DNA from: an uncultured Sphingomonadaceae bacterium
GTDB lineage: Bacteria; Pseudomonadota; Alphaproteobacteria; Sphingomonadales; Sphingomonadaceae
Direction of reading: 5' to 3'
DNA: 64,000 nt
NCBI GenBank assembly: GCA_903871605.1
Contig: CAIQHF010000036.1
Coordinates: forward strand, 186,001-250,000
Every line of letters begins with the position of its first letter. Position 1 is the stretch's first letter. A model generated the notes under the pieces. The model saw only the letters and a program-made list of their open reading frames with translations, was not told the origin of the DNA and searched no databases. A program made the position numbers and the translations under genes. Positions 1 to 64,000 of this stretch are shown here, piece after piece.

Positions 1-434
1 GATATCGACAGGTTACCGGTCAGGGGATTGCGGTAGGCGATCGAGAAATGGTCGACGAACACCCGGCTGGGCACGAAGATCAACCCGTAGGCGTCCCAGG
101 CACAGACGATCGCGCCGATCGCGGTCAGCCCGACGATCGCATTACGCCGCCAGCCGCGCGGCTCCATCAGCGCCACGGCGGCGGGCATGAGCAGCGGCAG
201 GATGCCCTGCGCATAGAGCGTGAACAGGAAGGCGAAATGATCGCGCGCGAGCGGGCCGATCCGCCCGTCGAGACCGAGCCAGACCATGCCCTCGCAAAAT
301 TGGTGCAGCGCGAACAGCATCGGCACCGAGGCGAACAAAAGCGTCCGCGGCTCGCGGACGTGGCGCCAGGTCGCGCCCCCGATCGATGCGAGCAGGCCGG
401 CGGAGACGAAGCTGGCGGTCGGCGAAAAGCACAT
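1..434 (-). CDS. DUF6629 family membrane protein (partial, runs off left edge)
   Basis: Reading the minus strand from the ATG at 434 gives an open frame of 144 residues with no stop before base 1, so the C-terminus lies outside the window. The start MCFSPTASF and the segments LFALHQFCEGMVW and FTLYAQGILPLLMPAAVALME match what I recall of DUF6629 proteins, small multi-pass inner-membrane proteins of unknown function. At least three or four hydrophobic segments alternate with short polar loops (WRHVREPRT, MEPRGWRR). The two other minus-strand frames here are Arg/Pro-rich and look like shadows. It is transcribed away from the gene at 545, so 435-544 should hold divergent promoters. No biochemical role is known to me. 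Confidence 0.75.
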   Translation of the reverse strand, partial: MCFSPTASFVSAGLLASIGGATWRHVREPRTLLFASVPMLFALHQFCEGMVWLGLDGRIGPLARDHFAFLFTLYAQGILPLLMPAAVALMEPRGWRRNAIVGLTAIGAIVCAWDAYGLIFVPSRVFVDHFSIAYRNPLTGNLSI

Positions 435-544
435 GCGAATCTCACGATCGGGGCGGATCACCACCCTGTGCCGTGCTTCGCGCATCGTGGCCAGCCGGCT
501 CGTCGCGCTGGCGGCGCGTTCGATCAGCCGATAGGCTACCGCGC

Positions 545-907
545 ATGAGAATCATCGATCGCTCCGCCTTCCTCGCGCTGCCTGCGGGCACCGTCTTCGC
601 CAAATATGAACCGCACTTCTTCGCGCCGCTGACGATCAAACAGGCGAACGAGGGCGGGGATTTCTACGTTCAGGATCTGATCCCCGAATTCGTCGGTAAC
701 GAAAGCGAGGATGACTGGACCGCGACGCTCGACGCGGTGGAGCAGGGCGAGCGCTCGCCGCCGCTCGACTATGAACTGATCGGCCTCGACGGCCTGCTCG
801 ATCGCGATCAGCTGTTCGCCGTGTTCGAACCGCATGATGTCGAGGCGCTCATCGCGCGTCTGCAGCAAGCGTTGCTCGACAGCACCGCGGGACCCGTCGG
901 CCGTTGA
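545..907 (+). CDS. Conserved hypothetical cytoplasmic protein
   Basis: A 120-residue acidic soluble protein starting MRIIDRSAFLALPAGTVFAK. The frame stays open upstream to 386, but residues upstream of this ATG are Arg/Ser-rich and read as non-coding, so the ATG at 545 is chosen. I recognise no enzyme motif. The pattern FLALPAGTVFAKYEPHFF followed by an acidic mid-section and a helical C-terminus (DVEALIARLQQALLDS) resembles small uncharacterised proteins seen widely in sphingomonads. It stands alone between a divergent DUF6629 gene and a transglutaminase-like gene 112 bases downstream. Confidence 0.65.
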   Translation: MRIIDRSAFLALPAGTVFAKYEPHFFAPLTIKQANEGGDFYVQDLIPEFVGNESEDDWTATLDAVEQGERSPPLDYELIGLDGLLDRDQLFAVFEPHDVEALIARLQQALLDSTAGPVGR

Positions 908-1019
908 TCGCCGGCGCGGGCATGCGTTTGTCGCGCGCAGTGGAACGGCGCGATGTCGATGAGTTCGCGCGTTACGGATGGCGCCGTGCCGTCGTCTCGG
1001 GTTTGGGATCGGCGGTTCG

Positions 1020-1802
1020 ATGCGGCTCGCGATAGATGCCCAGCTGGATTACGGCCTCGCGGCCCCGGCCGACCTGCTGCTCGCGCTCGAGGTGGCGCAG
1101 ATGCACGACCAATTGCTCGTCACCGACCGGCTCGGCGTCGCGGGGGTGGGCCCGATGCGGCCGATCGCGGCCGACGAGAGCCTCGGTCGTCGTACCTGGG
1201 CGCACGCCACCGGCCGCGTAACCGCGCATTATACCGCGATCGTCGACATCGTCCGCGCGCCGGTTGTGATCACCGGGCTCGCCGCAGACGCGCTGATGGA
1301 TTTGCCGTCGCTCGTCGTCCCGTATCTGTTCCCGAGCCGCTACTGCGAGGCGGACCGCTTCGAGACCGCGGTGCGGCGCGAGTTCGGCGATCTTGGTGGC
1401 GGAGACAAGATCCAGGCGATGGCCGACTGGATTCACCATCATCTCGATTATGTCCCGGCCTCGAGCAACGGCGACACGACCGCGGCCGACACCTTCGTCG
1501 CGCATCGCGGGGTGTGCCGCGACTTTGCCCATCTGCTGATCGCGATGGCGCGCGCAGCGGGAATTCCCGCGCGGATGGTCGGCGCCTATGCGTGGCGGCT
1601 CGATCCGCAGGATTTCCATGCAGTCGTCGAGGTCTGGCTCGCTGGCGGCTGGCATCTGGTCGATGCGACGAGGCTCGCGCCGACGGAGGGGATCGTCCGG
1701 ATAGGCGTTGGGCGCGATGCCACGGATATCAGCTTTCTGACCGTCTTCGGTCAGGCGCATTTTATCGGGCAGCAGGTCCGGGTCGAGCGGATAGACGGCT
1801 GA
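1020..1802 (+). CDS. Transglutaminase-like cysteine peptidase-fold protein
   Basis: A 260-residue protein of the bacterial transglutaminase-like family, with an N-terminal beta-rich domain followed by the papain-like core. The catalytic triad is visible: Cys166 in AHRGVCRDFAH, His200 in QDFHAVVEVW and Asp215 in WHLVDATR. The start MRLAIDAQLDYG is preferred over the in-frame start at 978, because residues before it (MAPCRRLGFGIGGS) look untranslated. Family members act as proteases or amidases in the cytoplasm and the substrate is unknown. It lacks a signal peptide. Its 3' end overlaps, tail to tail, a small reverse gene at 1762-1992. Confidence 0.85.
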   Translation: MRLAIDAQLDYGLAAPADLLLALEVAQMHDQLLVTDRLGVAGVGPMRPIAADESLGRRTWAHATGRVTAHYTAIVDIVRAPVVITGLAADALMDLPSLVVPYLFPSRYCEADRFETAVRREFGDLGGGDKIQAMADWIHHHLDYVPASSNGDTTAADTFVAHRGVCRDFAHLLIAMARAAGIPARMVGAYAWRLDPQDFHAVVEVWLAGGWHLVDATRLAPTEGIVRIGVGRDATDISFLTVFGQAHFIGQQVRVERIDG

Positions 1803-1992
1803 TCGCCCCCGGCCGAGCACGCTCGATGTCGGCAGCATCGATCGCGCGCAGCAGATCATCGAAGCGCGGACCCATGTCGACCGGATAGACGCGCTGGAAA
1901 TCCCAGCCGAGCGCGTCGAGATCGCGCGGCGCCGCGGGGCCGATCGAGGCGAGCGCACCGCCGGTGCTGCTGATGTGGATTTGCGCGTCCAT
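1762..1992 (-). CDS. Small hypothetical protein
   Basis: A 76-residue open frame starting MDAQIHISSTGGALASIGP, with a plausible globular middle (DLDALGWDFQRVYPVDMGPR then FDDLLRAIDAADIER). Codons carry G or C in third position throughout the first 55 residues, as in real genes here, while the last 15 residues (overlapping the transglutaminase gene by 41 bases) do not. This suggests either a real gene with a drifted C-terminus or a chance 3' extension. No clear ribosome binding site precedes the ATG. I recognise no family. It may be a narrow sphingomonad orphan. Confidence 0.5.
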   Translation of the reverse strand: MDAQIHISSTGGALASIGPAAPRDLDALGWDFQRVYPVDMGPRFDDLLRAIDAADIERARPGAISRLSARPGPAAR

Positions 1993-2205
1993 CAGGGGTC
2001 AACGACCGTCGGGCCACAAAGATGCCGAGCGCGAGACCCGGCTCGTCCCGAAACCGGATCGCCGTCACTCGGCGCCCCCCCCCACCGGGTGCCCGGCGCA
2101 AAGCAATCGACCGTGCGATACATGGTATCGCCGCCGCCCGGCGCGTCGCGGTGCCGCCGCGGCGATGCTATGCCGGCATGAGAACCGGCACATGGAGAGC
2201 GTCAC

Positions 2206-3051
2206 GTGGACATCGCATTCGAAGCCGTAAAACCCCACATCGGATCGATCGTTCATGTCGACCGCGCCGATATGTTCACCGAGGAGGTGGGGCGGCGCTG
2301 TCGCGAAATGCTCGAGCAGCGCACCGTCCTGATCTTCCCGCGCGCCAATCTGTCCGACGCCGAGCAGCTTGCCTTTACCGATCTGCTCGGTGCGCGGATC
2401 AACATCACCAGCCGCGCGGTCTCGGACCGTCCCGACGAGGAGCCCGTCTATCAGGTCACGCTCGACCGGCGGATCAACCGCCAGCCCGAATATGTGCTTG
2501 GGACCTTCTTCTGGCACATGGACGGCATCACCGTGGACATGCCGCCCCCCAAGGCGACGCTGCTGTCCGCGCGGCATGTTGCTGCGGTCGGCGGGCAAAC
2601 CGAATTCGCCAGCACCTATGCCGCCTATGAATTCCTGCCCGACGAAGACAAGGCCGCGCTCGAGGGGCTGCGCGCGGTCCACAGCGTTGCCGCCAGCCTG
2701 CGCCCGATCGCCGATGCGATCCCCGAGGCGGACCGCGAGCGCGTCACCTCGATCGGCCTGATCAAGGATCACCCGATCGTCTGGAAGCGCGAAAGCGGGC
2801 GCAGCTCGCTCGTCATCGGCACTACCGCCGATCATGTCGAGGGCATGCCGATTGCCCACGGGCGCGCGTTGCTCAGCCGGCTCGTCGAATGGGCGGTGCA
2901 GCCCGACTTCTCCTACCGTCACGAGTGGGAAGAGGGCGATTTCGTGATCTGGGACAATACCGGGGCGATGCACCGGGTCATTCCCTACGATGCGGATTCG
3001 GGCCGCATGATGCATCGAACCTCGATCGCCGGCTCCGAGCCGGTCAACTGA
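2206..3051 (+). CDS. TauD/TfdA-family Fe(II)/2-oxoglutarate-dependent dioxygenase
   Basis: A 281-residue jelly-roll dioxygenase. The iron facial triad is visible as His104 and Asp106 (FFWHMDGITVDMPPPK) and His256 (NTGAMHRVIPYDAD), and the 2-oxoglutarate-binding Arg is probably Arg271, fifteen residues after the last His as in TauD. Family members hydroxylate taurine, aryloxyacetates, alkyl sulfates or other small acids with O2 and 2-oxoglutarate, releasing succinate and CO2. The start is a GTG at 2206 preceded by GGAGAG with about 7 bases spacing. It is monocistronic or the first gene before the acyl-CoA dehydrogenase. An alkylsulfatase-type (AtsK-like) role is possible given the sulfur genes nearby, but sequence alone cannot set the substrate. 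Confidence 0.88.
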   Translation: MDIAFEAVKPHIGSIVHVDRADMFTEEVGRRCREMLEQRTVLIFPRANLSDAEQLAFTDLLGARINITSRAVSDRPDEEPVYQVTLDRRINRQPEYVLGTFFWHMDGITVDMPPPKATLLSARHVAAVGGQTEFASTYAAYEFLPDEDKAALEGLRAVHSVAASLRPIADAIPEADRERVTSIGLIKDHPIVWKRESGRSSLVIGTTADHVEGMPIAHGRALLSRLVEWAVQPDFSYRHEWEEGDFVIWDNTGAMHRVIPYDADSGRMMHRTSIAGSEPVN

Positions 3052-3117
3052 CGGCGCGCGACGATATCGGCAAGGCGGTATCCGTGGCAGGCTCGGGCGG
3101 CGGTCTGGACATGGTTT

Positions 3118-3137
3118 CCGGGCTGCGCAAAGCCCGG
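3118..3137 (+). terminator. Hairpin downstream of the TauD-type gene
   Basis: A perfect 7-bp inverted repeat CCGGGCT / AGCCCGG with a 6-base loop lies 66 bases after the TauD-type stop and before the acyl-CoA dehydrogenase. No U-tract follows, so it is only a candidate terminator or mRNA-stabilising hairpin. Confidence 0.35.
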
Positions 3138-3203
3138 TGGCGGAGGGCGTAAATCGCCCCTGCGAGCTCAGCTATCACGCTTGGCGCCGCCCTGAGGAGC
3201 TAC

Positions 3204-5414
3204 ATGATGAAGCTCGGTTTGCCCGATGACAGCCTGCCCGTGCAGGAGATGTTCGAGCGCTTCTTTGCGACCGAGTCGACCTCGGCGAGGGTTCGTGCCG
3301 CCGAGCCGACGGGTTTCGATCCAGCCTTGTGGCGCGAGCTGGTCGCGCTCGACGCGCCGTTCATGCGGCTTTCCGCGGATGCCGGCGGCGGCGGCATGAG
3401 CCTGTTCGATACCTGTCTGATGATGGAGCAGGCGGGACGCCGGCTCGCCGCCGCGCCGCTGGCCGAGGCCGTAGTCGCGCTGCGCATTCTGGGCGAACTC
3501 GGCGGCGAGGTCGCGCGAACGTGGATCGATCGGGTCCGTGATGGCGAGACGCTGCTCACGCTCGCGCTGCACGAATCGCGTCCGGGCGAGGCGCAGCTCG
3601 TGCCGGGCGGCGCGGTGGCCGGCGCCATCCTCACCTTCGACGGCCGCGATGTCGCGATCGAGATCCCCGCTCTGCCGCTTGCCGCCCCGCCGACGCTCGG
3701 TGGGATCGCCACCGGTCTGTTCGAACCGGGCAGCGGCGATCGTGTCGTGATCGCGAGCAACTCCGACGCCGGCCGGATCTGGGCGGCAGGCATTGAGGAA
3801 TGGAAGCTGCTGACGTCGGCGGCGACGATCGGCCTGACGCGCGAGGCGCTGTCGATGGCGGCGGCCTATGCGTCCGAACGCATCGCCTTCGGGCAGCCGA
3901 TCGGCGCCAATCAGGGCATCGCGCATCCGCTCGCCGACGACGCGATCGACGCCGATGGCGCCGCCTTGCTGCTGTGGTGGACGCTGCGCGCGATCGCCGA
4001 CGGTCGCGCCGATGCGGCGGCGAGCGTCTCGATGCTGTTCTGGTGGGTGGCTCGCACCGCGACCCGCTCGGTCGCGCACGCGCTGCACACCTTCGGCGGC
4101 TACGGGCTCAGCAACGAATATGACATCCAGCTCTATCACCGCCGCGCGAAATCCTGGGCGCTGGCGCTCGGCGATCCGCAGCAGGAACTGATCCGTGGCG
4201 GGCGCCGGCTGCTGCTGGGCGAGGCCGTCGCCCTGCCGGACGTCGGGCTCGTCGAGATCGACTTCGATCCTCCCGAAGGCGGGCAGGAATTGGCCACCGA
4301 GACGCGTGCGCTGTTCAAGCGGATTCTCGATCCGACCAAGCATAATCTGGTCGATCACAATTTCGAGGCGCATGACTGGGGCGTGCACCGCGCGCTTGGC
4401 GAGGCGGGGCTGCTCTATCCCGACTGGCCGGTCGAATATGGCGGCCGCGGCGCGGATCCGGATTCGACGCGGGCGAGCCTCGCGGTGTGGCAGGAGGTGG
4501 GCTATGCCGGCCTGCCGCGCAGCACGACGGCGATGATCGGGCATGTCGTGCAGAAGACGGGCAGCGTCGCGCTCAAGGACGAGGTGCTGCTGCGGATGGG
4601 GCGGGGCGAGATATCCGCATGTCTCGGCTACACCGAGCCATCGGGCGGATCGGACGTGTTCGCCGCCAGGACGCGCGCGGTCCGCGACGGCGACGAGTGG
4701 GTGATCAACGGGCAGAAGATGTTCACCTCGGGCGCCGAACTGGCAAGCTATGTGATCCTGATCACGCGCACCGATCCCGACGCCCCCAAGCACAAGGGGA
4801 TTACCGTCTTCCTCGTGCCGATGGATACGCCGGGGATCGAGATCCATCCCGTCCACACCTTCATGGACGAACGCACCAATGCGACCTTCTACCAGGACGT
4901 CCGCATTTCCGACAGATATCGGCTCGGCGAGATCAACGGCGGTGCCAAGGTGCTCGCCGCGGCGCTGGGGCTCGAGCAGAGCGGCGGCTATTATCATTTC
5001 ATGATCCTCGAGATGATCGAGGCGGTCGTTGCATGGGCCGATGGCAAGCAGCGTAATGGTCGCCCGCTGATCGAGGACGGCAATGTGCTGGCACGGCTCG
5101 CCAAGGCGCATTGCGACGCGCGGGTCGCCGAGGTGCTATCGGGCCGGCCATTGGGGATGCGCCTCGCCGGACAGCCGGACATGGCCTATGGGCCGGCCGC
5201 GAAGATATTCTCGACAGAGGCCTTCATCGTCGATTCCGCCGATCTGCTCGACCTCGCCGCGCCGCAATCGCTGCTGCGGGGAAGCGAGGGTCTGGGCATG
5301 ATCGAGAAGGGATATCGCCACTCGACGGCGACCACCATCTATGGCGGCACCAGCGAAGTGTTGCGCAGCATGGTTGCGGAACGGCGGCTCGGCCTGCCGC
5401 GCAGCAGGGCTTGA
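3204..5414 (+). CDS. Fused two-domain acyl-CoA dehydrogenase (heteromeric FadE type)
   Basis: A 736-residue protein made of two complete acyl-CoA dehydrogenase folds joined by a short linker at about residues 335-365. The first domain contains HTFGGYGLSNEYDIQLYHRR. The second carries the FAD and substrate signatures CLGYTEPSGGSDVFAARTRA and INGQKMFTSGA and ends IYGGTSEVLRSMVAERRLGL. Single-domain enzymes are about 380-400 residues, so this is a natural fusion resembling the paired alpha2beta2 FadE proteins of actinobacterial steroid side-chain degradation. The Glu of the MCAD-type YEGT motif is Gly here (YGGT), so the catalytic base must sit elsewhere. The ATG at 3204 follows GAGGAG. It starts a forward catabolic operon through 8705 and presumably introduces a double bond into a bulky acyl-CoA. 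Confidence 0.92.
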   Translation: MMKLGLPDDSLPVQEMFERFFATESTSARVRAAEPTGFDPALWRELVALDAPFMRLSADAGGGGMSLFDTCLMMEQAGRRLAAAPLAEAVVALRILGELGGEVARTWIDRVRDGETLLTLALHESRPGEAQLVPGGAVAGAILTFDGRDVAIEIPALPLAAPPTLGGIATGLFEPGSGDRVVIASNSDAGRIWAAGIEEWKLLTSAATIGLTREALSMAAAYASERIAFGQPIGANQGIAHPLADDAIDADGAALLLWWTLRAIADGRADAAASVSMLFWWVARTATRSVAHALHTFGGYGLSNEYDIQLYHRRAKSWALALGDPQQELIRGGRRLLLGEAVALPDVGLVEIDFDPPEGGQELATETRALFKRILDPTKHNLVDHNFEAHDWGVHRALGEAGLLYPDWPVEYGGRGADPDSTRASLAVWQEVGYAGLPRSTTAMIGHVVQKTGSVALKDEVLLRMGRGEISACLGYTEPSGGSDVFAARTRAVRDGDEWVINGQKMFTSGAELASYVILITRTDPDAPKHKGITVFLVPMDTPGIEIHPVHTFMDERTNATFYQDVRISDRYRLGEINGGAKVLAAALGLEQSGGYYHFMILEMIEAVVAWADGKQRNGRPLIEDGNVLARLAKAHCDARVAEVLSGRPLGMRLAGQPDMAYGPAAKIFSTEAFIVDSADLLDLAAPQSLLRGSEGLGMIEKGYRHSTATTIYGGTSEVLRSMVAERRLGLPRSRA

Positions 5415-5473
5415 TGGGGTCGACGCATGGACGGGGCGTCGGCCCTGCTCGGCGCGCGAGCAGGAGGGACCGG

Positions 5474-6286
5474 ATGGACGTGGCGGCGCGATACGGACCG
5501 TGGGCAGTGATAGCCGGCGCGTCCGAAGGCACCGGGCGCGCATTTGCCCGGCAGATCGCGGCGCACGGCGTGCCATCTGTCCTTGTCGCCCGGCGTGCGG
5601 CACCGCTCGAGGCGCTGGCCGATGAGATCCGGGTCGAGAGCGGCGTCGCCTGCGTCACCGCCGCGATCGACCTGGCCGCCGCGGATGCCACTGAGCAGGT
5701 GATCGCCGCAGTCGCGGATCGCCCGGTCGGGCTCTATATCAGCAATGCGGGCGGCGATCCCAACGGCAATGGTTTCCTCGACCTCGACGTCTCGGCATGG
5801 GTGGACCTGGTCCAGCGCAACGTCATGACGGTGCTCAAATGCACGCACCATTTTGCCGGCGCGATGCGTGCGCGCGGCAGGGGCGGGATCATCCTGGTCA
5901 ATTCGGGCGCCTGCTATGGCGGGCTGGCGATGATGGGGCCGTATTGCGGCAGCAAGGCGTTCAACCTCTGCCTTGCCGAAGCGCTTTGGGCAGAGCTGCG
6001 CCCGTTCGGCGTCGATGTGCTCACGCTCGTGCTCGGCAAGACCGACACCCCGGAATTCCGCCGCTATATGGCCGAGAAAGGGATGCCGCTGCCCGCCGAT
6101 TGCGCCGCGGCCGACGACGTCGCGCGGGTTGGGCTGGCGCGCCTGCCGCACGGTCCGATCAAGAATTGGGGCGAGGACGACGACGAGGCGCGGATGACCA
6201 GCCAGTCGGCAGCGCAGCGTCGCGAACGGATCGTTGCGATCGAAAGAATGACCAAGCAGATGATCGGTCAGGACGCCGTAGGATGA
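5474..6286 (+). CDS. Short-chain dehydrogenase/reductase (SDR)
   Basis: A 270-residue classical SDR. The cofactor glycine motif is the variant GASEGTGRAFA (residues about 15-25), the NAG motif appears as ISNAGG, and the catalytic residues are the Ser of VNSGACYG and the Tyr-Lys pair in PYCGSKAFNL. It should oxidise or reduce a hydroxyl/keto group with NAD(P)(H) in the cytoplasm. The frame is open much further upstream, but ATG at 5474 with GGAGGGAC just before it and the typical MDVAARYGPWAVIAGAS start define the gene. Its stop overlaps the next start (ATGA), so the two are translationally coupled. It is a homologue of the SDR at 7923, with the same RYGPxALV/AVI opening, so the operon holds a diverged pair. 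Confidence 0.88.
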   Translation: MDVAARYGPWAVIAGASEGTGRAFARQIAAHGVPSVLVARRAAPLEALADEIRVESGVACVTAAIDLAAADATEQVIAAVADRPVGLYISNAGGDPNGNGFLDLDVSAWVDLVQRNVMTVLKCTHHFAGAMRARGRGGIILVNSGACYGGLAMMGPYCGSKAFNLCLAEALWAELRPFGVDVLTLVLGKTDTPEFRRYMAEKGMPLPADCAAADDVARVGLARLPHGPIKNWGEDDDEARMTSQSAAQRRERIVAIERMTKQMIGQDAVG

Positions 6287-6786
6287 CCGATAGCGACATG
6301 CTGCGGCAGCTCGCCGATCGGCAGGCGATCGCCGACCTCATCCACCGCTATTGCCGCGCCGTCGACCGGCTTGACGTGCCGCTAGGCCGGTCGATCTGGC
6401 ATCGCGACGGCTATGCCGATTATGGCGCATCCGTCTATCAGGGCGATGGCCCCGGCGTGATCGACCATATCTGCGCGCAGCATCGCCAGACGATGCACCA
6501 TTCGCACCAAGTGACCAACATCATCATCGATCTCGACGGCGACCGCGCCGGCAGCGAAGCCTATCATTTTGCCACGCTCCGCGTCGCGGCCGGCAGCGGG
6601 GTCAGGCAGATTTCGGTATGGGGACGCTACATCGACACATGGTCGCGGCGCGATCGCCGCTGGGGGCTGGACAGGCGCCATACCATCCGCGACTTCGACG
6701 AGATCCGCGACGTGACGCCGCTTGCCGACCATGATGTCGGACGGCGCGACCGTAACGACCCCTCTTATGCGGTGCTCACAACGTGA
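6283..6786 (+). CDS. SnoaL-like / NTF2-fold protein
   Basis: A 167-residue protein with the NTF2-like cone fold typical of the SnoaL/limonene-epoxide hydrolase/scytalone dehydratase superfamily. The N-terminal helix LADRQAIADLIHRYCRAVDR and the motif HHSHQVTNIIIDLDGD are characteristic of the nuclear-transport-factor-2-like proteins found in ring-hydroxylating and steroid catabolic clusters. Such proteins act as isomerases, dehydratases or binding proteins on small hydrophobic ligands. It overlaps the upstream SDR by 4 bases and precedes a Zn-dehydrogenase. Catalytic residues cannot be assigned without a structural alignment. Confidence 0.82.
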   Translation: MTDSDMLRQLADRQAIADLIHRYCRAVDRLDVPLGRSIWHRDGYADYGASVYQGDGPGVIDHICAQHRQTMHHSHQVTNIIIDLDGDRAGSEAYHFATLRVAAGSGVRQISVWGRYIDTWSRRDRRWGLDRRHTIRDFDEIRDVTPLADHDVGRRDRNDPSYAVLTT

Positions 6787-6805
6787 CGAGGGGGAGCCGA
6801 TCGCG

Positions 6806-7840
6806 ATGAAGGCCGCCTATATCGAAAATGGCCATATTCTCGTTGGCGACATGACCGATCCCGTACCATCGGCGGGTCAGGCGCTGGTACGCACGCATAG
6901 CTGCGGCCTATGCGCGTCCGAGCAACATTTCCTCCATGCCGGCCAGAACGTGATCGACCTGTCGCGCCAATTCGGCGGCCCGTACGCGGCGCTTGATTTC
7001 ACGCGGCCCTTCGTTCCCGGCCACGAGTTCGTCGGCGAGGTGATCGACTATGGCCCGGGCAGCAAGCGTACGGTCAGGCCCGGGCGGCGGGTAACGTCGG
7101 TGCCGGTGATGCGGAGCGCGGGGGGCCACGCGGTCATCGGATTCAGCCACGAATGTCCGGGCGGTTGGGGCGAGCTGATGCTGCTCGACGAGACTGCGCT
7201 GATCGAGATCCCCGGCGACCTCGACGACGACATGGCGGCGATGACCGAACCGCTCGCTGTCGGTCTGGAACACGCGCGGCGAGGGCGGCCGACCAAGGAC
7301 GATACCGCGTTGGTCGTCGGCTGCGGGGCGATCGGGCTCGGCGTCGTCGCCGGGCTGCGACTGCTGGGGATCGCGCCGATCATCGCCGTCGATCCGCACC
7401 CGGGCCGGCGCGAAGCGGCGATCGCGATTGGCGCGGAAATCGCGGTCGATCCGGCCGCGTTGTCGCCGTACGAGCCCATTCCCGAGCTTGGTAACCGTCG
7501 CGCCAATCTGGTCTATGAATGTGTCGGCCGGCCGGGACTGTTGCCGCAGATGATCGCGGCGGTCGCCTTCGAGGCGCGGATCGTGATGGGCGGCTATTGC
7601 ATGGAGCCGGAGACCTTCTTCGTCTTTGCCGCGCAGAACAAGCGCCTCACGATCCACTTCGCGGCGGGCGAGGAACAACAGGACATGGAGCTGGCACTGC
7701 GGTGCATTGCCGACGGCCAGATTGATGTCCGGCCGTGGCTGAGCCGGCGCATCGGCCTGAGCGGCGTCGCCGACGCGGTAGCGACGATGTCGGGACCGCT
7801 GGCGCCGATCCGCCATGTTGTCGACCCGCGACGATGGTGA
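6806..7840 (+). CDS. Zinc-type medium-chain alcohol dehydrogenase lacking the structural zinc lobe
   Basis: A 344-residue MDR protein with an N-terminal GroES-like domain (SCGLCASEQHF, then VPGHEFVGEV) and a Rossmann domain with VVGCGAIGLGVVAGL at about residues 168-182. The catalytic zinc ligands Cys and His-Glu are visible. The four-cysteine structural-zinc lobe expected after the GxRV turn is absent: the stretch VTSVPVMRSAGGHAVIGFSH contains no Cys. The ATG at 6806 is chosen over an upstream in-frame ATG at 6722 because a GAGGGGGAG ribosome site lies directly before it and the extra 28 residues lie inside the preceding gene. It likely oxidises an alcohol intermediate of the operon's substrate with NAD(P)+. 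Confidence 0.87.
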   Translation: MKAAYIENGHILVGDMTDPVPSAGQALVRTHSCGLCASEQHFLHAGQNVIDLSRQFGGPYAALDFTRPFVPGHEFVGEVIDYGPGSKRTVRPGRRVTSVPVMRSAGGHAVIGFSHECPGGWGELMLLDETALIEIPGDLDDDMAAMTEPLAVGLEHARRGRPTKDDTALVVGCGAIGLGVVAGLRLLGIAPIIAVDPHPGRREAAIAIGAEIAVDPAALSPYEPIPELGNRRANLVYECVGRPGLLPQMIAAVAFEARIVMGGYCMEPETFFVFAAQNKRLTIHFAAGEEQQDMELALRCIADGQIDVRPWLSRRIGLSGVADAVATMSGPLAPIRHVVDPRRW

Positions 7841-7922
7841 TCATCGTCGCCATGCCTGAGCCGGCGCCGATCGGTTATCGCCGGCTCGGCGACCCGCCTA
7901 ACGGCTCGAGCATGGGGGCGGC

Positions 7923-8705
7923 ATGAGCGACGCTTTCGCCGGGCGCTATGGTCCTGCCGCGCTTGTGACGGGGGCCTCGTCGGGGATCGGGCGGTCGTTC
8001 GCTCGGGCGCTTGCTGGGCGGGGTATCGACGTCGTCCTCGTCGCGCGCCGCGTCGATCGGCTCGCCACGCTCGCGACTGAGCTCGAGACCGATCATGCTG
8101 TGCGTGCAACGATATGCGTGGTCGACCTTGCCCGCTCGGACGCGGCGGATACCATCCTCGATGCGACGGCGGGGATCGATATCGGACTGGTGGTGAGCAA
8201 TGCCGGCTTCGGCCTCAAGGGAGAGCATGCGGGAAACGATCCGCGCGCGATCGCCGACATGATCGCGGTCAATTGCACCGCGCCAGCGCTGCTCGCCAAA
8301 GGCTTCATCCCGCGCCTGCGCGCGCGCGGCAAAGGCGGCGTGATCTTGACCAGTTCGGTCGAGGGCTTGATCGGTTGCCCCTTTTCGGCGCTCTATTCGG
8401 CCTCGAAGGCGTTCGTGAACAATCTTGGCGAAGCGCTATGGGCCGAGCTGGCGCCCGAGGGACTCGACGTGCTCACCATTTTGCCGGGGGCGACCGCCAC
8501 GGAAGCCGCCGGCCTCCAGGGTATCGATATCGCCCGGCTCCAGAATGTCATGTCGCCCGACGATGTCGCCGCGATGGCACTCGACGCCGTCGCCGACGGG
8601 CCGACGCTGATTACCAGCGAGCATTATGGTGAGCTGTTCGATACTCTGCTCGCAATGCCGCGGCGCGTCGCGCTGACCGCGATGGCACGCAGCATGAAAA
8701 TCTGA
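7923..8705 (+). CDS. Short-chain dehydrogenase/reductase (SDR)
   Basis: A 260-residue SDR with the canonical TGASSGIGRSFA cofactor motif near residue 17, VVSNAGFG, catalytic Ser in TSSVEGLIG and YSASKAFVNNLGEAL. It is similar in length and in its opening RYGPAALVTGAS to the SDR at 5474-6286, so the two look like ancient paralogues acting on related positions of the substrate. It closes the forward operon that begins with the double acyl-CoA dehydrogenase. Only 7 bases separate its stop from the convergent stop of the aldehyde dehydrogenase. Confidence 0.88.
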   Translation: MSDAFAGRYGPAALVTGASSGIGRSFARALAGRGIDVVLVARRVDRLATLATELETDHAVRATICVVDLARSDAADTILDATAGIDIGLVVSNAGFGLKGEHAGNDPRAIADMIAVNCTAPALLAKGFIPRLRARGKGGVILTSSVEGLIGCPFSALYSASKAFVNNLGEALWAELAPEGLDVLTILPGATATEAAGLQGIDIARLQNVMSPDDVAAMALDAVADGPTLITSEHYGELFDTLLAMPRRVALTAMARSMKI

Positions 8706-8712
8706 TCGCGGG

Positions 8713-10155
8713 TCAGATCCCCATACAGAGATATTTGATCTCCATATAGTCATCGAGCCCGTGACGCGACCCCTCGCGGCCGAGCCCGGATTGCTTGACG
8801 CCACCGAACGGCGCGACCTCTGTCGAGATCAGGCCGGTGTTGATCCCGACGATCCCGGCTTCGAGCGCCTCGGCGACGCGCCATACGCGCGACAGGTCGC
8901 GTGCGTAGAAATAACTCGCCAGGCCGAACTCGCTGTCATTGGCCTGCGCGATGGCATCGGCTTCGTCGGTGAAGCGGATGACGCCGGCGAGCGGCCCGAA
9001 CGTCTCCTCGCGCGCTATCTTCATTGCAGCCGTGACCCCCGAGACGACCGTCGGCAGATAATAGCAACCGCCGAGCGGGCTGCGCTCGCCGCCCACCAGC
9101 ACCTTCGCTCCGCCCTCGATCGCATCGGCGAGATGCTCCTCGACCTTGGCGATCGCGGCGGCGTCGATCAGCGGGCCGACCATGCTGCCCTCGTCCATGC
9201 CATAGCCAATCTTCATCGCGCGCACCCTGTCGGCGAGCTTGGTCACGAACGCATCATAGACGCCGTCTTGCACGTAGAAGCGATTGGTGCAGACACAGGT
9301 CTGGCCATTGTTGCGGAACTTGGACACCATCGCGCCATCGACCGCCGCATCGATATCCGCGTCGTCGAACACCAGGAAAGGCGCGTTGCCGCCGAGCTCG
9401 AGCGACAGCTTCTTGATCGTGTCGGCGGATTGCCGCATCAGCTCCCGGCCGACCTCGGTCGATCCGGTGAAGCTGATCTTGCGCACGATCGGATTGGCGG
9501 TCATTTCCGCCCCGATCGCGCGCGCGCTGCCCGTGACGACGCTGAACACGCCCGCCGGCACACCCGCCTCCTCGGCCAGCACCGCGAGCGCGAGCGCCGA
9601 AAGCGGTGTCTGCGAGGCGGGCTTGAGCACCATCGTGCAGCCGGCAGCGAGCGCCGGCGCGAGCTTGCGGGTGATCATCGCGGACGGGAAGTTCCACGGC
9701 GTGATCGCGGCCACCACCCCGATCGGCTGGCGCAGGGTGACGATGCGGCGATCGGCGGCGTGCGGGGGGATCACCTCGCCATAGGCGCGCTTGCCCTCCT
9801 CGGCGAACCATTCGATGAACGAGGCGGCGTAGGTGATCTCGCCCTTCGCCTCCGCGAATGGCTTGCCCTGTTCGCGCGAGAGCAGCTCTCCGAGCGCATC
9901 CTGATTGGCGATCATCAGGTCGAAAAGGCGCCGCAAGATGTGCGAGCGGCGGGCAGCGGTCAGCGCAGACCAGGCGGGCAGCGCGCGATCCGCGGCATCG
10001 ATCGCGCGCGCGGTCTCGGCGGCGCCCATATTGGGGACCGTCGCCAGCAGCCCGGCCGTACCCGGATCGGTGACGGCGATCCTGCCCCCGTCATCGGCAT
10101 CGCACCATGCCCCGTCGATATAGGCCTGCTGCTTGAGAAACCGGGTATAGGACAT
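8713..10155 (-). CDS. gabD: NAD(P)-dependent succinate-semialdehyde dehydrogenase-type aldehyde dehydrogenase
   Basis: A 480-residue aldehyde dehydrogenase from the start MSYTRFLKQQAYIDGAW. The general base Glu263 (SLELGGNAPF) and nucleophile Cys287 (NNGQTCVCTNRF) are present, as is TPWNFPSAMITRK. The Cys-Val-Cys arrangement and the ending PFGGVKQSGLGREGSRHGLD plus DYMEIKYLC are typical of GabD-type enzymes, which oxidise succinate semialdehyde to succinate. In this catabolic setting another short oxo-acid could be the real substrate. The frame is open 26 residues further upstream, but the ATG at 10155 gives the usual family length. It lies downstream of the TonB receptor on the same strand, separated by a strong hairpin. 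Confidence 0.88.
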   Translation of the reverse strand: MSYTRFLKQQAYIDGAWCDADDGGRIAVTDPGTAGLLATVPNMGAAETARAIDAADRALPAWSALTAARRSHILRRLFDLMIANQDALGELLSREQGKPFAEAKGEITYAASFIEWFAEEGKRAYGEVIPPHAADRRIVTLRQPIGVVAAITPWNFPSAMITRKLAPALAAGCTMVLKPASQTPLSALALAVLAEEAGVPAGVFSVVTGSARAIGAEMTANPIVRKISFTGSTEVGRELMRQSADTIKKLSLELGGNAPFLVFDDADIDAAVDGAMVSKFRNNGQTCVCTNRFYVQDGVYDAFVTKLADRVRAMKIGYGMDEGSMVGPLIDAAAIAKVEEHLADAIEGGAKVLVGGERSPLGGCYYLPTVVSGVTAAMKIAREETFGPLAGVIRFTDEADAIAQANDSEFGLASYFYARDLSRVWRVAEALEAGIVGINTGLISTEVAPFGGVKQSGLGREGSRHGLDDYMEIKYLCMGI

Positions 10156-10232
10156 GGCACCAATCCGAACATGGGCGATGGCGGGACGCTTGCCGGGTGG
10201 CAATTGCCGGGTCAACCGTTGCCGAAACGACA

Positions 10233-10259
10233 ATCGCCCGGGCGGTAGGCCCGGGCGAT
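10233..10259 (-). terminator. Strong hairpin after the TonB-dependent receptor gene
   Basis: A perfect 11-bp inverted repeat ATCGCCCGGGC / GCCCGGGCGAT with a 5-base loop sits 45 bases beyond the receptor stop on the minus strand and 77 bases before the aldehyde dehydrogenase start. On the minus strand it is followed by TGTCGTTTCGG, a weak T-rich tail. It probably terminates or attenuates receptor transcripts before gabD. Confidence 0.7.
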
Positions 10260-10304
10260 CACCGTCGCGGTTCGGCAGGAGACGATGTCGCCTGCCAGCG
10301 GCGC

Positions 10305-12908
10305 TTAGAAGTGGTAGCGGACGCGCCCGCCGAAGAAGCGCGGTTGTCCCACTCCCGCAAATTCGGCGCCCGCCCCGTTCAGCCCGCCGAGCCCGGGGAT
10401 GAAGGTGTAATATTTCTTGTTGGTCACGTTGGTGGCGAACGCCGCGAGGTCGATCGGCAGGCCGACAACATTGTTCCAGGAGGCGTTCAGGTTGAGCAGA
10501 TTGGTCCGGTTGATGAACTCGAAATTGCCACCATAGGCGGCGACGTCAGCCGGGGTCGAATAGACATAGTTGGTAAGCTGCTTGTCGGTATGCACGAACG
10601 TTGCGCTGACCGCGATCCGGCCGATGCCCGGATCGAGCGGCAATACGTAAGTTCCGGTCACCGCCACCTTGTTCTTGGGGGACAGTGCGAGCGGCGAGCC
10701 GGGCGCGATGTTGCCGTTCGCCGCCTGATACAGCGGATCGGTCGTGGTGAATGGCGCGATCTTGCGGATCGTCGCATTCAGATAGGTGTAGCCGACATCC
10801 AGCGTGAAGCCGGCGAAGGGAGAGATGGAGGATTCGACCTCGATTCCCCAGATCCGCGATTTGCCCGCATTGATGATCGCGGTGGTCGGCGATGCGGGCG
10901 ACGGATGCCCCGATCCCAGATAATTCTGGTTGTTCTGGAAGCCGAGCTGCAGCTGCTGGTTGGAGAAATTATTGTAGAAGCCGTCGACGTTGAACGTGCC
11001 TTTGAGTGCGCCGCGCAGCGTTGTCTTGATTCCAGCCTCGAAGGCCTCGACCTTTTCGGGCGAAAAGGTTCGGTGATCGCTCGGGGCGTTGGCGAACACG
11101 CCGCCGGCGCGATAGCCGCGGGCATATTTGGCATAGGCGAGGATATTCTCGGTCGGCTTATAGTCGAGGTCGACCAGCCAGGTCGGCTTCTTTGAGCTTT
11201 GCTTGAGCGATTCCGAGCAGGTCGGCGTCTGGCTGATGTCGGTGCACGATGCGACCGGCGTGTTCGGCGCAGGGAAGACATAGGTAACGCGCTTGCTCGT
11301 GTTCGTCTGCCGATCCGACGTGTAGCGGATGCCGCCGGTCAGGCTGAGCTGATCCGTGAATTTGAAGGTTCCCTGCGCATAGGCACCCAGATCGCGATAA
11401 TTGGTCCGGCCCGCTGTGTAGTTGACCGCACCCACCGTGATGGGAAAGCCTTCGAGCCTCGAAAAGTCACCGCCAATCGGATCGCTGCACTGAAGCGTCG
11501 CAACGTTGGAGCAGAGCGCGAGCGAGTAGGACTGGTTGCCCGCCAGCCCGAGCGGGGCGCTGAATTCGCCGTAGAGGCCGCCTTGATAGGTCAGCTTGTC
11601 GTCGAGCGCCGATCCCTGCAACTGCAACTCCTCGGTCGCGGTCGACTGATTGGAGGTCAGACCTCCGGGGATCGGCGAAATCTCGGTGAACTGCGGTTCG
11701 GTCCCCGGGAAAATGAACGTGCCGTAAATGCTGGGCAGATCGGCCGAATTCCAGTTGGTGCCGAACAGCGGCGAGCGCTGCTTGTCGGTGAACTGGCCAT
11801 AGCTCGCGATATTCTTGATCGTCACCGTATCGCTGGCGTGCCATGTGGTTGTGTTGATGATCTGCCACTGCGTCAGCAGCGACTGCGGGTCCGAAAAATT
11901 CGCCTCGCCGTCGTAGAAGCCGGCGCCCTGCGCTTTCTCCTTGGCGAGCTGGGCGCAGGAGAAGACGCCGATGAAATTGGCCGCGCCGGCCGCGAAATCG
12001 AGCGGATCGGTGCCTGCCGAATTGCACGCGATCATCTTGTTGAAGCCGCCGTTGGTGTTCGAGCGGCTGTATGAGACGATCGTGTAGTTTTCGAGATCGG
12101 GGGTCAGATCGACGACGAGGCTGGCGCGGATGGCGGTGTAGTTGACGTCGTTATAGTCGCGCGGACCCACGCCGGAGGTGTTGTGGAGATAGCCATCGCG
12201 GCTCTGGTGGTCGACCGCGATGCGGAAGCGCGCAATGTCGCTCAACGGGACGTTGAGCATACCCTGGATGCGCTTCATGTCATAATTGCCGTAGGAGCCC
12301 TCGACATAGCCCTCGAATTTGGACGTGGGCTTTTGCGGCACGAACAGCACGGCGCCGCCGGTCGTGTTGCGACCCTGCAGCGTGCCCTGCGGCCCTTTCA
12401 GCACTTGGACGTTCTGCAGGTCGAAGAAATTGCCGGGGCCGGCGCCGTCGCCCGCCTGCGTGCCTTGCGTCGGCCCGCGCAGCGCGACGACGTCGGCGAA
12501 ATATACCCCGACCGAGGGTGGGGTGCCGGCCTCTTGCACGAAGCCACGAATGGCGAAGCTCGCATTCTCGGAGCCGAAATTGGAGTTCGCCGACAGCGAC
12601 GGCGTATAGGCGGCGAGATCCGTCGAGTTGACGACGTTGCGGTTGGTGATCTGCTGCTGGTTGAACACGGTGATCGAGATCGGCACGTCCTGGAGGCGTT
12701 CCTCGACGCGGCGTGCGGTGACGATGATATCGGCGGCGCTTCCATCCGGCGCCGCCGTCTGCGTGGCATGTCGTGGCGCAGCCGGCGCCGCGGGCGTCGC
12801 GGCATTTGCGTCGCCGGCGGTCTGTGCGAAGACCGGCATCGCGACGCCCATGCTGAGCGTTAATGCCGAGCTCAAGGCGAAGGCGTTTTTCAAAATCTGA
12901 TGCTGCAT
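10305..12908 (-). CDS. TonB-dependent outer-membrane receptor
   Basis: An 867-residue receptor. The start MQHQILKNAFALSSALTLSM leads a signal peptide cut near VFAQ-TA, followed by an Ala/Pro-rich linker and the plug domain with the TonB-box-like ADIIVTARRVEERLQDVPIS, LAAYTPSLSANSNFG and LKGPQGTLQGRNTTGGAV. The barrel ends in the aromatic RFFGGRVRYHF. The ATG at 12908 has a GAGGGG site before it, and an in-frame start 11 residues upstream is less likely. This plug style is the large sphingomonad receptor subfamily used for uptake of plant, terpenoid, steroid or siderophore ligands, powered by TonB-ExbBD. The adjacent LuxR gene and the 355-base intergenic region with a perfect dyad suggest dedicated regulation. 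Confidence 0.95.
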   Translation of the reverse strand: MQHQILKNAFALSSALTLSMGVAMPVFAQTAGDANAATPAAPAAPRHATQTAAPDGSAADIIVTARRVEERLQDVPISITVFNQQQITNRNVVNSTDLAAYTPSLSANSNFGSENASFAIRGFVQEAGTPPSVGVYFADVVALRGPTQGTQAGDGAGPGNFFDLQNVQVLKGPQGTLQGRNTTGGAVLFVPQKPTSKFEGYVEGSYGNYDMKRIQGMLNVPLSDIARFRIAVDHQSRDGYLHNTSGVGPRDYNDVNYTAIRASLVVDLTPDLENYTIVSYSRSNTNGGFNKMIACNSAGTDPLDFAAGAANFIGVFSCAQLAKEKAQGAGFYDGEANFSDPQSLLTQWQIINTTTWHASDTVTIKNIASYGQFTDKQRSPLFGTNWNSADLPSIYGTFIFPGTEPQFTEISPIPGGLTSNQSTATEELQLQGSALDDKLTYQGGLYGEFSAPLGLAGNQSYSLALCSNVATLQCSDPIGGDFSRLEGFPITVGAVNYTAGRTNYRDLGAYAQGTFKFTDQLSLTGGIRYTSDRQTNTSKRVTYVFPAPNTPVASCTDISQTPTCSESLKQSSKKPTWLVDLDYKPTENILAYAKYARGYRAGGVFANAPSDHRTFSPEKVEAFEAGIKTTLRGALKGTFNVDGFYNNFSNQQLQLGFQNNQNYLGSGHPSPASPTTAIINAGKSRIWGIEVESSISPFAGFTLDVGYTYLNATIRKIAPFTTTDPLYQAANGNIAPGSPLALSPKNKVAVTGTYVLPLDPGIGRIAVSATFVHTDKQLTNYVYSTPADVAAYGGNFEFINRTNLLNLNASWNNVVGLPIDLAAFATNVTNKKYYTFIPGLGGLNGAGAEFAGVGQPRFFGGRVRYHF

Positions 12909-13263
12909 GCCGATCCCCTCTTGTGATCCCGCCGGCTGCAACGTCTTTACGTTTTCGATCGCCGGGCGTGGATGGTGTTCGCCATTCCGCTACCACCGCA
13001 TTGTTGCGCTGTCAGCGGTTCGACCGACGTCAACCACCTCGAAACCGCGTTTCGAGCATCAACATCGCTTCCGCGTTGTTTTTCCGGCAGAGTGCCTTTG
13101 CGAAGGCCTCGCTCTCCTCTTGCCGGCGCACCTGCGGCACTTGTCCAATGTCGGCGCGTCTATATCTATAGGGTAAGCGGCCGCAGCTGACCGATATCTG
13201 GTCGGCGGCTATATTGGGTATTGTATCGCAACCAGTCCGTAAATCGCAATCGATCTCGTGGCA
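12909..13263. other. Gene-free 355-base region between TonB receptor and LuxR regulator
   Basis: No credible gene. Open frames here are shadows with poor composition. The region must hold the receptor promoter on the minus strand. A relatively AT-rich segment near 13160-13225 contains TATAGATATAGA on the minus strand (a possible -10) and a shorter dyad GACCGATATCTGGTC at 13189-13203. The clearest element is the 19-bp dyad listed separately. Confidence 0.5.
13038..13056. promoter_or_regulatory. 19-bp perfect dyad, candidate operator
   Basis: CTCGAAAC-CGC-GTTTCGAG is a perfect 8-bp inverted repeat around a 3-base centre, 130 bases upstream of the TonB receptor start. Its size fits the 18-20-bp dyads bound by dimeric LuxR-type proteins, and a LuxR gene lies next door. 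An mRNA leader hairpin is the alternative. Confidence 0.45.
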
Positions 13264-14388
13264 CTATGCGAGCATCAGCACACTGCGGTGGATGAAGCGA
13301 ACGAGGTCCGGCTGCCCGCGTGCGCCCATCTTCGCGTAGATGGTCTTCGAATAGGTGCGCGCGGTTTCGACGGTCAGGCCGAGATCGTTCGCGGCCTGCG
13401 CGATGCTCATGCCTCGGCTCAGCGCAAGCGCCAGCCGCGCCTCGCTCGGCAGCAGGCGAAACAGGTCGGCAAGCTGCTCGCAGCGATCCGCGGACGACCA
13501 GCCGTCGCCATGGACGTAGGCGACGATCGCCGCGACCGGATTGCCGGGTACGGCCTGCCGGTGCGCCGGAACGAGCAGCATATCGAGCCACGGGTCACGG
13601 CACAGCACGACCGCGCGCGGCCGGCCGAGCGGCGCCGCGCCGATCGCCCGGATCGCCGTGGCGATTTCGCGATCCAGCTCGTCGCTGCGTGCCGCCAGCC
13701 GGCCTCCGGCCCCACGCCGCAGAATATCGCCTCGGTCGAGGATCCGCCGCCCTTCCGCGTCCGTATCGAGCAGCCGCCCGTCGGCATCGAGCGTCATCCA
13801 GCCGAACCGCATCCGCGTGATCGCATCGCCCGTCACCGACGCCTTGAAACGCTCGCGTTCCAGGGCCACGAAGCCGCGGAGCGCGCTTCGCAAATAGGGC
13901 GCAAGCGCCTCGATCAGCGTCTTGTCCCGCGCGCGAAAGCGTCCCGTCCGACGCGACGCGGTGAGCCAGACATTGACACCGCTAGGCTCGACGATCCGCA
14001 TCAGGCGAATATCGTTCATTGCGCTCGGCGTCAGCAATTCCCGCCGATATCGTTCGTGCATGGGGTCGCCCGCGACCAGCAACTCGTCGAGCGCATAGAC
14101 GCGGCCGTCGATGAGGCCATGATAGTCGATCGGGTCAGCTCGGTGCAGGCTGTCCCGATAGAGTTTCTGGACGAGCGGGGGCGATGCCTCACCCGAAAAA
14201 AGATGGATTTGGGCGGGGCGCGAAGGCGCCAGCGGGCGAAAGATCAGGCTGGTATAGTCGGCTCCGATCCTCGCCCTGCAGCGATCGAGAAAATTGCCCC
14301 AGGGCGGATCCTCGAACGCGCCGTCGATCAACGGCGGCAGCAGACCGGCAATATCCGCCATCGCGATCATGGCATCGCATATTCCCAT
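13264..14388 (-). CDS. LuxR-family transcriptional regulator
   Basis: A 374-residue regulator with a C-terminal LuxR/NarL helix-turn-helix (about residues 310-374): LLPSEARLALALSRGMSIAQ, then AANDLGLTVETARTYSKTIY and AKMGARGQPDLVRFI. The N-terminal 250 residues form a sensory region of PAS-like character (FGWMTLDADGRLLDTDAEGR) with no phosphoreceiver Asp pocket. It therefore probably binds a ligand rather than being phosphorylated. The start is uncertain: ATG at 14388 lies within the 12-bp palindrome TCCCATATGGGA, and in-frame ATGs follow at 14370 and 14361. It is divergent from the F420-enzyme operon at 14519 and upstream, same strand, of the TonB receptor, so it is well placed to control both. 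Confidence 0.88.
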   Translation of the reverse strand: MGICDAMIAMADIAGLLPPLIDGAFEDPPWGNFLDRCRARIGADYTSLIFRPLAPSRPAQIHLFSGEASPPLVQKLYRDSLHRADPIDYHGLIDGRVYALDELLVAGDPMHERYRRELLTPSAMNDIRLMRIVEPSGVNVWLTASRRTGRFRARDKTLIEALAPYLRSALRGFVALERERFKASVTGDAITRMRFGWMTLDADGRLLDTDAEGRRILDRGDILRRGAGGRLAARSDELDREIATAIRAIGAAPLGRPRAVVLCRDPWLDMLLVPAHRQAVPGNPVAAIVAYVHGDGWSSADRCEQLADLFRLLPSEARLALALSRGMSIAQAANDLGLTVETARTYSKTIYAKMGARGQPDLVRFIHRSVLMLA

Positions 14389-14518
14389 ATGGGAGGTTCC
14401 AAGCCGACATGCCTATGTCAGATCGGCTGCGCGGCGCAATCGGCAGGCGAGGCCGGGCCGGCCGTGGGAGGCGCTTCGCCACGCGCGCAGCGGCGGCGCC
14501 AAGACTGGAGAGACGCCC

Positions 14519-15655
14519 GTGAAGGTTCAGCCCGCCGCCTTTCTGCGCACCACGCTGCCGCTCGATCTGTCGGTACTGCCCACGCTCGACAGCGGGCGCT
14601 ATCATTCGATCTGGTTGCCCGACCATATGGTGAGCTTCTGGCCGGATTCGATCTGGACGCCCGAATTCACCGATCTCGCTACCGCGTCGCCGTCGCCGCA
14701 TCGCCATCTCGACGCGATGGCGGTTGCGGGCGCGGCCGCGGTGCTGACCCGTAACGTGCCGATTGCAACAAGTGTGGTCGACACGGTGCGCCGCCATCCC
14801 GCGATGCTGGCGCAGACCGCGCTGACGCTCGATCATCTCTCAGGCGGCCGCTTCATCCTCGGCCTGGGAAGCGGCGAAGCGGAGAATACAGTTCCCTATG
14901 GCTTTGACTTTGCCAGGCCCGTCGGTCGCTTCGAGGAGGCGCTCAAGGTCATCAAGCTGCTGTGGGAAAGCGACGGGCCCATCGATTTCGAAGGGCAGTT
15001 CTTCAGCCTGCATCATGCCCGGATGGACACCGAATGCCATGACGGGCGCTGCCCGCCCATCTGGGTGGGTGCAGGCGGTCCGCGGATGCTCGAGATCACC
15101 GGGCGCTATGCCGATGGCTGGTGGCCCGCGGGCGCCTGGTCGCCCGAGGATTATGCCCAGAAGCTCGGCGTGGTCCGTGCGTCGGCTGACAAGGCGGGCC
15201 GCGATCCGATGGCGATCGTCCCTGCCTTCATCCAGACGTGCCTGATCGGCGACGACGCCGAACTCGCCGAGATAGTCGAGGCACCGCTGGTCAAGGCGAT
15301 CATCCTGCAGATATCGGCGCCCGAACTGCGCAAATATGGCCATGAGCATCCGATGGGCGAAGCGTGGCGCGGCTTCGTCGATATCGATCCAGGGGTGCTG
15401 ACACGCGAGCGGATCATCGCATTTTGCCAGCAGGTGACCCCAGAGATGATCCTCGCGATCGTCCCGCACGGAGGACCGAGCCAGATCGCCGGGATCGTCA
15501 AGGATTTCTGCGACGCCGGCCTGCGCGTCCCCAAGATCATGGACTATGGCGGCATGGCGGGCCTCCAATATGGCGCGCGTTCGGCAGCGAAGGTCCGCGC
15601 GGCGGAGGACGCGCTGATGCGGCTGCTCGGCCAGCCGGTGGGCGAAGCAGCATGA
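14519..15655 (+). CDS. LLM-class F420-dependent oxidoreductase (phthiodiolone-ketoreductase-like)
   Basis: A 378-residue luciferase-like TIM-barrel enzyme. Features include RYHSIWLPDHMVSFWPDS near the N-terminus, SGGRFILGLGSGEAENTVPYG, VGRFEEALKVIKLLWES, PPIWVGAGGPRMLEITGRYA and ADKAGRDPMAIVPAF. This pattern matches my recollection of mycobacterial F420-dependent ketoreductases (Rv2951c type) and Mer/FGD-like enzymes rather than FMN monooxygenases. Expected reaction: hydride transfer between F420H2 and a ketone or alcohol. The start is GTG at 14519, preceded by GGAGAG. An in-frame extension to 14294 has no coding character. It is the first gene of the operon that also makes F420 (cofE, cofD), and it overlaps the sulfotransferase start by 4 bases. 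Confidence 0.88.
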   Translation: MKVQPAAFLRTTLPLDLSVLPTLDSGRYHSIWLPDHMVSFWPDSIWTPEFTDLATASPSPHRHLDAMAVAGAAAVLTRNVPIATSVVDTVRRHPAMLAQTALTLDHLSGGRFILGLGSGEAENTVPYGFDFARPVGRFEEALKVIKLLWESDGPIDFEGQFFSLHHARMDTECHDGRCPPIWVGAGGPRMLEITGRYADGWWPAGAWSPEDYAQKLGVVRASADKAGRDPMAIVPAFIQTCLIGDDAELAEIVEAPLVKAIILQISAPELRKYGHEHPMGEAWRGFVDIDPGVLTRERIIAFCQQVTPEMILAIVPHGGPSQIAGIVKDFCDAGLRVPKIMDYGGMAGLQYGARSAAKVRAAEDALMRLLGQPVGEAA

Positions 15656-16830
15656 GCGCGGTTCTCGACCGGCTCGCCGCCGATGCGATGCTGGCGCGAG
15701 CCGAGGCGGCGACGGGGCTTGCCGACTATGGCGACGCGACGCTGGCCGAGCGTTTCGGCCAGGCGGTCGATCACCTCAACGGTATCGACATGGACGGCGA
15801 CGGGCGGGCGGCGGCAGCGGATGTGTGCCACTGGCTGCTGACCGACCGCCTGCGCTTCCACGCCGACCGCAAGCGCTATCCGGTCGCCGAAGAGACGATC
15901 GATCGGCCGATGTTCGCGACCGGCGAGCCGCGCTCGGGGACGACGCTGATGCATGCGCTGATGTCGGTCGATCCCGACGCGCGCGCGCTGCGCTTCTGGG
16001 AGGTGATGCGGCCTTCGCCGCCGCCCGGCGTAACCGGCGCCGACGATCCGCGCCGGATGCTTGCGGACGACGATTGGCGCGAGATCAATGCCAAGATGCC
16101 CAAATGGCTGCGCAGCCACCCCTATAACGACATGCTCGGTGACGGCTTGCCCGAGGACGAACGGACCTGGGCGTTCGATTTCCGCGTGATGACGCCGACC
16201 GCCTGGTGGCGCGTGCCGATGCAGACGCTGTCGATGGGGCTGCCGACCGACCCCGTGGCGCAATACCGCATCCACAAGGCGATGCTGCAGCAATTCCAAT
16301 ATGCGCGCCCGAGGAAGCATTGGGTGCTCAAGGGCTTCCACGGCTTTCGCCTCCGGGCGTTCTTCGATGCCTATCCCGACGCCAGTCTGGTCTATTTGCA
16401 CCGTGATCCGGTGCAGGTGGCAGCGTCGCGGACGATGATGATGGCGGACATCATGGACGGCATCGTCGGCGCGATCGACCTCAAGGCGGAGGCGAGGATG
16501 CACCTGCAGATGACGCGCGCGAGTATCGCCAACACCATGGCCGACCCGCTGATCGACGATCCGCGCATCCACCACGTCCGCTATGCCGATTTCGTGGCCG
16601 ATCCGGTCGGGACGATCCGCGGCTATTATGCCTTTGCGGGACGCGAGCTGACGCCTCAGGCCGAGACCGCGATGCGTCACTATCTCGCGAGCAACCGCGG
16701 CGATCGCCACGGCAAGTTCCGCTATTCCACTAAATTGCTGACCGACATCGGCGAGAATATCGATGCACTGCATGCCGAATTCGCGCCTTTCCGCGCGCGG
16801 TTCGGGGTGGAAATCGAGCAACGGGACTAA
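15652..16830 (+). CDS. PAPS-dependent sulfotransferase family protein
   Basis: A 392-residue protein of the Sulfotransfer_3-type family. The 5'-phosphosulfate loop is FATGEPRSGTTLMHALMSVD (about residues 85-104) and the 3'-phosphate-binding segment is YPDASLVYLHRDPVQVAASR. Between them lies WVLKGFHGFRLRAFF, where the family usually has a WxLKxP-type segment. Sulfotransferases move the sulfonate of PAPS to a hydroxyl or amine, leaving PAP. The ATG at 15652 overlaps the stop of the F420-type oxidoreductase (ATGA), so the two are coupled. A second, diverged sulfotransferase lies at 37290. Members of this family in catabolic clusters are mostly uncharacterised and a non-sulfonating role cannot be excluded. 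Confidence 0.85.
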   Translation: MSAVLDRLAADAMLARAEAATGLADYGDATLAERFGQAVDHLNGIDMDGDGRAAAADVCHWLLTDRLRFHADRKRYPVAEETIDRPMFATGEPRSGTTLMHALMSVDPDARALRFWEVMRPSPPPGVTGADDPRRMLADDDWREINAKMPKWLRSHPYNDMLGDGLPEDERTWAFDFRVMTPTAWWRVPMQTLSMGLPTDPVAQYRIHKAMLQQFQYARPRKHWVLKGFHGFRLRAFFDAYPDASLVYLHRDPVQVAASRTMMMADIMDGIVGAIDLKAEARMHLQMTRASIANTMADPLIDDPRIHHVRYADFVADPVGTIRGYYAFAGRELTPQAETAMRHYLASNRGDRHGKFRYSTKLLTDIGENIDALHAEFAPFRARFGVEIEQRD

Positions 16831-16840
16831 TCCGGTGCCG

Positions 16841-17653
16841 ATGCACCCGCGTCTTTCGGTCCACAGCGTCTCCTTTCCCGGCGCGTCGCTGGCCGAACTC
16901 GCCAGCTTTTGGCAGCGGCTCGGCTTGCGCCGTCTCAGTCTGATCGCCGAACAACTGGACGGAGACGGGCTCGACGCGGTTCGTCGGCTTGTCGCCGATC
17001 GCGGCTATGCCGTCGAGGCGATCACGCATGTCTTCGCGACCGGTGCGCTGCCGAGTGCCCGCGACGGGATCGCCGCCTGTCGCGAGAGGCTTTCGCGCAC
17101 GATCGCCAGGGCCGAGACGCTGCGCGCGAACACGATCTACATGATCTCGGGCGGACGCGGCGCGCGTACGTGGCGGACCGCTGCGGAGCTTTTCGCCGAG
17201 GCGCTCGCCCCATGCGTCCGCGAGGCCGAGCAAGCCGGCATCGCGCTCGCGGTCGAGAATGCGTCGAGCCTCTATGTCGACGTGCACCTCGCGCATACGC
17301 TGCGCGATACGATCGCGCTGGCCGAGCTCGCCGGAATCGGAATCTGCCTCGACCATTTTCATTGCTGGACCGAAGCCGATTTTCCCGAACTTGTCAGCCG
17401 CGCGCTGCCACGCGTCCGGCTCGTTCAGCTCAGCGACTATGTGCTCGGCGACCGGGCTCTGCCGGCGCGCGCGGTGCCGGGCGACGGCGCGATCCCGATC
17501 GCACCGCTTGTCGAGCAATTGCTGGCGGGCGGCTATGCGCGCGGCTTCGATCTCGAGCTGCTCGGCCCCCGCATCGATGACGAAGGTCGCTATGCCGCGG
17601 TCTCGCGCGCCTGCGATAGGACGAGCGCCATGCTCGATGCGCTCGGAGCCTGA
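16841..17653 (+). CDS. Sugar-phosphate isomerase/epimerase-like TIM barrel (xylose-isomerase-like)
   Basis: A 270-residue protein with the AP-endonuclease-2/xylose-isomerase-like TIM barrel. The start MHPRLSVHSVSFPGASLAEL, ALAVENASSLYVDVHLAHTL, GICLDHFHCWTEADF, RLVQLSDYVLG and GFDLELLGPRID contain the Glu, Asp, His and terminal Glu that usually bind a divalent metal in this family. Function could be isomerase, epimerase or dehydratase. The substrate is unknown. An in-frame GTG six bases upstream is an alternative start. It follows the sulfotransferase by 10 bases and precedes the DUF1214 gene by 11, inside the F420 operon. Confidence 0.75.
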   Translation: MHPRLSVHSVSFPGASLAELASFWQRLGLRRLSLIAEQLDGDGLDAVRRLVADRGYAVEAITHVFATGALPSARDGIAACRERLSRTIARAETLRANTIYMISGGRGARTWRTAAELFAEALAPCVREAEQAGIALAVENASSLYVDVHLAHTLRDTIALAELAGIGICLDHFHCWTEADFPELVSRALPRVRLVQLSDYVLGDRALPARAVPGDGAIPIAPLVEQLLAGGYARGFDLELLGPRIDDEGRYAAVSRACDRTSAMLDALGA

Positions 17654-17664
17654 GGAGATGGTCG

Positions 17665-18885
17665 ATGGCCTTCGGTGACAGCGCCGACGACGAACCGCTC
17701 GCGGCGGCGTGGAAGAGCTTTTGCGCGCGCCTGACGGCGGCGGGTGATCGCGCATTCAAGGATTGCAATCCCGCCAACCCGATCCAGCGCGCGGATGCAT
17801 TCCGCTTCCTCACGCAAAATCTCGGCCAGGCGTTCGATCTTGCGCTGGAAACGAGGGATACGCGTTTCCCGCTGATACACGCCTTCTGCACGCCAACGCG
17901 CAAGCTCGGCGGCGACTGCGCGGATTTCACCTATCATCAGGCGTGGATTGACGGCCGATCGATGTATCGCGTCACGGGCGATCGGGGCAGCGCGCGTTTC
18001 TTCAACATCACGGTCCAGGGGCCCCGGCCCGAGGCGATGGCAAATGGCGCGCGACCGCTCCACGATCCCTTCGGCGACGTGCCCGAGGCGAATCTGTTCG
18101 GCCATCAGCTGCATATCGGCCGTGACGGCCGCTTCGAGCTCTATGTGGGTGGGCCCAGGCGCGGCCCGAACTGGCTGCCGACGAGGAATGGCTCGCGCAA
18201 GCTGTTCATTCGCCAGGGCTTCGATGCCTGGGACGAGCGCCCCGCGACGCTGCATGTCGAACGAATCGACATGGACGGACCGCGGCCGATGCCGACGCCC
18301 GCGACGATGATCGACGCGATGGAGTGGGCGGGCAGCTTCCTTACCGCGATGATGGACGACTGGCCGGACTGGTCGTTCTCGAACGGCGGTGTCGATCCGG
18401 CGCTGCCCAATCGCTTCCCGGCGGTGGCGGATACCGGCGAGGACCGCAAGCGCGGGCGCGCGGTGGCCGCGATGCACTGGCGGCTCGCGCCCCACGAAGC
18501 GCTGATCGTGACTTTCGACGCGCATGACGGGCTGTGGATGGTCACCAATGGCGGCGTGTTCATGAACAGCATGGACTATCTCTATCGACCGGTCAGTATC
18601 ACGCCGAGCCGCGCACGCATCGACGGCGATGGACGTGTCCGCCTGATCCTCGCGCACGAGGATCCGGGTTATGCCAATTGGATCGACACGCAGCGTTTCG
18701 AGCGCGGACATCTCACCTATCGCCACATGCTCGAGGGCGCGCCGGTCAGGCTCGAGACGCAACTTGTCGACCGCGCGCAGCTTGCCGCCGCGCTTCCTCG
18801 CGCGAGCGCAACGGTGACACCGGAGGAACGGCTGGGCGAATTGCGGGCACGCTTCGCTGGTATCTGCCGGCGCTATAATCTCTGA
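17665..18885 (+). CDS. DUF1214-like domain protein
   Basis: A 406-residue soluble protein without signal peptide. The N-terminal third includes ADAFRFLTQNLGQAFDLALE and CTPTRKLGGDCADFTYHQAW, then RVTGDRGSARFFNITVQGPR. The C-terminal region WMVTNGGVFMNSMDYLYRPV followed by RARIDGDGRVRLILAHEDPG resembles the DUF1214 beta domain. I know no biochemical function for the family. Proteins of this kind recur next to steroid- or terpene-type catabolic genes. It sits 11 bases after the TIM-barrel gene and 22 bases before cofE, so it belongs to the same transcript. Confidence 0.65.
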   Translation: MAFGDSADDEPLAAAWKSFCARLTAAGDRAFKDCNPANPIQRADAFRFLTQNLGQAFDLALETRDTRFPLIHAFCTPTRKLGGDCADFTYHQAWIDGRSMYRVTGDRGSARFFNITVQGPRPEAMANGARPLHDPFGDVPEANLFGHQLHIGRDGRFELYVGGPRRGPNWLPTRNGSRKLFIRQGFDAWDERPATLHVERIDMDGPRPMPTPATMIDAMEWAGSFLTAMMDDWPDWSFSNGGVDPALPNRFPAVADTGEDRKRGRAVAAMHWRLAPHEALIVTFDAHDGLWMVTNGGVFMNSMDYLYRPVSITPSRARIDGDGRVRLILAHEDPGYANWIDTQRFERGHLTYRHMLEGAPVRLETQLVDRAQLAAALPRASATVTPEERLGELRARFAGICRRYNL

Positions 18886-18907
18886 CCGCGCCACGCTACA
18901 GCGAGCC

Positions 18908-19648
18908 ATGATTGCTATCCATCCGCTTGTCGGGATCGGCGAGATCCGGCCCGGTGACGACCTTTCGGCCATCCTCACCGCCGCGCTCGCCGCTTCCGAT
19001 CTGCTGCCGGTGCGCGACGACGACGTGCTCGTCGTCACCCAGAAGATCGTCTCCAAGGCCGAGGGGCGGTCGGTCGACCTTGCTGACGTCGCACCCGACG
19101 CGGAGGCCGAGCGGATCGCAGCGATCACGCGTAAGGATCCGCGGCTCGTCGCGCTGGTGCTTGCCGAAGCGAGTGCCGTGCTGCGCGCGGTTCCCAACGT
19201 GCTGATCACGCGCAACCGTCATGGTCATGTGATGGCCAATAGCGGGATCGACCGGTCCAATATCGGACCGGGCGACACGGATCGCGCGCTCCTGCTCCCG
19301 CTTGATCCCGACAGCTCCGCCGACGCTCTGCGGGACGCGGTGGGCTGCCCCGTCGTGATCTCGGACAGTTTCGGGCGCCCCTGGCGCTATGGGGTGACGG
19401 GAGTCGCGATCGGGGCCAGCGGGCTGCCCTCTTTGGTCGATCGGCGCGGCGAACTGGACCGCGACGGGCGCCGGCTCGAGGTGACGCAGATCGGCTTGGC
19501 CGACATGATCGCGACGGCTGCCGCGCTGGCGACGGGGGAGGGGGCGGAAAGCGTTCCCGCGGTACTCATCCGCGGCGCGGCGTGGCCTCGGGGATCGTCG
19601 CCTGCCGCAGCGCTGGTGCGCCCGCTCGACGAGGATCTGTTCCAATGA
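18908..19648 (+). CDS. cofE: Coenzyme F420-0:L-glutamate ligase
   Basis: A 246-residue stand-alone CofE. Family motifs are clear: VVTQKIVSKAEGR (about 42-54), NSGIDRSNIGPGD (111-123) and VISDSFGRPWRYGVTGVAIG (150-169). CofE adds L-glutamates to F420-0 with GTP and divalent metal, making the polyglutamate tail. Mycobacterial FbiB carries an extra C-terminal FMN (nitroreductase-like) domain. This protein lacks it and has the archaeal-type length. It starts 22 bases after the DUF1214 gene and its stop overlaps the cofD start (ATGA). The presence of cofE and cofD together is strong evidence that this organism makes F420, which is known in some Proteobacteria but uncommon. Confidence 0.95.
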   Translation: MIAIHPLVGIGEIRPGDDLSAILTAALAASDLLPVRDDDVLVVTQKIVSKAEGRSVDLADVAPDAEAERIAAITRKDPRLVALVLAEASAVLRAVPNVLITRNRHGHVMANSGIDRSNIGPGDTDRALLLPLDPDSSADALRDAVGCPVVISDSFGRPWRYGVTGVAIGASGLPSLVDRRGELDRDGRRLEVTQIGLADMIATAAALATGEGAESVPAVLIRGAAWPRGSSPAAALVRPLDEDLFQ

Positions 19649-20580
19649 CGGGCAGGGTGGTGGTGCTGACGGGCGGGGTCGGCGGTGCCAAGCTGGTGCT
19701 CGGGCTTGCGCACCTGATCGCGCCCGAAGCGATCACGGCGATCGTCAACACCGGCGACGATTTTCGCCATCTCGGGCTCGCGATCTCGCCCGATATCGAC
19801 ACGTTGCTCTACACGCTCTCGGGCAAGGCGAATGGCGCGCAAGGCTGGGGCCGCGAAGGCGAGACCTGGCAGTTCATGGATGCGCTGCGCTCATTGGGCG
19901 GCGAGGACTGGTTCAATCTCGGCGACGGCGACCTTGCGCTGCATATCGAACGCAGCGCGGCGTTGGCGCGCGGCGAGACGCTGAGCGCGATCACGCGGCG
20001 GTTCGGCGAGGCATGGGGCGTGCGGACGCGGATGCTGCCGATGAGCGACGATCCCGTCGCGACGCATCTCGCCACCGACATTGGCGATCTGCCGTTCCAG
20101 CGCTATTTCGTCGAGCATCGCTGCGCACCGGCGGTGGGTGCGATCCGCTTTGACGGCGCGGACGGGGCGAGCCCCGCCCCCGGGGTGATCGAGGCGATCC
20201 GCGACCCCGCCACGCGCGCCATCCTGATCGCGCCCTCCAATCCCTATCTGAGCGTCGATCCGATCCTGGCCGTGCCGGGCATCCGCCGCGCGCTCGAAGC
20301 GGCCGAGGCTCCCATCGTCGCGGTATCGCCGATCGTCGGCGGCAAGGCGGTCAAGGGGCCGACCGCCAAGCTGATGGCCGAACTCGGCGTGGCGCCGACG
20401 CCGGCCGCGGTCGCGGCGCACTATGCCGGAATCCTCGACGGTCTGCTCGTCGACGAGCGCGACGCGACGATCGACCTCGTGATCCCCTACGACCGGGCGG
20501 ATACGCTGATGACGACGCTCGACGACCGGGTACGCGTCGCCCACGCCGCGCTCGCGCTGGCGGAGCGACTGGCGCGCTGA
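19645..20580 (+). CDS. cofD: 2-phospho-L-lactate transferase-type protein (CofD/FbiA)
   Basis: A 311-residue CofD-family protein starting MTGRVVVLTGGVGGAKLVLG. Diagnostic segments are TGGVGGAKL (9-17), IVNTGDDFRHLGLAISPDID (33-52), FNLGDGDLALH, RMLPMSDDPV, APSNPYLSVDPIL and AVSPIVGGKAVKGPT. CofD joins the Fo deazaflavin to an activated three-carbon acid (LPPG, or the enolpyruvyl or 3-phosphoglyceryl equivalents in other lineages), giving (dehydro)F420-0. The donor used here cannot be read from sequence by eye. Translation is coupled to cofE. CofC/FbiD and the Fo synthase (CofG/H or FbiC) are not in this window. Only 7 bases separate its stop from the convergent KstD-like gene. Confidence 0.95.
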   Translation: MTGRVVVLTGGVGGAKLVLGLAHLIAPEAITAIVNTGDDFRHLGLAISPDIDTLLYTLSGKANGAQGWGREGETWQFMDALRSLGGEDWFNLGDGDLALHIERSAALARGETLSAITRRFGEAWGVRTRMLPMSDDPVATHLATDIGDLPFQRYFVEHRCAPAVGAIRFDGADGASPAPGVIEAIRDPATRAILIAPSNPYLSVDPILAVPGIRRALEAAEAPIVAVSPIVGGKAVKGPTAKLMAELGVAPTPAAVAAHYAGILDGLLVDERDATIDLVIPYDRADTLMTTLDDRVRVAHAALALAERLAR

Positions 20581-20587
20581 CGATCGG

Positions 20588-22288
20588 TCAGCTGGCGGCC
20601 GTGTCGGCTCCGGCCAGATTGTCCGCGCCAGCGGCATGCTTGGCCGCGACGAAACCCCACAGGAAGGAGGGGCCGACGCTCGATCCCGCACCCGGATAGG
20701 CGCGCCCCATGACCGAGGCGGTCGAGATACCCGTCGCATAAAGCCCGGGGATCACCGAGCCATCCTCGCGCAGCACGCGCGCGTCGGGATCGGTGACGAC
20801 GCCGCCATAGGTGCCGACATCGCCGGGCAGGACCGGAAGCGCGTAGAACGGGCCCTTCTCGATCGAGCCGAGCGTATGCGACGGTCGGTTGTACGGGTCG
20901 CCGAGCCAATTGTCATACGCCCGCTCGCCGCGATGGAAATCCTCGTCGCGGCCGCTCGCGACGAAGCCGTTGAACCGCTCGATGGTGGCGCGCAACGTGG
21001 CGGGATCGGCCTCGATCGCGGCGGCGAGCGCCTCGAGGCTGTCGCCGCTCTTCATATAGCCCGCAGCGAGCCATTGCTTGGTCTTCCAGCCGCTCACCAT
21101 GCCATTGGCGAGCCCGTATCGGGCGACATATTGACTGTCGAATACCGCCCAGCTGGGCACCGACGGCACGATCTTGTCGCGCTCGAGCATGCCCTTGCAA
21201 TAGGCCATGTAGGAGCCGCCTTCGTTCATGTAGCGGACGCCGCTCCGGTCGACGAGGATGGCGTGGGGTGCCGCCGTGACGGTCTGCATCGCGGGCGTCA
21301 CCATATCGTCTTCGGTGCCGGGCGGAATCATCGTCTGGTAGCCGACCATCTCCTCCATCTGCGCGACGGCCGCGCCATGGCGCATCATCTCCTCGATCAT
21401 CTCGCCGGTATCGCCCGATGCGACCTGCGACCACGCCGCCTGCGTACCGGGCTGATATTGATCGCGCATCCGCTGGTTGTGCGAGAAACCACCGGCGTTG
21501 ACCAACACGCCCAGGCGCGCGCCGATCCGCCAGGGCTTGCCGTCCCGGACCGTGACGACGCCGGTCACAGCACCGTCCTCGACGACCAGTTGCGTGACGG
21601 GCGCGTCGGTCCGGATGTCGACCTTGGCCTTGAGCGACGCCTGCAGCATGCGGCCCTGCAGCGCCGCGCCGGCGGATACCCAATGTTGGCCGCGCAGCTT
21701 GGCGAACAATGTGCTCAGGGCGATTTTGAGCATCATCTTGCGCCCCACCCAGCTCTGCTTGAGCGTCCTGATCTTGAGCGCATCGTCGAGCATCGCGGGC
21801 ATGTTGAGGAAACCCGGCTGGAGCTTATCGCGCCAGATGCCCAGCGCATTGGTGTCGAAGACGTCGGCGACGACGGTGCGGCCCTCGACGGAGCCGCCCG
21901 GCCGATCGTCATAATAATCGGGCCAATAGGGTACGCGAGTCAGCTTTATGCCTTGCTTGATCAGGAAATCGATCATGCGCGGCGCCTGCGTGAGGTAGAC
22001 GTGGCGGCGCTCGCGCGTCGCGCCCGGCGTGTCGTCATGGTCGCCGACGACGCTGTCGAGATAGGCCGTCGCCTTCTCGTAGCTGTCGTCGACGCCGTCG
22101 CGCGCCATGAAGGGGTTATTGGGGATCCACATCACGCCGCCCGAGCGTGCGGTCGTGCCGCCGATGAAGGCGGTTTTTTCGAGGATGACCACAGATCTGC
22201 CGAGCGACCGCATCAGCAGCGCGGCGCACATCGAGCCGCCGCCGCTGCCCACCACCACGAAATCCACCGTCTCGTCGAAGCCAGCCAT
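20588..22288 (-). CDS. KstD-like FAD-dependent oxidoreductase (3-ketosteroid delta-1-dehydrogenase family)
   Basis: A 566-residue flavoprotein of the fumarate reductase/KstD family. An N-terminal dinucleotide motif DFVVVGSGGGSMCAALLMRS is followed by EKTAFIGGTTARSGGVMWIP. The C-terminus has PVLPGDVGTYGGVVTDPDAR and GRAYPGAGSSVGPSFLWGF, the FAD-closing signature seen in KstD enzymes. Such enzymes desaturate the A ring of 3-ketosteroids, and related ones act on other cyclic ketones. The ATG at 22288 (MAGFDETVD) is preferred over the frame's upstream extension. It is convergent with cofD and divergent from an MFS transporter. Substrate is not proven, since many sphingomonad paralogues act on non-steroids. 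Confidence 0.86.
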   Translation of the reverse strand: MAGFDETVDFVVVGSGGGSMCAALLMRSLGRSVVILEKTAFIGGTTARSGGVMWIPNNPFMARDGVDDSYEKATAYLDSVVGDHDDTPGATRERRHVYLTQAPRMIDFLIKQGIKLTRVPYWPDYYDDRPGGSVEGRTVVADVFDTNALGIWRDKLQPGFLNMPAMLDDALKIRTLKQSWVGRKMMLKIALSTLFAKLRGQHWVSAGAALQGRMLQASLKAKVDIRTDAPVTQLVVEDGAVTGVVTVRDGKPWRIGARLGVLVNAGGFSHNQRMRDQYQPGTQAAWSQVASGDTGEMIEEMMRHGAAVAQMEEMVGYQTMIPPGTEDDMVTPAMQTVTAAPHAILVDRSGVRYMNEGGSYMAYCKGMLERDKIVPSVPSWAVFDSQYVARYGLANGMVSGWKTKQWLAAGYMKSGDSLEALAAAIEADPATLRATIERFNGFVASGRDEDFHRGERAYDNWLGDPYNRPSHTLGSIEKGPFYALPVLPGDVGTYGGVVTDPDARVLREDGSVIPGLYATGISTASVMGRAYPGAGSSVGPSFLWGFVAAKHAAGADNLAGADTAAS

Positions 22289-22615
22289 CCGCGTCCTTCC
22301 CGTCGTTCGGCCCCAACAGGCTCTCGTCGACAAGCCTATCCGAGCATGCGCGGCGGGTGGAGGGGGCGGCCGCAGTCAGCGGTGTGGCGATAAGTGCGTG
22401 CGATATCGTGCCAGGGCCCGGCGGGTCGGGCGCGAATGCGAAGCGGCCGTGCGGGGCGTTCGGAACAGCAGGCGGAACTCGCGACCCTCAGCGTTTCGGC
22501 GTGCAGATATCGCGACGGCGGAGATGCCGTCGGTTGCTAGGCACCCCGTCCGATCTCTCGCATAGTGCGCCTCAACGAGCATGGCCGCCCGGCAGGGGCG
22601 CCGGAGAGGACGTCC
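22289..22615. other. Divergent promoter region, 327 bases
   Basis: No gene is supported. The region separates the KstD-like gene (minus) from the MFS gene (plus) and should hold both promoters. A 20-base dyad is listed separately. The MFS start is preceded by CGGAGAGGACG, a good ribosome site. Confidence 0.5.
22513..22532. promoter_or_regulatory. Dyad in the divergent region, candidate operator
   Basis: CGACGGC-N6-GCCGTCG is a perfect 7-bp inverted repeat with a 6-base centre, 84 bases upstream of the MFS start. Spacing and symmetry suit a dimeric regulator, but high GC makes chance dyads common. Confidence 0.3.
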
Positions 22616-23917
22616 ATGACCAGCGTCGCCGCTGTCGATTCCCGTGCCCGATGGTATCATGGCTGGAACATCGTGGGCGTCTGCATCCTCTCGGGGATCG
22701 CGGCCAACGCATTGCCGATCAATGCCTTTTCGCTCTTCCTGCATGATTGGTCGGCGCAACTCCACGTGACCGTCAGCACGCTGCAACTCGGCATCGCGGC
22801 CTGTGGTCTGAGCTGCGCATTGTTGTCGCCGGTCGCGGGCATGCTTGCCGATCGCTTTCCGGCGCGGACGATCCTGTCATGCGGGCTCTTCGGCATGGTG
22901 CTGTTCTGCGCAGGGATCAGCATGGTCGAGCAGACATGGCAATATCTCATACTCTACGCGGTGCTGCTGCCGCTGTCGCTGATCTGCGCGACCTCGATTC
23001 CGGCGAACGCGGTGGTCTCGCGCTGGTTCGTGCGAAGACTGGGGCTGGCGCTCGGGCTGACCGCGTTCGGGCTGGGAATGGCGGGCGTGGTGATGCCGCC
23101 GATCGTCGCGGCGGTGATGCCGACGCTCGGATGGCGCGCGATCTGGCGGATCGGAGCGGGGGTGATCGCATTCGTCATCCTGCCGCTGGTGCTGTCGGTC
23201 GTCCGCGAGCGCCCGTCAGCGCGCGATGGGTTGCACTATCTCGCGCAGGACGGCGCGACAGGCGGACAGCCCCATCATGGTACTGCGCCGGAAGACGAGG
23301 CGGGCGAAGCGCTGCGCTGGCGCGATATCCTGTCGAGACGCAATTTCTGGCTGCTCGTCATCGGCTATCTGCCGATGCTCGCGCTCTATGGTGGATGCGG
23401 CAACAACCTCACACCGATCGCGATCAGTCGCGGCCTGAGCGCGCAGCAGGCTGGGCTGCTGCTGTCCGCCTTCAGCTTTTGCCAGCTCGCGGCGACGCTG
23501 GGCGGGGGGATGGCGTCGGATCGTTTCGGCAATCGCCTGCCGCTCGCCCTGCTTGCCTTCCTGACCGCAGGCGGCGGCACGGTCATCGCCTTCGGCCAGG
23601 GATTCCCGCTGATCCTGCTCGGCGCTGGGCTCGCAGGTGTCGGAGGCGGCTTCTGGCCGCTGCTTGCTGCCGCGGTCGCTATCGAGTTCGGCGGCAAGGG
23701 CGTCGGGCGCGCCTTCGGTATGCTGACCTTCTTCCTGCCCTTCGCGGTGATGTCGCCCTACGCCGTCGCCAAGTCGCAGGAGGCGAGCGGAAGCTATGGG
23801 CCCGCGCTGATGGCGATGGTGGCGTTGGCGCTCGCGGGCGGAATCGCCTGCCTGTTTATCCGCGAGCGACGTGGCGGCGGCCCCGAGCGTCTTCGCGCGG
23901 CGGCGGCAGCGCCCTAG
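22616..23917 (+). CDS. MFS transporter (monocarboxylate/OFA-like)
   Basis: A 433-residue inner-membrane protein with about twelve hydrophobic helices. The first begins HGWNIVGVCILSGIAANALP, and the conserved loop after helix 2 is GMLADRFPARTILSCGLFG. A cytoplasmic loop of about 40 polar residues (RERPSARDGLHYLAQDGATG onward) separates the two six-helix halves. The second half repeats the loop motif as GGGMASDRFGNRLPLALLAF. It probably imports an organic acid or neutral substrate by proton symport. Divergent from the KstD-like gene, it may share its regulator. The ATG at 22616 is chosen for its ribosome site over an in-frame start 17 codons earlier. Confidence 0.9.
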   Translation: MTSVAAVDSRARWYHGWNIVGVCILSGIAANALPINAFSLFLHDWSAQLHVTVSTLQLGIAACGLSCALLSPVAGMLADRFPARTILSCGLFGMVLFCAGISMVEQTWQYLILYAVLLPLSLICATSIPANAVVSRWFVRRLGLALGLTAFGLGMAGVVMPPIVAAVMPTLGWRAIWRIGAGVIAFVILPLVLSVVRERPSARDGLHYLAQDGATGGQPHHGTAPEDEAGEALRWRDILSRRNFWLLVIGYLPMLALYGGCGNNLTPIAISRGLSAQQAGLLLSAFSFCQLAATLGGGMASDRFGNRLPLALLAFLTAGGGTVIAFGQGFPLILLGAGLAGVGGGFWPLLAAAVAIEFGGKGVGRAFGMLTFFLPFAVMSPYAVAKSQEASGSYGPALMAMVALALAGGIACLFIRERRGGGPERLRAAAAAP

Positions 23918-23929
23918 CGACCTCGTCCG

Positions 23930-24709
23930 CTATTGACCCGGATGTTCGGCGCCCATTCCCGAAAAGCCGATGCAATAGCCGCCGTCGACGGGAAGCACCG
24001 TGCCGGTGATATAGGCGGCCTCGTCGCTCGCGAGGAACAGCGCAGCCGCCGCGATCTCGCTGGCGAGCCCCCAGCGATCGATCGGTATTCCCGGAAGCCT
24101 GCGCGTCCCGGCCGGCGGCACGGGGTGCTCACGCGACTGGGGAACCAGCCCCGTCCAGATGGTGCCGGGCGCGACGGCGTTCACGCGGATGCCGTGATCG
24201 GCATAATCGAGCGCGGCGGAGCGGGTCAGCTGATTGACGCCGGCCTTGGCCGCGCCGTAGATGCTGTGCCCCTTCCAGCCGACTACGCCCGATGCGGAGG
24301 TGGTGTTGACGATCGCGCCGCCGCCCGTCTTCATCATCGAGATCACGCCATATTTGATCCCGAAGAACACGCCGCGCAGATTGACCGCGTGGACGGTGTC
24401 CCACGCTTCGGTGGTCTGTTCGTGAAGTGGCGCCATGCCGCCGCCGAAGCCGGCATTGTTGCACAGGATATCGACCCGGCCGAAATGCCGTTCGGCGGTT
24501 GCGATCATCGCCTGCACATCGGCCTCGCTGGCGACATCGGCGTGCACGGCGACCGCGGCATCGCCCAGCGCGGCCGCGATCTCGTCCTGCTGGCCGCTGA
24601 TATCGGAGAGCACCAGTCGCGCGCCCTCGGCGGCGAACATCTGCGCCATGGCGCGCCCCATGCCCGATCCCGCGCCGGTGATGACGGCGATCTTGCCCGC
24701 AAGCCTCAT
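23930..24709 (-). CDS. Short-chain dehydrogenase/reductase (SDR)
   Basis: A 259-residue classical SDR starting MRLAGKIAVITGAGSGMGRA. It has NNAGFGG, catalytic Ser in NTTSASGVVG, Tyr-Lys in HSIYGAAKAGVNQLTRSAAL and the C-terminal PVDGGYCIGFSGM. The frame remains open far upstream through the next SDR's shadow, so the ATG at 24709 (AGGAGAAGCAT upstream on the minus strand) is the start. It is the last gene of a five-gene minus-strand operon (SDR, SDR, thioesterase, SDR, esterase) convergent with the MFS gene, 12 bases away. Confidence 0.88.
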   Translation of the reverse strand: MRLAGKIAVITGAGSGMGRAMAQMFAAEGARLVLSDISGQQDEIAAALGDAAVAVHADVASEADVQAMIATAERHFGRVDILCNNAGFGGGMAPLHEQTTEAWDTVHAVNLRGVFFGIKYGVISMMKTGGGAIVNTTSASGVVGWKGHSIYGAAKAGVNQLTRSAALDYADHGIRVNAVAPGTIWTGLVPQSREHPVPPAGTRRLPGIPIDRWGLASEIAAAALFLASDEAAYITGTVLPVDGGYCIGFSGMGAEHPGQ

Positions 24710-24747
24710 ATGCTTCTCCTCGTGACGATAAGCCGGCGGCGCCGCGA

Positions 24748-25500
24748 TCAGGGCGCGGTGTCGCTGGTCGGCCGGATCGAGATGATGTCGACATTGACGT
24801 GTTTCGGAAGCGCCGCAACGAAGACGATGGCGTCGGCGATCTCGCTGGCCTCCACCGCGCCCTCCTTGCCGACATGCGCCTGCATCGCGCTGCGCAACGC
24901 GGGATCGCTGACATGGTCGGCGACCTCGGTCCTGGTCGCGCCGGGAAGCAGCTGGCAGACCCGGATGCCATAGCCCCCAACCTCCTGGCGCAAACCTTCG
25001 GACATTGCGTTGAGCGCGAATTTGCTGGCGGAATAGGAGTTGAAGATCTTGGCGACCTTGCGCGAGGCCTGCGATGAAATGTTGATGATGTCGCCGCCGC
25101 CCTGCGCCTTCATCGGACCGATCGCGGCGCTGCAGGTATAGAGCGTGCCGAGCAGGTTGACGTCGAGCACGCGACGATATTCCGCGGTGTCGCAATTCTC
25201 GATCGTGCCCGACTGGATGACCCCGGCCGAGTTGACGAGGATATCGATCCGGCCGAAATGCGCGACGGTGCGCTCGACCGCCGCCTTCGCCGCGGCTTCG
25301 TCGACGACGTCGCCGGGCAGCGCAATCGCGCTGCCTCCGGTGGCCTCGATCCGTTGCACCAGCGTCGCCAGACGGTCGGCGCGGCGGGCGGACAGCGCGA
25401 CGCGCGCCCCCGCCTTCGCCAGCGCGATTGCGGCCGCCTCGCCGATCCCCGACGACGCCCCGGTCACGAGCGCGACGCGGCCGTCCAGCAATCCCGCCAT
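24748..25500 (-). CDS. Short-chain dehydrogenase/reductase (SDR)
   Basis: A 250-residue SDR starting MAGLLDGRVALVTGASSGIG. Motifs: TGASSGIGEAAA, LVNSAGVIQSG (Asn-Ser-Ala-Gly replaces the usual NNAG), catalytic Ser in NISSQASRKVAK, and FNSYSASKFALNAMSEGLRQ. The C-terminus IISIRPTSDTAP is typical of the YdfG/clavulanate-dehydrogenase-like group, which often uses NADP and reduces hydroxy/keto acids or ketones. It lies 38 bases upstream of the next SDR on the same strand. An in-frame start five codons earlier (25515) is possible. Confidence 0.87.
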   Translation of the reverse strand: MAGLLDGRVALVTGASSGIGEAAAIALAKAGARVALSARRADRLATLVQRIEATGGSAIALPGDVVDEAAAKAAVERTVAHFGRIDILVNSAGVIQSGTIENCDTAEYRRVLDVNLLGTLYTCSAAIGPMKAQGGGDIINISSQASRKVAKIFNSYSASKFALNAMSEGLRQEVGGYGIRVCQLLPGATRTEVADHVSDPALRSAMQAHVGKEGAVEASEIADAIVFVAALPKHVNVDIISIRPTSDTAP

Positions 25501-25626
25501 TCCATGCCCTCCCACGTGCCGATCCGTTGGAGGACCGCATCGGTCGGCACGCTTGGCACGCGCTTCGATCCTGTCAATCGCGCCGCCGTCCGCGCCGTCG
25601 GTTCATCGCACCGGCGACGTTTGGGA

Positions 25627-26484
25627 TCACATAGGACGGATGCTGATCTCCTGCGCGGTGCTTGCGAGCAGACGCCCGGCCTCGTCATAGATCAGCCCGC
25701 GGGCGAGCCCGCGACCGTTGCCGGCCCAGGGGCTGTCGGTCTGGTGCATGAGCCACGCATCGGCGCGGACCGGGGCATGATACCAGACGCTGTGGTTCAG
25801 CGTGACGGTGGCGACGCGTTCGGCATCGCCGGGCCGGACATGCATCGCCCCGACCGTCCCCGCCATCCAATAATCCGACAGGAAGGCGAGCAGCGCCTGG
25901 TGGCCAATCGGGTCGGCCATCGCCGCGGCGGACGGCATGCGCAGCCAGAAATCGCGTTCGGGCGTGGTCAGCGATTCCAGGAACACGGCTTCGGGATCGA
26001 TCGGGCGTAGCTCGACGGGGAAGGGCTGCGTGTAGAACTCGGCCATGCCGGGTGGCAGACGATGCGCGTTGCGCCGGACGAAATGCGCGGTGGCTTCGAG
26101 ACTGTCCGGCGGCGGCGACGCGGGGCGTTCGGCATATTGATGATGCGGCCCCTGCTCGAGGTCATGGAAGGCGCAGAGCATGTCGAAGATCGGCTTGCCC
26201 GCTTGTGTCGCCAGAACCCGCCGCGAGGCATAGCGTCGCCCGTCGCGCACCGCTTCGACATGATAGTCGACGGGCATGCCGGGGGCGCCCGCGCGCAGAT
26301 ATTGGCCGCTGACATGATGGGCCGGCCATCCCGCCACGGTCCTCTGCGCGGCCGCAAGGGCTTGAGCGATCGGTTGGCCGCCGAAGATCGCGCCCCGGCC
26401 ATTGTCGAGGTTGCGGACGCTCCGGAAATGAAAGGCGTCGACCTGATCGAGCGCAAGCAACGCCTGCGCGTCCAGCGCATCCAT
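25627..26484 (-). CDS. Acyl-CoA thioesterase II (TesB-like)
   Basis: A 285-residue double-hotdog thioesterase. The first hotdog has RGAIFGGQPIAQALAAAQRT and HHVSGQYLRAGAPGMPVDYH. The second has AERVATVTLNHSVWYHAPVR followed by GNGRGLARGLIYDEAGRLLA and STAQEISIR. These match TesB, which hydrolyses medium- and long-chain acyl-CoAs to free CoA and acid. Its ATG at 26484 overlaps the stop of the upstream SDR, showing coupling. It probably releases CoA from dead-end or end-product thioesters in the pathway. Confidence 0.9.
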   Translation of the reverse strand: MDALDAQALLALDQVDAFHFRSVRNLDNGRGAIFGGQPIAQALAAAQRTVAGWPAHHVSGQYLRAGAPGMPVDYHVEAVRDGRRYASRRVLATQAGKPIFDMLCAFHDLEQGPHHQYAERPASPPPDSLEATAHFVRRNAHRLPPGMAEFYTQPFPVELRPIDPEAVFLESLTTPERDFWLRMPSAAAMADPIGHQALLAFLSDYWMAGTVGAMHVRPGDAERVATVTLNHSVWYHAPVRADAWLMHQTDSPWAGNGRGLARGLIYDEAGRLLASTAQEISIRPM

Positions 26485-27251
26485 CAGGCGCGATAGCCGC
26501 GTAGCGGATGACCCGCGTCGCAATGGACGATGTCGTTGGTGATGAAGCGCGCCTCGTCGGAGGCGAGGAACAGTCCGAGCTTGACGATATCGTCCGGCCC
26601 GCCCGGCTGTTTGAGCAGCTGCATCGATTGGAGCCGTGCCCAGTTTTCGGGCGCGACGCCCTTCTTGCTCGCGGGCGTCTCCATCAGCACGGGTGCGATC
26701 GAATTGACCCGAATGCCCTGCTTGCCGAAACTGTGCGCCATGCCGAAGCTCATCGCGTTGAGCGATGATTTGGTGATCCCATAGGCGGTGGCGGGCATGT
26801 AGCTCGCCATCGACGAGATGTTGATGATCGTGCCCGGCGCCACCGCGAGCTGGTCGCGCAGCGCCTCCGCGACGAGCAGCGGCGCGATCATGTTGATCGC
26901 AAGGAAGCGCAGCCATTTCGCCTGGCCGAGCCCATCGAACCCCGTCGAGATCTCGCCATAGGCGAGGCCGGCATTGTTGATCAGCACGTCGACCTGCGGA
27001 TTGAGGTTTCGCACGTCCGCGGCGAAGGCGTGGATATCGCTCTCGCTCGCGAGGTCGACCTGGTGGATCGAGCTCCGTGCGCCGAGATCGCGCAGCATCG
27101 CGGCGGTCTCCTCGAGGCCCGTGACGTCGAGGTCGGCGAGCACGAGCCGAGCGCCCTCGCGCCCGAAGCCCAGCGCGAAAGCGCGTCCGAGCCCGCCCGC
27201 CGATCCGGTCACCAGAACGACCCTGTCCCTGAAGCGCTCACCCATTTTCAT
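26484..27251 (-). CDS. Short-chain dehydrogenase/reductase (SDR)
   Basis: A 255-residue SDR with VTGSAGGLGRAFALGFG near the N-terminus, LINNAGLAYGE, catalytic Ser in INISSMASYMPAT and Tyr-Lys in AYGITKSSLNAMSFGMAHSF. The C-terminus FITNDIVHCDAGHPLRGYRA deviates from the usual VDGG. Three starts are possible (GTG 27263, ATG 27251, ATG 27245), all overlapping the end of the esterase gene. The middle one is used. Together with the TesB gene it forms a coupled pair. Confidence 0.86.
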   Translation of the reverse strand: MKMGERFRDRVVLVTGSAGGLGRAFALGFGREGARLVLADLDVTGLEETAAMLRDLGARSSIHQVDLASESDIHAFAADVRNLNPQVDVLINNAGLAYGEISTGFDGLGQAKWLRFLAINMIAPLLVAEALRDQLAVAPGTIINISSMASYMPATAYGITKSSLNAMSFGMAHSFGKQGIRVNSIAPVLMETPASKKGVAPENWARLQSMQLLKQPGGPDDIVKLGLFLASDEARFITNDIVHCDAGHPLRGYRA

Positions 27252-28239
27252 CGTCCCCGTCACGCCTCGCGAAAGCCCGCGCCAATGCGTCGTTGCGGTA
27301 GCGGATCAGGGCCTGGGTCTGCGGCGCCGCCTGGCCCGCCATCGAGAAGCCGTGGAAGGCGCCCGGGATGACATGCAGCTCGACCGGAACGCCGGCACGC
27401 GCAAGCCGACGCGCAAATTCGAGATTCTCCTCGAGGAACAAATCGAGCGCGCCGATCGAGATGAAGGTCGGCGGCAGGCCGGAGAGATCCGCCGCGCGCG
27501 CCGGCACCGCGGCACGCGGAACGTCGCTGCCGCCGGGCTCCTCGCCCAGCAGCGAGCGCCAGCCGAAGCGGTTCGACCCGCGCGTCCAGATGAACTCGCC
27601 CGCGAAGCGATGGGGGTCGGGCGATGCGCAGGTGCGATCGTCGAGCATCGGGCAATCGAGCAACTGGAAGCAGACCGGATATTCGCCGCGGTCGCGCGCG
27701 ATCAGCCCCAGCGCGGCGGCATGGCCGCCGCCAGCGCTCTCGCCCCCGATCGCGACGCGCGCCGGATCGATGCCGAGCGCGTCGGCCTCTCGGTGCAGCC
27801 AGGCGAGCGCGGCATAATTATCCTCATACGATCCCGTCCAGCGCGTCTCGGGCGCGAGCCGATAGTCGACCGACACGACCACGCAATCGTGCGTCAGTGC
27901 GATATCCCGGTTCGATCCGTTGTTGATTTCGGGCGTGCCCATGACGAATCCGCCACCGTGGAAATGGAGATAGGCCGGGCGCCCGTATGTCGCGGCAGGC
28001 GGCGTGTAGACCAGCACGCGAACGTCCGGCGCGCCCGCCCGGCCCGCCACGAAGCGCTCTTCGCAGCGGATCGCGCTTTGTTCGGTCGTGAGCTCGGGCA
28101 GGGGGATGCCGCGCTCGCCGGGTCGTGCCGCCCGGATCATGGCAAGCAGCGGCTCGTCGAGCTCGAGTTGCGGAAGCAGCGCGAGCGCCGGGAGCAGCTC
28201 GGGTGCCACGAGATGGCGGCTGGGTGACCCTTCAGGCAT
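27238..28239 (-). CDS. Alpha/beta-hydrolase, hormone-sensitive-lipase family esterase
   Basis: A 333-residue esterase. The oxyanion-hole motif HGGGF occurs in YLHFHGGGFVMGTPE, the nucleophile Ser in AIGGESAGGGHAAALG, the Asp in SIGALDLFLEEN and the His in PGAFHGFSMAG, the layout of bacterial hormone-sensitive-lipase (family IV) enzymes. It should cleave short- or medium-chain esters or a lactone in the cytoplasm. The ATG at 28239 follows GGGAGAGACG. An upstream extension to 28296 is Arg-rich and rejected. It is the first gene of the minus-strand operon running to 23930. Confidence 0.9.
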   Translation of the reverse strand: MPEGSPSRHLVAPELLPALALLPQLELDEPLLAMIRAARPGERGIPLPELTTEQSAIRCEERFVAGRAGAPDVRVLVYTPPAATYGRPAYLHFHGGGFVMGTPEINNGSNRDIALTHDCVVVSVDYRLAPETRWTGSYEDNYAALAWLHREADALGIDPARVAIGGESAGGGHAAALGLIARDRGEYPVCFQLLDCPMLDDRTCASPDPHRFAGEFIWTRGSNRFGWRSLLGEEPGGSDVPRAAVPARAADLSGLPPTFISIGALDLFLEENLEFARRLARAGVPVELHVIPGAFHGFSMAGQAAPQTQALIRYRNDALARAFARRDGDDENG

Positions 28240-28353
28240 CGTCTCTCCCGCCCGGTCGCGCGTACCGCGCCGGGACCACCGCCACGCTGCCGTCAACCCC
28301 GCCGAAGGGCAAGACCGTGCCGGCGACCGGCCAGCGCCCGGCCGAATGATCGC

Positions 28354-29109
28354 TCAGGCGCTCATTTCGGCGAGCAGATCGAGCACCATGCGCGCGTCGC
28401 CGGGGCGCGCGATCAGCAGATCGGGCATATAGACGTCTTCCATATTATAGACGAGCGGGCGGCCGTCGACGCGCGAGCAATGCAGGCCATAGGCGCGCGC
28501 GACCGCGACGGGGGCCATGCTGTCCCATTCATATTGCCCGCCGGTGTGGAGATAGATGTCGGCCTCGCCGCGGATGATCGCCATCGCCTTGGCCCCGGCC
28601 GAACCCATCGGCACGAGCTCGGCGCCAATCCGCTCGGCGACCGCGACCGCTTCCTTGGCGGGACGGGTGCGGCTCACGACCATACGGCGGCGCTCGGGCG
28701 GCGGCGGGATCGCGGCGGCCTCGTCGCTGCGGAGCACCAGGCCGAGGCCGGGAAGCGCCACCGCGCCGATCTCGGCCACGCCGTCGACCGAAAGCCCGAC
28801 ATGGACAGCCCAGTCGGTGCGCCCCTCGCCATATTCGCGCGTGCCGTCGACCGGATCGACTATCCAGACGCGGCCCATGCCGAGCCGCGTGCCGTCGCAC
28901 TTCATCTCCTCGGAGAGAAGCCCGTCGTCGGGGCGCTGCGCGCGGATCGCCTGGACGAGGAACTGGTTGGCGGTCTGGTCGCCCGCCTTGCCCAGCGCCT
29001 TCTCCGCGAAGACGCCGCTGTCGCGCACGGTGAGCAGGATGCGGCCCGCTATGTCGGCAAGATGCGCGGCCAGCGCCGCGTCGGTCATCCCGGTGCTGCT
29101 AGCGTTCAT
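28354..29109 (-). CDS. cysQ: 3'(2'),5'-bisphosphate nucleotidase
   Basis: A 251-residue inositol-monophosphatase-family enzyme. The metal-binding motif [20 protein letters not shown] and the C-terminal [17 protein letters not shown] are characteristic of CysQ, which hydrolyses PAP to AMP and phosphate. PAP is the inhibitory by-product of both PAPS reduction and sulfotransferases. The start overlaps the cysNC stop (ATGA on the minus strand), and a second ATG eight codons in is an alternative. It completes a cysD-cysNC-cysQ operon, supplying PAPS and clearing PAP for the two sulfotransferases encoded nearby. Confidence 0.92.
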
Positions 29110-31013
29110 GGGATCAGCTTGGCGACGATCGCATCGGCGGCCTGATCGGGCGTCATGCCCGTGGTGTCGATATGGATCTCGGGCCGTTCGGGTGCCTCAT
29201 AGGGGCTGTCGATTCCGGTGAAGTTCTTGAGCTGGCCCGCGCGCGCCTTGGCGTAGAGGCCCTTGACGTCGCGCTTCTCGGCCTCCGCGAGCGGCGTGTC
29301 GATATGGACCTCGATGAACTCGCCGGGCGCCAGCATCTGGCGCACCATCTCGCGCTCGGCGCGGAACGGCGAGATGAACGCGGTGATCACGATCAGCCCG
29401 GCATCGGTCATCAACTTCGCGACCTCGCCGACCCGGCGGATATTCTCCACGCGATCGGCATCGGTGAAACCGAGATCCTTGTTGAGCCCGTGGCGGACAT
29501 TGTCGCCGTCGAGCAGGAAGGTGTGGCGGTTCATCCGCACCAGCCGCTGCTCGACGAGATTGGCGATGGTCGACTTGCCCGCGCCCGACAGTCCGGTGAA
29601 CCACAGCACCGCCGGCTTCTGGTTCTTGAGGTCGGCGTGCTTCTCGCGCGACACGTCGGTCGCCTGCCAGTGGATATTCTGCCCACGGCGCAGCGCGAAG
29701 TGGATCATGCCCGCGGCGACTGTCGCGTTGCTGATCTTGTCGATCAGGATGAACCCGCCGAGTGACCGATTGTCGGCATAGGGCTCGAACACGATCGGCT
29801 TGTCGGTCGAGAAATTGGCGACGCCGATCGCGTTCAATTCGAGCGTCTTGGCGGCGAGCTGCTCCATCGTGTTGACGTTGGTCTGGTATTTGGGCGCCTG
29901 CACCGTCGCACTGACCGTCTGCGTGCCGAGTTTGAGCCAATAGGGCCGGCCCGGCAGCATCTCCTCGTCGGCCATCCAGACGAACGTCGCCTCGAACTGG
30001 TCCGCGACCTGCGGGGGCTCGGCGGCGATCGCGATCACGTCGCCGCGCGAGCAGTCGATCTCGTCGGCGAAGGTGAGGGTGGGGGACTGACCGGCGACGG
30101 CCTCGTCAAGATCGCCGGCCATCGTGACGATACGGGCCAGCGTCGACGTCTTGCCCGAGGGCAGCACGCGCACCGCGTCGCCCGGCTTGATCGTCCCGCT
30201 CGCGATCAGTCCCGAAAAGCCGCGGAAATCGAGATTGGGACGGTTGACCCATTGCACCGGCATGCGGAACGGCTTGGCCTGCGCCGAGGTGACGTCGAGC
30301 TCGACCGTCTCGAGATGCGCCATCAGCGTCGGGCCCGAATACCAGGGCGTATTCTCGCTCTTGGACGTGATGTTGTCACCCTTGAAGCCGGATATCGGCA
30401 TCGGCGTGAAGTCGGCAATCCCGATCGACGTCGCAAAGCTCCGATAGTCCGCGACGATCTCCTCGTAGCGCGCCTGATCATAGCCGATCAGGTCCATCTT
30501 GTTGACCGCGAGCACGAGGTTGCGGATGCCGATCAGGTGCGCGAGATAGGAATGGCGCCGCGTCTGCGTCAGCACGCCCTTGCGCGCATCGATCAGGATA
30601 ACGGCCAGATCGGCGGTCGATGCGCCGGTTACCATGTTGCGCGTATATTGTTCGTGGCCTGGTGTGTCGGCGACGATGAACTTGCGCTTTTCGGTGGCGA
30701 AGAAGCGGTAGGCGACGTCGATCGTGATGCCCTGCTCGCGCTCCGCGGCGAGCCCGTCGACGAGCAGCGCGAAATCGATCTCCTGGCCTTGCGTGCCGAC
30801 TCGCTTCGAATCCGCTTCGAGCGTCGCCAGTTGGTCCTCGAAGATCATCTTCGAATCGTAGAGCAGCCGCCCGATCAGCGTCGACTTGCCGTCGTCGACC
30901 GAGCCGCAGGTGATGAAGCGCAGCAGCGACTTGTTCTGGTGCTGGACGAGATAGGCGTCGATGTCCTCGGCGATGAGCGCGTCGGTCCGGTAGATGGGAT
31001 CGGTGGTGGTCAT
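29106..31013 (-). CDS. cysNC: Bifunctional sulfate adenylyltransferase GTPase subunit / APS kinase
   Basis: A 635-residue fusion. The N-terminal EF-Tu-like GTPase has GSVDDGKST (37-45), [11 protein letters not shown] and NKMDL and serves as the CysN subunit that couples GTP hydrolysis to APS formation with CysD. The C-terminal APS kinase begins near residue 455 with P-loop GLSGAGKST (474-482), [17 protein letters not shown] and [16 protein letters not shown], phosphorylating APS to PAPS. The ATG at 31013 ([13 protein letters not shown]) is chosen, and the frame's upstream extension lies in the hairpin-rich intergenic segment. It is 148 bases downstream of cysD, an unusually large gap for these partner subunits. 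Confidence 0.96.
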
Positions 31014-31099
31014 TGGGCGTCCTCCCAATCGAAGACGGGCAGGGGGAGCGCTCGCGGAGCGGCGGAGAGGAGATGCGGAACGGCGGACACTGCCCTTCC

Positions 31100-31145
31100 A
31101 CCATGCTGCGCATGGTCCTCCGCCACGCGCTTCGCGCAGGGAGGA
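31100..31145 (-). repeat. Tandem hairpins between cysD and cysNC
   Basis: The 148-base gap between cysD and cysNC holds a perfect stem ACCATGC / GCATGGT with loop TGC (31100-31116), directly followed by TCCTCC (31116-31121) pairing with GGAGGA (31140-31145) around an inner GCGC-TTC-GCGC stem. The paired-hairpin layout resembles REP/BIME-like intergenic elements or an attenuator between cistrons. No second copy was noticed in this window. Confidence 0.45.
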
Positions 31146-31161
31146 TGAACGGTCGTCGCCA

Positions 31162-32085
31162 TCAGAAATACCCTTCCTGCTTCTTCTTTTCCATCGACGC
31201 GTCGCCGCCATCCTTGTCGATCGCGCGGCCCTGGCGTTCGGACGTGGTGGTGAGCAGCATCTCCTGGATGACCTGCGGCAGCGTCGTCGCCTCGCTCTCG
31301 ACCGCGCCGGTCAGCGGATAGCAGCCGAGCGTGCGGAAGCGGATCGAGCGGTCGACGGGGATCTCGCCGGGGTTGAGCCGGAAGCGTTCGTCATCGACCA
31401 TCAGCAGCATCCCGTCGCGCTCGACCGTGGGGCGCTTGGCCGAGAAATAGAGCGGCACGATCTCGATCTTCTCGAGATGGATATATTGCCAGATGTCGAG
31501 TTCGGTCCAGTTCGAGATCGGAAACACGCGGATGCTCTCGCCCTTGGCCTTGCGGGCGTTGTAGAGGTTCCACAGTTCGGGGCGCTGCGCCTTGGGATCC
31601 CAGCGGTGCGAGGCCGAGCGGAAGGAGAAGATGCGCTCCTTGGCGCGGCTCTTTTCCTCGTCGCGCCGCGCGCCGCCGAACGCCGCATCGAAGCCATATT
31701 TGTCGAGCGCCTGCTTGAGCCCCTCGGTCTTCCACATGTCGGTGTGCAAGGGGCCGTGATCGAACGGGTTGATCCCGCGCTCGGCGGCCTCCGGATTCTG
31801 ATAGACCAGCAATTCCATCCCAGCGTCGCGCGCCGCCTTGTCGCGCAACGCGTACATCGCCTTGAACTTCCAGGTGGTGTCGACATGGAGCAGCGGGAAG
31901 GGCGGCGGCGAAGGATAGAAGGCCTTGCGCGCCAGATGCAGCATCACCGCGCTGTCCTTGCCGACCGAATAGAGCATCACCGGCCGCTCCGCCTCCGCGA
32001 CCACTTCGCGCAGGATATGGATGCTCTCGGCCTCGAGCCGCTCGAGATGCGTCAAAATCTTGGTCACCACGGTTCCGTTCGTCAT
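31162..32085 (-). CDS. cysD: Sulfate adenylyltransferase subunit 2
   Basis: A 307-residue PAPS-reductase-fold adenylyltransferase. The PP-loop motif [56 protein letters not shown] and [15 protein letters not shown] identify CysD, which makes APS from ATP and sulfate with CysN. The C-terminal [20 protein letters not shown] and YF is the canonical CysD ending. No cysH, cysI or cysG follow in the operon, so PAPS for sulfation is as likely a product as reduced sulfur. It begins 91 bases downstream of the MBL-fold hydrolase stop. Confidence 0.96.
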
Positions 32086-32142
32086 GTGTCGGTTGCGATG
32101 TCGGGGCTATGCCGCGCCACCGCCAACCATAAGTGTTGTTGC

Positions 32143-32174
32143 ACCCCCAAGCCCGGCTACTGCCGGTCGGGGGT
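32143..32174 (-). terminator. Imperfect hairpin after the MBL-fold hydrolase
   Basis: On the minus strand, two bases after the hydrolase stop, ACCCCC and GGGGGT pair around an inner CCGGC/GCCGG stem with a 4-base loop and small internal bulges. It is a plausible terminator separating the MBL/dehydrogenase transcript from cysD, though no clear U-run follows. Confidence 0.45.
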
Positions 32175-32176
32175 TG

Positions 32177-33430
32177 CTAGCCGTCCAGCGCCTTCCCGGC
32201 GGCCGCGATCTCCGACTTCAGCCACATCGTCTCGCTGAGATTGGTGCCGCCGCCCGCCGCGAGCAACGCCTCGTGCGCAGCCTTGCTGGCGGCGAGCGCG
32301 GCGCGGTTGTCTGGCTCGGCACTAAGCGCGATGTGGGTGAGATGGACAGCCGCCAGCGCGTCGCCCGCCGCGAGCTTCGCCTGCGCACGCGCCGCCAGCC
32401 GCTCCGCGCCGCCGGCGAGCTCGACGAGGTCGGCATCGACACTGCGCGGCGACGAGCCGAGCAGTTCGCCTGTACCGTCCTCATATTTGAACCAATTGGC
32501 GTTTTCCTCCCACACCGCGCGCACCGTCCAGCGTGTATGGCCATGGAACTCGCCGATCCGCAGATCGGCGGGCAGCACGATCTCGCGCATCAGCGTGTGG
32601 ACGTCCTTGCCTGCGTTCATCCCCGCGATCGTCTCGCGCTCGATGTAAGAGACCGCGGCGTGCATCGTGTCGAGGTCCGCGCGGATATGTTCGGCGCCGC
32701 GTACCGGTTCGCCGTGCCCGGTCACCACCAGCTCGGGGGCAAGCGCGCGGACGATCTCGATGGACTTGAGATAGGGCCCGACCAGTCTGGGCTTGTCGCC
32801 GCGCGTCGTGGTGAGGTTGGGCATCGCCCTCCACACCGGCCCGAACAGATTGCCGGTGAAGAGCGTCTTCTCGTCGGGCAGCCACAGGACGGCGGTGCAC
32901 AGCGTCTCGCCGCCCGGCATCTTGATCACCTCGAAACGGGTCGCGCCCTGGGTGAAGGCGAGGCGGTCGGCGACCTCGATGTCGGGTACGATCGTGGGCG
33001 GCACCGGCGGCGGCCCGTTGCGTCGCGTGATCGATCCCCACAGCTTGCCCGAGCGGCGCCCCAGAAAGGGAGCGAGCCGCTGAAAATAGGCATCGGTCTC
33101 GGTGAAGCCCTGGCCGGCGATGACTTGCGTATCCGTTTCCCGCTGGCCGGGCAGCGCGCCGAAATGGTCGGCATGCGCCTGGGTCAGCACGATGCGGCGC
33201 AGCGGCCCGGTGCGGACGGGATCGAACAGCGCCTTGTTGCGTGCGTCATTGCCGATGAAGCCGGTGTTAACCATCAGGTCGCCGTCGCTGGTGGTCACCA
33301 AATAGGCGTTGGAGATGTCCTTCACCATGAAGATGGTGTCGGTGATCTTCTCGGCCTCGTCCTGGCCCGCGCCGGCGGTGACCAGCGTGCTGAGCGGCGT
33401 CTGCCTGTCGGCGGAAGCGGCGTCGGTCAT
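32177..33430 (-). CDS. MBL-fold hydrolase related to alkyl sulfatases
   Basis: A 417-residue metallo-beta-lactamase-fold protein with a C-terminal helical domain similar to the dimerisation domain of SdsA1-type alkyl sulfatases (GGAERLAARAQAKLAAGDAL and ALSAEPDNRAALAASKAAHE). The metal motif reads LTQAHADHFGA: the first His of the usual THxHxDH is Gln. The bridging-Asp position reads FTGNLFGP instead of TGD. The distal TGHGEPV is kept. These changes may be a subfamily trait or may alter metal use. No signal peptide and no SCP2-like third domain are present, unlike full-length alkyl sulfatases (about 650 residues). Its start overlaps the stop of the dehydrogenase upstream. Confidence 0.8.
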   Translation of the reverse strand: MTDAASADRQTPLSTLVTAGAGQDEAEKITDTIFMVKDISNAYLVTTSDGDLMVNTGFIGNDARNKALFDPVRTGPLRRIVLTQAHADHFGALPGQRETDTQVIAGQGFTETDAYFQRLAPFLGRRSGKLWGSITRRNGPPPVPPTIVPDIEVADRLAFTQGATRFEVIKMPGGETLCTAVLWLPDEKTLFTGNLFGPVWRAMPNLTTTRGDKPRLVGPYLKSIEIVRALAPELVVTGHGEPVRGAEHIRADLDTMHAAVSYIERETIAGMNAGKDVHTLMREIVLPADLRIGEFHGHTRWTVRAVWEENANWFKYEDGTGELLGSSPRSVDADLVELAGGAERLAARAQAKLAAGDALAAVHLTHIALSAEPDNRAALAASKAAHEALLAAGGGTNLSETMWLKSEIAAAGKALDG

Positions 33431-34440
33431 GCCGGTTCCTCCATGTCGATCATCACCTTGGCCGAACTCGGCCGCGCCGCGACGTCGAGCCCGTCGAGCA
33501 CGCGGCCGAACGGCAGCCGGTGGCTGATCAGCGAGCGTATCGTGTCGTCGAGTCTCGGCATCGCCGCGATCACGTCGGGCATTTCGGTCGGGTAGCCGAC
33601 CGCGGTGGTGATCGTCATCTCGCTGGTCAGCATCCGCCCGACCGGGAATTCGATCGGCCGCATATAGGCGGCGGTGATGACGAGCTTGGCGTGGAACTTG
33701 GCCATCATGATCACGTCGGTCAGGATGGTGGGCGCACCCGCCGCGTCGATATAGGCATCGGTGCCGACACCGACGCGGCCATAGGACGGAACCTCGCCGT
33801 GCAGTCGCGCCAACTCCGCCTTCACATCCACCTTGGTGGGATCGAGCGCGGCGCGCGCACCGAGCGCCTGCGCGCGCGCGCGCCGTTCCTCGGCGAGGTC
33901 GAGTGCCACCACGTCCGTGATGCCGCGATCGACCAGCCAGAGGATCATGCCGAGCCCGATCGGCCCGCAGCCGAACACCACCACCTTGTCGCCGGCCTTG
34001 ACGTCCGCGCGGTTGACGCCGTGCATCGAGACCGCCAGCGGCTCGCACATTGCGGCGACTTCGTAGGAAATGCCGGCGGGAATCGGTAGGATGCTCTCGC
34101 CGAGCCGCGCCTCGCGCACCAGCAGTTCCTCGGTAAAGGCGCCTTCTGGACCGCCCGAGCCGATGTTGCTCGGCGTCATCATCGGATTGACGATCACGCG
34201 GTCGCCCGCTGCGATGCCCGCGACCTCCGCGCCGACCTCGATCACGTCGCCAGCGCCCTCGTGGCCGAGCGGAGTGACATTGCGCGGATTGGGGATGCCG
34301 CCGATCCTGATATAGCTGAGGTCCGATCCGCAGATGCCGACCGCCTTCATCCTGACGACGACATCCTTCGGGCCTGCTTCGGGTCGCGTATAGTCGTCGA
34401 GCCGGACGTCGCCGACGCCGTGGATGTTAAGAAGCCTCAT
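33427..34440 (-). CDS. Zinc-type MDR dehydrogenase lacking the structural zinc lobe
   Basis: A 337-residue dehydrogenase of the sorbitol/threonine-dehydrogenase group. Catalytic-zinc ligands are Cys in GICGSDLSYIR, His-Glu in PLGHEGAGDVIEVG and Glu in AAMCEPLAVSMHG. The Rossmann motif is VVFGCGPIGLGMILWL. The structural zinc loop is missing (VIVNPMMTPSNIGSGGPEGA has no Cys), as in the MDR enzyme at 6806. It should oxidise a secondary alcohol with NAD(P)+. It is coupled to the MBL hydrolase by a 4-base overlap and lies 19 bases downstream of an SDR. Confidence 0.87.
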   Translation of the reverse strand: MRLLNIHGVGDVRLDDYTRPEAGPKDVVVRMKAVGICGSDLSYIRIGGIPNPRNVTPLGHEGAGDVIEVGAEVAGIAAGDRVIVNPMMTPSNIGSGGPEGAFTEELLVREARLGESILPIPAGISYEVAAMCEPLAVSMHGVNRADVKAGDKVVVFGCGPIGLGMILWLVDRGITDVVALDLAEERRARAQALGARAALDPTKVDVKAELARLHGEVPSYGRVGVGTDAYIDAAGAPTILTDVIMMAKFHAKLVITAAYMRPIEFPVGRMLTSEMTITTAVGYPTEMPDVIAAMPRLDDTIRSLISHRLPFGRVLDGLDVAARPSSAKVMIDMEEPA

Positions 34441-34459
34441 CGTCGCTCTCCGTATCGCT

Positions 34460-35248
34460 TTAGGGCCGGATCATGTAGCCGCCGTCGACCCTGATCGTCT
34501 CGCCGGTGATGAAGGAGGAGGCATCGCTGCACAGGAAGGCGCCGATCCCCTCGAAATCCTCGACCTGGCCCACCCGCTTGATCGGCACCTGCGGCCCGAC
34601 CATGCCCGACAGCGCCTTCTCGTTCGCCTCGCCGCCCATCATCGGCGTCATGATCAGCCCGGGCGCGACGACGTTTGCGCGGATATTGTACGGCCCGAAC
34701 TCGACCGCCATGCAGCGGATCACCGCAGCGATCGCCGCCTTGGATCCGGCATAATTCTCCTTGCCTGCAAGCCCCTGGAAGAGCGACAGGCTCCCGCATG
34801 CGACCAGCGATCCGCCTGGTTCGCCCGCCTTGGCTCGATCGACCATAAGGCGAGCCGCCTCGCGCAGCGTGAAGAACGCGCCGTGCAGCGCGACGTCGAG
34901 AAAACTGTGCCACTCCGCGGTCGGCATATCGAATACGGAGTTGAAGCGCGGCGGCCCGCCCGAATTGGCGAACACGCAATCGAGCCGCCCGAAATCGGCC
35001 TTGAGCGTCTCGAAACCCGCGATGATCTGCTCTTCGGAGGCGACGTCGACGACATAGGTCTCGACCCGCGCCGCGCCCGCGTCGAGCAGGTCTTGCTTCG
35101 CAGCGGCGTTCTTCTCGGCGTTGCGCTCCCAGATCGCGAGACTGCCGCCTTGCTTGGCGATGCCACGCGCAAAGCCCAGCCCGATGCCACCATTGCCGCC
35201 GGTAACCAACGCGACCTTTCCGGTCAGATCGAAGAGGCCCCTGGCCAT
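34460..35248 (-). CDS. Short-chain dehydrogenase/reductase (SDR)
   Basis: A 262-residue SDR starting MARGLFDLTGKVALVTGGNG. The motifs are TGGNGGIGLGFARG, FANSGGPPRFN (Asn-Ser-Gly-Gly variant), catalytic Ser in ACGSLSLFQGLAGKEN and Tyr-Lys in NYAGSKAAIAAVIRC. The end ITGETIRVDGGYMIRP is classical. It begins a minus-strand operon continuing into the Zn-dehydrogenase and MBL hydrolase. An ATG two codons earlier is an alternative start. Confidence 0.87.
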   Translation of the reverse strand: MARGLFDLTGKVALVTGGNGGIGLGFARGIAKQGGSLAIWERNAEKNAAAKQDLLDAGAARVETYVVDVASEEQIIAGFETLKADFGRLDCVFANSGGPPRFNSVFDMPTAEWHSFLDVALHGAFFTLREAARLMVDRAKAGEPGGSLVACGSLSLFQGLAGKENYAGSKAAIAAVIRCMAVEFGPYNIRANVVAPGLIMTPMMGGEANEKALSGMVGPQVPIKRVGQVEDFEGIGAFLCSDASSFITGETIRVDGGYMIRP

Positions 35249-35388
35249 CCGCATCTCCTATTGTCGTCCGTCTTCGGGACGGCTCGGTTTCGCATGGTGT
35301 CCGCCAGTCGCGCCCCCGTCCGCAATCCTCCCTGCATATCGCTAGCCGGCCGCACTGCCGATAACGGGACGCAAACCGGGGGCTGCGT

Positions 35389-36102
35389 TCAGGCGAGCCG
35401 CAACAGCATCGCGGCCAGCGCCTCGGGTTCGGTGATCATGATGTCATGGCCGGTGTCGATCTCCCAATTCCTGTCGCCATCGAGCTGCCGCGCGAGATGC
35501 TCGCCGGCCGAATTGGCCAAGGCCTGCGTGCAATTGATGTTGGTCCGCGGCACGCGCCGAACCGCGGCTTCGTCGGCGAGCCGGAGCGGCTGGGCGTAGC
35601 AAGCCCAGGGATGCGGCTTGAGCCGGTCGATCATCCACGCCACGTCCGCAGGATCGGTGACGCCGAAATATTGCGCCGCGAGCGCGGGGGGAAGGTGAAT
35701 CACCTCGACACCGTCGATGAGTTGCATCTGTTGTCGGGCCATCGCCATCATCTCGGGCGCGACATCGGTGAGCGCCTCGCCGCTCCTCGGATGGGCGGCA
35801 TCGAGATAGACGAGCTGCCCGACGCGATCGATCGCCCGATCGGCGGCACCGGTTATCACCATTCCGCCATAGCTGTGGCCGACGAGGATCACGTCGCGCA
35901 GATCGTCGAAGATCAGCGTATTGGCGATATCGGTGACGTGCATCGCCAGATCGACGGCGGCGCTCATCAGATGGACGCGCTCGCCAAGCCCGGTCAGCGT
36001 CGGGGTCAGGACATGATGACCGGCCGCGCGCAGCAATGCCGCGGACGCGCGCCAGCACCACCCGCCATGCTCGCCGCCATGCACCAGAACAAAAGTCGCC
36101 AT
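35389..36102 (-). CDS. Alpha/beta-hydrolase (EstC/salicylate-esterase-like)
   Basis: A 237-residue alpha/beta-hydrolase starting MATFVLVHGGEHGGWCWRAS. The HGG oxyanion motif, the nucleophile Ser in ILVGHSYGGMVITGAA, LVYLDAAHPRSGE and the C-terminal His in IDTGHDIMITEPEALA are in the order seen in plant-type methyl-ester esterases and hydroxynitrile-lyase relatives. A role in cleaving an ester or C-C bond of a ring-derived product is plausible. The start ATG at 36102 has AGGACAAG before it, and the frame's extension to 36327 is not coding in character. It is divergent from the AraC regulator, 163 bases away. Confidence 0.87.
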   Translation of the reverse strand: MATFVLVHGGEHGGWCWRASAALLRAAGHHVLTPTLTGLGERVHLMSAAVDLAMHVTDIANTLIFDDLRDVILVGHSYGGMVITGAADRAIDRVGQLVYLDAAHPRSGEALTDVAPEMMAMARQQMQLIDGVEVIHLPPALAAQYFGVTDPADVAWMIDRLKPHPWACYAQPLRLADEAAVRRVPRTNINCTQALANSAGEHLARQLDGDRNWEIDTGHDIMITEPEALAAMLLRLA

Positions 36103-36265
36103 CTTGTCCTCCTGCGACCGTCCGCCATCGTCGCCCGAGCTGATCGCGCATCGCCCGAGGTCGTCAATCGGCATCCCCCAATAGCGTGGCGGCGATGTCG
36201 ATTGCGGGCCATTGTTTAGCCAATCGGCCGCGCATAGGATCGTCCCAAGGCTGCGGACCGAAGGC

Positions 36266-37132
36266 ATGGGCGACGGGCAGGATAGCGAGATGACGGTGCA
36301 GGCGGCGCTTCGGCTGCCTTCGGCCACGGTCGAGATCGTGCGCTTCGTCCTCCCAGGCCCGGTCGATACGCTCGTGGGCGGGAGCGACGGCTACAAGCTC
36401 AACCTCTGTCTCACCCCGCGTCCGCCGCATTCGCGCGCCTGCTTCATCGAACAATGGGGGCCGCATCGCTTCGAGCCGATCGGCGACGTCTTCCTCCAGC
36501 CGCCCGGGCACCGCGTGCACATCCGCGGCGACAGCGGTCGCCAGGCGGCGGTCGTGTGCGAGCTGCGTCGCGACGTCGTCGAGCGCTGGCTCGATCGGGA
36601 CGTCGATTGGACCGACCGACGGCTCGAGGCGGGGCTCGACGTGACCAATCCGCACGTGCGCAGCGTCATGGGCCGGCTCGCCGAGGAGGCGCATCGTCCC
36701 GGCCTTGCGAGCCCGGCGCTGGGCGAGATGATGATCGGGCAGCTGGCAATCGAATTGGGGCGGTTCTGCACCGCGATCGAGGACGGTCCGGCGACCGGCG
36801 GGCTCGGCGCCTGGCGGCTGCGACTGATCGATCAGCGCCTGCGCGAAACCCAGTTGCCGCCGACATTGGCCGAACTGGCCGCGCTGTGCAGCCTATCCGT
36901 GCGCCAGTTGACGCGTGGCTTCCGCGCCAGCCGCGGCTGCTCGATCAACGATTATGTGTCGCGGGGCCGGATCGAGAATGCCAAGCGGCTGCTGGCCAGC
37001 GACGAGAGCATCAAGGCGATCGCCTTTGCGCTGGGCTTCGCCTCGCCATCGAGCTTTGCCTACGCCTTCCGCCAGGCGACGGGGGTGACGCCACGCTATT
37101 TCCGCCAACGCATGGTGCGCGCCGCCGCCTGA
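36266..37132 (+). CDS. AraC-family transcriptional regulator
   Basis: A 288-residue regulator. The C-terminal AraC double helix-turn-helix covers about residues 185-285: LPPTLAELAALCSLSVRQLT, then RGFRASRGCSINDYVSRGRI and IKAIAFALGFASPSSFAYAF ending RQATGVTPRYFRQRM. The N-terminal 180 residues form a cupin-like sensing domain. Start candidates are ATGs at 36212, 36266 and 36290. The middle one is used but none has a strong ribosome site. It is divergent from the esterase at 35389 and upstream of the second sulfotransferase, both plausible targets. Confidence 0.88.
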   Translation: MGDGQDSEMTVQAALRLPSATVEIVRFVLPGPVDTLVGGSDGYKLNLCLTPRPPHSRACFIEQWGPHRFEPIGDVFLQPPGHRVHIRGDSGRQAAVVCELRRDVVERWLDRDVDWTDRRLEAGLDVTNPHVRSVMGRLAEEAHRPGLASPALGEMMIGQLAIELGRFCTAIEDGPATGGLGAWRLRLIDQRLRETQLPPTLAELAALCSLSVRQLTRGFRASRGCSINDYVSRGRIENAKRLLASDESIKAIAFALGFASPSSFAYAFRQATGVTPRYFRQRMVRAAA

Positions 37133-37289
37133 GCGCGCCGCGCCGACAGAGTGTTGGCTGGACCGCGACACTTCGGCCCGCTGTCGAAGGCGAAAGCGAT
37201 TGCCAGTGTGTTGGCGCGCGCCGCACCCTTGCCCGACCGAGAAAGATCGGGTGGCGCACGACGCCGCCCGGCACAGAGGATGGACAGAG

Positions 37290-38444
37290 ATGGCGACCCC
37301 ATTGATCGTCGAGCAATTGATCGAGGACGCGCAGCGCGCGACCGGGCTCGAGCGCTTCGACAGCGACAGCTTTCGCGAAGGGCTCGGCATCCTCGTCGCC
37401 GACATCAATGCCGACACCGACCGCCCCGAGCCGCTCGTCCAGCGCTTCCGCGGCGATCTGCTGACCGCGTTGATGCAGCGGCTCAAGGTCACCGCCTATC
37501 TCGACGACCATCCCGAGCTGCTGTCGCGGCCGATCGAGCGGCCCGTGTTCGTGCTCGGCATTCCCCGCACCGGCACGACGATGGTCAGCAACCTGCTCGC
37601 CGCCGATCCCGCGCGCCGCTCGCCGCTGACCTGGGAGATCGACGATCCCGTGCCCCCCGCGACCAGCGCGACGCTGACCACCGATCCGCGCGCGCTGAAA
37701 CGGCTCGAGGAGGAGCGCGCGATGCTCGCCGCGCGGCCCGAGATGGGCAAATATTATCGCGGCTCGGCGATCTACCCCAATGAATGCGTATTCATCCACG
37801 CGCACGAGTTCCGGACGCTGATGTGGGAATCGCGCGGCAAGCTGCCCGGCTATGCCGAATACGTCCTGCAGATGGATACGACGCCGGCCTATGAATATGA
37901 GAAGCGCTTCCTCCAGCTGCTCCAGTCCGAGGCGCCCGGCGTCTGGAACCTCAAGATGCCGTCGCATGCGCTGTTCATCCCGCAGCTGCTGAAAGTCTTT
38001 CCCGACGCCCGGTTGATCTGGACGCACCGCGATCCGTTCACCGCGGTCGGCTCGCTGTGCAGCCTGCTCAGCCTCGCGCATCGGGGCTATACCGGCAAGG
38101 TCGACACCGAATGGCTCGGGCAGAATTATCCCAAGCAGGCGGCCGAGCACGCCAATCGCGCGATGGATGCGCGCGACGCGATCGGCGAGGATCGCATCAT
38201 CGACGTTCATTATGCCGACATGATGCGCGATCCGATCGGGACGATGCGCCGAGTCTATGCACAGCTCGGCGACGACTTCACGACCGAGGCCGAGGTCGGG
38301 ATGCAGGGCTGGGTCGACGACAACCCGCAGGACAAATTCGGCCGCCACGAATATAAGCTCGCGCAATATGGCCTGAGCGTCGAGACGCTGACCCCGCTGT
38401 TCGAGCGCTATCTCGATCGCTACGACGTCGAGCGGGAGGGCTAG
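37290..38444 (+). CDS. PAPS-dependent sulfotransferase family protein
   Basis: A 384-residue Sulfotransfer_3-type protein. The phosphosulfate loop is VFVLGIPRTGTTMVSNLLAA, the substrate segment WNLKMPSHALFIPQLLKVFP is present and the 3'-phosphate motif follows as DARLIWTHRDPFTAVGSLCS. It is longer in the middle than classical eukaryotic sulfotransferases, as usual for this bacterial group. The start MATPLIVEQLIEDAQ at 37290 follows GGACAGAG, and the frame's upstream extension is non-coding. It heads an operon with a VOC protein (4-base gap) and two SDRs. It is diverged from the sulfotransferase at 15652, sharing mainly the cofactor loops. Confidence 0.87.
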   Translation: MATPLIVEQLIEDAQRATGLERFDSDSFREGLGILVADINADTDRPEPLVQRFRGDLLTALMQRLKVTAYLDDHPELLSRPIERPVFVLGIPRTGTTMVSNLLAADPARRSPLTWEIDDPVPPATSATLTTDPRALKRLEEERAMLAARPEMGKYYRGSAIYPNECVFIHAHEFRTLMWESRGKLPGYAEYVLQMDTTPAYEYEKRFLQLLQSEAPGVWNLKMPSHALFIPQLLKVFPDARLIWTHRDPFTAVGSLCSLLSLAHRGYTGKVDTEWLGQNYPKQAAEHANRAMDARDAIGEDRIIDVHYADMMRDPIGTMRRVYAQLGDDFTTEAEVGMQGWVDDNPQDKFGRHEYKLAQYGLSVETLTPLFERYLDRYDVEREG

Positions 38445-38448
38445 GGCG

Positions 38449-38916
38449 GTGCTCGAGGGCCATCACTTCCAGAACGCCTATGTCACCCGGAACATCGACA
38501 AATGGGTCGCGGCGTTCGGCGAGCGTGCCTCGATCGACAGGTTGCTCACCTTCGAGGGCACTACGCCCGTCACCACCATCGCCGGCGCCGGCGAACAGAC
38601 CAACAAGCTCGCCTTCATCTGGGTGGGGGATCTTCAATATGAGCTGATCCAGCCGGTGTCGGGCGACGTCGCCATCTACCGGGATGCGCTGCCCGATGAC
38701 GACGGCCTGCAATTTCATCATGTCTGCATGCGCATCCCCGACTGGGACTCGTTCCGCGCGCGTGTCGACCGACAGCCCTATCCGGTGGTGCTCGAGGGCG
38801 GCAACGAGCAGCTGCGCTTTGTCTATCTCGATGCGCGCCCGTTCCTCGGCCACTATCTCGAATATGTCTGGATGAGCGACGAGCGCTGGTCGCAAATGGG
38901 CGGCCGGTCGTCGTGA
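38449..38916 (+). CDS. VOC/glyoxalase-like fold protein
   Basis: A 155-residue protein with a paired beta-alpha-beta-beta-beta (VOC) fold: GHHFQNAYVTRNIDKWVAAF, QYELIQPVSGD, LQFHHVCMRIPDWDSFRARV and LGHYLEYVWMSDE. His, Glu residues at the expected metal positions (QFHHVC, HYLEYV) are retained, so it may be a metal-dependent lyase, isomerase or dioxygenase-like enzyme. It starts with GTG four bases after the sulfotransferase stop and overlaps the next SDR start by 4 bases, so it is a co-translated operon member. Substrate is unknown. Confidence 0.78.
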   Translation: MLEGHHFQNAYVTRNIDKWVAAFGERASIDRLLTFEGTTPVTTIAGAGEQTNKLAFIWVGDLQYELIQPVSGDVAIYRDALPDDDGLQFHHVCMRIPDWDSFRARVDRQPYPVVLEGGNEQLRFVYLDARPFLGHYLEYVWMSDERWSQMGGRSS

Positions 38917-39716
38917 TCGGCGCGGACCCGCTCGATCTTGGCGGCAGGATCGCGTTGGTCACCGGCGCGGGGCAGGGTGCGGGTCGCGCGATCGCGCTGG
39001 CGCTCGCGCGTCACAATGCCGGCGGCGTCGCGGTCAACGACTTCGTCGCGGAGCGGGCGGCAGCGGTCGTTGCGGAGATCGAGGCGCTCGGCGTCAAGGC
39101 CGTCGCCGCCCCGGCGGACGTGGGCGACCATAGGGCGGTACGCACCGCGATGAATAGCGTCGCAAGCGCGCTCGGGCCCGTCACCATCCTCGTCAACAAC
39201 GCCGGAAATGCCGGGCCCGACATCGCGATGGCCCCATCGCCGCCCTTCTGGGACACCGATCCGGGTGAGTGGGACCGCTATTTTCACACCAATCTGCGCG
39301 GCGTGATGAATTGCTGCCATGCCGCGATCCCGGGCATGATCGCGGAAGGCGGCGGCAGGATCGTCACGGTGGTCTCCGATGCCGGCCGGATCGGCGAGCC
39401 GCGGCTGGCGGTCTATTCGGCGGCCAAGGCGGGTGCTGCCGGTTTCGTGCGCGCGATCGCCAAGGAAACCGGGCGCTACGGCATCACCTGCAACGCGATC
39501 TCGCTGTCGGCGCTCGAACCGAATATCGATCCGGATCGCAAGGCCGCGTTCCTCGCGGGCGACCACGCCAGGACCCTGACCGCGCGCTACGCGATCCGGC
39601 GGCTGGGCAAGCCCGACGATGTCGCCGCGATGGCGCTGTTCCTCTGCTCGGATGGCGCCGAGTGGATCACCGGCCAGACCTATCCGGTCAATGGCGGCTA
39701 CAGCTTCGCGGTGTGA
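38913..39716 (+). CDS. Short-chain dehydrogenase/reductase (SDR)
   Basis: A 267-residue SDR with GTG start at 38913. Motifs are LVTGAGQGAGRAIALALAR, ILVNNAGNAGPDI, VVSDAGRIGEPRLAVYSAAK (Tyr-Ser-Ala-Ala-Lys) and WITGQTYPVNGGYSFAV. The insertion around PSPPFWDTDPGEWDRYFHTN is shared with hydroxyacyl-CoA-type SDRs. Coupled to the VOC gene upstream and 11 bases from the SDR downstream. Confidence 0.88.
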   Translation: MIGADPLDLGGRIALVTGAGQGAGRAIALALARHNAGGVAVNDFVAERAAAVVAEIEALGVKAVAAPADVGDHRAVRTAMNSVASALGPVTILVNNAGNAGPDIAMAPSPPFWDTDPGEWDRYFHTNLRGVMNCCHAAIPGMIAEGGGRIVTVVSDAGRIGEPRLAVYSAAKAGAAGFVRAIAKETGRYGITCNAISLSALEPNIDPDRKAAFLAGDHARTLTARYAIRRLGKPDDVAAMALFLCSDGAEWITGQTYPVNGGYSFAV

Positions 39717-39727
39717 GGAGCGTGGAG

Positions 39728-40585
39728 ATGCAACGCGTCGTGGTGGTGACCGGCGCCAGTTCGGGGATCGGCAAGGAGACCGCGAAGACGCTCGCGGCGC
39801 AGGGCTGGCACGTGATCGCGGTCGGTCGTGATCCGGAGCGCAGCGCGGCGGCGGCGGCGGAGATCGGCGCCGCGTCGAATGGCGGCCGCATCGACATGCT
39901 GCGCGCCGACCTGTCGCTGATGGCCGATGCCGAGCGTTTGGCGCGGGATATCGCGGCGCTCACCGGCCGGGTCGACGTACTGATCAACAATGCCGGCGGC
40001 ATGGCGAAGCAGAAGGTCGTCACGGTCGAGGGTCTCGAGGCGAATTTTGCGGGCAATCATCTCGGCCCCTTCCTGCTCACCAACCGGCTTCTGCCGCTGC
40101 TCCGCGCCGCCGCTGCGGACCAGCCCGCGGGCAGCGTACGCATCATCAACACCGCGTCCGACGCCAGCGAGATGATCCCCGGCCTGATGTGGGACGATCT
40201 GCAGCTGCTCGATCATTTCCGCGCGGGCCATGCCTATTGCCAGGGCAAGCTCGCCAACGTGATGTTCGCGCGTGCGCTGGCGACGCGGCTCGCGCCCGAC
40301 GGCATCGTGGCGCATGCGCTGCATCCCGGAACGATCGACTCCAATTTCATCACCCACGCCGACGAAAGCTCGCAGGCGCACATCCGCACCCTCGAGGCGA
40401 TGAGCCCCGCGCAGGGGTCGGATGCGCTCACATGGCTCGCGGTCGGCGACGAGGCCGCGACGGGCAGCGGGGGCTATTTCCACCAGCGCCGGCGAATGCC
40501 GCCCAATCCCTTTGCCGAGGACGAGGCGGCGGTCGAGCGGCTCTGGGCGGAAAGCGAGCGGCTGGTGATGCAGGCGAGCAGCTGA
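39728..40585 (+). CDS. Short-chain dehydrogenase/reductase, retinol-dehydrogenase-like
   Basis: A 285-residue SDR of the retinol dehydrogenase/light-dependent protochlorophyllide reductase-like subgroup: VVVTGASSGIGKETAKTLAA, VLINNAGGMAKQKVVTVEGL followed by EANFAGNHLGPFLLTNRLLP, and VRIINTASDASEM. The usual YxxSK is AYCQGKLANVMFARALATRL (Tyr-Cys-Gln-Gly-Lys), keeping the Tyr and Lys. ATG at 39728 follows GGAG. It ends the sulfotransferase operon and may oxidise a primary or allylic alcohol. Confidence 0.87.
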   Translation: MQRVVVVTGASSGIGKETAKTLAAQGWHVIAVGRDPERSAAAAAEIGAASNGGRIDMLRADLSLMADAERLARDIAALTGRVDVLINNAGGMAKQKVVTVEGLEANFAGNHLGPFLLTNRLLPLLRAAAADQPAGSVRIINTASDASEMIPGLMWDDLQLLDHFRAGHAYCQGKLANVMFARALATRLAPDGIVAHALHPGTIDSNFITHADESSQAHIRTLEAMSPAQGSDALTWLAVGDEAATGSGGYFHQRRRMPPNPFAEDEAAVERLWAESERLVMQASS

Positions 40586-40617
40586 GCCTGCGCCATGCGT
40601 CGCCGGCGCGATCCGTG

Positions 40618-40974
40618 TCAGTGGGGCCAGGGCGTCGGCGCGCTCAGCGTCTTGGCAGGCCCGAGCACGCGATAGACCGCGGGCTTGGCTCTGGTATCCA
40701 TCGCGTCCGTGATCGGCATCTTCTCGGTGTTGGTTATCGAGAAGAAATAGCCCAGCGTGCGGTCGAGATCGTCGGCCTCGAACTCGTAGATGGCGAGATA
40801 TTTATAGTCCGCCGGCTCGCCGCTCAGCGTCCTTTCGATCGTCAGTCGCTGCGCGCGGTAGAAGCCCGGCACCGCCAGGACATCGTCGATATGCTGGTTG
40901 TCGTACCAGTCGTTATAGTCGGCGTCGCGACCTTCGAGTGCGTTGGAGAATACGACGAGCTGATATTGGGGCAT
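40618..40974 (-). CDS. DUF4286-like dimeric alpha+beta-barrel protein
   Basis: A 118-residue protein with ferredoxin-like fold signatures: MPQYQLVVFSNALEGRDADY, NDWYDNQHIDDVLAVPGFYR and YLAIYEFEADDLDRTLGYFF. The motif Y-x2-WYD-x2-H-x7-PG is shared with each half of the protein at 50579. Such proteins (DUF4286, EthD-like) accompany aromatic and steroid catabolic genes and may be isomerases, decarboxylases or binding proteins. It follows the Gfo/Idh gene on the minus strand with a 14-base gap and is convergent with the SDR ending at 40585. Confidence 0.75.
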   Translation of the reverse strand: MPQYQLVVFSNALEGRDADYNDWYDNQHIDDVLAVPGFYRAQRLTIERTLSGEPADYKYLAIYEFEADDLDRTLGYFFSITNTEKMPITDAMDTRAKPAVYRVLGPAKTLSAPTPWPH

Positions 40975-40988
40975 GGGGTCTCTCCGTT

Positions 40989-42095
40989 TCAGGCGATTTC
41001 GTCGATCCGCACCCAGCGCCGCTCGGCCTGCGACAGCCGGATCGCCTCCTGGATCCGCTCGACCTGCCAGCTTTGCTCGAAATCGGGGCGCGCGCTGCCC
41101 TTACCCTCGATCGCGCGAACCATCGCGTTCATCGACAGCGCCATCGGATAGGCGGGTGGGATCGGGAAATCGGCGTCGATCGCGACCGCGGGCGAATGCA
41201 GCAGCGCGTCGGGGATCGCGATCGGCTCGAGCGCGCCACCCAACCTGCCGGCGTGGAGCGTCGTGTCGCGGCTGGTCGGAAAGGAGGGGGCCTGCGCGAC
41301 GATCCGCCCGTCGGATCCGAACACGTCGAGCAGCCAGCCGGCCCCGAGCGGCGCGTTCCACGACACCTGGCATTGGAGCACGAGCCCGCTCCGGAAGCGC
41401 AGCAACATGCTGGCGAAATCGTTGGTCTCGGCGGTGATGACGGTTCCACCATCGGGCGAGCGCCACGCGCCGAGCAACTGCCCGTCGTGCGCGACGACCT
41501 CCTCGATCGCGCCGAACAGCCAGAGGAGCATGTGCAGCGCCTGGCTGCCGAGATTGCGGACCGCCGACACGCCCTGGCCGGCCTGCGCGAACCAATTATA
41601 CGGGAATTGTGGGTTGAGCCGGTTGAACAACGCCATGTTGAACAGGCAGGTGCCGCCGAATTGTCGCCCGAGATAGCCGCCGTCGATCATCGTCTTCGCG
41701 ACCTGGTGCGCCGGAATCCATTCGGAGAAGGCGTCGACGACACCGACGAGGCCGCTCCGTTTCCAGGCGGCGTGGAGCGCGCGCGCGCCATCGAGATCCT
41801 TGGCGAAGGGGATCGCGTTATAGACGTGCTTGCCCTGTTCCAGGCAGGCCAGCACCATCGGCTCGCGGATGGGCGCGCGGGTGCCGCAGTCGACGATGTC
41901 GATGTCAGGATCGGCCGCCAATGCCTGCGCATCCCAATAGGCGCGGGGAATCGCGTGCTTGGCGGCAGCGGCCTCCGCAGTCTCCTGTCGCGACGTACAG
42001 ACCGCGACGACCTCGACGCCCGGCACCGCGCGCCAAGCGGGGAGATGCGCGAAGGTACCCCAGTTGGCGCTGATGATCCCGACGCGCAGAGCCAC
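40989..42095 (-). CDS. Gfo/Idh/MocA-family NAD(P)-dependent oxidoreductase
   Basis: A 368-residue oxidoreductase with N-terminal Rossmann domain (LRVGIISANWGTFAHLPAWR and VVAVCTSRQETAEAAAAKHA) and the C-terminal beta-sheet dimerisation domain (GGTCLFNMALFNRLNPQFPY). The EKP-type motif reads EQGKHVYNAIPFAKDLDGAR, so the catalytic Lys is present. Gfo/Idh enzymes oxidise or reduce sugars, inositols or related polyols. It is the middle of a minus-strand cluster between a DUF4286-like gene and the lipoyl protein, 41 bases downstream of the latter. Confidence 0.88.
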   Translation of the reverse strand: MALRVGIISANWGTFAHLPAWRAVPGVEVVAVCTSRQETAEAAAAKHAIPRAYWDAQALAADPDIDIVDCGTRAPIREPMVLACLEQGKHVYNAIPFAKDLDGARALHAAWKRSGLVGVVDAFSEWIPAHQVAKTMIDGGYLGRQFGGTCLFNMALFNRLNPQFPYNWFAQAGQGVSAVRNLGSQALHMLLWLFGAIEEVVAHDGQLLGAWRSPDGGTVITAETNDFASMLLRFRSGLVLQCQVSWNAPLGAGWLLDVFGSDGRIVAQAPSFPTSRDTTLHAGRLGGALEPIAIPDALLHSPAVAIDADFPIPPAYPMALSMNAMVRAIEGKGSARPDFEQSWQVERIQEAIRLSQAERRWVRIDEIA

Positions 42096-42136
42096 GACCG
42101 CCCTTCCTCCCGATCAATTGCCCCGTAGTCGGAGCC

Positions 42137-42367
42137 TCAGCCGATCGTGCCGAGCACGGTGCCGACGGTGTAGGTCTCGCCGGCTTCGGCGAGGATCGTG
42201 AGTACGCCGCTCGCCGGGGCTTCGACCTCGTTGGCGGATTTGTCGGCCTCGAGCAGGAAAAGCGGCTGACCCTCGGTCACGGTGTCGCCGTCCGCCGCCA
42301 GCCACTCGGCGAGTTCGCCTTCGTTCATCGAGAAGCCGATCTTGGGCAGCAGGATTTCGGTGGCCAT
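42137..42367 (-). CDS. Free-standing lipoyl/biotinyl carrier domain protein
   Basis: A 76-residue protein that is a single lipoyl domain: MATEILLPKIGFSMNEGELA, then the hairpin FLLEADKSANEVEAPASGVL with Lys43 as the lipoylation (or biotinylation) site. The Asp-Lys-Ser setting favours lipoyl over biotinyl (usually AMKM). Normal 2-oxoacid dehydrogenase E2 proteins carry this domain fused to a peripheral-subunit-binding domain and a large acyltransferase core. Here both are absent. It ends 3 bases before the E1 beta stop, so the three genes are one operon. Confidence 0.85.
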   Translation of the reverse strand: MATEILLPKIGFSMNEGELAEWLAADGDTVTEGQPLFLLEADKSANEVEAPASGVLTILAEAGETYTVGTVLGTIG

Positions 42368-42370
42368 GGT

Positions 42371-43402
42371 CTAGTGGTTCCCCTGTACGAGTGCGATCGC
42401 CGCGTCCGCGATCTTGGCGGCGCTCGGGACATGCGCGGTCTCGAGCGGCTTGGAGAAGGGCACCGGATTGAACGGCGCGCCGACGCGGGCGACCGGTGCC
42501 TTGAGCTTGCCAAACAGCTTCTCCTGCACCACCGCGGCGATCTCGGCGCCGACGCCGAACGGCACCACCGCCTCGTGGACGACGAGCAGCCGCCCGGTCT
42601 TGGCGACCGAGGCGAGCACGGTCTCCTGGTCCCAGGGCGCGATCGTGCGCAGATCGATGATCTCGGCGCTGACGCCGGCCTCGCCAAGCGCTGCCAGCGC
42701 CATCTGGCACTCGTTCATCATCCGCGCATAGCTGACGATGGTGATGTCGCTGCCCCCGACGACGACATTGGCCTTGCCGATCGGCACGCGGTGGCCGGCG
42801 TCGAAGGCGGGGTAGGGCGTCCAGTAATTGGGCATGTTCTCGACGAACAATACCGGATCGGGATCGTCGATCGCCGATCGCATCAGCCCGTAGGCGTCGG
42901 CCGAATTGGACGGGATCACCACCTTGATCCCCGCGGTGTGCGCGAACCAGGCCTCGAGAAAGTCGGCGTGCTGTCCGCCGGTCGAGAAGCCCGCGCCGGT
43001 CATCGTGCGGATCACGATCGGCACGTTGGTCTGCCCGCCCGACATATAGCGCAGCTTGGCGGCATGATTGACGATCATGTCCATCGCGACCGTCGTGAAG
43101 TTCATCAGCATGATCTCGGCGACGGGCTTGTAGCCCGCGAGGCTCGCGCCGATCGCGCAGCCGATGATCGCCTGCTCGGAGATCGGCGTCGAGCGCACGC
43201 GCGTTTCGCCGAACCGCGTCGACAGCCCCTTGGTGACGCCGGTGACGCCGCCCTCTTCGGGGTCGGCGACATCCTCGCCGAGCACGACGATCTTGTCGTC
43301 CTCCGCCATCGCGTCGGCGAGCGCCTGGTTGAGCGCCTGCAGGATCGTGACCGGTTTGGCGGTCTTCTCGGCGGGCTTTTCCGCCACCATCGCGTCGCTC
43401 AT
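42371..43402 (-). CDS. 2-oxoacid dehydrogenase E1 component, beta subunit
   Basis: A 343-residue transketolase-like E1 beta: VTILQALNQALADAMAEDDK, VVLGEDVADPEEGGVTGVTK, RVRSTPISEQAIIGCAIGAS, TGAGFSTGGQHADFLEAWFA and RLLVVHEAVVPFGVGAEIAA are typical of PdhB, AcoB and branched-chain E1 beta. The start at 43402 overlaps the E1 alpha stop (ATGA). With E1 alpha it should decarboxylate a 2-oxo acid or acetoin using TPP and pass the acyl group to a lipoyl arm. Its likely partner is the small lipoyl protein just downstream. Confidence 0.92.
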   Translation of the reverse strand: MSDAMVAEKPAEKTAKPVTILQALNQALADAMAEDDKIVVLGEDVADPEEGGVTGVTKGLSTRFGETRVRSTPISEQAIIGCAIGASLAGYKPVAEIMLMNFTTVAMDMIVNHAAKLRYMSGGQTNVPIVIRTMTGAGFSTGGQHADFLEAWFAHTAGIKVVIPSNSADAYGLMRSAIDDPDPVLFVENMPNYWTPYPAFDAGHRVPIGKANVVVGGSDITIVSYARMMNECQMALAALGEAGVSAEIIDLRTIAPWDQETVLASVAKTGRLLVVHEAVVPFGVGAEIAAVVQEKLFGKLKAPVARVGAPFNPVPFSKPLETAHVPSAAKIADAAIALVQGNH

Positions 43403-44382
43403 GCGGCCTCTCCATAGACGTCGCTGGACAGTTGCTCGAGCCCGGGGAAGGCGGAGCCGAGCGCATAATCGACCGCCTCGTCGAGCTGCGCCTCGGCATC
43501 GCGCTCGAAGCCCGCGAGCTGATCCTCGGTCGCGGCGCCGTCGGCGATCAGCTGCGCGCGGAAGATCGGATAGGGGTCCTTCGCGACCCATTCGGCCTTG
43601 TAGGCCTTGTCCATATAGGCATCGGCGTCACCGAAGACGTGGCCATAGTGGCGGAAGGTCATCGCCTCGATCAGCGTCGGGCCTTCGCCGGCGCGCGCGC
43701 GTTCGACCGCCTCGCGCGCGGCGCCGTACATCGCGATCGGATCGTTGCCGTCGACATGGATGCCCGCCATTCCGTAAGCGGCGGCCCGATCGGCGATCCG
43801 CGCGACCGGCGTCGTCTTGGCATAGGCCGAATGCTCGCCCCAGCGGTTGTTCTGGCACAGGAAGATCACCGGCAGTTTCCACACCGAGGCGAGGTTGAGC
43901 GACTCGTGGAACGCGCCGATGTTCGAGGCGCCGTCGCCGAAGGTCGCGACCGCGACGCGGCCGTCGCCCGACAGCTGCGACGCCCAGCCGAGCCCGTTGG
44001 CGATCGGCATCGACGAGCCGACGACGCCGGTCGTCACCATGATCCCCTTCTTGGGGTAGGTGAGGTGCATCGGGCCGCCCTTGCCCTTGCAGGTGCCGTC
44101 GATGCGGCCGGCGATCTCGGCCCAGAGCTGCTTCAAGGGCAGCCCCTTGGCGATCATGTCGTGGATGCCGCGATAGATGGTGACCAGATAGTCGTCGTCG
44201 GTGAGGTTGACCGACAGTGCGGCGGGGATCACCTCCTGCCCGCGATAGCTGTAATAGGGCATGATAAGCCGCCCGGTGCTGATCACCTTGCGGCTGCGCT
44301 CGTCATTGGCCTTGAGCAGCGCCATCCGGCGAAACATCTCCACCTGCGTCGCCGCATCGGGTGTGTGGCTGTTGGTCAGCAT
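43399..44382 (-). CDS. 2-oxoacid dehydrogenase E1 component, alpha subunit
   Basis: A 327-residue TPP-dependent E1 alpha. The ThDP motif GDGASNIGAFHESLNLASVW followed by KLPVIFLCQNN, plus GKGGPMHLTYPKKGIMVTTG and MTFRHYGHVFGDADAYMDKA, match acetoin or pyruvate dehydrogenase E1 alpha (AcoA/PdhA). The phosphorylatable-loop Ser region is shortened as in bacterial acetoin enzymes. Substrate is unproven; a ring-cleavage 2-oxo acid is possible. It heads the E1alpha-E1beta-lipoyl operon, with no E2 acyltransferase or E3 gene nearby. Confidence 0.92.
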   Translation of the reverse strand: MLTNSHTPDAATQVEMFRRMALLKANDERSRKVISTGRLIMPYYSYRGQEVIPAALSVNLTDDDYLVTIYRGIHDMIAKGLPLKQLWAEIAGRIDGTCKGKGGPMHLTYPKKGIMVTTGVVGSSMPIANGLGWASQLSGDGRVAVATFGDGASNIGAFHESLNLASVWKLPVIFLCQNNRWGEHSAYAKTTPVARIADRAAAYGMAGIHVDGNDPIAMYGAAREAVERARAGEGPTLIEAMTFRHYGHVFGDADAYMDKAYKAEWVAKDPYPIFRAQLIADGAATEDQLAGFERDAEAQLDEAVDYALGSAFPGLEQLSSDVYGEAA

Positions 44383-44495
44383 CGTGTCCGCCCTCTCCGT
44401 GTCGCGGCGGACGTTCGATCAATCATCGCCGCTTCTCAAGCGGGCAGCGCCGCCACGCCTCCGGTATCGAGTCCGCGATGTTGCTCAGGGGGCGC

Positions 44496-45407
44496 TCAAG
44501 CGAGCTTGGCGATGACCTCCTCGCCCATCCGCGCGGCATTGTCGCACCATTCGGCGACGCTCTCGCCCTCGACCGAGACGCCCGCCGCCACGACGCCCAT
44601 CGCGCGATAGGTGCCGGCCTGATCGACCAGCTCCTGGTAGGAGCAGCGCTGCCCCGGCTTGTTGAGCCCGCCGAGCACGACTTCGGGCGGCTCGGCGCGG
44701 CCGATCTTCTCGCAATGCGCGAGCATGTAATCGATGCCCTTCTTGAGGTCCTCTTCGCCGGTCATGTCGAAGGTCCGCGTCGTCGCCGTCGACAGCCCAT
44801 CGGTGAAGAAGGGATACCAGGCATCGCCCAGCTCGACCGCGCGGCGGATCGCGCGCGGCGCGTTGCCGCCGACCAGGAAGGGCGGGTGCGGCTTCTGCAC
44901 CGGGCCGGGCTGGATGCGGTTGCCATACGCCTGGTAGCCGGTGCCCTCGAACGCGAATTCCTCGCCGGAGAGCGCCAGTTTGAGCGCGTGCATATATTCG
45001 TCCATCAGCTCGTTGCGCTGCTCGAAATCGACGCCGAGCGCGCGATATTCGCCCTTGAGGTAGCCCGCGCCAAAACCGAGCAGCACGCGTCCGTTCGAGA
45101 AGAGATCGAGCGACGCGACCGAGCGCGCGACGATGAACGGGTTGCGGTACGAGAGCACGAGGATGCCGGTCTGCAGCTTGACCTTTCTCGTCGCCGCCGC
45201 GACCAGCGAGAGCATCACGAACGGATCCTGCGCATTGTGACCGCCGCTATCGAGCCAGCGGCCGGTAGGCGCGGGATGATCGGTGACGCAGGCGGCGTGG
45301 AAACCCGCCTTCTCGATTGCGGCACCAACCTTTGCGACGGCATCGAGCGTGTAGAATTCGCTTGCGCCCGCGAGGCGGTCGAAGGGGAGCGGGATATTGA
45401 TCTTCAT
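44496..45407 (-). CDS. LLM-class F420-dependent oxidoreductase (Rv2161c-like subfamily)
   Basis: A 303-residue luciferase-like enzyme. [60 protein letters not shown] followed by [16 protein letters not shown], and [20 protein letters not shown] are typical of the F420 subfamily recalled as TIGR03619 (Rv2161c type). It likely uses F420H2/F420 for hydride transfer to an unknown substrate. The ATG at 45407 ([15 protein letters not shown]) is clear, since the open frame upstream covers the next gene's shadow. It is 32 bases downstream of an SDR on the same strand. Confidence 0.85.
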
Positions 45408-45439
45408 CGGTGCAAGCCTTTCTCGGGCAAGGTTCGGGA

Positions 45440-46324
45440 TCAGCTGTCGCTGCTGCCGCGCGGCGCATAGCCAGCGGTATCGTGGAGCGCCCAGCCATGG
45501 CCGTCCCGCGTGCGGAACCAGCCCGACGATGCCCAGGAGCCACCGTCGACGGGCAATACGATCCCGGTGACGTAGCTGCTCATCGCGGAGGCGAGGTAGA
45601 GCGCCGCCTTGCCGCACTCGTCGTCGATGCCCGGCCGGCCGAGCGGGATCCGGCGCGCGGTCGCGGCCTCGTGCTCGGGCGAGATGGTGGGCCATTTGGA
45701 TGGATCGACCGGGCCGGTGACATTGCCCCGCGTCCCCGGCGTCACGGTATAGTCGGGCGCGATCGCGTTGACGCGGATGCCATGCTCGGCAAGCTCGAGC
45801 GCCATCGTGCGGGTGAAGCTGTTCATCCCCGCCTTGCACGCCGCATAGACCGCGTAGCTCGGCGCCGCGCGCGACGCCTCGATGCTGGTGACGTTGACGA
45901 CCGCGCCGCCGTGCGCCTCGCGGATCATGATCGGCACCGCCGCCGATGTCGCAGCGAACAGGCTGATCAGGTTGAGATCGATATGCTTGCGCCACGATCG
46001 CTCGGACTGGTCGAGAAATGCTTTGCCGCTGACGCCGCCGGCGTTGTTGACGAGGATGTCGATGCGGCCGAAATGCGCGTCCGCTTTGGCGATCATCGCC
46101 CGCACCTGCGCAGTATCGGCCATGTCGGTCTGCAGCGGCAGCGCGGCGCGACCCGTTTCGCTTATGCGCGCAGCCGTCTCGTCGCAGCGCTCGGCTATGA
46201 TGTCGGCAATGACGATGTCGGCGCCCGCCGATGCCAGCTCCAGCGCGATCGCGCGGCCGATGCCGCCGCCTCCGCCGGTGACGACGGCAACCTTGTCGGT
46301 GAGGAGATAATCGGCTGGCTGCAC
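45440..46324 (-). CDS. Short-chain dehydrogenase/reductase (SDR)
   Basis: A 294-residue [63 protein letters not shown] (Tyr-Ala-Ala-Cys-Lys, catalytic Ser in VTSIE) and [20 protein letters not shown] identify it. It has a C-terminal tail about 30 residues longer than usual ([20 protein letters not shown]). Start is probably the GTG at 46324, weakly supported by GAGAGG further upstream. An in-frame ATG at 46399 is less likely. First gene of a two-gene unit with the F420-type LLM enzyme, suggesting they act on successive redox steps. Confidence 0.84.
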
Positions 46325-46567
46325 GTCGGCGCGCCTCTCGTTTCGCGGGATCCGCTGTCTGCGGGGATCGGATTGGCTTGCCCCGAATGTCCGGGTCAAG
46401 CGAGGCGGTGGTCGATCGCCGGGGCGATGCGGCTGCGCAACGGGCGCTCGCCAACATCGCGGGACGGATATCGAAACCGTCGCGCAGCCACCTCGATTGA
46501 CTCGCTTCGGGCGCCAACCCCATCAGCCGCTAGACCCCTGACGCCTCGAACGCCGGAGCCTAGCTGC

Positions 46568-47551
46568 ATGTTTTCCGCGATCCTGATCGACAAGACCGAT
46601 GCCGGGCTCCAAGTCGCGTTGACCCGGCTCGACGAGGCGCAGCTGCCCGAAGGTGACGTCACCATCGCGGTCGAGTTTTCGACGCTCAACTACAAGGATG
46701 GGCTTGCGATTACGGGCAAGGGACCGGTCGTGCGCAAATATCCGATGGTGCCCGGAATCGATCTTGCCGGCACCGTGACCGAGAGCAGCCATGCCGACTG
46801 GAAGGCGGGCGACAGGGTGGTGCTGAACGGCTGGGGCGTGGGCGAGGGCCATTGGGGCGGGCTCGCTCAGAAGGCACGGCTCAAGGGCGACTGGCTGGTG
46901 CCGCTGCCGCACGCGTTCACGCCGCGCCAGGCGATGGCGATCGGCACCGCCGGCTATACAGCGAGCCTCAGCGTCGAGGCGCTGCTTGCCGCGGGTGTCG
47001 CGCCGGGACAGGGCGAGATCCTCGTCACCGGCGCCACCGGCGGAGTCGGCAGCGTCGCGATCGCGCTGCTCGCCAAGGCGGGCTTCACCGTCGTCGCCGC
47101 GACCGGCAAGGCGGCCGAAGAGGCCTATCTCAAGGCACTCGGCGCGACGTCCGTCGTCGATCGCGGCGAACTTTCGACACCGGGCAAGCCGTTCCAGAAG
47201 GAGCGCTGGGCAGGCGCGATCGACTCGGTTGGCAGTACCACGCTCGCCAACATCTGCGCGGCGACCAAATATGGCGGGGCGGTCGCCGCGTGCGGGCTGG
47301 CAGGCGGATCGGATTTCCCGTCGAGCGTGATGCCCTTCATCCTGCGCGGCGTGCGGCTGCTCGGCGTCGACAGCGTCATGGCACCCAAACCGGCGCGGAT
47401 CGCCGCCTGGGCGCGACTGGCGCGCGATCTCGATCCGGCGGCATTGGAGACGATCGCCACCGAAATCCCGCTCGGCGAGGCGATCGCAGCGGCGGCCAAG
47501 CTGATGGACGGCACGGTGCGCGGGAGGTTCGTTGTCGACGTCAATCGCTGA
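46568..47551 (+). CDS. acuI: MDR oxidoreductase, acrylyl-CoA reductase (AcuI/YhdH) family
   Basis: A 327-residue NADPH-dependent MDR enzyme without zinc ligands. [80 protein letters not shown] and [20 protein letters not shown] closely match AcuI/YhdH. AcuI reduces acryloyl-CoA to propionyl-CoA. Here it may detoxify acryloyl-CoA-type intermediates or reduce another enoyl-CoA. The ATG at 46568 starts [13 protein letters not shown]. It heads the forward operon to 53726, 34 bases before the acyl-CoA synthetase start. Confidence 0.88.
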
Positions 47552-47585
47552 CGTGGGTCCGGATCGCGTGAGCATGGAGGGAGAG

Positions 47586-49289
47586 ATGCGTCCGCAGGCT
47601 ATTCCGCGCCCCTCGATCATATCGGGGATGCCGCTCGACGACGAGACCGGCATCGGCGCGCTGACCCTCTCGGGCTATCTGCGTGAGGTGACCGAACGTT
47701 ATGCGGACAACGAGGCGCTCGTGATCCACGAGGCGGGCAGCGTCACCCGCTGGAGCTACGCCGAGCTGTGGGATCAGGCGATGGCGGTGGCGCGCGCGCT
47801 CGCCGCCTGCGGGGTGGCCAAGGGTACGCGCGTCGGCGTGCTGATGACCAACCGACCCGAATGGCTCGCCGCGACCTTCGGCACCGCGCTTGCCGGCGGG
47901 ATCGCGGTCGGCCTGAGCACCTTTTCGACGCCGGCGGAACTCGACCATCTGCTGCGGGCCTCGTGCGTATCGGTGGTGCTGTTCGAGCGCCATGTGCTCA
48001 AGAAGGATTTTGCCGCGATACTCGGCGTTCTGGTGCCGGAGATCGCATCCGCGAGCCCGGGCGCGATCGAGAGCTTCGATTATCCCTATCTGCGCCATCT
48101 CGCGATGTGCGGTCCGAATGCGGGCGACGGCGAGGCGGCGATCGAGGGGTGGGAGAATTTCCTGGCGCGGGGCGCCGCCGTGTCGCCGGCGCTGATCGAC
48201 GCGATGGCCGCGACCGTGCATCCGAGCGACCCGGGGCTGCTGTTCTTCTCCTCGGGCTCGACCAGCAAGCCCAAGGGCATCCTCAACGCGCATCGCGGCG
48301 TCTGTCTGCAGCTGTGGCGCTGGGTGCGTTTCTATAATTACGAACCGGAGATCGTGATCCGCTGCTGGTCGGCGAACGGCTTCTTCTGGTCGGGCAATTT
48401 CGCGCAGGCATTCGGCGGCGCGCTGTCGACCGGCGGTAGCCTCGTTCTGCAGCCGACCTTCGTCGCCGACGAGGCGCTCAGACTGATGGAGGCCGAGCGC
48501 GTCACGCTTCCGGTTGCCTGGCCGCACCAATGGAAGCAACTTGCCGACGCCGCCAATTTCGCCGCCACCGATCTGAGCGCACTCCATTATGTCGGGCACA
48601 CCACGCCGCTCGGCCGGCACCCGACGGTCCATACCTCCTGGCAGGATCCGATGGCGGCCTATGGCAATACCGAGACCTTCACGATCAGCTCGATCTTCCC
48701 CTCGGGCACGTCGCCCGAGCGGATCGGCAGGAGCCACGGCGAACCGCAGCCGGGCATGGTCTTCAAGATCGTCGACCCGATGACGGGCGCGGTCGTCCCG
48801 ATGGGCGAGCGCGGCGAGATCGCGGTGAAGGGCCCGACGCTGATGCTTGGCTATGTCGGCATCCCGCTCGACGAAACGCTGGACGGCGAGGGCTTCTTCC
48901 GCACGGGCGACGGCGGTTATGTCGATGCCGACAACCGGCTCTATTGGGAAGGGCGTCTCACCGACATCATCAAGACCGGCGGCGCCAATGTCTCGCCGCT
49001 CGAGATCGACGACGTGCTGTCGACCTGTCCGGGGGTCAAGATAAGCATGACGGTGGGCGTGCCCGACGAGATGCTGGGCGAGATGGTGGTCGCCTGCATC
49101 ATCCCGTTCGAAGGTGTCGTGCTCGATGGCGGCGAGATCCGCGAATTCGCCCGGCGCAAGCTGGCCAGCTACAAGGTACCGCGTCGCGTGCTGTTCTTCC
49201 GCGAGTCCGATTTCGCGACCACCGGCAGCAACAAGATCAAGTCGAGCGACCTGCGCAAGCTGGCGGCCGCGCGGCTCGAGCCGGCCTGA
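47586..49289 (+). CDS. AMP-forming acyl-CoA synthetase
   Basis: A 567-residue ANL-superfamily ligase. The P-loop FFSSGSTSKPKGILNAHRG, AAYGNTETFTISSIFPSGTS, GEGFFRTGDGGYVDADNRLY, WEGRLTDIIKTGGANVSPLE and the C-terminal GSNKIKSSDLRK (catalytic Lys) are present. It activates an acid with ATP and CoA via an acyl-AMP. ATG at 47586 has GGAGGGAGAG directly before it, and further in-frame starts lie at 47574 and 47532. It probably introduces the pathway acid into the CoA-dependent part of the operon. An unusually long mid-region (residues 150-190) departs from the fatty-acid ligase pattern, suggesting a bulky substrate. Confidence 0.9.
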   Translation: MRPQAIPRPSIISGMPLDDETGIGALTLSGYLREVTERYADNEALVIHEAGSVTRWSYAELWDQAMAVARALAACGVAKGTRVGVLMTNRPEWLAATFGTALAGGIAVGLSTFSTPAELDHLLRASCVSVVLFERHVLKKDFAAILGVLVPEIASASPGAIESFDYPYLRHLAMCGPNAGDGEAAIEGWENFLARGAAVSPALIDAMAATVHPSDPGLLFFSSGSTSKPKGILNAHRGVCLQLWRWVRFYNYEPEIVIRCWSANGFFWSGNFAQAFGGALSTGGSLVLQPTFVADEALRLMEAERVTLPVAWPHQWKQLADAANFAATDLSALHYVGHTTPLGRHPTVHTSWQDPMAAYGNTETFTISSIFPSGTSPERIGRSHGEPQPGMVFKIVDPMTGAVVPMGERGEIAVKGPTLMLGYVGIPLDETLDGEGFFRTGDGGYVDADNRLYWEGRLTDIIKTGGANVSPLEIDDVLSTCPGVKISMTVGVPDEMLGEMVVACIIPFEGVVLDGGEIREFARRKLASYKVPRRVLFFRESDFATTGSNKIKSSDLRKLAAARLEPA

Positions 49290-49331
49290 TCGCGCCGGTC
49301 CGCACGAGACGCCGCACGAGGGGATGAACCG

Positions 49332-50108
49332 ATGACGGCCAACAATGCCGGATGGACGGACCTGGCGGGCCGCGTCGCGATCGTCACGGGTGCGGCGAGC
49401 GGCATCGGTGCGGGAATCGCCGAACTGCTGGCGGAATCGGGTGCCACCGTGATCGTCGCCGATCGCAACGAGGCCGGGGTACGTGCACAGGTCGCGCAGC
49501 TTGTCGAGGCCGGACACGCGGCCGATGCGATGATCGTCGATCTCGCCGACGAAACCGCGATCGAGCGAGCGTGCTCCGCCGCCGTCGAGCGCCACGGCGC
49601 GCCCTGGCTGCTGGTCAACAATGCCGGCGTCCATGATCGCCAGCCGCTGCTCGAGGTCACCGTCGCCGAATGGGAGCGGGTCAATGCGGTCAACGCGCTC
49701 GGCCCGTTCCTGATGATCCGTGCGCTGGTGCCGTCGATGATCGCGCGCGGCGAGGGCGGGCGGATCGTCAACGTCGCCTCGAACGTGGTGCTGGCGCCGA
49801 TGGTCGTCGGCCACATCTCCTATGCGGCGTCCAAGGCGGCGCTGCGGGCGATCAGCCAGACCGCGGCATTCGAGCTGGTCGAGCATCGGATCACGGTCAA
49901 CACCGTGCTTCCGGGCGGTGTCGATACGCCCGGCGCGCGCGGCGCGCAGGGTCCGGCACCAGCCGGCCCGGCGTCGTCGCGACGACCGCCGCTCGGTCTG
50001 TCGCAACCGCGCGACGTCGCCGCCGCCGTGCTGTTCTTCGCGACGCCCGCCGCGCGCGCGATCACCAATCAGCAGATCGCCGTCGACGGCGGTTTCTCGC
50101 TGACGTGA
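49332..50108 (+). CDS. Short-chain dehydrogenase/reductase (SDR)
   Basis: A 258-residue SDR starting MTANNAGWTDLAGRVAIVTG. AASGIGAGIAELLAESGATV, LLVNNAGVHDRQPLLEVTVA, catalytic Ser in NVASNVVLAPMVVGHI, Tyr-Lys in SYAASKAALRAISQT and the tail ITNQQIAVDGGFSLT are classical. It sits 42 bases after the acyl-CoA synthetase and 14 before the SnoaL-like gene, in the same operon. Confidence 0.88.
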   Translation: MTANNAGWTDLAGRVAIVTGAASGIGAGIAELLAESGATVIVADRNEAGVRAQVAQLVEAGHAADAMIVDLADETAIERACSAAVERHGAPWLLVNNAGVHDRQPLLEVTVAEWERVNAVNALGPFLMIRALVPSMIARGEGGRIVNVASNVVLAPMVVGHISYAASKAALRAISQTAAFELVEHRITVNTVLPGGVDTPGARGAQGPAPAGPASSRRPPLGLSQPRDVAAAVLFFATPAARAITNQQIAVDGGFSLT

Positions 50109-50122
50109 ACAAGGGGAACGTC

Positions 50123-50572
50123 ATGGCCGAAATTGCCTATATCGAGGACTTCATCGCGATCAGCCAGGTCAAGGCGCGCTACTGCCGCTGCCTCGATACC
50201 AAGGACTGGGTCGGCTACGCCGACGTCTTCACCGAAGACCTCGAACTTGATACGCGCCCGGCGGGTGGCATCGTCACCTATAGCCGCGACGAGGCGCTGC
50301 ATATGGTGCGCGCAGCGGTAGAGACCGCGGCGACGTGCCACCATGTCCATTCGCCCGAAATGACGATCGACGGCGATAGTGCGCAGGTCGTCTGGGCAAT
50401 GCAGGACCGCGTGGTGTGGGGCGCGGATCGCGCGCCGCGGATGGGCAATGCCGGCCACACCGGCTTCGGCCATTATCATGAGCAATATGTCCGCCAGGAT
50501 GGCCGCTGGCGGATCGCCAAGCAGGTGCTGACCCGCCTCCACATGGACGTCCATCCGCTCCCGACGAGGTAA
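50123..50572 (+). CDS. SnoaL-like / NTF2-fold protein
   Basis: A 149-residue NTF2-like protein: IEDFIAISQVKARYCRCLDT, KDWVGYADVFTEDLELDTRP, CHHVHSPEMTIDGDSAQVVW and RWRIAKQVLTRLHMDVHPL. This is the second SnoaL-like protein in the window (the other is at 6283), but it shares only the fold signatures with it. Such proteins catalyse isomerisation or dehydration of cyclic substrates or bind them. It is between an SDR and the double DUF4286-like gene (6-base gap). Confidence 0.83.
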   Translation: MAEIAYIEDFIAISQVKARYCRCLDTKDWVGYADVFTEDLELDTRPAGGIVTYSRDEALHMVRAAVETAATCHHVHSPEMTIDGDSAQVVWAMQDRVVWGADRAPRMGNAGHTGFGHYHEQYVRQDGRWRIAKQVLTRLHMDVHPLPTR

Positions 50573-50578
50573 GACATC

Positions 50579-51340
50579 ATGGCGCTCTATACGACGATCC
50601 ATCTGCACAATGTGCCCGCCGGCCGCGAGGACGACTATGCGCGCTGGTTCGATGGGCCGCACCGCGCGGCGCTCGCCGGACTGCGCGGCTTCGTCTCCGC
50701 CGATCGCTTCGAGGTGACGCCGCAGCAGATCATGGCCGACATCCCGCAGCCGTGGCGTTTCCTCAGCCTCTACGACTTCGACCTGCCCGACCCCAAGATC
50801 GACCTGCCCGCGCTCGGCCCGCTGATCGCCGGGGCACGCGACGGTGGGCTGGTCGCCGACGACGAGACCGAGCGGCTCTACAGCTACGCGATGTACTCGG
50901 ACTGGAAGGGCAGCGCGAATTGGCGAATCGGGGAGCCGCTGTCGGGGGTCAGCATCATCCTCGCCAACTTCATCCCGGGCCGCGAGGCCGAATATCACAG
51001 ATGGTATGACGAGGTGCACAGCGTCGAGGTGAGCAATGTCCCCGGCCATGTCGCGATGAAGCGCGGCCGGTTGTCCGATCTGCAGATCGAGCCCCGCCAT
51101 TATTGCCCAGGCGACCAGCTCGTGCTGTGCGCGCAGCAGACCGACGACCTGCTCTTCACCGTCCGCGATTTCAGCGCGCGCGCGCGGGGTGTCTCGCCGA
51201 GCGGGATCGCTATGGCGCCGCGCTCCTCCTCGGGATCGACCGCGCGGACCGTCCACTATTTCGCCAAGATCAGCGGCGACCGATTTTGGCCCGGCGGGAT
51301 CGCCTATGCCGGCGATCTGTCGGTCTATCCGCGCGACTGA
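50579..51340 (+). CDS. Tandem DUF4286-like (EthD-like) two-domain protein
   Basis: A 253-residue protein made of two related ferredoxin-like halves. The motif Y-x2-W[FY]D-x2-H-x7-G appears twice: DYARWFDGPHRAALAGLRGF in the first half and EYHRWYDEVHSVEVSNVPGH in the second, each followed by a beta strand and helix. The same motif occurs once in the 118-residue protein at 40618, supporting an internal duplication. It should form an intramolecular dimeric barrel. Function is unknown. It follows the SnoaL-like gene by 6 bases and precedes an SDR by 106. Confidence 0.75.
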   Translation: MALYTTIHLHNVPAGREDDYARWFDGPHRAALAGLRGFVSADRFEVTPQQIMADIPQPWRFLSLYDFDLPDPKIDLPALGPLIAGARDGGLVADDETERLYSYAMYSDWKGSANWRIGEPLSGVSIILANFIPGREAEYHRWYDEVHSVEVSNVPGHVAMKRGRLSDLQIEPRHYCPGDQLVLCAQQTDDLLFTVRDFSARARGVSPSGIAMAPRSSSGSTARTVHYFAKISGDRFWPGGIAYAGDLSVYPRD

Positions 51341-51446
51341 ACGGAGGTATCGCCGGCACGATGCGGAGCCCCTTGCCCTTGCCGGGGCGGCGGGCGAACC
51401 ATGCGGAGACGGCCCTTGAGCGGCCGGGCGCGGAGCGGAGTCGGAT

Positions 51447-52184
51447 TTGGCCAGGACGATCGTCATCACCGGAGCGGGGGCGGGACTGGGGCGCGCGCTC
51501 GCGCGGCGTTTCGCGGCGCTGGGCGAGACCGTCGTGCTGCTCGGGCGGACCTTGGCCAAGGTCGAGCAGGTCGCCTCGGAGATTGGCGGCCATGCCGTTG
51601 CCTGCGACGTCGGTTCGCCCGATTCGGTTCGCGCGGCATTCGCGGAGATCGGTGACCGGTTCGAGCGGATCGACGTGCTGATCAACAATGCCGGCGTGTT
51701 CGAACCATTCCGGATCGCGGACGCGACCGACGCGCAGATCATGCAGACGGTCGCGACCAATCTTTGCGGGCCGCTGCTGTGCGTCCGCAGCGCGCTGCCG
51801 TCGATTGGCGCAGGTGGCCATATCATCAACGTGAGCAGCGAATCCGTCGCGCTGCCTTTCCCGCATCTGCTCGTCTATCAGGCGACAAAGGCCGGTATCG
51901 AGCGCTTTTCCGAAGGGCTCGATCGCGAACTGGCGAGCGACAACATCCGCGTCACTTGCGTCCGCGCCGGACAGATGATGGATTCGGATTCGACCGGGCT
52001 CGCCGTCTCTCCGGAGGTCGCGATGCGGTTCGCGCAGGCGGCGATGGCGAACGGGCTCAATCTGCGCGAGCGGCCGATTTCCCAATATGCCTCGGTGACC
52101 GAGGCGTTCGTGGCGATCGTCAACATGCCCGCCGACATCCATATGGGGCTGGTCACCCTGTCAGCCCGCAAACCCGACGCCTGA
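51447..52184 (+). CDS. Short-chain dehydrogenase/reductase (SDR)
   Basis: A 245-residue SDR starting at TTG 51447 (ARTIVITGAGAGLGRALARR). Motifs: TGAGAGLGRALA, LINNAGVFEPFRIADATDAQ, NVSSESVALPFPHLLVYQAT (catalytic Ser and Tyr) and TKAGIERFSEGLDRELASDN. The TTG start is supported by the position of the glycine motif and a CGGAG upstream, but an ATG is absent. It precedes the aldehyde dehydrogenase by 24 bases. Confidence 0.83.
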   Translation: MARTIVITGAGAGLGRALARRFAALGETVVLLGRTLAKVEQVASEIGGHAVACDVGSPDSVRAAFAEIGDRFERIDVLINNAGVFEPFRIADATDAQIMQTVATNLCGPLLCVRSALPSIGAGGHIINVSSESVALPFPHLLVYQATKAGIERFSEGLDRELASDNIRVTCVRAGQMMDSDSTGLAVSPEVAMRFAQAAMANGLNLRERPISQYASVTEAFVAIVNMPADIHMGLVTLSARKPDA

Positions 52185-52208
52185 CCGCGCGGGCACGAGA
52201 GGAGATCC

Positions 52209-53726
52209 ATGATGGACGCCAGCCTAAAAGAGCCCTCTGCAAAGCCGAATGCGGCGGCATCGCCCGTGCTGCCCGAAGCGCTGCTGACGATCGACGGCGT
52301 CGTCCGCAAGGCGGCCGGGGGCAAGACCTACGACGTCATCAATCCATGGACGGGCACGCCTGTCGGCCAGGCCGCCGACGCATCGGCCGAGGATGTCGAC
52401 GCCGCGATCGCCGCGGCGCGCAAGGCGTTCGACGAGACCGATTGGTCGACCAATCACGAGAAGCGGTATGCGCTGGTCAAGAAGCTGCGCGCGCTGTTCG
52501 AGGACAATCGCGGCCGGCTGTCCGATCTGGCGCGCTACGAGGCAGGCGCGGCGATGGCGGCGGTGAACACCGCGCATGTCGGCATGGCGCTCAATTGCTG
52601 GGACGATCTGATAGCGGTCTTTCCGCAAGTAACGTGGGAGGAAGATCGGGGGATCAAGCACGTCTATGGCGCTGATCACCGCCGCATGATCGTTTACTCG
52701 CCGGTCGGCGTGGTCGGCGCGATCACGCCCTGGAACGTTCCACTCTACGTCAATGTCGGCAAGGTGGTGGCGGCACTGCTGGCGGGTTGCACGGTGATCC
52801 TCAAACCCGCGCCCGACACACCGGGAATGGGCGCGATCTTCGGCGAGCTCGCGGTCGAGGCGGGTTTCCCCGCCGGCGTGCTCAACGTGATCACCGCGGC
52901 CGATCCCGTCACCGCAGGCGAAACGCTGGTGACCGATCCGCGCGTTGATCTGATCACCTTCACCGGATCGACCGGGGTCGGCCGACGGATCATGGAAAAG
53001 GGCGCTGCGACGCTCAAGCGCGTCTTCCTCGAGCTTGGCGGCAAGTCGGCCAAGATCATCCTCGAGGATACGCCCAATTTCGCGCAGGACGTCGCGATGA
53101 CGCTGCTCGCCTATCATGCCGGGCAGGGCTGCGCGGTGCAGTCGCGGCTGTTGGTTCCACGCAGCCGCTACGACGAGGCCAAGGCCGCGCTCAAGGCCGC
53201 CTATGCTGGTTTCGGCGACAATTGGGGCGATATCGATTCGCCCACCCACATCATGGGACCGGTGGTGTCGCGGAAGCAGCTCGATCGCATCCTCGGCTAT
53301 ATCGACATCGGCCAGAAAGAGGGCGCGACGCTGCTCGCCGGCGGCAAGCCACGCCCCGACAAGGGAACGGGCTATTTCGTTGAGCCGACCTGCTTCGTCG
53401 ACGTCACCAACGACATGCGGATCGCGCAGGAAGAGATATTCGGGCCGGTGCTCTCGGTGATCGCCTTCGACGACGACGAGGATGCGATCCGTATCGCCAA
53501 CGACAGCGACTATGGCCTGTCGGGCGGTGTCTCGTCGGGCGATCCCGCGCGCGCGATGGCGATCGCGCGGCGGATCCGGACCGGATCGATGAGCGTCAAC
53601 GGCGGTATGTGCATCATGGGCGATCTGCCCTTCGGCGGGGTCAAGGGCAGCGGTATCGGCCGCGAATGGGGCATCGAAGGCATCGAGGAGTTTCTCGACT
53701 CGAAGGTCATCGCCGTCCGTCTCTGA
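52209..53726 (+). CDS. NAD-dependent aldehyde dehydrogenase
   Basis: A 505-residue aldehyde dehydrogenase. General base Glu275 (VFLELGGKSAKI), nucleophile Cys308 (AYHAGQGCAVQSRLL), cofactor segment GAITPWNVPLYVNVGKVVAA and the C-terminal PFGGVKGSGIGREWGIEGIE are intact. The GQGC context (instead of GQTC/GQVC) is common in actinobacterial-style AldDHs acting on terpenoid or steroid aldehydes. It is the last gene of the AcuI operon and is followed by a strong hairpin. ATG at 52209 follows GAGAGGAGATCC. Confidence 0.9.
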   Translation: MMDASLKEPSAKPNAAASPVLPEALLTIDGVVRKAAGGKTYDVINPWTGTPVGQAADASAEDVDAAIAAARKAFDETDWSTNHEKRYALVKKLRALFEDNRGRLSDLARYEAGAAMAAVNTAHVGMALNCWDDLIAVFPQVTWEEDRGIKHVYGADHRRMIVYSPVGVVGAITPWNVPLYVNVGKVVAALLAGCTVILKPAPDTPGMGAIFGELAVEAGFPAGVLNVITAADPVTAGETLVTDPRVDLITFTGSTGVGRRIMEKGAATLKRVFLELGGKSAKIILEDTPNFAQDVAMTLLAYHAGQGCAVQSRLLVPRSRYDEAKAALKAAYAGFGDNWGDIDSPTHIMGPVVSRKQLDRILGYIDIGQKEGATLLAGGKPRPDKGTGYFVEPTCFVDVTNDMRIAQEEIFGPVLSVIAFDDDEDAIRIANDSDYGLSGGVSSGDPARAMAIARRIRTGSMSVNGGMCIMGDLPFGGVKGSGIGREWGIEGIEEFLDSKVIAVRL

Positions 53727-53742
53727 TCGCGAATGCCGGCAG

Positions 53743-53791
53743 CCCCAACGCTGCGGCCGGTGCCGACCGGCGCTACGGCCGAGCGTTGGGG
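53743..53791 (+). terminator. Large hairpin after aldehyde dehydrogenase operon
   Basis: Beginning 16 bases after the aldehyde dehydrogenase stop, CCCCAACGCT pairs perfectly with AGCGTTGGGG, and an inner CGGCCG/CGGCCG stem adds 6 bp with one bulged G. The loop is 16 bases. There is no U-run. Likely operon terminator, ending 11 bases before the TetR-type gene. Confidence 0.55.
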
Positions 53792-53802
53792 CGACGATAA
53801 CG

Positions 53803-54558
53803 GTGTCGCGCATCGATGTGTTGGGTGTTAAGGGCGCCGCCGATCAATCGGAGACACACGCGTTGAGCAAGATGGCGATGCCCAAGGTCGATTCGGCGGA
53901 CCTCAGCCACAATCTGCTCGGCCAGCGGCTCGGCCGAAAGGGACGGGGCACGCGGGAGCGCATCATCGCGGCGACCGAGCGGCTGCTTGCGGACCCCGCG
54001 ACACCGCTCTCGCTGAGCGCCGTCGCGCGCGAGGCCTCGCTCGCGATGACGACGTTGTATCTCTACTTCAGCGATCTTACCGAGCTGCTGCTCGCCGTAC
54101 TCGATCCGATCATGGCGTCGGCGGAAGAATCCTACATGGCGCATATGCGCACGCGGTGGCCCGACGAGTCGCTCGGCAGCCATTGCCTCGATTTCGTCAA
54201 TGCGTTCCACGACTTCTGGGAACGACACACGCGGGCGCTGCATCTGCGCAACAGCCACACGGCCGGCGACGCGCGGATGGTGGAGCATCGCGTCGCATCG
54301 GCACGTCCCGTGATCGATCTGCTGATCTTCCAGATGGACGGCGATCCCGCTGCACCCCGTTCGTTGCGCACGGGCATGGCGACCGCGCTGATCACGGGGA
54401 TCGAGCGCCTGGTGACCGTCACCACGGACGCCGACATGACCGGCAACATGCCGCAAAGCCCCAAGCCGAACGTGCCCAATCTGCTCCAGGGTCAGGCGCG
54501 CGTGCTCGAACTGGCGATCAGGGATCGTCGCGCGAGCAGTGCTGCCGGCGCCGGCTAG
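53803..54558 (+). CDS. TetR-family transcriptional regulator
   Basis: A 251-residue regulator. The N-terminal helix-turn-helix lies at about residues 46-95: GTRERIIAATERLLADPATP and LSLSAVAREASLAMTTLYLY then FSDLTELLLAVLDPI. The ligand-binding C-terminal helical domain follows. GTG at 53803 is the furthest start. An ATG at 53872 giving MAMPKVDSADLSHNLLGQRL is a serious alternative, because the first 23 residues look loose. Its stop TAG lies inside a pentanucleotide repeat shared with the convergent enoyl-CoA hydratase. It probably represses one of the flanking catabolic operons through an acyl-CoA or steroid-like ligand. Confidence 0.87.
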   Translation: MSRIDVLGVKGAADQSETHALSKMAMPKVDSADLSHNLLGQRLGRKGRGTRERIIAATERLLADPATPLSLSAVAREASLAMTTLYLYFSDLTELLLAVLDPIMASAEESYMAHMRTRWPDESLGSHCLDFVNAFHDFWERHTRALHLRNSHTAGDARMVEHRVASARPVIDLLIFQMDGDPAAPRSLRTGMATALITGIERLVTVTTDADMTGNMPQSPKPNVPNLLQGQARVLELAIRDRRASSAAGAG

Positions 54559-54581
54559 GCTAGGCTAGGCTAGGCTAGGCT
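54553..54581. repeat. (GGCTA)5 tandem repeat at convergent stop codons
   Basis: Five perfect GGCTA units plus a partial sixth. The TetR-type gene stops (TAG, 54556-54558) in the first unit and the reverse enoyl-CoA hydratase stops (TAG on the minus strand, 54575-54577) in the fifth. Each unit supplies a TAG on both strands. Confidence 0.95.
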
Positions 54582-55381
54582 TTCGGCTCCTTGCTGCCGA
54601 ATCCGCTTTGGACGTAGCGCTCGATTCCAGCCAGATAATCGGGATGCAGCATCAGCGCACTGTTCGCCAGCCGCTCGACGGTGCGCGCCTGCGCGAGGCC
54701 CACGTCGTGGGCGAGTTCGATCGCGATCTTCGCGGTACCCATCTGCTCGGCATTCTGCTCGGCGAGATGGCGGCAGAACGCCATCACCTCGGCCTCGAAG
54801 CTCTCGTCGGGGAAGACCTGGTGGACCAGCCCCATGGTGTACGCCATGTCGGCGTCTGCCGGCTTGTTGGCCATGATCAGCCAGCGCGTCCAGTGCGTGC
54901 CGATCATCCGCGACAGCCGGCTGACCCCGTTCGATGCGGGAAGCGTGCCGAATTTACCCTCGGGGAAGGCGTAGCCGGCGCTTTTCGCGGCCAGCCGGAA
55001 ATCGCAGGACAACGACATTTCGAGCCCGCCACCGACGCACATCGCATGATGCGCGACGACGATCGGCTTCTCGATATGCTCCATCTCGTCATAGATGCGG
55101 TGCATGCCGTTGAGCTTGGTGCGGTGGGTCTCGCGGATGACCGAACCGGCGCGGCGCGGGTCCATCGATCCGCTCCGCATGTCGGCGCCGGCGCAGAAAT
55201 AGCGGCCCGTGGCGCGGATCAGCATCACCTTGAGATGCTGCGCGTCGCGGAACCGATAAACCGCCTCGTCGAACAGCTCCATGAGTTCGCGGCTGAGCGC
55301 GTTGAGCTTCTCGGGCCGGTTAAGTGTGACGATGAGAATGGCACCATCCTCCTCGGTGAGAAGGTGCGGAGCGTCGCTCAT
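54575..55381 (-). CDS. Enoyl-CoA hydratase/isomerase family protein
   Basis: A 268-residue crotonase. Oxyanion-hole segments FCAGADMRSG and CVGGGLEMSLSCDFR are intact, with both catalytic glutamates: Glu121 (GGGLEM) and Glu141 (YAFPEGKFGT). It should hydrate a 2-enoyl-CoA, but the segment after the first oxyanion loop (SMDPRRAGSVIRETHRTKLN) differs from fatty-acid enzymes and suggests a bulky substrate. The start is 38 bases downstream of the 3alpha-HSD-like SDR on the same strand. It converges on the TetR-type gene. Confidence 0.9.
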   Translation of the reverse strand: MSDAPHLLTEEDGAILIVTLNRPEKLNALSRELMELFDEAVYRFRDAQHLKVMLIRATGRYFCAGADMRSGSMDPRRAGSVIRETHRTKLNGMHRIYDEMEHIEKPIVVAHHAMCVGGGLEMSLSCDFRLAAKSAGYAFPEGKFGTLPASNGVSRLSRMIGTHWTRWLIMANKPADADMAYTMGLVHQVFPDESFEAEVMAFCRHLAEQNAEQMGTAKIAIELAHDVGLAQARTVERLANSALMLHPDYLAGIERYVQSGFGSKEPKA

Positions 55382-55418
55382 CTCGTCATCCTCTTGTTGG
55401 CCGCGCCGGCAGCGTCGA

Positions 55419-56252
55419 TCAGGCGCTCGCCTTGGCCTTGCCGATCATCTTGCTGATGTCCACCTGCCCGGTGGTGAGACCGCCCATGAAACCGCCGTCG
55501 ACCGGCAGCACGATGCCGTTCACGACCGACATCGCATCGCTGCACAGCAGGACGATCGGCCCGGCCTGCTCGGCGGCGGTGGTGTAGCGGCCGAGCGGCT
55601 CGGCGGCGGCGTCCACGACGTCCTTGCCCGATGTCGCATGGAAGGTCGCCATCATCGGAGTCTGCGTCGGCGAGGGCAGCGAGCAGTTGATCCGGATCCC
55701 CTTCTTGATCAACTGCGCGCCCATATATTGCGTCCACACGATGATCGCCTCCTTGGAGAAGGCATAGCCTTCGGAGACCTGGTCCATATGTGCTTCGGCC
55801 CAGTCGAGCGCGCCCTGGAAGCCCTCGGTCTTGAGCAGGTCCATATGGACCGGGATGCGACGGCTCCACCCGAGCCCGCCGGTCGAGGCGATCGAGACGA
55901 TCGCGCCGCCCCCGGCCATCAGCGGGAGGACGCATTCGGTCAGATGCCGCGTACCGATGAAGTTGACCTTCATCGTATCCATCGCCGGAAAGCCGCCGCC
56001 GCCGGGCAGCCCGGCGCAGTTGAACAACGCGTCGATCCGCCCGCCGAGTTTGGCGACTGCGGCTTCGATCGAGGCGGGATCGCGCAGATCGACATTAGTG
56101 AACGAGGCAAGCGGCAGCGCGCTGTCCTTGTAGTCGAAGCCGTGCACCTCGGCGCCGAGATCGAGCAGCAACCTGGCGGTCGCCTCGCCCATTCCCGAAA
56201 AACAGCCGGTGACGATGACGCGCTTGCCCTTATAACCCAGAATGTCGGCCAT
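55419..56252 (-). CDS. SDR related to 3alpha-hydroxysteroid dehydrogenase/carbonyl reductase
   Basis: A 277-residue SDR of the compact 3alpha-HSD/CR type. RVIVTGCFSGMGEATARLLL, the short cofactor half with IDALFNCAGLPGGGGFPAMD and MKVNFIGTRHLTECVLPLMA, SIASTGGLGWSRR, and the long insertion before the catalytic Tyr-Lys (EGYAFSKEAIIVWTQYMGAQ) parallel the Comamonas enzyme as I remember it. It likely interconverts a hydroxyl and ketone on a polycyclic substrate with NAD(H). Gene order (ferredoxin, this SDR, enoyl-CoA hydratase, all minus) places it with the divergent P450 operon. Confidence 0.85.
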   Translation of the reverse strand: MADILGYKGKRVIVTGCFSGMGEATARLLLDLGAEVHGFDYKDSALPLASFTNVDLRDPASIEAAVAKLGGRIDALFNCAGLPGGGGFPAMDTMKVNFIGTRHLTECVLPLMAGGGAIVSIASTGGLGWSRRIPVHMDLLKTEGFQGALDWAEAHMDQVSEGYAFSKEAIIVWTQYMGAQLIKKGIRINCSLPSPTQTPMMATFHATSGKDVVDAAAEPLGRYTTAAEQAGPIVLLCSDAMSVVNGIVLPVDGGFMGGLTTGQVDISKMIGKAKASA

Positions 56253-56309
56253 GCGTTGCTCTCCAGCTTGATCCGCGGGCCTATCCAGCGCTGCGGTTGC
56301 GTCTCGTCG

Positions 56310-56507
56310 TCAATCGTCGTCCTCGACGAAAATGATCCGTTCGGGGCACGCCTTCGCGCCGCGCCGCGCCATCAGCTCTTCGCCGGGCGGCACCTCGAAA
56401 CCGTCGATCGCGATATAGCCATCGTCGTCGAGCGGATAGAGATGCTCGGCGACGGCCGCACATCGCGCATTGCCTACGCAGCGCGCCCTGTCGATGCGGA
56501 TCCTCAT
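56310..56507 (-). CDS. Small [3Fe-4S]-type ferredoxin
   Basis: A 65-residue acidic ferredoxin starting MRIRIDRARCVGNARCAAVA. Cysteines at 10, 16 and 54 (CVGNARC, then AKACPERIIF) give the three-cysteine pattern of single-cluster P450 ferredoxins, with Asn in place of the second cluster cysteine, so a 3Fe-4S cluster is expected. It is divergent from the P450 gene 300 bases away, the usual sort of electron-transfer partner. No ferredoxin reductase is seen in the window, so a generic one would be used. Confidence 0.92.
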   Translation of the reverse strand: MRIRIDRARCVGNARCAAVAEHLYPLDDDGYIAIDGFEVPPGEELMARRGAKACPERIIFVEDDD

Positions 56508-56807
56508 GCCCCACTCCCGGACTGATCCTCCGTGATCGGCATCATCATCGTGCCGGGCGGAAGATCGCTGCGGCCTTTGCCGCCCGATGTCGACCCGGTT
56601 AGAGCAGTCTTTCCGGCGGGATCAACCGCGCGCTCGCGCGCCGGCCTAGACATGCCGTGACAATCGCGTGGGCGTTATTCGTCCGGACGGGCGGGCGGCG
56701 GATTGTCTTCGCCCGGCTGCACGGGGAGATGTGATCGCGATACCGTGCAGCGATGCCGCGGACGTCGGTTCCGCCGCACCGCGCCGCGCGTCCCTTGGGA
56801 GATCGAG
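56508..56807. other. Divergent promoter region of ferredoxin and P450 genes, 300 bases
   Basis: No gene is supported. The region should drive ferredoxin-SDR-hydratase leftward and the P450 operon rightward. It contains an 8-bp inverted repeat described separately. The P450 ribosome site is GGGAGATCG. Confidence 0.5.
56717..56750. promoter_or_regulatory. Inverted repeat upstream of the P450 operon
   Basis: CTGCACGG and CCGTGCAG are perfect 8-bp inverted repeats separated by 18 bases, ending 57 bases before the P450 start. The TetR-type regulator at 53803 is the nearest candidate. This is a suggestion from symmetry only. Confidence 0.35.
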
Positions 56808-58064
56808 ATGTCCGAAACCGCCACGCTCAGCCCGGCCGTGCCGAAACCCGCGCATGTCGGCGATCGTTTCGTCTATGACTTCGATACGTTCCACGACCCC
56901 GCCTACCTCGACGATCCGCACGCGCGCATCGCCGAGATCATCGGCGAGGCGCCCTCGGTGTTCTGGACGCCGCGTAATGGCGGCCACTGGATGATCATCG
57001 GTCACGAGGCGGTTTTCAAAGCCTCGCGCGACGTCGAGGGATTTTCGAGCGAGTTCGTGCCGCAGGAGATGATCAAGGCGATGATGTCGGCGATGCCGGC
57101 GGGCACGCCGCACATTCCCCAGCCGCTGCCGATCAACGTCGATCCGCCCGAGCACACCCTGTATCGCGCGCCGTTGCAGGGCGCCTTCTCGCCCAAGGCG
57201 ATGCTCGCGCTCAAGGACGACATCCGTGCGCTCGCCGCGGGCCTGATCGATGCGATCACGCCGCGCGGCCACGCCGAGTTCATGGCCGAGGTGGCCGAGC
57301 CGATGCCGGTGCAGGTGTTCCTCAAGATGTTCGGCCTGCCGCTCGACAAGCAGGCGCAATACCGCGAGATCGTCAGGGGACATTTGTCCAACCCCGAGCC
57401 CGACCCGCGCGAGAGCATGAAGAAACTCGTCAACATCGCCGCGGTCATGCACGACACGCTGATCGCGCGACGCGACAACCCGCAGAACGACATCATCAGC
57501 ATGTTGTGGAAGACCGAGATCGGCGGCAAGCCGACCACCATCGACGACATGGAGAATTACTGCGTCGTCCTGTTCATCGCCGGGCTCGATACGGTGATGA
57601 ACGGCATGGGCCATGGCGTGCGGCATCTTGCCGGCAATCCCGCGCTGCAGGCCGAGTTACGCGCCAATCCCAAGCTGATCGCAGACGCCTCCGAGGAAAT
57701 GCTGCGTCGTTACACCTTCACGGTCCCGCCGCGGATCGTCGGCAAGGACCTGGCGTTCGAAGGTGCCGAGATGCGCAAGGGCGAGCGCGCCTTCCTGTTC
57801 CTGCCGGCCGCCGATCTCGATCCGCGCGAGTTCGAAAATCCGCAACTCTTCGATCTCAAGCGCGAGAACAAGGTGCATATCGCATTCGGCACGGGGCCGC
57901 ATCGCTGCCTGGGCTCGCATCTCGCACGGATCGAGCTGCAGGTGCTGTACGAGGAATTGCTTGCGCGCCTGCCCGAGTTTCGGCTCGATCCGGCGCATCC
58001 GGTCCGTTACCATGGCGGCCACGTCGTCGGCCCGGACACGCTCCACCTGCTTTGGGACGTCTGA
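56808..58064 (+). CDS. Cytochrome P450 monooxygenase
   Basis: A 418-residue soluble bacterial P450. The I-helix is VVLFIAGLDTVMNGMGHGVR (Leu where AGxDT usually has a small residue), ExxR is EEMLRRYTF, and the heme loop is HIAFGTGPHRCLGSHLARIE with Cys367 as the thiolate ligand. The preferred ATG at 56808 has GGGAGATCG upstream, while the frame opens further upstream in a Cys/Arg-rich segment. It hydroxylates a hydrophobic substrate using the divergent ferredoxin. The downstream DUF35 and thiolase-like genes suggest side-chain oxidation of a terpenoid or steroid-like molecule. Confidence 0.95.
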   Translation: MSETATLSPAVPKPAHVGDRFVYDFDTFHDPAYLDDPHARIAEIIGEAPSVFWTPRNGGHWMIIGHEAVFKASRDVEGFSSEFVPQEMIKAMMSAMPAGTPHIPQPLPINVDPPEHTLYRAPLQGAFSPKAMLALKDDIRALAAGLIDAITPRGHAEFMAEVAEPMPVQVFLKMFGLPLDKQAQYREIVRGHLSNPEPDPRESMKKLVNIAAVMHDTLIARRDNPQNDIISMLWKTEIGGKPTTIDDMENYCVVLFIAGLDTVMNGMGHGVRHLAGNPALQAELRANPKLIADASEEMLRRYTFTVPPRIVGKDLAFEGAEMRKGERAFLFLPAADLDPREFENPQLFDLKRENKVHIAFGTGPHRCLGSHLARIELQVLYEELLARLPEFRLDPAHPVRYHGGHVVGPDTLHLLWDV

Positions 58065-58068
58065 TCCG

Positions 58069-58467
58069 ATGCCACGCCCGGTACCGCGCCTCGATTCAGA
58101 CAATCGCCCGTTTTGGACGGGCGGCGCGGTCGGCGAGCTCCGCTTCCATCGCTGCGCGGATTGCGGCAGCTTCATCCACCCGCCCAGACCCGTGTGCCGC
58201 GTCTGCCTGTCGGACAATGTCGCGCCCGAAGCGGTCGCGGGAACCGGGGTGATCGACAGCTACACCATCAACCATCAAGCTTGGTATCCCGGGCTTGAGG
58301 TGCCCTTCGTCATCGCTCGCGTGGCGATCGACGGCGCGCCCGGCGTCTATCTGACGAGCAACATCGTGGGGTGTCCGGTCGAGGCGGTGGACTTTGGCGA
58401 CGCGGTGCGCGTCACGTTCGAGCAACAGGGCGACATCTTCTACCCGCTGTTCGAGAAGACCGGCTGA
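58069..58467 (+). CDS. DUF35 OB-fold / zinc-ribbon protein
   Basis: A 132-residue DUF35 protein with N-terminal rubredoxin-like zinc ribbon (CADCGSFIHPPRPVCRVC, four cysteines in two CxxC pairs) and C-terminal OB fold (GVIDSYTINHQAWYPGLEVP, then VDFGDAVRVTFEQQGDIFYP). Such proteins form a complex with thiolase-like partners, for example the DUF35 part of ChsH2 with the Ltp2 aldolase in cholesterol side-chain degradation. It is 4 bases after the P450 stop, and the next start overlaps its stop (TGATG), so it is coupled to the thiolase-like gene. Confidence 0.9.
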   Translation: MPRPVPRLDSDNRPFWTGGAVGELRFHRCADCGSFIHPPRPVCRVCLSDNVAPEAVAGTGVIDSYTINHQAWYPGLEVPFVIARVAIDGAPGVYLTSNIVGCPVEAVDFGDAVRVTFEQQGDIFYPLFEKTG

Positions 58468-59627
58468 TGGCGCAACCCGAAGCCTATATTTCGGGCATCG
58501 GCCAGTCGGAGATCGGCCAGCGGCTGACCCGGCACCCGCTGCTGCTGACGCTCGACGCGGTGAAGCAGGCGCTGGCGGAGGCCGGCCTCACCATCGGCCA
58601 GATCGACGGGGTCTCGACCTATCCGGGCAAATCGACCGGCTATCTCGGATTCTCGCCGGTGGGCGCGGACGAGCTGGTCGACGCGCTCGGCATCCGCGCG
58701 ACGTGGCATCAGGGCGCGATGGAGATCAGCGCTCAGCTCGGCGCCGTCGCCGCCGCGGCGATGGCGGTCAGGACGGGGCAGGCGCGTCATGTGATCTGCT
58801 TCCGCACCGTCTATGAGGCGGCGGCGATCGCGCGGCCCGAAGACTATCCGTCATCGCGTGGCAAGACCGTCGAGGGCTTCTCGCAATGGTTTGCGCCGTT
58901 CAACGCGATCTCGGCGGCGTGCTGGGTCGCGCAATATGCGGCCCGCCACATGCACCGCTACGGCCTCACCCGTGAGCAGCTCGCGCAGATTGCGCTCACC
59001 GATCGCGCCAACGCGCTGCGGAATCCGGCGGCGCTGGTCCGCGAACCGCTGACGATGGACCAATATATGGCGGCGCGGATGATCACCACGCCGCTCTGCC
59101 TCTATGATTGCGACCGTTTCACCGACGCCTCGACGGTGCTGATCGTCTCGGCGGGCGATGCGCTCGACGAGGTCGGCTGCACGCCGATCCGCATTGCCGC
59201 GATGGCGGGCAGCGTCGAGCGGCACAGCTGGGATCAGGCCGAGTGGATGGCGAGCTACGCCACCGGCCCTGACCTGTGGAAGCAGACCGACTATAGCGTC
59301 GCCGACGTCGATACCGTGCAATTCTACGACGGCTTCAGCTTTCTGGCGCTCAGCTGGTTCGAGGCCCTCGGTTTTTGCCCTGTGGGTGAGGGGGGGCACT
59401 TCATCGAGGGGGGGCGACGGATCGCGCTCGATGGCGAGCTTCCCTTCAACACCTTCGGCGGCCAGATCGGCGCGGGCCGACTACATGGATTCGGCTTCGC
59501 GCATGAGGCCGTCACGCAGTTGCGCGGGCAGGGGGGCGAACGCCAGATCGCGGGCGATCCGCGTGTCGCGGTGGCGACCTCGGGCGGCGGTCCGCTCGCC
59601 GCGGCGCTGCTCTTGGCGCGGGACTGA
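58467..59627 (+). CDS. Thiolase-fold protein (lipid-transfer / Ltp2-like)
   Basis: A 386-residue thiolase-superfamily protein of the SCP-x/Ltp2-like subgroup that usually pairs with DUF35. AYISGIGQSEIGQRLTRHPL, AGLTIGQIDGVSTYPGKSTG, YGLTREQLAQIALTDRANAL, VDTVQFYDGFSFLALSWFEA and LPFNTFGGQIGAGRLHGFGF are typical. The nucleophilic thiolase Cys is not evident in the expected place, as in retro-aldolases such as Ltp2 where a Tyr is proposed to act instead. Expected role: retro-aldol C-C cleavage of a beta-hydroxyacyl-CoA side chain. It is translationally coupled to the DUF35 gene and 2 bases before the DUF2889 gene. Confidence 0.88.
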   Translation: MAQPEAYISGIGQSEIGQRLTRHPLLLTLDAVKQALAEAGLTIGQIDGVSTYPGKSTGYLGFSPVGADELVDALGIRATWHQGAMEISAQLGAVAAAAMAVRTGQARHVICFRTVYEAAAIARPEDYPSSRGKTVEGFSQWFAPFNAISAACWVAQYAARHMHRYGLTREQLAQIALTDRANALRNPAALVREPLTMDQYMAARMITTPLCLYDCDRFTDASTVLIVSAGDALDEVGCTPIRIAAMAGSVERHSWDQAEWMASYATGPDLWKQTDYSVADVDTVQFYDGFSFLALSWFEALGFCPVGEGGHFIEGGRRIALDGELPFNTFGGQIGAGRLHGFGFAHEAVTQLRGQGGERQIAGDPRVAVATSGGGPLAAALLLARD

Positions 59628-59629
59628 GG

Positions 59630-60361
59630 GTGCGCGCGGAACCGGTCCCGATCGACACGCTGCCGGGCTACCGTCGCCGCTTCGTGGTGACGCCGCATGC
59701 CGGCTGGGTGCAGGCCGAGCTCGAGGACGATTATCACTGCATGAGCGTGACGATCCGGCATGCCGGCGGGATCGCGACCGCGATCGAGCCGGCCGTATAT
59801 CGCGCGCCCTGGACCACCTGTCCCGGCGCCGAGGACAAGCTGATCGACACCTTCACCGGCGTGCCGCTCGACGATTTCGCGGCGCGCGGCGAGAAGCCGT
59901 CGAACTGCACCCATCTGCACGATCTCGCAACGCTGGCGGCGGCGCATCATCGCGACACGCGCGCGACGCTGTACGATGCGCTGGCGAGCGATCCGCTCGA
60001 TGGACGCACGCGCGCCGAACTGCGCCGCGACGGGGTGCCGGTCTTCGCCTGGACGCTCGATCGCTTCACGATCGTCGCGCCGGCCGACGTGGCCGGGATC
60101 GACCTGATGAACTTGAAGCCGCTGCTCGAGCGGCTCGATCCTCTCGGGCGGGAGTCCGCCAAGATCCTGCGATGGGCGATCATGGTCGGCAGCGGACGCA
60201 TGATCCCGCTCGAAAACCAGTCGGATGCCACCAAGATGCCGCCCAATTGCTTCACCTTCCAACCCGCAATCAGGGGCAAGGCGAGGCGCGTCGGCGTCAT
60301 CCGGGATTTCAGCGTGGGCAATGCCCGGTTGCTCGACGGACAGCATCATCGCGCGCGCTGA
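59630..60361 (+). CDS. DUF2889 family protein
   Basis: A 243-residue soluble protein starting with GTG at 59630, two bases after the thiolase-like stop. TLPGYRRRFVVTPHAGWVQA, ELEDDYHCMSVTIRHAGGIA, RAPWTTCPGAEDKLIDTF, PSNCTHLHDLATLAAAHHRD and QPAIRGKARRVGVIRDFSVG match the DUF2889 family as I recall it. Function is unknown, but the family is repeatedly found next to DUF35/thiolase and P450 genes. Conserved His and Cys (CTHLHDL) could bind metal. It is the last gene of the P450 operon. Confidence 0.78.
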   Translation: MRAEPVPIDTLPGYRRRFVVTPHAGWVQAELEDDYHCMSVTIRHAGGIATAIEPAVYRAPWTTCPGAEDKLIDTFTGVPLDDFAARGEKPSNCTHLHDLATLAAAHHRDTRATLYDALASDPLDGRTRAELRRDGVPVFAWTLDRFTIVAPADVAGIDLMNLKPLLERLDPLGRESAKILRWAIMVGSGRMIPLENQSDATKMPPNCFTFQPAIRGKARRVGVIRDFSVGNARLLDGQHHRAR

Positions 60362-60481
60362 CGCGCCGCACCCGGCCATATCGCCGCGATCCGATATGCC
60401 CGACGCCACGCGGCCCCGGCGTGGCCAGCGGCGATATGAGCCGAATGTGAGACCGCTCGGCACGATCGAAATACCGCATCG

Positions 60482-60495
60482 CAACATCAATGTTG
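60482..60495. promoter_or_regulatory. CAACAT-CA-ATGTTG dyad with overlapping TTGACA
   Basis: A perfect 6-bp inverted repeat around CA, ending inside a consensus-like TTGACA (60493-60498), 84 bases before the small secreted protein. A -10 element at the right spacing is not convincing. It may be an operator over a sigma-70-like promoter. Confidence 0.35.
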
Positions 60496-60578
60496 ACAGC
60501 GACCGACTCGAATGCTAAGCGACGTAACCATTAGCAGGGTCGGCCTAATCGGAGGCGGGTCCCGTTTGGAGACGCACA

Positions 60579-60866
60579 GTGAATAGGATCCTCATCGCCG
60601 CCGCTCTTTCGCTCGCTTTCGCCGCCGCGCCCGCGATCGCCGGCGATGCGCCCGCCACGCCGGTCACCTCGGTCATCCCCGCCAAGGGCAAGATGCTGCT
60701 CGCAGCGGACGGTGCCCGCCTGGCGCCGGTCTATCGTGTGGGTGACAGCGGACCCCAGATCATCCTCGACGGCCGCATGGTGACGGTGCCCGCAGACACC
60801 GTCGCGCTGGTCGACGGCAAGCTCACCACCACGCTCAGCAAGGCGCAGGTGATCGCGCTGCCGTAA
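60579..60866 (+). CDS. Small secreted (periplasmic) protein
   Basis: A 95-residue protein with GTG start at 60579. A signal peptide MNRILIAAALSLAFAAAPAI with cleavage near AIAG-DA is clear. The mature part is about 73 residues of strand-rich sequence (MLLAADGARLAPVYRVGDSG and MVTVPADTVALVDGKLTTTL). No known family. Similar short secreted proteins occur in sphingomonads. It stands alone between the P450 operon and the EthD-like gene, and a strong terminator follows. Confidence 0.72.
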   Translation: MNRILIAAALSLAFAAAPAIAGDAPATPVTSVIPAKGKMLLAADGARLAPVYRVGDSGPQIILDGRMVTVPADTVALVDGKLTTTLSKAQVIALP

Positions 60867-60894
60867 CCACCTTCCACCTCCCGACTCCCCCCTT

Positions 60895-60922
60895 GCCCGA
60901 TCCAGCAAGCGCTGGGTCGGGC
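60895..60922 (+). terminator. Hairpin terminator after the secreted protein gene
   Basis: GCCCGATCCAGC pairs with GCTGGGTCGGGC (12 bp, one G-T wobble) around a 4-base loop, 29 bases after the stop, followed by ACGTTTCGT. The TTT tail is short but the stem is strong. Confidence 0.65.
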
Positions 60923-61148
60923 ACGTTTCGTGCGCAGGTGAGAGCGCTGCTTGACAGGCCCACGGCCGCTCATGAAGATGAGAGTCTCTCAGCGACGACG
61001 AAGGCCGGACGCTGGACGGAGAATCCGGGAAGTCGGCGGCGCGATCCATGCGGCCGGGAAACACCGCCGCGTGGCGTCCCAGTTGAGGATGTCAGCGCGG
61101 GTCGTAAAGCTTGCGGGATGGGTCTCGGCGGGGCGGGGGAGCAGCGGA

Positions 61149-61562
61149 ATGATCAAGCAGGTGGTTTTCCTGAGGAAGCGCGCGGATCTCTCGATGGAGG
61201 CGTTCCTCGATTATTACGAAAACCAGCACTCGCAATTATCGAAGAAATTGGGTGCGAAACCGGCGCTGCCCAACGCCCAACGCTATGTCCGGCGCTACAT
61301 CACGCCAGAGCAGAACCCCTTGACCGGCGAGGTGATCGACTGCGGCTATGATTGCATCATGGAAATATGGTGGAACAGCCGCGCGGATTTCGAAGCTGCG
61401 ATGAAGGGGCTTTCCGATCCCGCGATGCTGGAGATTCGGATGGCGGACGAACGCAAATTATTCGCCTCCAACAGCAATCCCGTCTGTACCGTCGAGGAGC
61501 ATGACTCGCCGGTCGGACCGGACAACCGCATTCCGCGCTGCGTTCCCGAATTCGTCAATTGA
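61149..61562 (+). CDS. EthD-domain protein
   Basis: A 137-residue dimeric alpha+beta-barrel protein: MIKQVVFLRKRADLSMEAFL, DYYENQHSQLSKKLGAKPAL and YDCIMEIWWNSRADFEAAMK are the EthD pattern (F-x2-YY-x2-H). EthD-like proteins accompany P450 systems and aromatic degradation and some act as dehydratases or cyclases. The ATG at 61149 has GGGGGAGCAG before it. The open frame upstream to 60951 is not coding in character. It is convergent with the DDN-like reductase, 6 bases away. Confidence 0.8.
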   Translation: MIKQVVFLRKRADLSMEAFLDYYENQHSQLSKKLGAKPALPNAQRYVRRYITPEQNPLTGEVIDCGYDCIMEIWWNSRADFEAAMKGLSDPAMLEIRMADERKLFASNSNPVCTVEEHDSPVGPDNRIPRCVPEFVN

Positions 61563-61568
61563 TCCGGT

Positions 61569-62057
61569 TTAGCTGGTGAAGCGCGCGATCGGCGCGATCG
61601 GCTTCATCATGATCAGCGGGATCTGGCGCGAGGTCGAGGCCTGATAGTTCGTATAGGGCGGGAAAATCCCGGTGACGAAATCCCAGACCTTCGCGCGCTC
61701 GGCGTCATCCGCCTCGCGCCAGGTCGCGCGGAACGCCTGCGTCGCGATCTGGAACTCGATCTCCGGGGTTTCGAGCAGGTTGAGATACCAGGCCGGATGA
61801 TGATCCGCGCCACCCTTCGATGCGACGATCACGACCTCGCCGCCGATATCGCCGTAGATGAGCGGCGTAACGATCGTTCGGCCACTCTTCCGCCCGGTAT
61901 AGCGGAGCAGCAAGGTGGTGGTGAAGGCGCGCCCGCCAATGTCGCTGACATCGACGATATGCCCCTGGGCGCCGCCTGAATTCATGTACATTTCGAGATG
62001 CTCGGTCTTCCAGTCGCGGCGGGCGACCGCAATCTCAGCGCTCGTTGAATCGGTCAT
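61569..62057 (-). CDS. DDN-like F420-dependent nitroreductase-fold oxidoreductase
   Basis: A 162-residue split beta-barrel protein of the deazaflavin-dependent nitroreductase (DDN/FDOR) family. LLLRYTGRKSGRTIVTPLIY, VVIVASKGGADHHPAWYLNL and LETPEIEFQIATQAFRATWR are the core motifs of that family, including the Lys/Gly-rich strand-turn that holds the F420 phosphate and the HPAWY segment. FDOR-A enzymes use F420H2 to reduce quinones, enones and nitro compounds, sometimes at the membrane. It follows the aldehyde dehydrogenase on the minus strand (45 bases downstream). Its presence fits the cofE/cofD operon at 18908-20580. Confidence 0.87.
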   Translation of the reverse strand: MTDSTSAEIAVARRDWKTEHLEMYMNSGGAQGHIVDVSDIGGRAFTTTLLLRYTGRKSGRTIVTPLIYGDIGGEVVIVASKGGADHHPAWYLNLLETPEIEFQIATQAFRATWREADDAERAKVWDFVTGIFPPYTNYQASTSRQIPLIMMKPIAPIARFTS

Positions 62058-62102
62058 CGGGCTTCCCTCCGCACGGTCCTCGCCGTCTCGTTCGCGCGTC
62101 GC

Positions 62103-63518
62103 TCAGCCGTAGCCGAGCATGCTCTTGATCTCGACATATTCGTCAAAGCCGAACTCGCCCCATTCGCGACCATTGCCGCTGCGCTTGTAGCCGCCGAACG
62201 GCGCATGAAAGTCGAAGCCGCCGTTGATCGATATCCAGCCGGTGCGCATCCGCTTGGCGACCGCACGGCAAAGCTCGGTATCGCGTCCGTTGACGTAACC
62301 CGCGAGGCCGAACTCGGTGTCGTTGGCGATCTCGATCGCGTGGTCGATATCGTCATAGCCGATGATCACCAGCACCGGGCCGAAGATTTCTTCGCGTGCG
62401 ATGATCGTGTCGTTGGTCGTGACGAACACGGTGGGCTTGACGAACCAGCCCCTGTCCAGGCCTTCGGGACGCCCGAGTCCGCCGGCTACGAGCTCGGCGC
62501 CCCCGTCCAGTCCCCTGCCGATATAGTCCTGAATGATGTCGTACTGCGCCATGGAGACGACGGGCCCCATCGCGACATTGCCTGTCGGGTCGCCGACGCT
62601 CACCGCGTCTGCGGCCGCCGCGGCGGCGGCGGTCGCCTCGTCGATGCGCGCCGCCGGGACGAGCAGCCGCGAGCCCGCGCTGCAGGTCTGGCCGCTATTG
62701 CCCATCATACCGGCGGTGGCACCCGTCACGTTCGCGGTGAGGTCGTCGTCGTCGAGCACGATGAACGGGCTTTTGCCGCCGAGTTCGAGCCCGACGCGCT
62801 TGACGGTCTGGGCGGCATCCCTGCTGATCTGCACGCCGACCGGCTCTGAACCGGTAAACGACACCATATCGACGTCAGGGTGCGTCGACAGTGCGGTACC
62901 GATCACGCTGCCGGCGCCCTGGATCATGTTGAATACACCCGCGGGCACGCCAGCTGCATCGAGGATTTCGGCCAAGATCTGCGCCGAGTAAGGCGCGAGC
63001 TGCGGAGGCTTGAGGATCATCGTGCAGCCGGTCGCGAGCGCGGGAAAAATCTTCACGCAGGTCTGGTTCATCGGCCAGTTCCACGGTGTGATCAGCGCGC
63101 AGACGCCGATCGGCTCGCGCGCGATCATCGTGGCGCCGCGCTGCTCCTCGAACCTGTAGTCCTTGAGTATCTCGATCGCGGTCTGGAGATGGCCCGCACC
63201 CAGCCCGACGTGGAAGCCGTTGGCGAGCGAGGCGGGCGCCCCCATCTCCTCGGTGATCGCCTCGCCGAGTTCGGGCTGGCGGCGGGCATATTCTGCCTGG
63301 ATTGCGCGCAGCAGGTCGAGCCGTTGCTCGCGCGTGGTCAGCGACCAGCTTGCGAATGCCCTGCGCGCCGCCGCGACCGCCAGTTCGACGTCGGCCGCGG
63401 AGCCCAGCGAGATCGTGCCGCTGACCGCCTCGGTCGCCGGATTGACGACCTCGGCGGTCCTGGGGTGGGCCGGATCGACCCACCGGCCATCGATGTAGAA
63501 TTGCAGATATTCGCGCAT
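62103..63518 (-). CDS. Aldehyde dehydrogenase
   Basis: A 471-residue aldehyde dehydrogenase starting MREYLQFYIDGRWVDPAHPR. LGLELGGKSPFIVLDDDDLT carries the general-base Glu, GNSGQTCSAGSRLLVPAARI the nucleophilic Cys (about residue 281) and TPWNWPMNQTCVKIFPALAT the cofactor segment. Ending PFGGYKRSGNGREWGEFGFD is typical. Substrate unknown. It is between the TPP enzyme at the right edge and the DDN-like gene, all on the minus strand, so TPP enzyme, ALDH and F420 reductase may form one operon. An in-frame ATG five codons earlier (63533) is possible. Confidence 0.9.
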   Translation of the reverse strand: MREYLQFYIDGRWVDPAHPRTAEVVNPATEAVSGTISLGSAADVELAVAAARRAFASWSLTTREQRLDLLRAIQAEYARRQPELGEAITEEMGAPASLANGFHVGLGAGHLQTAIEILKDYRFEEQRGATMIAREPIGVCALITPWNWPMNQTCVKIFPALATGCTMILKPPQLAPYSAQILAEILDAAGVPAGVFNMIQGAGSVIGTALSTHPDVDMVSFTGSEPVGVQISRDAAQTVKRVGLELGGKSPFIVLDDDDLTANVTGATAGMMGNSGQTCSAGSRLLVPAARIDEATAAAAAAADAVSVGDPTGNVAMGPVVSMAQYDIIQDYIGRGLDGGAELVAGGLGRPEGLDRGWFVKPTVFVTTNDTIIAREEIFGPVLVIIGYDDIDHAIEIANDTEFGLAGYVNGRDTELCRAVAKRMRTGWISINGGFDFHAPFGGYKRSGNGREWGEFGFDEYVEIKSMLGYG

Positions 63519-63573
63519 GACATCCTCTCGCAATCGCTAGGCAGGTCGGCTCCCGCAGGTCTCGCGCCCGCGA

Positions 63574-64000
63574 TTATTGCGTGCCTTCGGCATACCAGGT
63601 TCGGAACTCGGCATATTTCGGCATTTCCTCCGAATTCGCCTTCGGATCGATCACGACATGGACGACGCCGACCTTGCCGCTGGCGTAGCAGCGTTCGATC
63701 GCCGGTCCGATGTCCGCCGCCTTGGTGACATATTCGCCGTGACAGCCGAAGCCTTCGCCGATCTTGTCGAAGCGCACGTCCTTGCTCCAGTGCGTGCCGG
63801 TCTCCTCGGTGCCCTGGCCGAAGGTGCGCTTGTAGACGCCGACCTCGAGCCCCCATTGATTGTCGACGCCGACGACGCAGACCAGCGGCAGCCTGGTGCG
63901 CGCCGCGACCTCGAGCTCGGCGATGTGGAACATGAACGAGCTGTCGCTGGAGATCAGCATGCCCGGGCGCTGGACGCCGGTCGCTGCATGGTCGGCGAGC
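63574..64000 (-). CDS. TPP-dependent enzyme (acetolactate synthase/2-hydroxyacyl-CoA-lyase-like), C-terminal part
   Basis: The minus-strand frame stays open to the right edge, so only the C-terminal 141 residues are visible (ADHAATGVQRPG, then MLISSDSSFMFHIAELEVAA and RTRLPLVCVVGVDNQWGLEV). The pattern is the TPP-binding C domain of the POX/ALS family, where GDGS-x(about 25)-N holds Mg-TPP. Here GDGS is SDSS, while the later Asn (VVGVDNQWG) is kept. Start and N-terminal domains lie outside the window. Related enzymes form or cleave C-C bonds next to a carbonyl, so the ALDH downstream may oxidise its aldehyde product. Confidence 0.8.
   Translation of the reverse strand, partial: LADHAATGVQRPGMLISSDSSFMFHIAELEVAARTRLPLVCVVGVDNQWGLEVGVYKRTFGQGTEETGTHWSKDVRFDKIGEGFGCHGEYVTKAADIGPAIERCYASGKVGVVHVVIDPKANSEEMPKYAEFRTWYAEGTQ

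Follow-up and report, generated by a model that had tools for sequence, protein, structure and literature searches.

The 64,000-nt stretch of DNA analysed in this study (the window) contains six intact open reading frames that run together on the + strand. These encode LLM1, a luciferase-like oxidoreductase that is probably F420-dependent, as judged from its sequence and modelled fold (14519..15655; PF00296; GTG start); ST1, a sulfotransferase whose sequence suggests that it is PAPS-dependent (15652..16830; PF13469); a xylose-isomerase-like TIM barrel protein (16841..17653; PF01261), for which all NCBIfam matches are below cut-off; a DUF1214 protein (17665..18885; PF06742, 30 bits versus a cut-off of 25); CofE, the F420-0:L-glutamate ligase (18908..19648; TIGR01916, 231 bits versus 181); and CofD, of the 2-phospho-L-lactate transferase type (19645..20580; TIGR01819, 303 bits versus 257). 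The Pfam matches, in gene order, are Bac_luciferase, Sulfotransfer_3, AP_endonuc_2, DUF1214, F420_ligase and CofD, and the N-terminus of LLM1 is common to five orthologues from the family. The successive junctions measure -4, 10, 11, 22 and -4 bases, confirming the initial annotation of a forward run with 4-base overlaps or 10-22-base gaps. A consensus scan of positions 13000-23000 identified three terminator-like sites compared to 4.1 expected from shuffling, none of them between 14.5 and 20.6 kb, and promoter and terminator scans around the operon performed no better than chance. The region from LLM1 to cofD is a strong candidate for a single transcript.

A LuxR-like regulator gene (13264..14388, - strand; weak NCBIfam LuxR-type matches below cut-off) is divergent from LLM1, and an inverted-repeat search of the interval between the two yielded only two overlapping palindromes, both inside the regulator gene. 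On the other side, the convergent neighbour encodes a 3-ketosteroid-delta-1-dehydrogenase-like (KstD-like) FAD protein (20588..22288, - strand; NF009478, 659 bits, below the cut-off of 789), and an MFS transporter gene is found at 22616-23917.

CofD joins FO to a moiety activated by CofC and CofE then adds glutamate, which together constitute the last two steps of F420 synthesis. The operon cofE and cofD are the sole matches to their models in the genome, while fbiC, cofC and npdG are encoded on another contig, with FbiC (CofG+CofH) exceeding the cut-offs of NF006687, TIGR03551 and TIGR03550 and CofC that of TIGR03552. Since FbiC, CofC, CofD and CofE are all encoded, together with npdG, the F420 pathway is complete by gene content, and on that basis the initial proposal that this sphingomonad can make F420 is supported. 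The accompanying statement that CofD and CofE build F420 needs qualification, as both genes are genuine and over their cut-offs but are not sufficient without the genes on the other contig. Because the last two F420 steps are encoded directly behind the user enzyme, in the only copies found, an induced operon would deliver the enzyme along with its cofactor. The window also contains LLM2, an F420-type LLM enzyme (44496..45407, - strand; TIGR03619, 219 bits versus a cut-off of 167), and an F420H2-dependent reductase family protein (61569..62057, - strand; PF04075 and TIGR00026 over cut-off) that is the sole PF04075 match in the genome.

The nearest solved structures of LLM1 are F420 enzymes. 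These occupy ranks 1-28 of the Foldseek results, with FMN enzymes appearing from rank 29 and further F420 chains at ranks 31 and 37, and they also rank at the top of a PDB profile search. The AF2 model used was built from 45 diverse rows (pLDDT 89), a model from 16 close orthologues having been discarded (pLDDT 49), and its confidence is low around residues 38-40 and 58-61, close to where the active site is expected. Against NCBIfam, LLM1 is below the cut-off, including those of curated F420-LLM models, in the best 25 of its 30 matching families, with TIGR03619 the top match at 129.7 versus 166.9 bits. The description of LLM1 as F420-type is thus favored by its fold and by co-occurrence with cofD (see below) but not by the best curated F420-LLM model. 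Given the fold matches and the presence of cofD in every non-mycobacterial LLM1 genome examined, LLM1 is probably an F420 enzyme, and we predict its use of F420, in part from a structural model, with considerable confidence.

ST1 combines a sulfotransferase domain (PF13469 over cut-off) with a retained PRSGTT loop, which in ST1 and ST2 (see below) we take to be phosphosulfate-binding; residues P93, R94, G96, T97 and T98 are invariant across nine ST1/ST2 sequences. Its best PDB matches, 2z6v and 2zq5, carry the depositors' label 'putative uncharacterized protein' and are presumably the mycobacterial sulfotransferases STF9 and STF1. PAPS is very probably the sulfo donor of ST1. Elsewhere in the window, genes for PAPS supply and PAP removal (cysD, cysNC with an APS kinase domain, and a cysQ-like gene scoring 94 bits versus a cut-off of 229; 28354..32085, - strand) are followed by a gene for a metallo-beta-lactamase fold protein with an alkyl-sulfatase dimerisation domain (32177..33430, - strand; PF00753, PF14863) and by a second sulfotransferase, ST2 (37290..38444, + strand; PF13469; best PDB match 2z6v). 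ST2 was rejected as a strict F420 partner, with cofD found in five of the six genomes in the family that carry an orthologue of at least 60% identity but absent from G021.

The first four genes of the operon constitute a conserved unit. Of the 80 loci fetched (59 mycobacterial and 21 non-mycobacterial named loci), 72 had at least 3.6 kb of downstream DNA, and the order LLM1-ST1-TIM-DUF1214 on one strand is kept in 71 of these; the exception, L119, lacks a TIM match. Gaps fall within -50 to 60 bases at 77/78, 74/77 and 74/74 measurable junctions of the unit, whose carriers range from Sphingomonas through marine Gammaproteobacteria to Mycobacterium. This near-complete conservation in loci beyond the window means that the arrangement of the four genes is not due to chance. 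The full six-gene order, for which relatives were searched, was seen only in this genome, and the placement of cofE-cofD behind DUF1214 is private to it. None of 45 other cofD neighbourhoods in the family, some of which end at contig ends, contains the LLM1 unit within ~10 kb, and in G168 and G215 the unit lies ~13 kb from cofD. Homologues of the LuxR-like regulator are divergent beside the unit in six loci (G027, G288, L105, L114, L119 and L126), and homologues of the KstD-like protein are beside or near it in G027 (78%), L114, L119, L126 and L172. A plasmid origin found no support: 313 plasmid records matched LLM1 and 25 matched ST1, none of them at 60% identity or more.

Outside mycobacteria, the presence of the unit is closely tied to F420 genes. 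All 21 non-mycobacterial LLM1 genomes examined contain cofD over cut-off. Sphingomonas cavernae and Sphingobium sufflavum are two relatives in which the unit and cofD both occur. In a draw from the family, cofD was found in 5/5 LLM1 genomes against a background of 43/298 (P 5e-5), and in a second draw in 3/3 against 64/194 (P 0.035). The order-level draw took an LLM1 genome as its centre, the genome sets overlap and the statistics ignore relatedness. F420 genes directly adjoin the unit in four genomes (that of the window, G027, L172 and L181) and differ between them; in G027, fbiC lies 44 bases upstream of LLM1 and the regulator homologue faces fbiC-LLM1. F420 genes were found within the fetched stretch at only 5 of the 21 non-mycobacterial named loci and at none of the 59 mycobacterial ones.

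We consider it likely that LLM1-ST1-TIM-DUF1214 is a conserved, horizontally moving metabolic module that uses F420 and PAPS and is joined by F420 biosynthesis outside actinobacteria. LLM1 would most likely catalyse an F420-linked hydride transfer to or from a small organic substrate, at a carbonyl, an alcohol or an activated double bond. ST1 would sulfonate, with PAPS as donor, a hydroxyl on this intermediate or on one close to it in the pathway, and the TIM barrel and DUF1214 proteins may perform further steps on the pathway, with FbiC, CofC and NADPH-F420 reductase supplied from elsewhere in the genome. Mycobacteria make F420 anyway; among Proteobacteria F420 is patchy, and in those hosts the unit co-occurs with F420 biosynthesis, several genomes having F420 genes right next to it. 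For this species, the gene neighbourhood reasonably favors a catabolic role. A bolder and rather improbable extension is a new type of degradative route, shared across phyla, in which F420 hydride chemistry is coupled to sulfonation as an activating step. In such a route, LLM1 would oxidise or reduce a carbon that carries oxygen and ST1 would sulfate a hydroxyl to make it a leaving group, after which elimination or hydrolysis could open a skeleton resistant to ordinary beta-oxidation. PAPS synthesis and PAP removal would fall to genes on the same island, and the route would travel between Mycobacterium and Proteobacteria, becoming linked to F420 biosynthesis genes in hosts that do not otherwise have them.

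There are several potential alternatives to a catabolic, F420-using module. The module may instead be biosynthetic and its product a lipid, quinone or secondary metabolite bearing sulfate, with the catabolic appearance due to its neighbours. Mycobacteria produce sulfated lipids and a sulfated menaquinone, the unit is present in 59 mycobacterial loci, and the flanks of one locus (L115) resemble housekeeping rather than catabolic genes, as recognised from sequence. However, genes for dehydrogenases, a P450, a Rieske oxygenase and KstD-like proteins adjoin the unit in the window and in several proteobacterial loci, and we regard a biosynthetic role as unlikely. Less probable still is detoxification, whereby LLM1 and ST1 would reduce and sulfonate a toxic compound for export without carbon gain. 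Conjugation is a classical role of sulfotransferases and the MFS transporter gene lies downstream, but the alkyl-sulfatase-like gene in the PAPS/ST2 block would undo the conjugation, and the unit is surrounded by many catabolic genes and a TonB-type receptor recognised from sequence.

It is also conceivable that LLM1 is an FMN enzyme and that the F420 genes are adjacent by chance or serve another enzyme such as LLM2, which is itself an over-cut-off F420-LLM. The same fold serves both cofactors, and LLM1 scores under the threshold in each LLM family among the best 25 of its 30 matches. This explanation is nevertheless very improbable given that cofD accompanies LLM1 in 21/21, 5/5 and 3/3 genomes, that different F420 genes adjoin the unit in four genomes, and that F420 enzymes come top in both fold and sequence searches.

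An F420- and PAPS-using module would bear on a gap in the current understanding of F420. According to a 2021 review, experimental work on F420-dependent reductases and dehydrogenases had not extended to bacteria other than actinobacteria, and the reason for F420 production in Proteobacteria was listed as unanswered (PMC8498797). This locus provides a specific candidate for an F420-using enzyme together with its conserved partners, in a genome whose gene order would allow the last F420 steps to be co-expressed with that enzyme, and thus a concrete, testable reason for F420 production in some Proteobacteria. The locus would also connect F420 with PAPS-dependent chemistry; literature searches, with subscription journals largely outside their scope, returned no paper on an F420/sulfotransferase operon or F420-PAPS pairing, in agreement with the initial suggestion that the pairing is undescribed. 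The occurrence of the four-gene unit in many environmental bacteria makes it a target for functional work.

Compared to known F420-dependent LLM enzymes (Mer, FGD, Adf and hydroxymycolic acid dehydrogenase), LLM1 has a common fold, as seen in its first 28 Foldseek matches, but an identity of only ~20-25%, and its N-terminal third is distinctive while being invariant among LLM1 orthologues. The mycobacterial sulfotransferases 2z6v and 2zq5 are distant from ST1 (109 bits) and close to ST2 (351 bits), and nothing in this analysis connects either structure with an F420 operon. All five genes of the known bacterial F420 pathway (FbiC, CofC, CofD, CofE and NADPH-F420 reductase) are present over curated cut-offs; however, they are split over two contigs, with cofE-cofD inside an enzyme operon, whereas in other genomes of the family fbiC, fno, cofE, cofD and cofC are usually clustered in varying combinations. 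A known parallel in which F420 serves the breakdown of difficult organic compounds is that of the actinobacterial F420H2-dependent reductases that degrade aflatoxins (PMC3034190, PMC3288000). The opening abstract text of those papers mentions no sulfotransferase; the present system belongs to a proteobacterium and carries cofactor genes behind the user enzyme.

The six-gene forward run with tight spacing described in the initial annotation (14519-20580, + strand; host genome 4.28 Mb in 54 contigs, window at G000:C36:186001-250000) is borne out by six intact ORFs with junctions of -4, 10, 11, 22 and -4 bases. In order, these encode a luciferase-like family protein (LLM1), a Sulfotransfer_3 family protein (ST1), a xylose-isomerase-like TIM barrel (TIM), a DUF1214 family protein, and F420 ligase family (cofE) and CofD family (cofD) proteins, the last two above their NCBIfam cut-offs. 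When the same order was sought elsewhere, the first four genes were found to be kept, but cofE-cofD directly behind DUF1214 was seen in the host genome (G000) alone. At a threshold of E 1e-60 or better, LLM1 was found in 5 of 298 family genomes, representing 4 genera, with the other four proteins 65-88% identical to that of the window; the order LLM1-ST1-TIM-DUF1214 was present in all five. ST1 orthologues (at least 60%) were confined to the same five genomes, and 10 further family genomes hold more distant relatives.

Two LLM1 peptides used as queries against named genomes returned 186 relatives, the best 80 of which were retained (21 non-mycobacterial and 59 from Mycobacterium or relatives). 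The non-mycobacterial carriers among these 80 include Sphingobium sufflavum, Zhongshania, Haliea, Pseudomaricurvus, Solimonas, Hydrocarboniphaga, an Acidocella MAG and a deltaproteobacterial MAG. Among the same best 80, ST1, TIM and DUF1214 follow LLM1 in order at 71 of the 72 loci having at least 3.6 kb downstream, the sole exception (L119) being without a TIM match; eight loci end at a contig edge, with all three partner genes in five, two in one and none in two. ORF clustering of 36 stretches (28 of the 80 named loci, the window and seven family stretches) placed LLM1 and ST1/TIM in 31 and DUF1214 in 28. No other sense-strand family with named homologues occurred in more than 7, and the remaining large clusters were mostly antisense readings. 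In many mycobacterial units another LLM gene, only distantly related (25-30% identity), follows approximately 1-2.6 kb downstream of DUF1214 (e.g., L115:15325-16068).

In F420 biosynthesis, FO comes from FbiC and the activated linker from CofC; CofD and CofE then finish F420, which Fno reduces with NADPH. The proposal that this sphingomonad makes F420 could not stand on cofE and cofD alone, but fbiC, npdG and cofC, all above cut-off, sit on another contig of the same genome, and by gene content G000 is predicted to be able to make the cofactor. If the single genomic matches to cofE and cofD, both in the operon, are the only copies, F420 synthesis would require operon expression. The only PF04075 match in the genome, an F420H2-dependent reductase family protein (61569-62057), lies in the same island, and a second LLM enzyme (LLM2, 44496-45407) scores above the TIGR03619 F420-LLM cut-off. 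LLM2 is paired with an SDR (44496-46324). Of the 45 cofD neighbourhoods of the family, 6 contain an LLM2 of at least 55% identity, and LLM2 is also present at two other loci (L172 and L181). Genes named from sequence as E1-alpha, E1-beta and lipoyl-domain components of a 2-oxoacid or acyloin dehydrogenase (42137-44382) have homologues downstream of cofE-cofD at another locus (L057).

The distribution of cofD is patchy: it was matched in 43 of 298 family genomes (above cut-off in 41), was matched in none of the six other same-genus genomes of the family draw, and was above cut-off in 3 of 14 controls. All five family genomes with LLM1 contain cofD (hypergeometric P 5e-5, ignoring relatedness), as do all three LLM1 genomes in an order-level draw around Zhongshania aquimaris, itself picked for having LLM1, where cofD was above cut-off in 64 of 194 genomes (P 0.035, ignoring relatedness). 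It was also above cut-off in all 21 genomes behind the non-mycobacterial named loci; these sets overlap (G168, G215, G302 and G305 are shared), and the counts cover non-mycobacterial genomes. All members of Mycobacterium make F420, according to PMC8498797.

LLM1 falls below every NCBIfam cut-off shown, yet F420 enzymes rank first in fold and profile searches, as the initial annotation of an F420-type enzyme would predict. PDB profile searches gave methylenetetrahydromethanopterin reductases, F420-dependent glucose-6-phosphate dehydrogenases (FGD) and F420-dependent alcohol dehydrogenases as top matches. With the AF2 model (pLDDT 89, pTM 0.88; low confidence around residues 38-40 and 58-61), Foldseek ranks 1-28 were all F420 enzymes, and below them two further F420 chains were interspersed among FMN enzymes. 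All 16 orthologues compared share residues D35, H36, W41, G117-E120 and N123; in FGD, residues of this kind bind F420 and take part in catalysis. Together with cofD co-occurrence, this ranking and these residues make it very probable that LLM1 uses F420.

Several genomes also carry F420 genes near the unit. In the compared genome G027, fbiC ends 44 bases upstream of LLM1 and npdG starts 2.9 kb past DUF1214; L181 has cofE, cofD and fbiC upstream of the unit, and in L172 the unit is flanked by npdG and cofE on its upstream side and by fbiC on its downstream side. In S. sufflavum (L105), the starts of npdG, fbiC, cofE and cofD are 7-11 kb away from that of LLM1; loci L104 and L103 belong to genomes G168 and G215, where a full F420 cluster lies ~13 kb from the unit. 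In fetched stretches of at most 10 kb per side, F420 genes were found at 5 of the 21 named loci from outside the mycobacteria and at none of the 59 mycobacterial ones. The cofE-cofD placement is therefore private to G000, while the tendency to adjoin some F420 genes is recurrent. Elsewhere in G027 (G027:C1:3749200-3769100), cofE-cofD-cofC adjoin homologues of genes that G000 carries at, and immediately past, the right-hand end of the window, indicating that F420 genes occupy different sites of a similar catabolic island.

Both ST1 and the second sulfotransferase (ST2) retain PR(S/T)GTT. In the PAPS/ST2 block (28354-38916), the PAPS-supply genes are cysD and cysNC, the latter including an APS kinase domain. 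They are accompanied by a cysQ-like gene that scores below its model cut-off, by genes for an alkyl-sulfatase-like protein, an alcohol dehydrogenase, an SDR and an AraC-type regulator, and by ST2 and a glyoxalase-like gene. The block is conserved in G000, G021, G168, G172 and G288, and in G215 as far as the contig end; in G172 and G288 it adjoins F420 genes and LLM2. ST2 orthologues (at least 60%) occur in 6 of 298 family genomes, five with cofD, and since G021 is without it, the block has no strict F420 requirement. In a Halioglobus MAG (L150), the block's genes for the alkyl-sulfatase-like protein, the alcohol dehydrogenase and the SDR adjoin the LLM1 unit, which suggests that unit and block share a pathway. 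In another PAPS/F420 neighbourhood (G237:C5:57200-77100), a few kb containing a LuxR-like gene separate cysD-cysNC-cysQ homologues from cofD-cofC.

A FastTree of LLM1, ST1 and DUF1214 (34 hand-chosen of 83 sequence sets) separated mycobacterial from other units (support 1.0). The window and G027 paired (1.0) near that split, with an Acidocella-MAG group weakly adjacent (0.53); L103-L105 grouped elsewhere (0.97) and G288 with the deltaproteobacterial MAG (0.99), so sphingomonad units occupy three tree positions. The window ST1 is 84% identical to that of Solimonas terrae, 73-79% to mycobacterial proteins and 64-66% to those of L103-L105. Horizontal transfer likely lies behind these placements and identities.

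In the proposed route, LLM1 would exchange hydride with a substrate carbon, ST1 would add sulfate, and TIM and DUF1214 would carry out further steps. Because the neighbourhood includes KstD-like (below cut-off), Rieske oxygenase, flavin-monooxygenase-like and acyl-CoA dehydrogenase proteins, we infer that the route degrades a polycyclic or terpenoid-like ketone. A biosynthetic role for the unit is a serious rival, since the flanks of mycobacterial L115 give no support to degradation. PMC8498797 places F420 in some Alpha- and Betaproteobacteria, describes its enzymes there as lacking experimental study, and lists why Proteobacteria make F420 as an open question. The word "sulfotransferase" does not occur in the main text of that review, and our literature search found no paper on an F420/sulfotransferase operon, in agreement with the earlier view that the F420-PAPS pairing is undescribed. 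Every enzyme family involved is already known, but in the literature searched neither the cross-phylum unit nor its link with F420 genes seems to have been described.
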